Positions 1 through 24,867 of a DNA stretch of 24,867 nucleotides are shown here, piece after piece. Source of the stretch: a virus; IMG/VR virus record IMGVR_UViG_3300008267_000527, positions 1 to 24,867 of that record. The stretch is one strand, 5' to 3'. The position numbers and the translations under genes were made by a program. Numbering within the stretch: position 1 is the first letter of the stretch; each line of letters opens with the position of its first letter. The notes beneath the pieces are model-generated. The model ran no database searches. It saw nothing but the letters and a program-made list of their open reading frames with translations, and had not been told where the DNA came from.

Positions 1-1
1 A

Positions 2-3000
2 GGTGGAGGAACACCAGCTCCATCTAATTCGTATGTACAGTATAATGAAAATGGAGCATTTGGAGGTAGTGAGTATTTTAAGTACAATTACGAATCACAA
101 AGTTTACAGATAGGGCTAAACTCACCAACCGCCAGCTTTCTTTCTTTTTTATTTGGCTTAAACTCCCGTACGACCCCCGGTTTCTCAGGCCTGATTCAAA
201 ATATGAGCTATACTACTGGAGCAATTGCAATGGGCCACTATGTCACATCATCAAACCATTTTTCATTTGGAACTGGTTATCGTAGTGTATTGTATGGTGC
301 ATACTCAAATGCTAAAGGTTGGTCAGCAAGTATATACGACTTTGCAGCTGCATCTCATGCTGAAGGATATGCACCAACAGTATACGGAAGCTTTTCTCAT
401 GCTGAAGGCAACACTACAGCCATTGGTGGTAGAATTGGATTACCTCTGGTTTCTGCTACCCGCGGGACCGGTAGTATGAAAACAGGATATGGGGATATTA
501 CTAGTTATTTTACAAGTGGCAATCGATTGTTAGTTTACATAGCGACTAGCTCTTACAACGAAAACGATCGACTTGTAGCGTACAATTTACCAGTTGATAC
601 GAGCGTTACTATAACGAGCACTTCCTTTAATGGAAGTAGTACGTTAGTTATGGTGGATAATCCGGATTATTTATTTGGCACAGATGTAGATGGTGGTCAA
701 GGTCTCTATATCGTAGATATTGGACCTTATGAATGGAACAGCAGTGACACACCAGCAGCCATATTACCTGGCACTATTCCAAATATTGCATACAGTGAGA
801 ACCTACCCTTAGGACCAACATCTGCTCATGCAGAAGGACAACAGACAATAGCTTATGGAAACGCTTCTCACGTTGAAGGATATGTTACTACAACATTTGG
901 ACCACACTCTCATGCTGAGGGCTACGACACAACAGCATTTGGCCAATCTAGTCACGCAGAAGGATCAAGTGCCTACTCAATTGGTAACTATTCGCACGCT
1001 GAAGGTGCAGCAACAGAAGCGTGGGGAGCTAGTAGTCATACAGAGGGTGAGGAATCTCGTACTACAACATCTGCAATAGCAGCTCATGCCGAAGGATATT
1101 CAACAATAGCTGTAGGCCAGTATTCACACGCTGAAGGACAACAGACAAGAGCTTACGGAAATGCTTCTCACGTTGAAGGTAGTACTACATACACCGGAAC
1201 AATTAAAGCTTGGTACGCTGAGTCGGTAGTGGCTGGTGTACTCACTCTGAGTGCATCCTATAATGATGCATCTAACTTTTTTGCAATAGATGGTATTTTA
1301 TACCTTAATGATCAACCATATGATAATTTTTATTCAAGAGATACGTTTAAAATTAGTCAATCCTACTTCGACTCCCCAAACACAATAGTAGAGTTATACG
1401 ACACCCAAATAAACACCTCTACAGCACTTGTTGGCGATCTTTTGTACGGAATACTAAACTGGAACGGAGACCAAACAATACCAGGAACATACTCACATGC
1501 TGAAGGAATTAATAATGTAGCTATAGGAGAATATGCACATGCCGAAGGTCAACTTGCACAAGCCGGTGGGTTTGGATCACATGCCGAAGGGGCACAATCT
1601 TTAGCAGCTGGTAATTACTCGCATGCAGAAGGAACAAATGCGCAAGCCTTAGGAGATTATTCACATGCGGAAGGATACGATACAAGAGCACGGTCAGATT
1701 ATTCACATGCGGAAGGATTCTTAACAGAGGCAGGTATTACTAATGATGGTATTTCTGACGGAGCACACGCTGAAGGAGGTAACACAAAGGCTTTAGGCTC
1801 TCTTTCACATGCAGAAGGCACCTACACCACAGCACTAGGAAATGGATCACACGCAGAAGGTACATACACAACATCATCAGGAACGCACTCACATGCAGAA
1901 GGTAGTAGTTCCATAGCTTTTGGAACAGCATCACATGCAGGAGGTCTACACACAATAGCATCAGCAAGTTTTGCTACAACAATAGGCCAATACAACCTAC
2001 ACAACAACATCACTGCTCTATTCACAATCGGCGATGGAGCAAGTGATACAAATAGACACGACTTACTAAATGCTGGAATCGGATACATGCAGGTATCGGG
2101 ATCGGCTACCGTATCTAGCAGCTTAGAAGTAATTGGACTTTCAAGAGTTACTGGATCGCTAATAATTTCAAACAGCTTTGAGTTAGTTGGATCAGGACGT
2201 GTTACCGGTTCTTATACCATATCGAGTAGCTTAAACGTAATTGGAGTAAGCAACGTAACCGGTTCAAATAACATAACTGGGTCTTGGAATTTAGTAGGTA
2301 GTGGACAGACAACGGGATCGTTTAATATAACAGGCAGCAGTAGTTTAATAGGAGTTGGAATAGTGACCGGTTCACTACTAATAACCGGATCGTTAGTTGC
2401 AAATCGTGCAAACTTAACTGGATCACTAACCGGTTCATTTTTTGGCACAGGCTCTGGAGACTTCGATGGACAGTTTATTGGAAGAGTAACTGGGTCAATG
2501 ACCGGTTCATTCTTCGGCACAGGGTCAGGCAATTTTGATGGAAGGTTTATAGGACAGCTTACAGGATCTGTTACCGGTTCAACTACCGGTTCATTCCTTG
2601 GTACCGGTTCAGGAGACTTTGACGGCAGATTCATAGGATCTGTTACAGGGTCTACTACCGGTTCCTTTAGAGGTACTGGGTCTGGATTTTTTGATGGACT
2701 ATTTACCGGTTCAAATGCAAATGGTGTTTCATTCTATGGAACATCAAGTTGGGCGGTAACAGCATCATATGTGACTGGATCCATCTTTGATTCATCAAAC
2801 CCAGCCCTATCGGCATCATACGCTCTTAGTTCATCCTACAGTGTAACAAGTAGTTATGCAGAGAGCGCATCCTATGCCCTATCAAGCTCATATGCAGTAT
2901 CATCATCATACGCACTAACTAGCTCATACGCTGAGTCAGCTTCCTATGCTCTAAGTTCCTCGTATAGTGTAACAAGTAGTTATGCAGAAAGTGCCTCTTA

Positions 3001-3745
3001 TGCCTTAAGCTCATCTTATAGCGTTACAAGCAGTTACGCAGAATCAAGTTCATATGCACTGAGTTCCTCCTATAGTGTAACAAGCTCTTATAGCGTAAGT
3101 TCTAGTTACGCAGTGTCCTCTTCCTACGCACTTAGTGCATCATATGCCTTTAGTAGCTCTTATGCCACAACAGCATCATACATAGATCCTTTATTTATAT
3201 CTGCATCAGCAGCCTTCTACGGCTTTGGTTCAGGAGGCAGTCCTAGTAGTGGAGATATAACGGATGTTAACGAGGGACTAGGAATATCAGTTACCAATCC
3301 TAGTGGACCAGCTCCATCTGTAGCATTAAACACAGGGTCGGCTCACTTTATAGGTGGTGTATCTAGTTTAACAGGAAGTCTTCTTACGACCACTTCTTTT
3401 AATAGTTGGACAGGCTCAAACTCAAGTTTGTTTGCAGGAACTGCTTCTTACGTGACTGGTTCGATTTTCAGTGAAAGTAACGTTGCTCTAAGTGCATCAT
3501 ATGCTCTAAGTTCTTCTTATACTGTAACCAGTAGCTATGCCGAAAGTGCATCCTACGCATTGTCAAGTTCTTATAGCGTAACAAGCTCTTACGCACAATC
3601 AAGTTCATATGCTCTAAGTTCTTCTTATAGCGTAACTAGTAGCTATGCCGAGAGTTCATCGTACGCTCTAAGTTCTAGCTACGCAGTATCATCCTCCTAC
3701 GCATTTAGCGCATCATATGCACTAAGTGCGCATCATATGCACTAA
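2..3745 (+). CDS. Giant repetitive tail fibre, 5'-partial, prematurely terminated
   Basis: The frame is open from base 2, so the true start lies before the window; the ATG at 203 is internal. The residues before it (VQYNENGAFGG) match a motif common in phage fibres. Domains in order: about 22 SHAEG-type repeats (353-1945) resembling the YadA/Hep_Hag beta-roll head of trimeric adhesins, broken by two non-repeat inserts; a TGS-rich block (about 2090-2711); SYALSS-type hexapeptide repeats (2809-3180 and 3484-3745); and between them a GDITDVNEGLGIS module of the kind found in fibre shafts. The role is inferred as a long trimeric fibre for host recognition. The frame stops at TAA 3743-3745, inside the second copy of a 20-bp tandem duplication; without that duplication it would run on to 4485. 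Fibre nature is secure; the receptor is unknown. Confidence 0.85.
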   Translation, partial: GGGTPAPSNSYVQYNENGAFGGSEYFKYNYESQSLQIGLNSPTASFLSFLFGLNSRTTPGFSGLIQNMSYTTGAIAMGHYVTSSNHFSFGTGYRSVLYGAYSNAKGWSASIYDFAAASHAEGYAPTVYGSFSHAEGNTTAIGGRIGLPLVSATRGTGSMKTGYGDITSYFTSGNRLLVYIATSSYNENDRLVAYNLPVDTSVTITSTSFNGSSTLVMVDNPDYLFGTDVDGGQGLYIVDIGPYEWNSSDTPAAILPGTIPNIAYSENLPLGPTSAHAEGQQTIAYGNASHVEGYVTTTFGPHSHAEGYDTTAFGQSSHAEGSSAYSIGNYSHAEGAATEAWGASSHTEGEESRTTTSAIAAHAEGYSTIAVGQYSHAEGQQTRAYGNASHVEGSTTYTGTIKAWYAESVVAGVLTLSASYNDASNFFAIDGILYLNDQPYDNFYSRDTFKISQSYFDSPNTIVELYDTQINTSTALVGDLLYGILNWNGDQTIPGTYSHAEGINNVAIGEYAHAEGQLAQAGGFGSHAEGAQSLAAGNYSHAEGTNAQALGDYSHAEGYDTRARSDYSHAEGFLTEAGITNDGISDGAHAEGGNTKALGSLSHAEGTYTTALGNGSHAEGTYTTSSGTHSHAEGSSSIAFGTASHAGGLHTIASASFATTIGQYNLHNNITALFTIGDGASDTNRHDLLNAGIGYMQVSGSATVSSSLEVIGLSRVTGSLIISNSFELVGSGRVTGSYTISSSLNVIGVSNVTGSNNITGSWNLVGSGQTTGSFNITGSSSLIGVGIVTGSLLITGSLVANRANLTGSLTGSFFGTGSGDFDGQFIGRVTGSMTGSFFGTGSGNFDGRFIGQLTGSVTGSTTGSFLGTGSGDFDGRFIGSVTGSTTGSFRGTGSGFFDGLFTGSNANGVSFYGTSSWAVTASYVTGSIFDSSNPALSASYALSSSYSVTSSYAESASYALSSSYAVSSSYALTSSYAESASYALSSSYSVTSSYAESASYALSSSYSVTSSYAESSSYALSSSYSVTSSYSVSSSYAVSSSYALSASYAFSSSYATTASYIDPLFISASAAFYGFGSGGSPSSGDITDVNEGLGISVTNPSGPAPSVALNTGSAHFIGGVSSLTGSLLTTTSFNSWTGSNSSLFAGTASYVTGSIFSESNVALSASYALSSSYTVTSSYAESASYALSSSYSVTSSYAQSSSYALSSSYSVTSSYAESSSYALSSSYAVSSSYAFSASYALSAHHMH
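353..1945 (+). repeat. SHAEG beta-roll repeats in the tail fibre
   Basis: About 22 degenerate copies of a roughly 15-residue unit centred on S-H-A-E-G, with variants SHVEG, SHTEG, AHAEG and a final SHAGG. The following residues usually fit x-x-T-x-A-x-G, the pattern of YadA-like left-handed beta-roll heads. Two stretches without the motif (about 430-810 and 1180-1490) interrupt the array. Positions 833-879 and 1133-1179 are near-identical at DNA level, exactly 300 bp apart. Confidence 0.85.
2429..2711 (+). repeat. TGSFxGTGSGxFDG repeats in the tail fibre
   Basis: Four copies begin at 2429, 2501, 2585 and 2657 (spacings 72, 84 and 72 nt). Each encodes TGSF-x-GTGSG-x-FDG followed by FIG-x-x-TGS; the last copy is shortened. 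They precede the hexapeptide block and probably form part of the fibre shaft. The DNA copies differ at many third positions, so this is an old protein-level repeat. Confidence 0.8.
2809..3180 (+). repeat. SYALSS-type hexapeptide repeats, first block
   Basis: An 18-nt (six-residue) unit S-Y-[AS]-[LVE]-[ST]-[SA] is repeated about 20 times. Similar blocks recur at 3484-3745 and, in another frame, at 3748-3866. Codon choice varies between units, with changing serine and alanine codons, so the DNA repeat is imperfect although the peptide repeat is strict. Probably a rigid trimeric shaft. Confidence 0.85.
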
Positions 3746-3747
3746 GT
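3708..3747 (+). repeat. Exact 20-bp tandem duplication that breaks the fibre frame
   Basis: The 20-mer gcgcatcatatgcactaagt occurs at 3708-3727 and is repeated without change at 3728-3747. Twenty is not a multiple of three, so the second copy moves the reading frame and brings in TAA at 3743-3745. Reading one copy only gives an uninterrupted SASYALSSSYAES junction into the downstream frame. This could be a slippage mutation, a phase-variable site or an assembly error. Confidence 0.9.
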
Positions 3748-4485
3748 AGCTCATATGCTGAGTCAGCTTCATACGCTTTAAGCTCATCCTATAGCGTATC
3801 TAGTAGCTATGCTCAGTCAAGCTCGTATGCACTAAGCTCCTCCTACTCTGTAACATCGTCATTTGCGGTAAACGTTCTAATAACAGCATCTGTATCCTTA
3901 AATGATATAACTTTTTACAAAGGAGATGGCACGCAGTTTGTAATTACCGTAGATACTGGATCAGGTGGAGGAGGTGGCGGTGGTGACATAACTGCCGTGA
4001 CTGCAGGAAATGGTTTGAGTGGAGGAGGAACAGTGGGAGCTGTTACGCTAAACCTAGACACAGCATCAACTCATTTCATAGATGGTGTATCTAGTTTGAC
4101 AGCAAGCCTTCTTACAACTACTTCCTTCAATAGTTGGACTGGTTCAAATATAAGTCAATTTTCAGGTACAGCATCCTATGTAACTGGGTCTATTTTTAGC
4201 GGCACTAACTCTGCTCTTAGCGCATCGTTTGCAACAACAGCATCGTATGCTTTAACATATCCTTATACCTCAACCTCATCACTTCTTGGGGATGATGTAA
4301 ATAACATATATTATGTTAACCACGGATTCAATACCAGAAACCTTCACATAACAGTTTATGAAAATTTTGATGACTACGAAACTGTGTATCCCGACGTTAA
4401 ACGTCCACACCCTGACACAGCTAGCATAACATTTGCTAACCCAGTGCTATCAACAAAGCAATACATGGTATATATTTCAATATAA
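3748..4485 (+). CDS. C-terminal part of the tail fibre, out of frame with the rest
   Basis: After the 20-bp duplication the frame is open to TAA 4483-4485 and encodes more SYALSS hexapeptides, a GDITAVTAGNGLSGGG motif typical of phage fibres, a module repeating the one upstream (HFIDGVSSLTASLLTTTSFN, then SFNSWTGS) and a non-repetitive end with NHGFNTRNLHI and a terminal VYISI. There is no ATG; the only alternative start is GTG at 3997, inside the GDITAV motif and thus unlikely. It is best read as the true C-terminus of the fibre, made only if the frame is restored. The unique last 70 or so residues may be the tip, or an attachment point for the glycine-rich proteins downstream. Confidence 0.7.
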   Translation, partial: SSYAESASYALSSSYSVSSSYAQSSSYALSSSYSVTSSFAVNVLITASVSLNDITFYKGDGTQFVITVDTGSGGGGGGGDITAVTAGNGLSGGGTVGAVTLNLDTASTHFIDGVSSLTASLLTTTSFNSWTGSNISQFSGTASYVTGSIFSGTNSALSASFATTASYALTYPYTSTSSLLGDDVNNIYYVNHGFNTRNLHITVYENFDDYETVYPDVKRPHPDTASITFANPVLSTKQYMVYISI

Positions 4486-4640
4486 TGCCTAAGTTTTTAT
4501 CCGAAATACAACTAGTAGCAACAGGCTCGATAGAGACTCCTGATCCAGGATTTGTTACACTATATGTAAACACAGATGGTAACCTATACGCTAAAACCTC
4601 TAATGGGAATCAAGTAAAGCTAAACATCAATAATGCATGA
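4485..4640 (+). CDS. 51-residue protein equal to the N-terminal domain of the next genes
   Basis: The start ATG (4485-4487) overlaps the fibre stop by one base (TAATG), and the TGA (4638-4640) overlaps the next start as ATGA, so it looks translationally coupled on both sides. The product starts MPKFLSEIQLVATGS and carries PDPGFVTLYVNTDGNLYAK. The pattern P-x-P-G-x-x-x-L-Y, then L-Y-x-K, is shared with the N-termini of both glycine-rich proteins that follow. It therefore resembles a stand-alone attachment or capping domain of the distal tail. No signal or membrane segment. Function unknown. Confidence 0.7.
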   Translation: MPKFLSEIQLVATGSIETPDPGFVTLYVNTDGNLYAKTSNGNQVKLNINNA

Positions 4641-5728
4641 GTAAGGTTTTAAAAAGTTTACAGTTTACAACCCAATCCTACACAGGAACTCCTAACCCAG
4701 GCACTATTGTTTTATTTGCTAGTGGTAGTGCCTTATATTTTGAAAACGCAGCTGGTACTACGCTTCCCTTAGAAGCAGCAGGTAGCAGAGGATACATTAG
4801 AGTGCTAGAGTACACAGGATCTAATCCAGGAGGAGGAACTTCGACGTACACTTGGAACACTCCCGTTAATATAAAGCACATTCAAGTAATTTGTGTTGGA
4901 GCAGGAGGGGGTGGAGGTAGTGGAGCTTTTTTAACAAGTGGAACTGGAACGAGAGCAACAGGAGGAGCAGGTGGAGGTGGTGGAGCTATTGCTTGGGGAT
5001 TTTTTGATAGGCAAAGTTTAATACAACCAAGCTATACGGTATCTGTAGGAGTAGGAGGAGCAGGAGGTGGTATTAGAACACATACCGCTGCAAACCAAAA
5101 CGGTATTGCAGGATCTGCAGGCGGCTACACCACTTTTGGTGGCACAATGGTCAGTGCTAGTGGTGGTAGTGGAGGTGGAGCTGGAGGTCTTGCAGGACTT
5201 ACTATAGTTGGAGGAGCAGGTGGATTATCAACTGCTTGTCTCCCAGGACCTGGATTTGCAATTAGAGGTGGCACAGGAGCAAATACTCCAGGAGGTGGTA
5301 CTAATGCAACAAATGCAGCTAATTTTGCTACTACTCCACTAACTCCAGTAGGAACAGCAGGAGGAGGAGCGGGTCCCAACCTAGCATTAAATGGTACTTT
5401 CGGATCAGGCTCTTTAGGAGCAGGAGGCTTTGAATGGAACACTCTCAACAGCAACAACAGTGTTAGTGGAAACTCAGGATCGAATGATCTAGTATCCTCT
5501 ATCGCACTACTACATTTTACAAGTAGTATTTATTCAACCTTAGTTGGTTTAGGTGGTGGTGGTAACGGAGTCCTAACACCAGGAGATGTCATTACTGATG
5601 GAGGTAATGGAGGTTTATATGGTGCCGGTGGTGGTGGTAGTGGATTTGCTAGAGGAAGTGGTCAATCCCCAACTTCACCTGGAGGGAGTGGATCCTCTGG
5701 TCTATGTATAGTAGTTGAGTATTACTAA
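4637..5728 (+). CDS. Glycine-rich distal tail protein / putative adhesin (copy 1)
   Basis: 363 residues. Residues 1-50 form the small domain shared with the two neighbours (PNPGTIVLFASGSALYF). Then comes a beta-strand lead-in (YTWNTPVNIKHIQVICVGAG) followed by many GGGGG-type runs, AGGAGG and GGTGAN segments, ending in a conserved hydrophobic tail (LCIVVEYY). Glycine-rich lattices of this sort occur in phage receptor-binding tips such as the gp38 adhesins of T4-like phages; that comparison is by composition only. Starts inside the stop of the preceding small gene (ATGA) and lies 14 bases before its paralogue. Likely a virion tip protein; receptor unknown. Confidence 0.65.
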   Translation: MSKVLKSLQFTTQSYTGTPNPGTIVLFASGSALYFENAAGTTLPLEAAGSRGYIRVLEYTGSNPGGGTSTYTWNTPVNIKHIQVICVGAGGGGGSGAFLTSGTGTRATGGAGGGGGAIAWGFFDRQSLIQPSYTVSVGVGGAGGGIRTHTAANQNGIAGSAGGYTTFGGTMVSASGGSGGGAGGLAGLTIVGGAGGLSTACLPGPGFAIRGGTGANTPGGGTNATNAANFATTPLTPVGTAGGGAGPNLALNGTFGSGSLGAGGFEWNTLNSNNSVSGNSGSNDLVSSIALLHFTSSIYSTLVGLGGGGNGVLTPGDVITDGGNGGLYGAGGGGSGFARGSGQSPTSPGGSGSSGLCIVVEYY

Positions 5729-5742
5729 TACTTATTTAAAGA

Positions 5743-6831
5743 ATGGCAAAGTTACTAAACACAGCATCACTAGTCACACAATCAGCACCCCCTACACCAA
5801 GTAGTGGGTATGGTACTTTGTACGCAAGTGGCAGCAGCCTCTTCTTCAAAAACAGCTCAGGTACAAATTTCAATCTATCGGTAATTGGTTCTTCTAGCTA
5901 CACACTATACACCACATCTGGAACTTACACCTACAACACAGGATCAGGCATACAGTACATAAGAGTAGTTTGTGTCGGTGGAGGTGGAGGTGGCGGCAGT
6001 GGCCGTACTATTTCAGCAGCTGCTGGAAACCGTAATGGTGGTGGTGGTGGAGCTGGTGGTAATGCTAATATAGGCTTTTTCTACTCTTCTTCTTTAACAA
6101 CAGGAAGCTATACGGTCACAGTAGGAGGATTTGGAGCTGGCGGTGCTAGACAGACTGGTACAAATAATAATGGAAATGCTGGACTAGCAGGATCCAATAG
6201 CACATTCGCATCTGGATCAGTAGTATTAGTTCGAGGAGTAGGAGGTCCTGGTGGTGGTGCAGGAAGTGCAACCAATACAGCAAACGGAGTTTTAGGAGGA
6301 GCTAATACGCTACAAACAACAGCAACAGTACCAAATCCATATCCACCATTTTACTTTTGTGGTATAGATGGAGGAAATACTGGGGCAGGAGCTGCAGGAG
6401 CCGCTCAAGGTAATGCTTTTGGGGGTGCTCGATGGTTAGGAGGTGGCGGTGGTGGTGGAGCAATCAACTCTGCCAACACCACAATACCTGGCGGCTCAGG
6501 ATCTGCTATATACAACTATAATACCCTAATACAATCAGGCTCTCCTGGAGCTGGTGGAAATCCTGGACAAAACGGAGCTCCTGTAATTGATATAGCTACT
6601 TTGCTATTTTTTAGCGGAAGTAGTTTAAATACAGGAATACAAATAGGTACCGGAGGACATGGTGGTTCGGGAGGAATACACTCTCCAGCATCATCTGGAG
6701 GGAATGGAGGCTCTGGCAGTAGAGCAGCAGGTGGTGGAGGTGGTGGAGGTTGTAATGGTGCAGTAGGTTTATCTAGTGGAGCCGGTGGACCAGGCGGAGA
6801 TGGTTTTGTAATAATTTTCGAATACTATTAA
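5743..6831 (+). CDS. Glycine-rich distal tail protein / putative adhesin (copy 2)
   Basis: 362 residues, a paralogue of the preceding gene: same length, same N-terminal domain (PPTPSSGYGTLYASGSSLFF), same strand lead-in (YIRVVCVGGGGGGGSG), glycine-rich body and an almost identical C-terminal strand (FVIIFEYY). The central glycine-rich part differs strongly between the copies, as expected if each tip recognises a different target or if one copy is diverging. The start lies after an A/T-rich leader (AATACTTATTTAAAG) with no Shine-Dalgarno sequence. Assignment as a fibre-tip protein is by context and composition. Confidence 0.65.
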   Translation: MAKLLNTASLVTQSAPPTPSSGYGTLYASGSSLFFKNSSGTNFNLSVIGSSSYTLYTTSGTYTYNTGSGIQYIRVVCVGGGGGGGSGRTISAAAGNRNGGGGGAGGNANIGFFYSSSLTTGSYTVTVGGFGAGGARQTGTNNNGNAGLAGSNSTFASGSVVLVRGVGGPGGGAGSATNTANGVLGGANTLQTTATVPNPYPPFYFCGIDGGNTGAGAAGAAQGNAFGGARWLGGGGGGGAINSANTTIPGGSGSAIYNYNTLIQSGSPGAGGNPGQNGAPVIDIATLLFFSGSSLNTGIQIGTGGHGGSGGIHSPASSGGNGGSGSRAAGGGGGGGCNGAVGLSSGAGGPGGDGFVIIFEYY

Positions 6832-6842
6832 AAAATACTTTT

Positions 6843-7046
6843 ATGGGAAGATGGGCAGTAATAAAATCAAACTATGTTATTGATGTTGTAGTATGGGATG
6901 GAGTAACACCTTGGCAATATCCTGGGGAACACGACTCCCTTGTGGAAGAAAATACAGAGAATGTAGGTTATGGAGATTGGTACGAATCCTCAGAGGGAGT
7001 ATTCTACCGTCCACTATCTACACCACCAGATTTTCCTCCTGCATAA
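6843..7046 (+). CDS. Small tail-region protein, WAVI family
   Basis: 67 residues starting MGRWAVIKSNYVIDVVVWDG. Short proteins with a WAVI...V(I/V)VWDG opening and a proline-rich end are familiar next to fibre genes in phages and often form a terminal domain of fibre or fibre-assembly proteins; this is a recollection, not a search. Rich in Trp and Tyr, acidic, no membrane segment. It follows copy 2 of the glycine-rich protein by 11 bases and ends the distal-tail group. A frame shifted by two (6893-7084) is a shadow. Confidence 0.6.
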   Translation: MGRWAVIKSNYVIDVVVWDGVTPWQYPGEHDSLVEENTENVGYGDWYESSEGVFYRPLSTPPDFPPA

Positions 7047-7075
7047 TTCATTTTTTGGACAAAATAAAAACTACT

Positions 7076-7083
7076 TATAAATA
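7076..7083 (+). promoter_or_regulatory. Candidate T4-type late promoter element (TATAAATA)
   Basis: An exact match to the T4 late promoter core TATAAATA, in the 45-base gap before the coiled-coil gene. It lies only 8 bases before the ATG at 7092, so a transcript starting at the usual distance would have nearly no leader. It may instead be an A/T-rich translation signal. Confidence 0.45.
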
Positions 7084-7091
7084 AAGTTACT

Positions 7092-7364
7092 ATGGAACAA
7101 CAACAGTTTACACAAGAAGAATTAAACGAGATCAAGCAAATCCAATCAAACTACCAAACAGTAGGATTGAATTTAGTACAACTTAAATTGGCAATCTTGA
7201 ACGCAAAGAACCAATTAGAGTTGCTAGAAACAGAAGAGAAAGTTCTCTCAGAAAGAATCTTAGATCTCAACAAACAAGAAAAGCAACTAGCAAAAGCGCT
7301 AGAGCAAAAATACGGTAAAGGTGAAATTGATTTAGATAGTGGGGTATTTACTCCGACTGCTTAA
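7092..7364 (+). CDS. Small coiled-coil protein of unknown function
   Basis: 90 residues, starting MEQQQFTQEELNEIKQIQ. Heptad-like hydrophobic spacing runs over about residues 15-75 (LVQLKLAILNAKNQLELLE, then VLSERILDLNKQEKQL), predicting one long helix or coiled coil, with a short acidic tail. No signal peptide or enzyme motif. It sits alone between the distal-tail genes and the sheath, with its own A/T-rich upstream element. It could be a chaperone or small virion protein; I do not recognise the family. Confidence 0.6.
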   Translation: MEQQQFTQEELNEIKQIQSNYQTVGLNLVQLKLAILNAKNQLELLETEEKVLSERILDLNKQEKQLAKALEQKYGKGEIDLDSGVFTPTA

Positions 7365-7397
7365 GTCACCAATACAAGGTTTCGGGTTACGTAATAC

Positions 7398-7405
7398 TAT
7401 TTATA
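7398..7405 (+). promoter_or_regulatory. Candidate A/T-rich element (TATTTATA) before the sheath gene
   Basis: TATTTATA followed by TAAAAC, ending 25 bases before the sheath ATG. The same core followed by a [TA][AG]AAA tract lies before the gp26-like gene and before the gene at 11619. It is the reverse complement of the T4 late core; whether it works as a promoter on this strand is not shown. Confidence 0.35.
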
Positions 7406-7430
7406 TAAAACAAATTAATTTCTCAACACA

Positions 7431-9899
7431 ATGGCCGAAAAAATAGTTAGTCCCGGTGTCTTTACGAACGAAAGAGATCTATCGTTCCTACCGACTGGTA
7501 TTGCATCTATTGGTGCAGTGGTAATGGGTCCAACCACAAAAGGACCTGCTTTCGTTCCTACTGTGATTACCAACTTTGAAGATTTCAAAGCTAAATTTGG
7601 TGATCTGAACGAATCAACCTACATTCCTTACACAGTAAAAAGCTACTTGCGTAATGCTAGCAACGTAATCGTTGTTCGCGTTGTACAAGAGGGTGGTTAC
7701 TCAACAACTCCAATCCACGTTATTTGGACCGGTCAGTCTAGTGTTGGCAGCCCGACTAGATTGGTAGGTACAATTCACCCAAGCTTAAAGAGCAGTACTT
7801 CCTTAGCTGGTGGTGGTGCTAACACTGCTGACTTTTCAAAGACAGTACTTTCGCCAGCAACAGTATCGGTAACCGGTTCTTTGGCTTTTGTTCTTAGTGG
7901 TTCTGCAGACACTGGTGGATCAGGAAAACTTAGCGGATCAGCAAATCCAAGTTCACCAATCTCCTTTGAAAAGGTATTTGGTACAACAGTTTACTCTGAT
8001 AAGACTGGTTTCTTGTACACTTGGAATAAGGACTTTTTGGGTACTGTAACAGGATTGAGTGGTTCAATATCTTTTGTATCCACAAGCACTGCCTTAGACC
8101 TCTCAGGCACAACTTACGGTGCAGCTCAAAAAGGCGCAACTCCTTACATTACAACCCAGAAGCTCGACGGTCAAGTACCACAAAAACTTTTCCGCTTCTT
8201 AGCAAATGGTGAAGGTCAGGATACCAATACTGCCTATAAGATTAGTGTTATTAACACTTTGTTGCCTGGTGATGACCCTGCAAGTGCCTACGGTACCTTT
8301 ACAGTATTAGTTCGTGCATACGACGACACTGATCAAAGACCTAATGTATTAGAAACTTTCGTAGGTTGTAACCTCGATCCAGATTCAGTAAACTACATTG
8401 CTAGAAAAATTGGTGACCGATATGTTCAGATTAACTCCGATAACACTATCACCTACGCAGGAAACTACGACAATAGAAGTAAGTATGTTTATGTTGAGGT
8501 AACTGACGACGTTGCTAACAAAGGTATTCCGCCAACCTACAGACCATATGGATTTGAGCCACTCATCCAAACTGTTAGTGGATCAGCCTCAATGCCTTTC
8601 TATAATCTGATTGAAAATGCAACTTACACCAACCAACTTACAGGTTCAAGTGCCCAAACCATAATCAACGGATTCTACAACGCAAAAGCCTACTACGGCT
8701 GGAACTTTGCTGCATATGATAATGCAAACTATCTGAAGCCAGTTCCTTCACTCGCAGTAGCTCCAACAGACGCAAGAGGCTTAAGCGCTTACTTTAACCT
8801 TGACTACTGCTTCATCCACCCAAGTGCATCTAAAAAAGACAGCAGATCAACAATGACTGCAGGGTCTTCTATATCTGGATCTACTCTGAAAGGTGTGGAT
8901 ATTTCTAACGTAGCTAAGTTCAACGTACCATTCCAAGGTGGATTTGAGGGTATGGATATCGCTAAGAAGAAGTTAGTTGGCTCAAGCATGACTACTACCA
9001 ACGTAAGTGGTTTCGACTGTAGCACTTCAACTGCTAGCGGATCGCAAGCTTACTTTAAAGCTCTTGGAATCATTGGTAACGGTGAAGAGTTTGATATCAA
9101 CTTGATTGTGACTCCTGGTCCAAATGCTGCACAACACCCAGCTGTAATTCAAAAAGCAATTGAAGTTGCTGAAGACAGAGGTGATACATTTGTAATTGTA
9201 GATCCAGTTAAGCAAGGTTCACAGATTGGCGATGCAGTTGCTGCAATCACTGATGCAAGCTTGGATAGTAACTACGCAGCTGTATACTGGCCTTGGGTTA
9301 AGATCATCGACATCACTCGTAACAAACCGGTATGGGTACCACCAAGTGCAGTACTTCCAGGTGTGTTAGCTTACAACGATAGCGTATCATTTGAGTGGTT
9401 TGCTCCTGCAGGTCTTAACAGAGGTGGAATTTCTGAAGCTGTTGACGTTGAATTGAAGCTTACCTTCTCACAAAGAGACTTGTTGTATGAAAACAGAATC
9501 AACCCACTTGCAACATTCCCTAACCAAGGTGTATGTGTATGGGGTCAAAAGACTCTGCAATCTAAGCCAAGCGCTCTTGACAGAATCAATGTACGTCGTC
9601 TGATGATTGCATTGAAGAAGTATATTGCAAGTGCTACTCGCTACTTGGTATTCGAAAACAATACTACAGAAACTCGTCAGAGATTCTTGAACATTGTTAA
9701 CCCTTACTTGGAGAGAGTTAAGTCACGTCAAGGATTATACGCCTTCCGTGTAGTAATGGACGAAACAAACAATACCCCAGATGTAATTGATAGAAACCAA
9801 ATGTACGGTCAGATCTTCTTGCAACCAGCAAAATCTTCTGAATTCATCATTTTGGATTTCAACATTTTACCAACTGGTGCATCGTTTGAAAACGCATAA
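7431..9899 (+). CDS. Contractile tail sheath protein (gp18-like)
   Basis: 822 residues. The start (IVSPGVFTNERDLSFLP) and the following GPTTKGPAFVPTVITNFEDF are the usual opening of myovirus sheath proteins. The C-terminal third has the conserved sheath fold signals: FEWFAPAGLNRGGI, RDLLYENRINPLATFPNQGV, VWGQKTL, INVRRLMIALKK and the final strand FIILDFNILPTGASF. The subunits form the contractile tube around the tail tube. T4 gp18 is about 660 residues, so this protein is longer, with extra Ser/Gly-rich sequence at about residues 110-230 that is probably a surface domain. The tube gene follows, as in T4. Confidence 0.95.
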   Translation: MAEKIVSPGVFTNERDLSFLPTGIASIGAVVMGPTTKGPAFVPTVITNFEDFKAKFGDLNESTYIPYTVKSYLRNASNVIVVRVVQEGGYSTTPIHVIWTGQSSVGSPTRLVGTIHPSLKSSTSLAGGGANTADFSKTVLSPATVSVTGSLAFVLSGSADTGGSGKLSGSANPSSPISFEKVFGTTVYSDKTGFLYTWNKDFLGTVTGLSGSISFVSTSTALDLSGTTYGAAQKGATPYITTQKLDGQVPQKLFRFLANGEGQDTNTAYKISVINTLLPGDDPASAYGTFTVLVRAYDDTDQRPNVLETFVGCNLDPDSVNYIARKIGDRYVQINSDNTITYAGNYDNRSKYVYVEVTDDVANKGIPPTYRPYGFEPLIQTVSGSASMPFYNLIENATYTNQLTGSSAQTIINGFYNAKAYYGWNFAAYDNANYLKPVPSLAVAPTDARGLSAYFNLDYCFIHPSASKKDSRSTMTAGSSISGSTLKGVDISNVAKFNVPFQGGFEGMDIAKKKLVGSSMTTTNVSGFDCSTSTASGSQAYFKALGIIGNGEEFDINLIVTPGPNAAQHPAVIQKAIEVAEDRGDTFVIVDPVKQGSQIGDAVAAITDASLDSNYAAVYWPWVKIIDITRNKPVWVPPSAVLPGVLAYNDSVSFEWFAPAGLNRGGISEAVDVELKLTFSQRDLLYENRINPLATFPNQGVCVWGQKTLQSKPSALDRINVRRLMIALKKYIASATRYLVFENNTTETRQRFLNIVNPYLERVKSRQGLYAFRVVMDETNNTPDVIDRNQMYGQIFLQPAKSSEFIILDFNILPTGASFENA

Positions 9900-9928
9900 T
9901 TGTAATACTTATAATAAAATAACGCACA

Positions 9929-10417
9929 ATGGCAAATTTAATAGAAAACGATAAAATGTTCTACACGCCCTTCGAACCGAAGGTGCAGAATCGTTTCATC
10001 ATGCAACTTGATGGTGTACCATCCTTCATCATGAAGAAGGTATCACGTCCTCAGATTGACTGTGGTGAAGTTGTATTGGACCACATCAACTTGGTTCGTA
10101 AGCTGAAAGGAAAGTGTAAGTGGGGTGATATCACCATGACACTGTACGATCCGATTGTACCATCTGGTGCCCAAGCTGTAATGGAGTGGGTGAGAACAGC
10201 ACACGAATCTGTAACTGGTCGTGATGGCTACGCAGACTTCTACAAAAAAGATTTTGATATCTTTGTGTTGGGTCCTGTTGGTGATAAGATTGAAAACTGG
10301 AAAGTAAAGGGAGCTTATATCAAGTCTGCTCAGTTTGGCGACTTAGATTGGGCTACTGAAACACAGGTTGAAATCCAATTGACCTTAGCATTAGACTATT
10401 GTGTATTGGAGTACTAA
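9929..10417 (+). CDS. Tail tube protein (gp19-like)
   Basis: 162 residues, the size of T4 gp19 (about 163). The opening FYTPFEPKVQNRFIMQLDG, then GVPSFIMKKVSRP, the central KGKCKWGDITMTLYDPI and the C-terminal VEIQLTLALDYCVLEY fit the tube-protein family, whose hexamer rings stack into the inner tail tube. It directly follows the sheath gene, as expected. The leader is A/T-rich (AATACTTATAATAAAATAA) with no Shine-Dalgarno sequence. A strong hairpin terminator follows, so sheath and tube probably end one transcript. Confidence 0.93.
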   Translation: MANLIENDKMFYTPFEPKVQNRFIMQLDGVPSFIMKKVSRPQIDCGEVVLDHINLVRKLKGKCKWGDITMTLYDPIVPSGAQAVMEWVRTAHESVTGRDGYADFYKKDFDIFVLGPVGDKIENWKVKGAYIKSAQFGDLDWATETQVEIQLTLALDYCVLEY

Positions 10418-10442
10418 TACTCACACACACAAAATAATACTT

Positions 10443-10477
10443 GTAAAGCCAGCAGAAATGTTGGCTTTACTTTTTAT
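10443..10477 (+). terminator. Rho-independent terminator after the tube gene
   Basis: An 11-bp stem (10443-10453 with 10460-10470; one G-U pair), a six-base loop and then TTTTTAT. It follows the tail tube stop by 26 bases. Confidence 0.85.
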
Positions 10478-10485
10478 ATGGAGTA

Positions 10486-10493
10486 TATTTATA
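10486..10493 (+). promoter_or_regulatory. Candidate A/T-rich element (TATTTATA) before the gp26-like gene
   Basis: TATTTATA followed by TGAAAG, just downstream of the terminator and ending 24 bases before the ATG at 10518, almost the same spacing as before the sheath gene. The placement after a terminator and before a new gene is what a promoter would show. Confidence 0.4.
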
Positions 10494-10517
10494 TGAAAGT
10501 TATTAAAGTTATTATCT

Positions 10518-11381
10518 ATGAGCGAAACAAAGCTGCCTAAAGCAGGCGAAAGACCGGTTATGTCGGATGAAGATTTGAAGTCCCAATTTGCCAAAGACTA
10601 TGTGACAAACATAGAAGTTGATAAGTACGACGGACCTACTGAAATAATCGAACTACCATCAAAGGGATACTTCTATCCAGATGGACATCCACTAGCAGGT
10701 GGAACAATCGAAATCAAGTACATGACAGCTAAAGAGGAAGACATTCTCAGCTCAGCTACTTTAATTAAGCAAGGTGTTGTTATTGACAAGCTTCTGCAAT
10801 CTCTTATTGTAACAAAAGTTAAGTATGACGATTTGTTGCTGATGGATAAGAATGCAATCTTTATTGCAGCTCGCGTGTTAGCGTATGGTAATGCTTACCA
10901 AGTAGAGATTACATGCCCAGCCTGTGAAAGCAAGCAAACAGACTATGTTGATCTTTCTTCTTTTGAAGAAAAGACACTAGACTGGGCTCAGTTTACAAAA
11001 GGCAAGACTACCTTTGACTTTACACTTCCAATGACAAAAAAGACTTTGACTTTGAAGTTTTTAACTCATGGAGATGATAAAACAATCAATGAAAATTTAA
11101 AGTCTTCTAAGAAGATGTCAAAGCTTACAGGAGTGGATCCTGAATTGACAACAAGACTAAGACAGATGATTGTTGCAATTGATGGAAACACAGACCCAGC
11201 CGAGATCTTTAAGTTTTCTCAGAATATGCTTTCACGCGATAGTCTAGCTCTTAGAGAGTACTTGAAAAAAATAACCCCAGAAGTTGACACTACATTTTCA
11301 TATGAGTGTGAAAACTGCGGACATACTAACCATAAGATGGCAGTGCCCATTACGGTAAGCTTTTTTTGGCCTGGGGTCTGA
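10518..11381 (+). CDS. Baseplate hub assembly protein / tail chaperone (gp26-like)
   Basis: 287 residues. ELPSKGYFYPDGHPL and the following GTIEIKYMTAKEEDIL are hallmark sequences of the T4 gp26-type baseplate family. Two CxxC pairs (Cys133/136 in CPAC, Cys264/267 in CENC) probably bind one zinc ion. The C-terminus VPITVSFFWPGV runs into TGA. Immediately beyond, in the +1 frame, is a well-formed gp51-like segment with no start of its own (see 11377). The most likely reading is that a fraction of ribosomes shift near GGGG 11373-11376 or the T7 run 11361-11367 to give a fusion of about 348 residues. Flanked by terminators on both sides, so probably its own transcription unit. Confidence 0.8.
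   Translation: MSETKLPKAGERPVMSDEDLKSQFAKDYVTNIEVDKYDGPTEIIELPSKGYFYPDGHPLAGGTIEIKYMTAKEEDILSSATLIKQGVVIDKLLQSLIVTKVKYDDLLLMDKNAIFIAARVLAYGNAYQVEITCPACESKQTDYVDLSSFEEKTLDWAQFTKGKTTFDFTLPMTKKTLTLKFLTHGDDKTINENLKSSKKMSKLTGVDPELTTRLRQMIVAIDGNTDPAEIFKFSQNMLSRDSLALREYLKKITPEVDTTFSYECENCGHTNHKMAVPITVSFFWPGV
11359..11381 (+). other. Probable programmed frameshift window
   Basis: Both frames are open only between TAA 11356-11358 (frame of the gp51-like part) and TGA 11379-11381 (frame of gp26). Inside lie seven T (11361-11367) and GGGG (11373-11376). A +1 slip of the glycine tRNA on GGG-G joins FFWPG to SDYRPLLYDQIF. A slip on the T run would give FFGLG instead. A -2 slip reaches the same frame. Confidence 0.6.
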
Positions 11382-11565
11382 TTATCGGCCCCTACTCTAC
11401 GACCAGATCTTTGATCTGATGTATTATGGAAAAATGGGATTTACATACACAGAGCTGTATTATATGCCAGTGTTTCAGAGAAGATACTACTACGATAAGT
11501 TGAGTCAAACTCTGAAGAAAGAACATGAAGCGCAAGAACAAGCTATAAAGAAGGGAAGAAGATAA
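11377..11565 (+). CDS. gp51-like C-terminal extension reached by frameshift
   Basis: About 62 residues beginning SDYRPLLYDQIFDLMYYG and ending in a basic, helical tail (KKEHEAQEQAIKKGRR). The core YYGKMGFTYTELYYMPVFQR, of pattern QIF-x-L-x-YYG-x-x-GFTY-x-E-x-Y-x-MPV, is one I associate with short gp51-type baseplate assembly proteins. It has no ATG before 11419, which would remove the first conserved segment, and no ribosome-binding signal. It is therefore probably translated as a fusion with the upstream protein. The stop codon forms part of the terminator stem. A sequencing indel in the homopolymer is the main alternative. Confidence 0.65.
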   Translation, partial: SDYRPLLYDQIFDLMYYGKMGFTYTELYYMPVFQRRYYYDKLSQTLKKEHEAQEQAIKKGRR

Positions 11566-11586
11566 GCCAGCAACAGCTGGCTTTTC
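11564..11586 (+). terminator. Rho-independent terminator after the gp26/gp51 unit
   Basis: An 8-bp perfect stem (11564-11571 with 11576-11583), loop AACA, and a T run (11582-11585). It overlaps the stop codon of the gp51-like frame. Confidence 0.75.
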
Positions 11587-11597
11587 GCATTAAAAGA

Positions 11598-11605
11598 TAT
11601 TTATA
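11598..11605 (+). promoter_or_regulatory. Candidate A/T-rich element (TATTTATA) before gene 11619
   Basis: TATTTATA followed by AGAAAG, between the terminator and the next ATG (13 bases from its end to 11619). Third instance of this core in the tail cluster, and the second directly after a terminator. Confidence 0.4.
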
Positions 11606-11618
11606 AGAAAGCTAAGAG

Positions 11619-11921
11619 ATGACTAAGCAAGATTTTCATAAATTAGTAAAAGAAGTTTATCACGAAGTTCTAGAGGAGGAAAAGCTTAAAGAAGGACTGC
11701 TTTCTTGGGCTGGAGGAGTTGCTGATAACATTGTCTATAGTGTTTTAAATAACTATAAAAATATCAGACAAACTGACATCTTTAAAGATCCAAAAATTAG
11801 AGGTTTAGCTAAGGACTTAAAGATCAGCCAAAAAGAACTAGAACAACGTGTAAGCGATCTCTTACAAAGAGACAAACGCTTTCTCAAAGCATTGGCAACC
11901 CAAAGAGCTAAATACGTATAA
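11619..11921 (+). CDS. Small helical protein of unknown function before the tape measure
   Basis: 100 residues, starting MTKQDFHKLVKEVYHEVLEE. Mostly charged helix-forming sequence with one short apolar stretch (LLSWAGGVADNIVYSVLNN). Its last base overlaps the tape measure start (TAATG), so the two are probably translated together. Proteins coded just before a tape measure often help its assembly, and that is the best guess here; the sequence itself gives no family. No Shine-Dalgarno sequence. Confidence 0.6.
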   Translation: MTKQDFHKLVKEVYHEVLEEEKLKEGLLSWAGGVADNIVYSVLNNYKNIRQTDIFKDPKIRGLAKDLKISQKELEQRVSDLLQRDKRFLKALATQRAKYV

Positions 11922-14900
11922 TGGCTACACCTGAAGGTAAGAAACCCAATAAGCAGCAAATAAACAATGCTGGTAATGAGGTTGGTTTAGACCTAGCCAA
12001 TGCTATTGGTAAGGCAATAAACCGAACTCTTAGCAACTACGATTTTAGTCCGTTAGGAAAGAACATTACAAAAACCATCAACTCAGAAGTATCTAAGATT
12101 AACCCAGTTAAGCTGCAAGCAAAGCTAACTGAGATGGATACTTCAATCATCGACACACTGCCGCAAGCTCAAATTAAAGGTACACTAGCAATAGACCCAG
12201 CTGAAATACAGAGTCAACTAGAGAAAACACCATCGGTTAAGCTAAAAGCAACTATAGGAGAAGTACAACAACCAAAAGAAGATTTGTTTGGTCCAGTCGA
12301 AGTCAATCCTAAGATTGGTAAACTTGATTTTGACGCAGATCGCTTAATAGACGTAGTACAAAAGTCTTTTATGAGACTCAACACTACCTTGAGTTTAATA
12401 GGAGCAACTCTTAGAAAGGAAATAAGTTCCAGCCCATTTGATCAAATGGCTGATGGAGTTGGAGAAGTTGGTACTAAATCAAATAAAACTGGTAGCGAGT
12501 TAAAAAAGATAGGAGAGCAGCTTACAAAGCTTACAGGCCTATTAACAAAAGCTTTTGATAGTAAAATTATAGATGGAGCTAGTGTCAGTGTAAGTAGGAT
12601 GCGTCGTGAAACAACAGCATTATCTGATAACTTTAATGAGGCTGAAGCAAACGCAACATCTCTTTTGAGTGCAATTGAAGTTGGTAACAGTGAGCTTGCT
12701 CTTGCTAAAAGGTATGGATCAGATCAAGCTAAGATACAAGCTTCTATAGCTGGATTAAAAAAAGAAGAGCTTATAAAGCTTGCTGAGACTTTAAGCATAC
12801 AGAAAGCCCAGGAACTTAGCGCCAAACAATTAAAAGAATCGATATCTCGACAGCTGATAGAACTAGATAATCAAAAAGAGATAAACAGAGTACTAGTCGA
12901 GTCGTACGAAAGCCAAGGAAATACGGTAGGGGAGATTGTACGTAATACAACCGCATTGCTACAAAATCAGACCAATACCAAAAAAGTATCTCAAATGCTT
13001 GTTGCAGATGCTGATAGGTATGCAAACTGGATGGGACAGAGCGGAGCCTTAACAGCTGAAATAGCACAGCTGTACGGTGATTTAACAAAAGCAACAAAGC
13101 AGGAACTAGTTATTGCAGCGCAAAAATTAAAAATAGCAGATGCTGAAAAGTTGAGTAAGCAAGAGTTAGTGGGTTTGGTTAGTGATGCAACTATAAAATT
13201 AGCTGAGCAGAGTAAAATTGCTGATAACATTGTTAGCTCAATCAACGATCAGGACAAAGCTATGAAGCAAGTCCTTGCTGACATTAAGCTTAAGAATGTT
13301 ATAATGCAAACCGGTCTAACTGGTCAGTATGCAGAGACAGCTCGACTTTTAGAATTGCAAAAAGAGCAAGGAGTTTTAAGCAATCAAGATTACATTAAAG
13401 CTTTAGAGAGATTAAAAGCAGAGCATCACATATATGAAGAAAAAGCTAAACAGTTAGAGCTAACAGAAAGCTTAGCTAATTGGCAACTCCAGATGAATGG
13501 AGAGCTTGAAGAGTATGAGATGGGTTGGGAGAAGATAAAGAGCAAAATAAAGGCCATAATAACAGATCCAAAACTTGCAAAAACAGTATTTGCAGCGGAA
13601 GGAATTAAAACCGCAATTGAAAGTGTTAAAAAGTTTGGTGAAGGATTTGAAAAGATGAAAGAAAAAGGGTTGTCAGCAGGTCAAGCTGCAACAGCTCAGA
13701 TGAAAACAATTAGCACTATGTCTGTTCTTGGGCTATCAGATACCCAAGGAGTGATGGAGCAAGTTATAGAATCTTACGGTAATGTAAACGCTCTCAGCAG
13801 AACTCAAGTAGATAATATAGGTCAGATGGCCCATCATATGGGTATAACCGGTCAAGAGGCAATGCAAGTAAACGCAACATTGTCTCAAATGACTGGTGAA
13901 ACTACTGAGAGTGCCATAGAAGCTATGCACTTTACAGAAAACCTTGCAAAAGCAAATGGAGTTGCTCCAGGCAAAGTTATGAAAGACATAGCCAAAAACT
14001 CAGCAGCTGTTGCCTTATATAGTAAGGATGGTGCAAAAGGCTTTGGTAAAGCAGCAATTGAACTCCATAAAATGGGAGTGGAAATTGGTACAGCAGCTAA
14101 GATGGCTGATGGCTTACTTGATTTTGAAAACAGCATCAATAAGCAAATGGAAGCTTCGGTTCTGTTGGGTAGAGAGATAAATTTGGACAAAGCAAGGGAG
14201 ATGGCTCTCAACGGTGACTTAGCTGGAGCAGCCAAAGAAACCTTAGCCAATATAGGTGGTGCAGCTGAGTTTACAAAAATGAATGTCGTTCAAAAAAGAG
14301 CTTTAGCTGAGGCAGCTGGAATGACAGTTGAAGAATTGCAAAAAGCTCTTGACGCTGAAGAAGAGCAGCAGAAATATCATGGAGAGGAAGCTGGGTTCTG
14401 GATGAATACAATTGGCTATGTAACAGAGTATGGTACAAAGTTAGGTGGATTCTTAAAAGAGCATGGAGTGTTGCTGCTGTCTGGATTAAACACACTAGCA
14501 CAACAAGAAACACGACAGTTCATAATAAACGGACTGCAGAAGGGATATAACATACTAAAGGGTATAGGTAATGGTATTTTGCTGGCAGGTAAGGCAATAT
14601 TTGATTCTGAGGCCAGAGAAAAGGTTATTCTATGGACAAAAGAAAAAGCTCAATGGGCTGCGCAAAAGGCTCATATTGGCTGGTTAAAACTTAACGCTTT
14701 TTTTGGTTCAAAAAAAGCTAAAGAGAAGTTAGCTAATATGGCTAAGGATAAGCTTGCTGGTGGAGTAACAGATAAAGCTAAGGACATGGCCACAGGTAAA
14801 GTAAAGGATCTCGCAGGCGATAAAACAAAAGACTTAGCAGGCAAAGCAACGGAAGGTGCAGATAAACTTGGTGAAAGCGGAGATAAGGTAGGAAAGAAGG

Positions 14901-16411
14901 GAATGGCAGCAAGCTTCAAAGATAACATGAAAAGCATTGCTGAAGGATTTAAAGAAATGGGACAAGGTGGTGTACTTAAAGGCATATTCAATACAATGCT
15001 TGCAGGACCGGCCTTAGTCATTGCGCTACCAGCAATACCATTCCTATTGTTTATGGGTAAGGTAAGCCTTAAACAACTTGAACCAAACTTTAAAAATTTA
15101 GGAGAAGGGCTTGAAAAAATGAGCAAAACCTTCACAGGGTCTCTTGCACTTGGGGTGTTTGCTGTAGCTGCAATACCATCTGTAGCTTCAATTCCATTCC
15201 TATTATTTATGGGATTAGTTCCATTGAAACAGCTACAAGCTAATTTTGAAGGTCTAGGAAAAGGACTTCAATCAATGAGTAAAAGCTTTATAGGTTCACT
15301 TGCATTAGGTTTGTTTGCTATAGCAGGAGCAGCAGCAGTCGCAACCTTACCGTTTTTGCTTGGAATATCTTTGTTAGGTAAGCCCGCAGAAATTGGACTA
15401 AAAGCCTTAGGTATGGGATTAGCAGCCTTTGGTAATCCAGCAACAGCCTTATTTGTTTTGATTGGTATAGGATTGCTAGCAGCATTAGGAGTAGCTATGA
15501 TACCATTTGCAGCAGCATTAGCTATAGCTACGCCAGCAATTAAGGCATTTGGTGATATTATTATAGGAGTTTTTCAACAAATACCTCCAATCATAGCAGC
15601 AGTTGCTGCAGGATTCGTAACCATATTTAGTGCACTAGCAGCTAATTGGCAAATACTAATTCCAGTAGGAATTGGTTTAGGAGCCGTAGCAATTGGACTT
15701 GGTGCATTAGGAGGAGCAGCTTTGTTTGCTTTTCCTGGACTAATACTAGCAAGCATTGGCTTAATGGCGATGATGCCCGGATTAATTGCTCTAAATGCAA
15801 TTGCACAAACAGACGCATTGCCTAAATTAGCACAGTCGTTTGCAATGCTAGCAGCACTTGGACCTGGATTACTGGTATTTAGTATAAGCTTAGGTGCACT
15901 AGGAGCAGCAGGTCTACTTGCATTCCCAGGATTGATATTGGCAGGTGCAGGATTATTAACTATGGTACCTGGCTTAATGGCAGTAGGTGCAATTGCACAA
16001 ACAGGATCAATCACAGCATTATCACAGTCTCTTCTGGGATTAGGATCAGCAGCAGGTGGATTAGCGCTTGTAAGTGCCTCATTGTTTGGCATAGCAGGAG
16101 GGTTGGGTGCAATAGCTCTTGCAGGTTTTGCAGCAATGCCTATTATAGGGGCTTTGGCAGGCTTAGCAACAGTAGCGCCAATGTTAGCTGGATTAGGAAG
16201 CTTATTTGGAGGAGGTGGAGGTGGAGAACAGCAACCGGCTGCTCAAACTAAGACAACAGCAGCACCTGCAGAAGATGGTAAGATGGACATACTTATAAGT
16301 GAAATTAGGTCTCTAAAAGAGATCATGTCTAAAGGTGGTGTAATAAACATGGACGGTAAGAAGGTTGGTGATGTGGTTAGATTAGCAATGAATACTAGTG
16401 GTGTTAGATAA
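11921..16411 (+). CDS. Tail tape measure protein
   Basis: 1496 residues, the longest gene in the window. Residues about 1-560 are helical and charged, with coiled-coil character (for example QALEELKAL-like heptads in 200-560). The centre (about 600-850) has the repeated alanine/glycine/lysine helices usual in tape measures. The region 1040-1440 is strongly hydrophobic with internal repeats and could form membrane-inserting segments. The end, INMDGKKVGDVV, is a common C-terminus for this family. It sets tail length inside the tube and is ejected with the DNA. T4 gp29 has about 590 residues, so a much longer tail is predicted. ATG overlaps the previous stop; the next gene overlaps its stop. Confidence 0.88.
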   Translation: MATPEGKKPNKQQINNAGNEVGLDLANAIGKAINRTLSNYDFSPLGKNITKTINSEVSKINPVKLQAKLTEMDTSIIDTLPQAQIKGTLAIDPAEIQSQLEKTPSVKLKATIGEVQQPKEDLFGPVEVNPKIGKLDFDADRLIDVVQKSFMRLNTTLSLIGATLRKEISSSPFDQMADGVGEVGTKSNKTGSELKKIGEQLTKLTGLLTKAFDSKIIDGASVSVSRMRRETTALSDNFNEAEANATSLLSAIEVGNSELALAKRYGSDQAKIQASIAGLKKEELIKLAETLSIQKAQELSAKQLKESISRQLIELDNQKEINRVLVESYESQGNTVGEIVRNTTALLQNQTNTKKVSQMLVADADRYANWMGQSGALTAEIAQLYGDLTKATKQELVIAAQKLKIADAEKLSKQELVGLVSDATIKLAEQSKIADNIVSSINDQDKAMKQVLADIKLKNVIMQTGLTGQYAETARLLELQKEQGVLSNQDYIKALERLKAEHHIYEEKAKQLELTESLANWQLQMNGELEEYEMGWEKIKSKIKAIITDPKLAKTVFAAEGIKTAIESVKKFGEGFEKMKEKGLSAGQAATAQMKTISTMSVLGLSDTQGVMEQVIESYGNVNALSRTQVDNIGQMAHHMGITGQEAMQVNATLSQMTGETTESAIEAMHFTENLAKANGVAPGKVMKDIAKNSAAVALYSKDGAKGFGKAAIELHKMGVEIGTAAKMADGLLDFENSINKQMEASVLLGREINLDKAREMALNGDLAGAAKETLANIGGAAEFTKMNVVQKRALAEAAGMTVEELQKALDAEEEQQKYHGEEAGFWMNTIGYVTEYGTKLGGFLKEHGVLLLSGLNTLAQQETRQFIINGLQKGYNILKGIGNGILLAGKAIFDSEAREKVILWTKEKAQWAAQKAHIGWLKLNAFFGSKKAKEKLANMAKDKLAGGVTDKAKDMATGKVKDLAGDKTKDLAGKATEGADKLGESGDKVGKKGMAASFKDNMKSIAEGFKEMGQGGVLKGIFNTMLAGPALVIALPAIPFLLFMGKVSLKQLEPNFKNLGEGLEKMSKTFTGSLALGVFAVAAIPSVASIPFLLFMGLVPLKQLQANFEGLGKGLQSMSKSFIGSLALGLFAIAGAAAVATLPFLLGISLLGKPAEIGLKALGMGLAAFGNPATALFVLIGIGLLAALGVAMIPFAAALAIATPAIKAFGDIIIGVFQQIPPIIAAVAAGFVTIFSALAANWQILIPVGIGLGAVAIGLGALGGAALFAFPGLILASIGLMAMMPGLIALNAIAQTDALPKLAQSFAMLAALGPGLLVFSISLGALGAAGLLAFPGLILAGAGLLTMVPGLMAVGAIAQTGSITALSQSLLGLGSAAGGLALVSASLFGIAGGLGAIALAGFAAMPIIGALAGLATVAPMLAGLGSLFGGGGGGEQQPAAQTKTTAAPAEDGKMDILISEIRSLKEIMSKGGVINMDGKKVGDVVRLAMNTSGVR
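15038..15658 (+). repeat. Four hydrophobic repeats of about 52 residues in the tape measure
   Basis: The motif PFLLFMG begins at 15038 and 15194, PFLLGIS at 15350 and PFAAALA at 15503: spacings 156, 156 and 153 nt. Copies 1 and 2 share LKQL, NF, LG-x-GL, MSK-x-F and GSLALG; copies 3 and 4 are more diverged. Each unit alternates one hydrophobic helix with one amphipathic helix. Confidence 0.75.
15700..16090 (+). repeat. Two hydrophobic repeats of about 64 residues in the tape measure
   Basis: The motif FPGLILA is centred at 15734 and again at 15926, 192 nt apart. Both copies continue with a PGL(I/M)A helix and an AIAQT turn, then a Ser-Leu helix. A third, weak copy may start near 16139. Confidence 0.65.
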
Positions 16412-18870
16412 TGGCAGGAAATAAACCATTTGCAAATTTAGATAGACTAGCACAACTAGCTAGACCGGATATTATTCCGTTCACTCCTGATATACAACAG
16501 GGAGGTGGATCAAAGCCAACCCCCATTAACACAAACATAAACCAAGGGAAACCAAGCAATCCAGTATATACACCATACGAAGACAAACTAAATCTAGCTG
16601 ATAGATACAAGCAACCGCAGTACGGAACAACTAACCACTTAGCGCAGTTCCAATTAAGCGATATTGCAACCTACAACTCAGCATACACAAATTTTAGAAG
16701 AACTATAAGTTTAGGAGATAGGTTAGATCAACCTGATATAGGTTCAACAAACCACCTAGCCCAGTTTTTTCTAAGTGATAGTTTTACTGGTGTAATAAGA
16801 ATTACACCCACAATAGGAGAGAGACCTAGCAGTATTCCAACAACAATAACACTAACTAATCCCTCTGCAGAAAAGACAACAAAGGAGCAAGGAAGCGAGG
16901 AGCCACGAGTGATTGCAGGGATGGTTATACGAGGTGGTACATTGCCAACACCAGTCAAGACAGTTAGGTTTGTGCAAACTCTTCAAGGTATTGAAGATGA
17001 TAGAGGAGTTCTGTCTACTAGTATTGTACTGCAACAACCATCATCAATAGTCCAAAAATTACGAGAAAAAGGTGTCACAGTTCTTCTTGGGTCAGCTGGT
17101 GGAGAGGTTGGTTTATTCTCCAATATCACTTTAGATGAACCAACATCACCGGAAGCAAAGCTTTCCGAAAATGGAGTATTTGAAAACAATAATCAGCTAT
17201 TTAGCACCGTACAAGTAAACGATCCTATCGAAGAGGTCTCTCAAGGAGGCACGGATCTGGCAGGTTACACACCCACCGCACCAGCACAAGGTGGACAAGA
17301 TCCAACACAAGCAAGATCAGTAGAACAAGTACAAGGATTGCAAGGATTAGATCCAACGAGCCTTGAATTAGCTAGCTTCATTATACCAACAACTCCTACA
17401 GAAAGAGTAAACCAAGGCACCTACTTTATAGGTACAAGAGAGTTTAGTAACACAGTTGTTAGTGAGTTAAAAAGCGGTGGTGGCGGTCCCGAACAGGGAG
17501 TAGATCCAACCGGAACAACTAGTTTCATTGAGATTACTCTACCTCCTGACCAAGTAGTACAAGGAGATGGGTCTTTGCCTCCATCACCAACCCCACTCAT
17601 ACAGGATGAAGATGACGTTGTTACGAGGCAGGGAACTATAGAGCTTAACACACTAAGATATTTAGCAGGATCCTTAATCCTTCAAACAGTACCAGAAATT
17701 TACCAAGGAGGAGAGCCTCCTCAAAACGACTTACCAGGAGAAGGTGGCCATCAGATTGTAGATGGACGTTCTTCGGTTATATCAACACTTCTCAACCCAG
17801 CTGGAGGTACTTTAGTTTATACTAAAGCTGACCTAACAACAGGAATACCTTTTACCGTTGGTGGAGGTTCGCTTGAAAAGTATGACAATGCAGGAGATGC
17901 TAGTTCTACTATACAATACGTCAATACACTACCATACGGAGATCAGCAAGTAAGACAAAAAGCAATTGATCTGTTAAATGATGAAGGTGGTGTAGATTCC
18001 TATGACCAACTTGCACAAACAGGCATTGACCCAACCTTAGCAGAACTAACAAAGCAAGATAACTTATCAAAAAACAGTTCGGTAAAAAATTTAATAGATT
18101 CAGATGGTCAGTTAAATAAGAATATAGAAATTGCAGATGCCTTAGGCAGTACGGAAGAAGTTAAGATATTGGACATTCTTAACAAGAAGATATCAACAAG
18201 CAAGATACAAGATTATAAAAAAGGATACACAGTACAGCCGCAAATTAACTACCTAGCCGGTCCAAGTGCTAGAAAATACACTGACATACAAAGCTATGAT
18301 CAGCTAAAGCAACTTGCTGATGCTGCACCAACACAAGAGGAGTTTAGTCTTAAAACAATAAAGATTAAACCACGAGGAGTGGATGATCCTGATAAGACAC
18401 TGACCTTTGATGCATTTATTAGGAATTACTCAGATAGTGTCAATGCAAACTACCAAGACTTCAAACACATTGGCCAGCAAGACGTGTTTAAAGTGTTTGT
18501 TGGAGCAACAAGGCAGATAGGTTTAGGATTTGCAGTTGTTGCTATGAAAGGAACAACAAAATATACTAACAGTGATAAGAATGCTAAACAGACATTAGAA
18601 GCAGTAGATAAGTTAATGCGAACATGCACCGTAGGTGAGCCTTCTGGTAATTATACTAAGGGGCCTATAGTTGAAGTATCGGTAGCTGGTTTGTTTACTG
18701 ATTTAATATGTGCATGTGGTAGTGTGAAGGTGGATATTGAATCTGCTGATACGCCATGGGATGTAGATTCCGGTATCCCACACCTATTTAATGTTAGCTT
18801 AGACTTAACACCATTAGCAATGGTTGGTGGTGGCTTACTGAGTCAAGGTGGTAGATTTTACGGAGGTTAA
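16411..18870 (+). CDS. Putative baseplate tube-initiator protein (gp48/gp54-like) with long repetitive N-terminus
   Basis: 819 residues; ATG overlaps the tape measure stop. The last 170 or so residues (about 645-819) resemble the tube-like domain of baseplate tube-junction proteins: VFKVFVGATRQIGLGFAVVA, a helix with LMRTCTVGE, then GPIVEVSVAGLFTDLICACG, and TPWDVDSGIPHLFNVSLDLT. The N-terminal two thirds is unusual: a 39-residue repeat (TNHLAQF-x-LSD at residues 73 and 112), then many short strands of pattern S-x-I-x-L-x-x-P separated by QGG-type linkers, with little order otherwise. T4 gp48 and gp54 have only about 320-365 residues. Position between tape measure and LysM protein supports a baseplate role. 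Exact orthology is uncertain. Confidence 0.5.
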   Translation: MAGNKPFANLDRLAQLARPDIIPFTPDIQQGGGSKPTPINTNINQGKPSNPVYTPYEDKLNLADRYKQPQYGTTNHLAQFQLSDIATYNSAYTNFRRTISLGDRLDQPDIGSTNHLAQFFLSDSFTGVIRITPTIGERPSSIPTTITLTNPSAEKTTKEQGSEEPRVIAGMVIRGGTLPTPVKTVRFVQTLQGIEDDRGVLSTSIVLQQPSSIVQKLREKGVTVLLGSAGGEVGLFSNITLDEPTSPEAKLSENGVFENNNQLFSTVQVNDPIEEVSQGGTDLAGYTPTAPAQGGQDPTQARSVEQVQGLQGLDPTSLELASFIIPTTPTERVNQGTYFIGTREFSNTVVSELKSGGGGPEQGVDPTGTTSFIEITLPPDQVVQGDGSLPPSPTPLIQDEDDVVTRQGTIELNTLRYLAGSLILQTVPEIYQGGEPPQNDLPGEGGHQIVDGRSSVISTLLNPAGGTLVYTKADLTTGIPFTVGGGSLEKYDNAGDASSTIQYVNTLPYGDQQVRQKAIDLLNDEGGVDSYDQLAQTGIDPTLAELTKQDNLSKNSSVKNLIDSDGQLNKNIEIADALGSTEEVKILDILNKKISTSKIQDYKKGYTVQPQINYLAGPSARKYTDIQSYDQLKQLADAAPTQEEFSLKTIKIKPRGVDDPDKTLTFDAFIRNYSDSVNANYQDFKHIGQQDVFKVFVGATRQIGLGFAVVAMKGTTKYTNSDKNAKQTLEAVDKLMRTCTVGEPSGNYTKGPIVEVSVAGLFTDLICACGSVKVDIESADTPWDVDSGIPHLFNVSLDLTPLAMVGGGLLSQGGRFYGG

Positions 18871-18872
18871 AA

Positions 18873-19178
18873 ATGGCAGGACGATACGACAACATACAAC
18901 CAGAACGAGACCCAGAAGATGGTCGCAGAAGGACACCAACAATCCTTTATCCAAACATGCCGTTTAGTCCACAAGACATATATGTTAGAACGGTTGCTGG
19001 AGATAGGCTCGACTTGCTGGCAGCTCAATTCTACAGCAATGTAAACTATTGGTGGATCATTGCTCATGCTAATGCATTAGGAAAGGGTACGCTAGCTATA
19101 CCTGAGGGTACACGAGTGCGCATTCCTGCCAACCCTATAAACATCCAGCAGCATTTTAATCAGTTGAATAAAAGATAA
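18873..19178 (+). CDS. LysM-domain baseplate wedge protein (gp53-like)
   Basis: 101 residues. Residues about 33-92 form a LysM-type unit: IYVRTVAGDRLDLLAAQFY, then YWWIIAHANAL, and the closing IPEGTRVRIPANP. This is the usual form of short gp53-like baseplate proteins, which bind the outside of the tube base. T4 gp53 (about 196 residues) is longer. ATG follows the previous stop by two bases; GGAGG lies just before it, but those bases also encode the glycines at the end of the previous protein. The next gene starts nine bases after the stop. Confidence 0.8.
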   Translation: MAGRYDNIQPERDPEDGRRRTPTILYPNMPFSPQDIYVRTVAGDRLDLLAAQFYSNVNYWWIIAHANALGKGTLAIPEGTRVRIPANPINIQQHFNQLNKR

Positions 19179-19181
19179 ATA
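19174..19181 (+). promoter_or_regulatory. Candidate late-promoter-like element (GATAAATA) before the hub gene
   Basis: GATAAATA fits the relaxed late core NATAAATA of T4-like phages. It overlaps the end of the LysM gene and finishes six bases before the hub ATG. As at 7076 the distance leaves no room for a normal leader, so a translation role is as likely. Confidence 0.3.
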
Positions 19182-19187
19182 TAAGTT

Positions 19188-21206
19188 ATGGGATTTTTTT
19201 CACTAAAGAGTGTACCTTCTACTACACAAAACGAACTTAAAGCACGTGGTGATAGTCAGTGGGACCCTAGCTTAGGTCAAGCTAAAACATGGATCCACAT
19301 AATGTCACTAGCAGATGGAAAGACTTTTCCTATTACAACCTTTGATACCTTTGCAGGTGCATACGCAAACAATAGACCAAAGTACGTAGTTAACAGTTTT
19401 AAAATAAGCGCAAAAGGGGAGTTTGGTACAACAAGACAGGGATCATTATCGATGACAATTTTTGATGACGACTCGTTCAACAACATAGCAGATGCGTATT
19501 GTATACCTGAAATGTCAGTAAGAGTTCAGTTTGGTTGGAGTGTGGATTCCGGAGGGGGAGCTGCTCCAGCACCATACACAAGTACTGAAAAAAACGGTGG
19601 GGGACTCGATTCTGTAGCAATAAAAAACATGCATGAACTAGCATCAACATCTGCAGTATATGAAGGTTACCAAGGTAGAGTTGTAGGGTGGGATGTAAAA
19701 TACAAAGCTGAGGTCAGCGCATGGGATTTAACTCTCGACTTAATAGGCGCAGCAGACTCCATAAGTGAAACTGGAATGGATTACTCCTCTAAGGACTGTC
19801 AATGTAAAAAAGAAATAACCGGAGAAGCTGCAGAACAGGCTGGTGAAGATACCAATGCATTCGGAGCTGCAGAAATAGTAGAACAAGCAGCTGACTTTGA
19901 AGCAGTTGCAATACAACTATTCGAAGACCCAGCAAGTTTGGGAAGCATAGAATCACTAAAAGGAGCACCAAACTTAAAAGCAGAAGAGATAGCGTATCCT
20001 GGCTTTAGCCGAGACAGAGATGGTACCGAAGATTCAGATTCATGGTTTACAATTGCTGCAGATTTAGATGCACGAGAAACTTTTGTATCATGGGGAACAG
20101 TGGAGGCTATGTTTACAAGATGTAGTGGTCAGGTATTTTGTGAAGGTGGACCATGTTCGTATGTTATAGATTCTAGTGGTGTAGAAATAAAGGTGCCAAC
20201 ACAAGACGAAGGTAACTGGTTTAGTGGTGATCCGAGAGTGTGTATTCTTCCTGGAGGAGGCCTCACTTTTAAAAATCCAGTTAAAAATGAAGGAGTATCT
20301 TTGATTGGTGCTTTTTTTGATATTTTACAAGGCGACTTCGGTTTTCCTCAACCATCTGGAAATTGCTTTACGTCCCCTAACAGCGTTAAGCTAGTGGATA
20401 TTATGGTTAGCACTGTTCACCTTAACAAACGCATAAAGGAGTTTTTAAATGGGGAAGTGAAGATGATGCAAGCACTAAATACACTCCTCAAAGATATAAA
20501 TGTTGCTTGTGGTGGTGTATGGGAGTTAGAAGCTATTGATGTGTCGTTAGATGGAGGAACTGCTGGCGTAGTAAATCTTGCGGTTGTAGATGCTAACGAT
20601 TCTGACGGAAGTCCATCATTTACATTTGTAACTCAAGCCGGTAGTGGATTTTGTCGTGATGTGCAGATTGACTACAAACCTTCAGACGGAATGAAAAACC
20701 AAGCGTTGTACGGCAATCAAAAAAACACAACCTCATCAGGCACTGGAGGTCCTTGCTCTTCAAGATTTATGGTGTATTCAAAAGACGGTCCAATAAATTT
20801 AGGAAAAAAGCAGAATACTGATGAAACACATCCAAAAAACTGCGACACGGAAACTTGCAACGATAAAAACGCTGACAAGCCCCCGGTAGAAGCGTTAAGT
20901 GAAAAAGTAGTGCAAACTACAGTTAATGGAGCTCTTAACTATTTAAGAGAGCAAAAGAGATTAGGCGATATAAAAAGAATAACTGAGAAGGGAGGTAGTT
21001 ACTGCAATTCACCAATATTACCAATTGGATTAGGTGTGACTGTAAGTGGTGTAGGTGGTTTTAGATGGGGTCAAGGAGTTACTTGTGATAGACTTCCACC
21101 TGATATAGCTAGTAGATTAAAGTGGCAAGTAACTGCTGTAGAGCACAATGTAACACCAGATGACTGGACTACAACTATAAAAACTGTAGGAAGAGTAATA
21201 GGATAA
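19188..21206 (+). CDS. Baseplate hub protein (gp27/gpD-like)
   Basis: 672 residues. The N-terminal part (about 30-190) has the strand order of hub proteins: FKISAKGEFGTTRQGSLSM, then CIPEMSVRVQFGWS, and YQGRVVGWDVKYK with WDLTLDLIG. The C-terminus LKWQVTAVEHNVTPDDWTTT is also typical: it closes the gp27/gpD fold. Such proteins form the trimeric centre of the baseplate that adapts the spike to the tube. T4 gp27 has about 390 residues; the excess here is a central region (about 200-560) holding most of about 15 cysteines (CQC at 204-206, Cys312/318/323, Cys552/557). Separate spike or lysozyme domains (gp5-like) are not seen in the window. Confidence 0.65.
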   Translation: MGFFSLKSVPSTTQNELKARGDSQWDPSLGQAKTWIHIMSLADGKTFPITTFDTFAGAYANNRPKYVVNSFKISAKGEFGTTRQGSLSMTIFDDDSFNNIADAYCIPEMSVRVQFGWSVDSGGGAAPAPYTSTEKNGGGLDSVAIKNMHELASTSAVYEGYQGRVVGWDVKYKAEVSAWDLTLDLIGAADSISETGMDYSSKDCQCKKEITGEAAEQAGEDTNAFGAAEIVEQAADFEAVAIQLFEDPASLGSIESLKGAPNLKAEEIAYPGFSRDRDGTEDSDSWFTIAADLDARETFVSWGTVEAMFTRCSGQVFCEGGPCSYVIDSSGVEIKVPTQDEGNWFSGDPRVCILPGGGLTFKNPVKNEGVSLIGAFFDILQGDFGFPQPSGNCFTSPNSVKLVDIMVSTVHLNKRIKEFLNGEVKMMQALNTLLKDINVACGGVWELEAIDVSLDGGTAGVVNLAVVDANDSDGSPSFTFVTQAGSGFCRDVQIDYKPSDGMKNQALYGNQKNTTSSGTGGPCSSRFMVYSKDGPINLGKKQNTDETHPKNCDTETCNDKNADKPPVEALSEKVVQTTVNGALNYLREQKRLGDIKRITEKGGSYCNSPILPIGLGVTVSGVGGFRWGQGVTCDRLPPDIASRLKWQVTAVEHNVTPDDWTTTIKTVGRVIG

Positions 21207-21208
21207 GC

Positions 21209-21811
21209 ATGGCATCTATAACTGACGTATATAATGTGAACTTTGAAGGTCAGTCCCTGTACACAAAAGGGAATGAGTTCACTGTGAAAAATACTGGTGA
21301 AAATTATAAAGGAGTTTATCACCAAGTTGGTAAAAGATTCTTTACAGGTAAACCTAGAAACCAACAAGCTATAGAACTATTACCTTTTTTATACGACCAG
21401 TTTAGTACCTATGCATACGATAGAGTCCTCGACTTCCAACAACCCATTCGCACTTACAGAAAGCCAATCTTCTACCGACCAGAGCCCTCCGACTCAGACT
21501 ATAGAACTGGATTTATTTTTAGATTTGTTGTAACCCACAACATAAACGCAAATAAAACACCAACTGAGGTTAGTCCTATAGCCGGTACAAAGTTTGGAGG
21601 TGCAGGTGGTATAGATCCTAACCTATATACAATGCACAAGATAAAGTGGGTAATTAGCGGTGAAGCAGCTGATTTTACGACAAAGGGTGGAATAATCCCT
21701 AGCATAGAAAATCAGAATCGACAAACCATCGAAGCAATAGCTAAGAAGTTCCCTGCAATCGTATATGCCTTTAGAAACTATACAGAATTTGCTCAATTCG
21801 GATTTAGTTAG
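21209..21811 (+). CDS. Probable virion protein of unknown function
   Basis: 200 residues, starting two bases after the hub stop, so it belongs to the same unit. The opening has NYKGVYHQVGKRFFTGKPR, a pattern (YKG-x-YH ... F-x-TGKP) I have seen in unnamed structural proteins of myoviruses. The remainder is a mix of strands, with TGFIFRFVVTH and KIKWVISGEAADF, and ends in aromatic-rich FRNYTEFAQFGFS. No membrane segment or enzyme motif. Last gene of the tail block; a baseplate part or a hub accessory is likely. Confidence 0.6.
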   Translation: MASITDVYNVNFEGQSLYTKGNEFTVKNTGENYKGVYHQVGKRFFTGKPRNQQAIELLPFLYDQFSTYAYDRVLDFQQPIRTYRKPIFYRPEPSDSDYRTGFIFRFVVTHNINANKTPTEVSPIAGTKFGGAGGIDPNLYTMHKIKWVISGEAADFTTKGGIIPSIENQNRQTIEAIAKKFPAIVYAFRNYTEFAQFGFS

Positions 21812-21823
21812 TATATTGTCTAT

Positions 21824-23113
21824 GTGATAGTAGACTCATTCCAACAATACCAAAGCTTTATTAAAGACATAGAAGGTAGGCATATCATATGCCATGCCAT
21901 TGTTCTATATCCGCAAAAGCACCTAGTAGACAATACAATTATAGGTTGGTATGTTCGTGTCCTGGATGGCGAAGAGTTCACAGTTCTCATTGAACACCCA
22001 GAAGCAGTGTATAAGGTGGATTGTTATGAGTTCTTTCATAGAGCGGAGAGATGCTACGTAGTTGACTACGACATTCTAACCTACGCTGGGTACAAGCTAC
22101 TCCCAAACATGGAAGATGGAGTGATCAACAGCTATCTCAGCTACGGAACCATTCCAGAGCAAGAATACAATCCTCTTCTTAACTTTTATAGAAAGAGAGT
22201 AGGACAGGCCTGTTCCAACTTCTTAATAGACTTAACCAAACTACAACAATACTATCGTGATATTGTTGATAGACTCCCCATAGATAGAGAACTAATGAAT
22301 CCATTCTACAATACGGTTAAGGAAGTGTATCATACCATCGAGAAGAGTGGTATTGCTGTAGACGAGCAGCTCTTTAGAAATGCTTTTCCAAATAGCGGAT
22401 ATCTTAAAGATGGAAAAGCGTATACAAAGTACAACCTCTACACCTCAACAGGAAGACCAAGTAATAGGTTTGCTGGAGTAAACTATGCAGCCCTAAATAA
22501 AGAGGATGGTACTCGAGAATGCTTCATGTCACGTTATCCTAATGGAAAGTTGATTGAAATAGACTTTACATCCTATCACCCACGAATCTTAGCATCGTTA
22601 ACAAAGTATAGCATCTCTGATCAAGAAAATATATACGAACACTTAGCGAAGCAGTACTTTGGGGATAACCCAACTCAAGAGCAAGTGGCGCAATCAAAGG
22701 AGATGACGTTTAGACAGCTTTATGGAGGAATCAATAGACAGTACCTTCACATTGACTACTTCGCTAGAATACAGATGCTTACTGATACACTGTGGCAAAT
22801 ATATTCAAAACAAGGCTTCATCAACAGCTTAATATCTAAACGCAAGATATCAGGTATCGAAGATGCGACACCAACTAAAGTACTAAACTACTTTATACAG
22901 CTGCAGGAAACAGAACAAAACGTACAACTGCTGTCACAAATATTTGCTAAGCTACCTACCGATATACTGCCTATTTTATACACTTACGATAGTGTCTTGT
23001 TTGACGTTCCATGTGAAAAAGAACAAGCACTTTATGGCATATTACAGGCAACAATCCCTAGTAAATTTCCCTTTAAGATCAAAACTGGAGATAATTATAG
23101 ACATATAGACTAG
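21824..23113 (+). CDS. Short family A DNA polymerase
   Basis: 429 residues from a GTG start; the ATG two bases earlier meets a stop at once. Recognisable polymerase parts: YTSTGRPSNRFAGVNY (about 206-221), motif A IEIDFTSYHPRILA with Asp247, motif B KEMTFRQLYGG with Lys292, Phe296 and Tyr300 at the standard 4-residue spacing, and motif C LYTYDSVLFDV with Asp389. The usual motif B arginine four residues before Lys292 is Val, and the classic HDE is YDS. Residues 1-158 show no intact 3'-5' exonuclease motifs. T4-like phages normally use a family B enzyme; RM378 has a family A polymerase with separate exonuclease, from memory. It would be the replicative polymerase if no other is coded. Confidence 0.75.
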   Translation: MIVDSFQQYQSFIKDIEGRHIICHAIVLYPQKHLVDNTIIGWYVRVLDGEEFTVLIEHPEAVYKVDCYEFFHRAERCYVVDYDILTYAGYKLLPNMEDGVINSYLSYGTIPEQEYNPLLNFYRKRVGQACSNFLIDLTKLQQYYRDIVDRLPIDRELMNPFYNTVKEVYHTIEKSGIAVDEQLFRNAFPNSGYLKDGKAYTKYNLYTSTGRPSNRFAGVNYAALNKEDGTRECFMSRYPNGKLIEIDFTSYHPRILASLTKYSISDQENIYEHLAKQYFGDNPTQEQVAQSKEMTFRQLYGGINRQYLHIDYFARIQMLTDTLWQIYSKQGFINSLISKRKISGIEDATPTKVLNYFIQLQETEQNVQLLSQIFAKLPTDILPILYTYDSVLFDVPCEKEQALYGILQATIPSKFPFKIKTGDNYRHID

Positions 23114-23117
23114 CCTT

Positions 23118-23327
23118 ATGAAAAAGAAAGATATTGACTATTATACTATAAACTACGGATCTTTTAAAAAAATGCTCCAAGAGTTGGAGAGCGCTGGATC
23201 AGCTGCAGATAACACAAAAGCCGCACAAGTCCAAGAGCAGATAGCAAAATTAGATAGTCAAATAGCAAAACTACAACTTCAAAAGGCTGGCTTACAAAAG
23301 CAATTAGACGCAATCGAGAAGAAGTAA
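23118..23327 (+). CDS. Small coiled-coil protein of unknown function
   Basis: 69 residues, ATG four bases after the polymerase stop. Residues 38-69 (VQEQIAKLDSQIAKLQLQKA and beyond) are a clear leucine/isoleucine heptad coiled coil; the first 25 residues are basic and aromatic. Coupling to the polymerase gene suggests a replication accessory role, but nothing in the sequence proves it. Confidence 0.6.
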   Translation: MKKKDIDYYTINYGSFKKMLQELESAGSAADNTKAAQVQEQIAKLDSQIAKLQLQKAGLQKQLDAIEKK

Positions 23328-23330
23328 CAG

Positions 23331-23708
23331 ATGAGACCGCAACTACTGTGCACATTTACAACTCTACAAGAGTTACCATACTGCATTAGCAACATTCATA
23401 AGACCTATAGTAATGATGTTGCTAATCTTAAATGCTACACCTATGTGCATAGCGAAGGTAGCATTATCTGTATTTACAATGTAAATAGCGGAGATAGGAG
23501 ATTGAGAGATACAATCTCAATCAATCGTAAAAAAGAAACTAACACACTTTATACCATAAACGCTCTCAATGCGTTGATCCGCTCGTTAAATGATGGTATA
23601 TTAGATAAGAGCTACAGAGTCAACTGGTACGATTATCAGAATTGCATGCTACTCTCTCAAGGAGATGAGTACAAAACAATTTCAATAAAAGAGTTGTCTC
23701 AAGGATAA
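23331..23708 (+). CDS. Unknown protein in the replication block
   Basis: 125 residues, three bases after the preceding stop. The C-terminal half contains NTLYTINALNALIRSLNDG and then SYRVNWYDYQNCMLLSQG. It has four cysteines (Cys7, Cys18, Cys35, Cys47) in the first half and no enzyme motif. Size is close to T4 RegA (122 residues), but no RegA sequence feature is seen. It is not recognised. Confidence 0.6.
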   Translation: MRPQLLCTFTTLQELPYCISNIHKTYSNDVANLKCYTYVHSEGSIICIYNVNSGDRRLRDTISINRKKETNTLYTINALNALIRSLNDGILDKSYRVNWYDYQNCMLLSQGDEYKTISIKELSQG

Positions 23709-23734
23709 TAGTTTCGTATAGTTAAGTATTAACA

Positions 23735-23742
23735 AATAAATA
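23735..23742 (+). promoter_or_regulatory. Candidate A/T-rich element (AATAAATA) before the gp32-like gene
   Basis: AATAAATA fits the relaxed core NATAAATA and ends nine bases before ATG 23752, in a 43-base gap that has no Shine-Dalgarno sequence. It is the third such core set 6-9 bases before a start. Confidence 0.3.
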
Positions 23743-23751
23743 GTTACAAAA

Positions 23752-23925
23752 ATGGCAATCAATCTTGATGCAATTAAGAGCCGTTTGCAGCAAATGCAAA
23801 AAAGCGCCTCTGGTGGTAGCCATTCATTGAAATGTACTTCCACTATGAGATTGGAAAGCGTACAATCGTTTCTCCAACATCATATGGACGTCCAGATCCT
23901 ATCGTTGAATTTGCTGAGAAGTTGA
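23752..23925 (+). pseudogene. N-terminal fragment of gp32-like ssDNA-binding protein
   Basis: The ATG begins MAINLDAIKSRLQQMQKSAS, the expected N-terminus of gp32-like proteins of this phage group (from memory). After about residue 23 (GGS) the sequence in this frame loses sense and stops at TGA 23923-23925. The genuine continuation PFIEMYFHYEIG is in the next frame from 23820, directly after an in-frame TAG at 23817. The residues usually lying between the N-terminal tail and PFIE are absent. A missing segment of 3k+1 nt would explain both the lost residues and the frame change. Confidence 0.65.
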
Positions 23926-24443
23926 AGCGTTCCGGTAATAAGGATGACTTCAAACTCGGTAAGAAGATCGAACCTAAGTTCCGTTGCTTTGCTCCAGTCA
24001 TTGTGCGTGGAGAAGAAGACAAGGGAGTTAAGTTTTGGAGCTTTGGTAAGCAAATCTACCAAGAGTTGTTGAGCGTGATTTCTGATCCTGACTACGGAGA
24101 CATTACTGATCTTATGAACGGTCGTGACTTGACTGTAGAGCACATTGCTGCTGAAAAGGAAGGAGCATTTCCAAGCTACACAGTTCGTGTGAAACCAAAC
24201 ACAACACCAGCTACAACCGATAAGGAAATTGCCGGTTCAATTGTGAATGGACAGAAAAACATTACTGAGCTGTATAGCGAGTTAAGCTACGAAGAAATGA
24301 CTACAGTATTGGAGAAGTGGTTGAACCCTGACACCAATGCAGAAGCACCTACACCAAAAGGTGAGTCACAAATCAAGTCAGCTTCTACTGCTACTAAAGT
24401 AGAAGACATCAACTCAGCATTCGACGAACTTTTTAACTCCTAA
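23832..24443 (+). CDS. gp32-like ssDNA-binding protein, main body, lacks its N-terminus
   Basis: The frame is open from 23820 (PFIEM); the ATG at 23832 is the first one but sits inside the fold. 203 residues: MYFHYEIGKRTIVSP, SYGRPDPIVEFAEKLKRSG, EPKFRCFAPVIVRGEED and KFWSFGKQIYQELLSVI correspond to the OB-fold core of gp32-like proteins. It coats single-stranded DNA in replication and recombination. The last 50 residues are flexible and end in an acidic tail (VEDINSAFDELFNS), the usual partner-binding end. Only Cys at about 51 remains, so the zinc site of T4 gp32 is absent. Without the N-terminal part, cooperative binding would probably be lost. UvsX follows. Confidence 0.75.
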   Translation: MYFHYEIGKRTIVSPTSYGRPDPIVEFAEKLKRSGNKDDFKLGKKIEPKFRCFAPVIVRGEEDKGVKFWSFGKQIYQELLSVISDPDYGDITDLMNGRDLTVEHIAAEKEGAFPSYTVRVKPNTTPATTDKEIAGSIVNGQKNITELYSELSYEEMTTVLEKWLNPDTNAEAPTPKGESQIKSASTATKVEDINSAFDELFNS

Positions 24444-24448
24444 TCCTT

Positions 24449-24867
24449 ATGGCAAAGAAGTCAGTAACACCAGATGAAATCTCTGGACGGGACGAGCTAG
24501 CTACACAGCTTGCGGATAGTCTCAACAAAAAGTTTAAGGACTTCAAAGCAGCCCATTTCTTAAATGGGCAAGAGGAAACTCCAACAGATTTGACAGAGTG
24601 GGTCTCAACGGGATCCACTTTGTTAGACCTGGCTATCTCAAACAGACCTAATGGTGGCTTTCCTGTAGGACGTATCGTCGAACTGCAAGGAATGGAAGCA
24701 TCAGGTAAGAGTTTGATTATGGCTCACGTACTTGCTAATACACAAAAGAAAGGTGGATTAGCTGTATACATTGATACGGAGAACGCTTTGAGTGAGGAGT
24801 TCCTAAGAGCTATTGGAGTGGACGTTACCAACATGCTTTATGTACCTCTTGAAACTATAGAGGATAT
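24449..24867 (+). CDS. uvsX: UvsX/RecA-like recombinase, 3'-partial
   Basis: Starts ATG five bases after the gp32-like stop and runs off the window after 139 full codons. Residues 70-90 hold FPVGRIVELQGMEASGKSLI with the Walker A motif G81-x4-GKS. Downstream VYIDTENAL (about 107-113) matches the RecA segment FIDAEHAL with the catalytic glutamate. STGSTLLDLAISNRPNGG (53-70) is the usual RecA/UvsX lead-in. It would form the filament for strand exchange and recombination-dependent replication. T4 UvsX has about 390 residues; roughly two thirds of the gene is outside the window. Confidence 0.9.
   Translation, partial: MAKKSVTPDEISGRDELATQLADSLNKKFKDFKAAHFLNGQEETPTDLTEWVSTGSTLLDLAISNRPNGGFPVGRIVELQGMEASGKSLIMAHVLANTQKKGGLAVYIDTENALSEEFLRAIGVDVTNMLYVPLETIED

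Follow-up and report, generated by a model that had tools for sequence, protein, structure and literature searches.

When a giant phage fibre gene is cut short by a small exact repeat, is the repeat a switch, a mutation or a mistake? The stretch of DNA that raises this question (the window) is a linear virus record of 24,867 bases. It carries a contractile-tail phage module that includes a sheath (PF04984 + PF17482), a T4 gp19-like tube, a T4-type baseplate protein and a UvsX-like recombinase. Its first gene is the giant fibre, whose 5' end is open and lies outside the window. An earlier note had reported an exact 20-bp tandem duplication in this gene and suggested that it acts, through reversible slippage, as an on/off switch for the fibre tip. 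The duplication is certainly there. Judging from the sequence and from related viruses, however, we consider it probable (roughly 0.55) that the duplication is a contig assembly error in a repeat-rich stretch. The frame break is best read as an isolated one, and the phage fibre gene that it interrupts is in other respects an ordinary one of trimeric type.

The duplication and the two reading frames

The repeated unit is GCGCATCATATGCACTAAGT. Its first copy occupies 3708..3727 and its second 3728..3747, both on the + strand; they are adjacent and identical at 20/20 positions. The run of identity is exactly 20 bases, the same as the period, and does not extend by even one base on either side, which leaves zero microhomology at the junction. 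Since 20 mod 3 = 2, a change in the number of copies shifts the reading frame, as at a contingency locus, and the second copy does so here.

The upstream part of the fibre (2..3745, + strand) passes from SHAEG/YadA-head-like repeats through TGS-rich repeats into SSYAxS hexapeptide tracts, and terminates with ...SASYALSAHHMH and a TAA at 3743-3745. The shaft gives a PF05658 YadA_head match (E=7.6e-9) that passes the curated cut-off, and we regard the protein as a SHAEG/YadA-head-like trimeric phage fibre; going by its family, it would trimerize and bind a receptor with its tip. The downstream part (3709..4485, + strand) lies in the -1 frame (positions = 1 mod 3) and is open throughout; its first ATG, GTG or TTG is GTG 3997, and it continues for 245 codons beyond 3747. 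The two frames are offset by exactly the 20 bp, in agreement with the arithmetic of the earlier note and with its estimate that about 245 residues are lost.

Coincidence does not account for this arrangement. When codons were shuffled 2000 times at synonymous positions, exact matches at lags not divisible by three reached 10 bases at most, and none of the shuffles produced a tandem duplication of at least 10 bp; hence the 20-bp duplication in the window is not due to chance. The downstream frame has 0 stops in its 245 codons, while 23 and 21 are met in the remaining two frames. Its pN/pS is 0.34 in comparison with the relative L011 and 0.45 with the relative L078, with synonymous sites near saturation. 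A frame that is both intact and constrained implies that the break, if real at all, is very recent.

The fibre is followed by an ORF of 51 aa (4485..4640, + strand) whose ATG overlaps the fibre stop (TAATG). The 17-bp junction, TATAATGCCTAAGTTTT, is identical in the window, L011 and L078, and in both relatives it joins the fibre stop to the ATG of an ORF of about 50 aa; this common overlap suggests that the fibre cassette may be translationally coupled. The 51-aa ORF of the window (4485-4640) also overlaps the start of the next gene. In L011 and L078 the corresponding ORF is followed by two genes similar in size to the glycine-rich pair of the window. At the other end of the window, a DNA-polymerase-like ORF (21824-23113, 429 aa), which may be a split or a short polymerase, matches only the C-terminal part of the polymerase profile, and its relatives end inside the ORF.

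Intact relatives and the lost C-terminal module

The two relatives, L011 (3300010354_000394) and L078 (3300042691_010023), are syntenic with the window on the downstream side. The fibre of L011 is cut at its 5' end by the contig edge, and that of L078 has 2,917 aa. In both, a single frame joins the shaft to the part that is separated in the window: it runs through the hexapeptide tracts to the C-terminal module of the window, ends with QYVVYISV or QYVVYISI, and has the same short ORF on the fibre stop. The two frames of the window are thus parts of one gene, as had been proposed, and the comparison with close relatives that had been suggested as a check finds unbroken fibres.

The same holds more widely. 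We surveyed distinct fibre ORFs that have at least five hexapeptides and end inside the contig; 35 of the 36 are intact and the single broken one is that of the window. The tip lies in an uninterrupted frame in 25/25 of the best tip-matching loci. Across the family, then, only the window represents an OFF state. Those other genes of the window for which the fetched loci contain relatives are matched over their full or nearly full length, except where the relative is cut short or can be aligned only in part. Gapped and exact DNA patterns at the junction and at the gene end had no match among the viral contigs scanned, not even in the record of the window itself, and these scans turned up no relative of the virus at strain level. 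A pattern scan of genome contigs returned 104 stretches, none of which was confirmed as a relative. Sheath genes vary in number among the related contigs: L011 has two in tandem (5829-8270 and 8294-10708), 75% and 70% identical to the single sheath gene of the window, and L012 has a second, partial sheath match upstream.

The truncation removes a conserved C-terminal module of about 80 aa (4246..4482, + strand) with a predicted six-strand beta fold, supported by an alignment, a structural model and the ends of PHROG families. The alignment of 18 sequences has 25 invariant columns, and at least 17 other loci have fibre genes that end with this module. The end of the fibre had been called unique, which it is not: the module is common to the fibre genes of related phages. 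Its predicted structure is a small domain of six beta strands (pLDDT 81); when the tip model was compared with PDB folds, no match reached an E of 0.001 or better. Among profiles, the module comes closest to the ends of head-decoration and structural families of phages (phrog_2647, phrog_8309), and there is a weak PDB sequence match to a capsid decoration protein (E 0.011). Receptor binding may be a function of this module. In cultured phages the best tip matches, in mycobacteriophages, are about 39% identical with 27% query coverage, and no close fibre relative is found among them. The pattern NHGFNTRNLHITVYE...ETVYPDIRR...FANP..QYIVYIS ends many different fibre genes (4246-4482 in the window; L091-L115), and in L096 the module ends two neighbouring genes of one phage.

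What could have produced the second copy

In a switch, the 20-bp unit would expand and contract at high frequency and so toggle the fibre tip. We find this very unlikely. It is general knowledge that an exact two-copy tandem duplication can collapse at a raised frequency, and variation by tandem duplication is known in fibre genes, though in frame (EfV12-phi1, PMC6365445). Against this stands the local sequence. All 65 of the 65 pairs of repeated words (at least 10 bases, no more than 300 bp apart) in 2700-3727 are spaced at distances divisible by three, as are 126 of the 130 pairs of 8-base words, so that slippage upstream of the junction keeps the frame. The duplication is off the 18-bp register of the tract around it. 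There is a single extra copy rather than a multi-copy array able to slip in both directions, the junction has no microhomology, and outside the two copies the window contains no 12-base piece of the 20-mer. The one-copy allele therefore has no 20-mer partner to slip on, and frequent forward switching is not to be expected. This sequence has no easy two-way switch built into it; at best, the duplication could collapse. The earlier note had held that repeat-rich surroundings make slippage or misassembly easy. Misassembly has become the leading account, but a tract with an 18-bp period and repeats at multiples of three gives by itself no reason to expect a slip of 20 bp.

Related phages tell against a switch as well. 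Of the exact tandem duplications of at least 13 bp in 1.87 Mb of phage DNA, 28/30 are multiples of three, a count that includes the same virus sampled twice and so overstates the number of independent events; the two exceptions are the 20-mer of the window and a 14-mer in L136. Within five groups of near-identical viruses, sampled from different metagenomes, the fibre region is free of indels; one of these fibres is only partly covered (L007 ends inside the tract) and some have few hexapeptides. With 1/36 fibres broken, relatives intact and local repeats in frame, reversible phase variation is unsupported. It is, if anything, still harder to credit a genuine ON/OFF polymorphism in the population that arises from one short out-of-frame duplication, removes the C-terminal module and uncouples the next ORF. 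A difference of another kind is seen between L096 (8998) and L097 (7914-7974), contigs from two metagenomes that are otherwise identical apart from an in-frame 60-bp deletion in a baseplate gene.

Two further suggestions would change the meaning of the duplication. If the truncation were bypassed, by ribosomes shifting to the -1 frame where the two open frames overlap (3709..3745, + strand, 37 nt) or by an internal restart at GTG 3997, a full-length or tip protein would still be made. The overlap has the direction that a -1 shift requires and there is an AGGAGG at 3969-3974, but no slippery heptamer of the form X XXY YYZ occurs in the overlap, the AGGAGG precedes the GTG by 22 nt and is too distant for a usual ribosome-binding site, and recoding is unnecessary in relatives. 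We reject programmed frameshifting on the absence of the heptamer, and regard bypass in general as the most improbable of the suggestions made here. Alternatively, the pair of units may have come from a 2-bp insertion into two adjacent near-identical 18-bp hexapeptide units, with an equal consequence for the frame. An 18-bp register over both units would encode two consecutive ASYALS hexapeptides. This would need about 17/18 identity, however, while neighbouring 18-bp units in other parts of the tract are at most 15/18 identical, and the rest of the tract has ASYALS followed by SSYxxS, never ASYALS twice running. Such an origin is very unlikely.

A more serious possibility, though a tentative one, is that a real, non-switching 20-bp duplication truncated the fibre recently, either in a defective variant or in a virus that can do without its fibre on the local host. 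The contig is otherwise clean, and a downstream frame that is still intact is what one would expect of a recent event. Laboratory lambda, which has a frameshift in stf relative to Ur-lambda, lacks its side tail fibres (PMC3509688). Frame breaks do occur in such contigs, as the sheath gene of L069 shows, though this one is possibly an error too; they are rare, with L069 the one clear case among 89 sheath loci. On the other side, all 35 of the 35 other hexapeptide fibres are intact, so truncation is not the usual state, and cutting short a conserved fibre in the majority allele should carry a cost. The fibre stop also overlaps the start of the next ORF, and early termination may reduce the product of that gene too. 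The L069 break itself (1694-1755, in the tail-sheath gene of a related contig) may likewise be an error.

This brings us back to an assembly error. By one possible route, two contig ends sharing 20 bases would have been joined without merging of the overlap, and the true gene would be a single uninterrupted fibre closed by the common C-terminal module. Zero microhomology and a position off the 18-bp register fit an unmerged overlap better than slippage. An error is also consistent with the exactness of the copies, the unbroken genes of relatives, the intact frame downstream and the location among repeats, and the length of the repeat is near the word size of assemblers: k=21 is a common assembly word and 20 is k-1, a coincidence that is suggestive only and weak by itself. 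Some points count against an error. The window has no N bases and no further 20-bp duplication, and none is found in 163 other loci, so nothing points to a systematic artefact. Iterative short-read assemblers normally merge overlaps of k-1. A genuine 20-bp duplication would look identical at the level of sequence, where it fits equally well. We infer assembly as the probable cause with these points in mind.

Known systems and the meaning of the break

Several known systems resemble the window in part. The stf allele of laboratory lambda demonstrates that a fibre truncation can persist (PMC3509688): a frameshift truncates the side tail fibre gene and lambda stays viable. That allele was established by sequencing and phenotype, whereas the lesion in the window is a 20-bp duplication known from the sequence of one assembled contig. 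Tandem duplications within long tail fibre genes are known from Enterococcus phage EfV12-phi1, where they are 1.8 kb long, in frame and tied to host interaction (PMC6365445), and from T4, whose duplications of adhesin domains are also tied to host interaction according to the citation of Tetart et al. 1996 in the same paper. The former keep the frame and the latter expand a domain, but the duplication in the window is solitary and breaks the frame.

Bacterial simple-sequence contingency loci have many copies and undergo slipped-strand mutation in both directions. The window is like them in that a change in the copy number of a short tandem unit, not a multiple of three, would toggle the frame; it differs in having two copies, no microhomology and no recurrence in relatives. 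A class of error documented in long-read assemblies duplicates overlapping sequence falsely where contigs meet, as tandem copies with a gap between them (PMC8081667). The likeness is an exact tandem copy of overlapping sequence at a contig join. Those false homotype duplications come from vertebrate long-read assemblies, have units of read length and usually contain a gap, while that of the window is 20 bp and gapless.

A duplication that was both real and polymorphic would amount to a phage fibre switch that works by slippage, a mechanism for which the literature that we searched offered no direct precedent. As matters stand, the locus is a warning that a frame break in a low-complexity phage gene, seen in a single contig, should not be taken for regulation. 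What was measured is a rule of another kind: the repeats of this SSYAxS hexapeptide fibre are spaced at multiples of three, and tandem duplications in related fibres are multiples of three. Natural slippage would accordingly alter the length of the shaft without breaking the frame.

Follow-up and report, generated by a model that had tools for sequence, protein, structure and literature searches.

Locus layout

The window, by which we mean the whole 24.9-kb stretch of DNA analysed here, is a virus fragment with a T4-like contractile-tail module; its source is metagenomic, without an isolate. The tail genes follow the order sheath, tube, putative chaperone locus and tape measure, and the chaperone locus thus lies between the tube and tape measure genes. 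The features considered here are the following.

7431–9899: sheath gene, given for context
9929–10417, plus strand: tail tube protein (PF06841, E = 1.5e-6; phrog_4542, E = 4e-26)
10518–11381, plus strand: gp26-like ORF in the 0 frame, putative short form of the tail assembly chaperone (PF12322, phrog_150 and an AF2 model)
11356–11358, plus strand: TAA, the stop that bounds the +1 frame upstream
11359–11565, plus strand: +1 frame with a conserved C-terminal tail (no start codon; conserved in 211 distinct junctions; third-position bias)
11361–11372, plus strand: proposed slip site TTT_TTT_TGG_CCT (identical in 161 of 199 scored +1 loci)
11373–11392, plus strand: putative stimulatory hairpin GGGGTC-TGATTATC-GGCCCC (−11.0 kcal/mol), directly 3′ of the slip site
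11379–11381, plus strand: TGA, the 0-frame stop, 18 nt past the slip-site start and inside the hairpin loop
11562–11583, plus strand: inverted repeat AAGCCAGC-AACA-GCTGGCTT (pattern scan), overlapping the tail-frame stop and extending past it
11921–16411, plus strand: probable tape measure protein of 1,496 aa, by position and length

The gp26-like ORF begins at an ATG at 10518, ends at the TGA at 11379–11381 and encodes 287 amino acids with the C terminus SFFWPGV. It matches PF12322 (T4_baseplate; E = 8e-15, 55.5 bits compared with a Pfam gathering score of 24.5) and phrog_150 (E = 5e-17). The +1 frame encodes FFGLGSDYRPLLYDQIF...GFTYTELYYMPV... and closes at the TAA at 11563–11565. Both frames are open together only over 11359–11381, an overlap of 23 nt that contains a run of seven T (T7, 11361–11367) and a GGGG (11373–11376). 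A search of the second frame of the window for ATG, GTG or TTG 5′ of the conserved part found none. Between the gp26-like ORF and the probable tape measure gene lies a 100-aa ORF. No convincing Pfam or PHROG match was found for the tape measure candidate; in Flavobacterium phage immuto, the protein at the equivalent position is annotated as a tail tape measure protein.

The inverted repeat at 11562–11583 is probably the end of a transcription unit or an mRNA stabilizer, and the intergenic region between the tube and chaperone genes contains a strong terminator-like stem (10443–10470; 12 pairs and a T run). Given these two elements, the chaperone gene may be transcribed as a separate unit. Elsewhere in the window, a long ORF (2–3745) resembles a fibrous adhesin in having many SHAEG-type repeats and, after them, SSSYA(V/L)TSSYA repeats, and two adjacent glycine-rich paralogous ORFs (4637–5728 and 5743–6831) are possibly fibre-tip adhesins. 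Replication genes come directly after the tail module (21824–24865); judging by motif, they presumably include a short family-A polymerase-like ORF and a RecA/UvsX-like ORF. Eight related loci (L318–L325) occur in MAGs that are labelled mostly Bacteroidota (Flavobacteriales, Winogradskyella, Saprospiraceae and Sphingobacteriales), which suggests Bacteroidota hosts; the window phage is probably a T4-like phage of Bacteroidota.

Comparison of the reading frames across homologues

Homologues were gathered from IMG/VR, phage records and GTDB genomes. The tail was in the +1 frame in 163 and in the −1 frame in 3 of the first 166 distinct homologous junctions; after more sampling the counts were 200 and 11 of 211, and the tail was out of frame with the gp26-like ORF in every one. 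Differences between relatives in the tail fall on codon positions 1, 2 and 3 of the +1 frame in proportions of 23.5, 13 and 63.5%, and the share at third positions indicates that the tail evolves as a translated protein. No ATG, GTG or TTG for a separate tail gene is present in 86 of 165 loci, the window among them; many relatives have possible tail-frame start codons upstream. On these comparative grounds, the break in frame is neither a chance event nor a sequencing error.

We consider it very probable that a programmed +1 ribosomal frameshift makes a tail assembly chaperone pair of the G/GT type from this locus. The original prediction, which came from the window alone, had joined the two frames by such a shift; the +1 relation in 200 of 211 distinct junctions bears it out. 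The coordinates that it gave for the gp26-like end (FFWPGV-TGA, 11381), the second frame (to TAA, 11565) and their overlap (11359–11381) are exact, its claim that the second frame has no start codon that would keep the conserved part whole agrees with our search, and its placing of the unit just upstream of the tape measure gene, as a T4-like counterpart of the G/GT system, holds.

Conservation of the proposed slip site

The sequence TTTTTTTGGCCT is found at the site in 109 of 130 distinct loci; the corresponding count for the larger set is 161 of 199 scored +1 loci. Across 1.25 Mb of fetched loci there are 185 copies, all of them at the junction and none on the opposite strand. All 199 scored +1 loci have a UUU in frame with U or C as the next base (UUU_Y), at one of the two FF codons, and this is kept in the variants TTT_CTT_TGG, TTC_TTT_TGG, GCT_TTT_TGG and TTT_CTA_TTC. 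The tails of Bacillus SP-15 (TTT_TTT_CAC) and Streptococcus GXN1 (TTC_TTT_CGT) are likewise +1; scans for further relatives of these two found almost none. At the junction of Streptococcus phage vB_SagM-GXN1 (L005, near 4715) the site reads TTC_TTT_CGT_C, which we take to resemble the influenza PA-X +1 motif.

Synonymous sites are frozen within the near-invariant TTTTTTTGGCCT in a non-redundant set of 81 loci, with junction identity below 80%. In this set TTT accounts for 78/79 and 75/75 of the codons at the two Phe positions (153/154 in total; background 76%) and CCT for 78/81 of those at the Pro position (background 30%). None of the 199 scored +1 loci has a U directly 5′ of the T7 site, and an Asn, Asp or Ser (AGY) codon at this position ends in C in 73 of 73 cases, although the same genes favour T by 69–79%. 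An exception is L239, a +1 locus outside the 199 scored (variant FFWV), in which a U is present 5′ of the site. Because a U at this position would create the canonical −1 heptamer U_UUU_UUU, we infer from its absence that +1 loci are under selection against slippage in the −1 direction.

The window differs from both canonical −1 sites and RF2-type +1 sites. With respect to the XXXYYYZ pattern of the former, its tail is in +1 and the −1 heptamer is avoided; with respect to the latter, its A-site codon is UGG and not a stop, and an SD-like tetramer upstream, which is enriched elsewhere in the set (42% compared with 16%), is absent. As a point against the proposed shift, UGG is not known to be read slowly here.

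The tail frame would also be reached by a −2 slip on the T7 run, giving FFFGL in place of FFGL and the junction peptide MAVPITVSFFFGLGSDYR. Slips of −2 are known in some viruses, and T7 lets UUU re-pair two bases back in most loci. Such re-pairing is impossible, however, in L246 (TTC_TTT_TGG) and L302 (GCT_TTT_TGG), and the same reasoning excludes it in GXN1 (TTC_TTT_CGT) and L004 (TTT_CTA_TTC), whereas a +1 movement from UUU to UUY works in 199/199 scored loci. The site variants therefore disfavour a −2 slip, and we regard it as unlikely.

Loci with the tail in the −1 frame

The −1 tails belong to 11 distinct loci (L289, L305, L313, L334, L336–L339, L341, L342 and L344). In 11/11, an in-frame A_AAT_TTC, a canonical −1 heptamer, lies exactly 5′ of the site and the T7 run is lost; A_AAT_TTC occurs in 0/162 +1 loci checked. 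A phylogenetic tree that includes three of the 11 groups these in a single clade (support 100/100), and the base of the tree is without resolution. As SP-15 and GXN1 branch outside this clade and are +1, the −1 state was probably derived within a +1 lineage, and the 11 loci constitute a candidate switch of recoding direction.

These observations also bear on whether the tail could be a small gene in its own right, with a start of its own or translated by termination–reinitiation. A TAATG, in which a tail-frame ATG overlaps the gp26 stop, is present in Cygsa01 (L155) and L007 and makes termination–reinitiation possible in those other lineages, many cyanophages have an ATG 5 nt past the stop, and annotators split the genes in Microcystis phage Mel-JY01 and immuto. 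Against this, 86 of the 165 window-lineage loci have no ATG, GTG or TTG, the window has none 5′ of the conserved part, and a separate gene leaves unexplained the frozen T7GGCCT, the avoided U and the heptamer that accompanies the −1 frame. We judge a separate gene to be quite improbable, and favour a +1 shift at the T7 site.

A downstream hairpin in a subgroup of loci

The 0-frame stop follows the start of the slip site at a distance of 18 nt in 105/162 loci and 24 nt in 47/162. A hairpin of −9 kcal/mol or lower directly past the site is found in 65% of the 18-nt class compared with 0.8% of control windows, and in 15% of the 24-nt class compared with 0.1%. Over 56 aligned loci, 72.5% of cells in the hairpin pair, compared with 64.8% after shuffling (0/500 as high), and sliding the alignment gives at most 53.7%. 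Two-sided changes are seen in 6 of the 8 pairs and covariation is 0.298 compared with 0.209 in shuffled data (0/500), although these counts are inflated by relatedness. The hairpin is missing in many loci, mostly those with the 0-frame stop 24 nt downstream, and an Rfam search returned nothing significant. Given the many loci without it and the effect of relatedness on the counts, the hairpin, which lies just 3′ of the site, probably stimulates the shift in a subgroup that includes the window and is not a universal stimulator.

The same evidence addresses slippage of RNA polymerase on T7, which would yield a mixed population of mRNAs. Most loci do have a homopolymer of seven, but the frame is kept where the run is broken, as in TTTCTTTGG (12 loci), TTCTTTTGG, TTTCTTCTC, TTTCTATTC and GXN1 (TTCTTTCGT). 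Transcriptional slippage is thus disfavoured by the site variants; the covarying hairpin and the avoided −1 heptamer implicate the ribosome, and we consider slippage of the polymerase very improbable.

Relationship to T4 gp26 and gp51 and to cyanophages

Both T4 gp26 and gp51 match PF12322 and phrog_150, gp26 over positions 14–235 and gp51 over positions 13–280 of 282, and family profiles align (E = 4e-21). Single-sequence profile comparisons with the T4 proteins were too weak; family profiles performed better. The matches and the profile alignment indicate that gp51 is the core plus a C-terminal tail, and on this basis gp26 and gp51 are paralogues, with gp26 matching the short form and gp51 the long form. 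In T4 they are two separate, divergently transcribed genes, whereas in the window both forms would come from one gene by frameshifting. RB43-type phages (L329 and L330, 1001–2295) have a gp51 gene followed directly by a gp26-like gene in the same orientation, unlike the divergent pair of T4, and this order suggests a tandem duplication.

T4-like cyanophages (Kyanoviridae) have the same core and tail, with the junction at the same FF residues. Their tail is a short frame after gp26 and lies in −1 in 71/72 loci, and T_TTT_TTC is found at the FF codons in nearly all of the 72; the canonical −1 heptamer U_UUU_UUC thus takes the place of the proposed +1 site UUU_U of the window. The −1 fused gp26–gp51 product of cyanophages matches T4 gp51 (E = 8e-20), and the fused product of the window aligns along its length with that of cyanophages (E = 1e-11). 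Tail comparisons gave E = 1.6e-6 between the window and cyanophages and E = 8e-13 between cyanophages and the gp51 tail; directly, the window tail matches the gp51 tail weakly (E = 0.008) and phrog_634 with E = 0.04. By way of the cyanophage tail, these alignments identify the window tail as homologous to the C-terminal extension of gp51, and they indicate that the site lies at the homologous place and that the recoding differs. The gp51-like label given originally to the second frame fits this extension and not the whole of gp51, as gp26 and gp51 share the core. Synechococcus phage S-SCSM1 (L151, 3660–3880) has T_TTT_TTC, yet its gp51-like tail lies in +1 and has an ATG of its own; the cause is either an indel or a true conversion to a separate gene.

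The fused products of the window and of cyanophages have an FFxL motif in common, which bears on where the slip occurs. The original prediction had placed it at GGG_G (11373–11376), with the junction FFWPG-SDYRPL; the product of such a slip would read ...SFFWPGSDYR... rather than ...SFFGLGSDYR.... In the window and its close relatives, re-pairing on the GGGG would be perfect, but of the two runs proposed for alignment across homologues it is T7 that is kept (161 of 199 scored +1 loci), as UUU_U or more generally UUU_Y, and near-universal; the GGGG run is not conserved, with GGG at codon 5 in only 28/81 non-redundant loci, and a slip there would forgo the shared FFxL. We hold it to be highly improbable and place the predicted +1 slip at the T7 site. 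The probability of an assembly or sequencing error, in which a miscounted T or G (six T, for example) hides one continuous frame, is negligible: homopolymers are error-prone, but the comparative data rule this out, as 161 distinct junctions have this T7 site and so does Mel-JY01, an isolate with a complete genome.

T4 gp26 and gp51 were reportedly identified as tail assembly chaperones by Vladimirov and colleagues in 2022. As cited from that paper in two later ones, some T4-like phages have one short and one long chaperone gene (PMC10274946) and T4-like chaperone genes carry poly-T −1 signals (PMC12846349). The tail chaperones of Vandenendeviridae and Andersonviridae (phage Adele; PMC12846349) shift −1 at GTTTTT, unlike the +1 shift proposed for the window. 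T4 gp51 is described as needed for assembly and absent from the final particle (PMC3004832).

Proposed mechanism and function

The proposal is built on sequence: the frame relation, the missing start, the conservation of the site, the avoidance of the −1 heptamer and the core-plus-tail homology. From these we infer that both proteins are made, their relative abundance, the choice of +1 over −2, the role of the hairpin and the function. Most ribosomes would translate the gp26-like ORF as far as its TGA, yielding the 287-aa short form. On some, peptidyl-tRNA-Phe at UUU 11364–11366 in the P site, with UGG in the A site, would slip +1 onto the overlapping UUU, and GGC and CUG would be the next codons. 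These ribosomes would make a 348-aa long form with the conserved gp51-like C-terminal tail, the predicted fused junction FF-GLGSDYRPL and the +1 junction peptide MAVPITVSFFGLGSDYR. By analogy with lambda gpG and gpGT, coating of the tape measure protein would fall to the short form, and recruitment of tube subunits to the tail of the long form.

An AF2 model of the short form only has a pLDDT of 89.7. Its top PDB match, in both programs used, is the HK97 tail assembly chaperone 2ob9, a weak match (Z 4.8, 76 residues; Foldseek E 1.9), and sequence searches found no significant match to a solved structure of the family or to a solved chaperone. Gene position, the short and long architecture and the weak 2ob9 match together support a G/GT-like role by analogy.

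Other +1 sites include CUU_UGA of RF2 and UUU_CGU of influenza PA-X. Further cases given in PMC5009743 are Listeria phage PSA and archaeal HSTV-2. At these sites the tRNA in the P site moves +1 to a cognate codon that overlaps the first, as proposed for the window; compared with these known sites, the window has no A-site stop codon and no SD-like stimulator, and its subgroup has a hairpin. Lambda gpG/gpGT have in common with the window the position between tube and tape measure genes, a short product and a longer, frameshifted one that carries a small C-terminal domain, and a site located where the first ORF ends. The lambda slip is −1 (PMC5009743), whereas that proposed for the window is +1 at UUU_U in a protein of the PF12322 family.

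Discussion

PMC5009743, a standard review, presents G–T frameshifting as widely conserved in long-tailed phages, with T4 excepted, and T4-like phages are reported to use separate genes instead (the 2022 paper as cited in PMC10274946). In our set, many phages of the T4 gp26/gp51 family appear to shift +1, and one clade among them −1, at the same place. The +1 and −1 loci support gp26 and gp51 as a chaperone pair and amount to a natural experiment in which the direction of a recoding site has changed. Annotations of phages such as immuto, Mel-JY01 and SP-15 probably misrepresent the long form by listing an orphan small ORF. Frameshift-made tail assembly chaperones are known; what is new, as read from these sequences, is a +1 version and an unusual record of mode switching at one site. 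We lean towards a view in which one family has used three interchangeable routes at one codon position: a +1 shift at UUU_Y; a −1 heptamer, in cyanophages and in what is probably a derived clade within the +1 lineage that gained A_AAU_UUC as its tail changed frame; and gene duplication in T4. UUU_UUU_UGG_CCU with its hairpin would then represent a new class of bacterial +1 signal, selected against −1 slippage.
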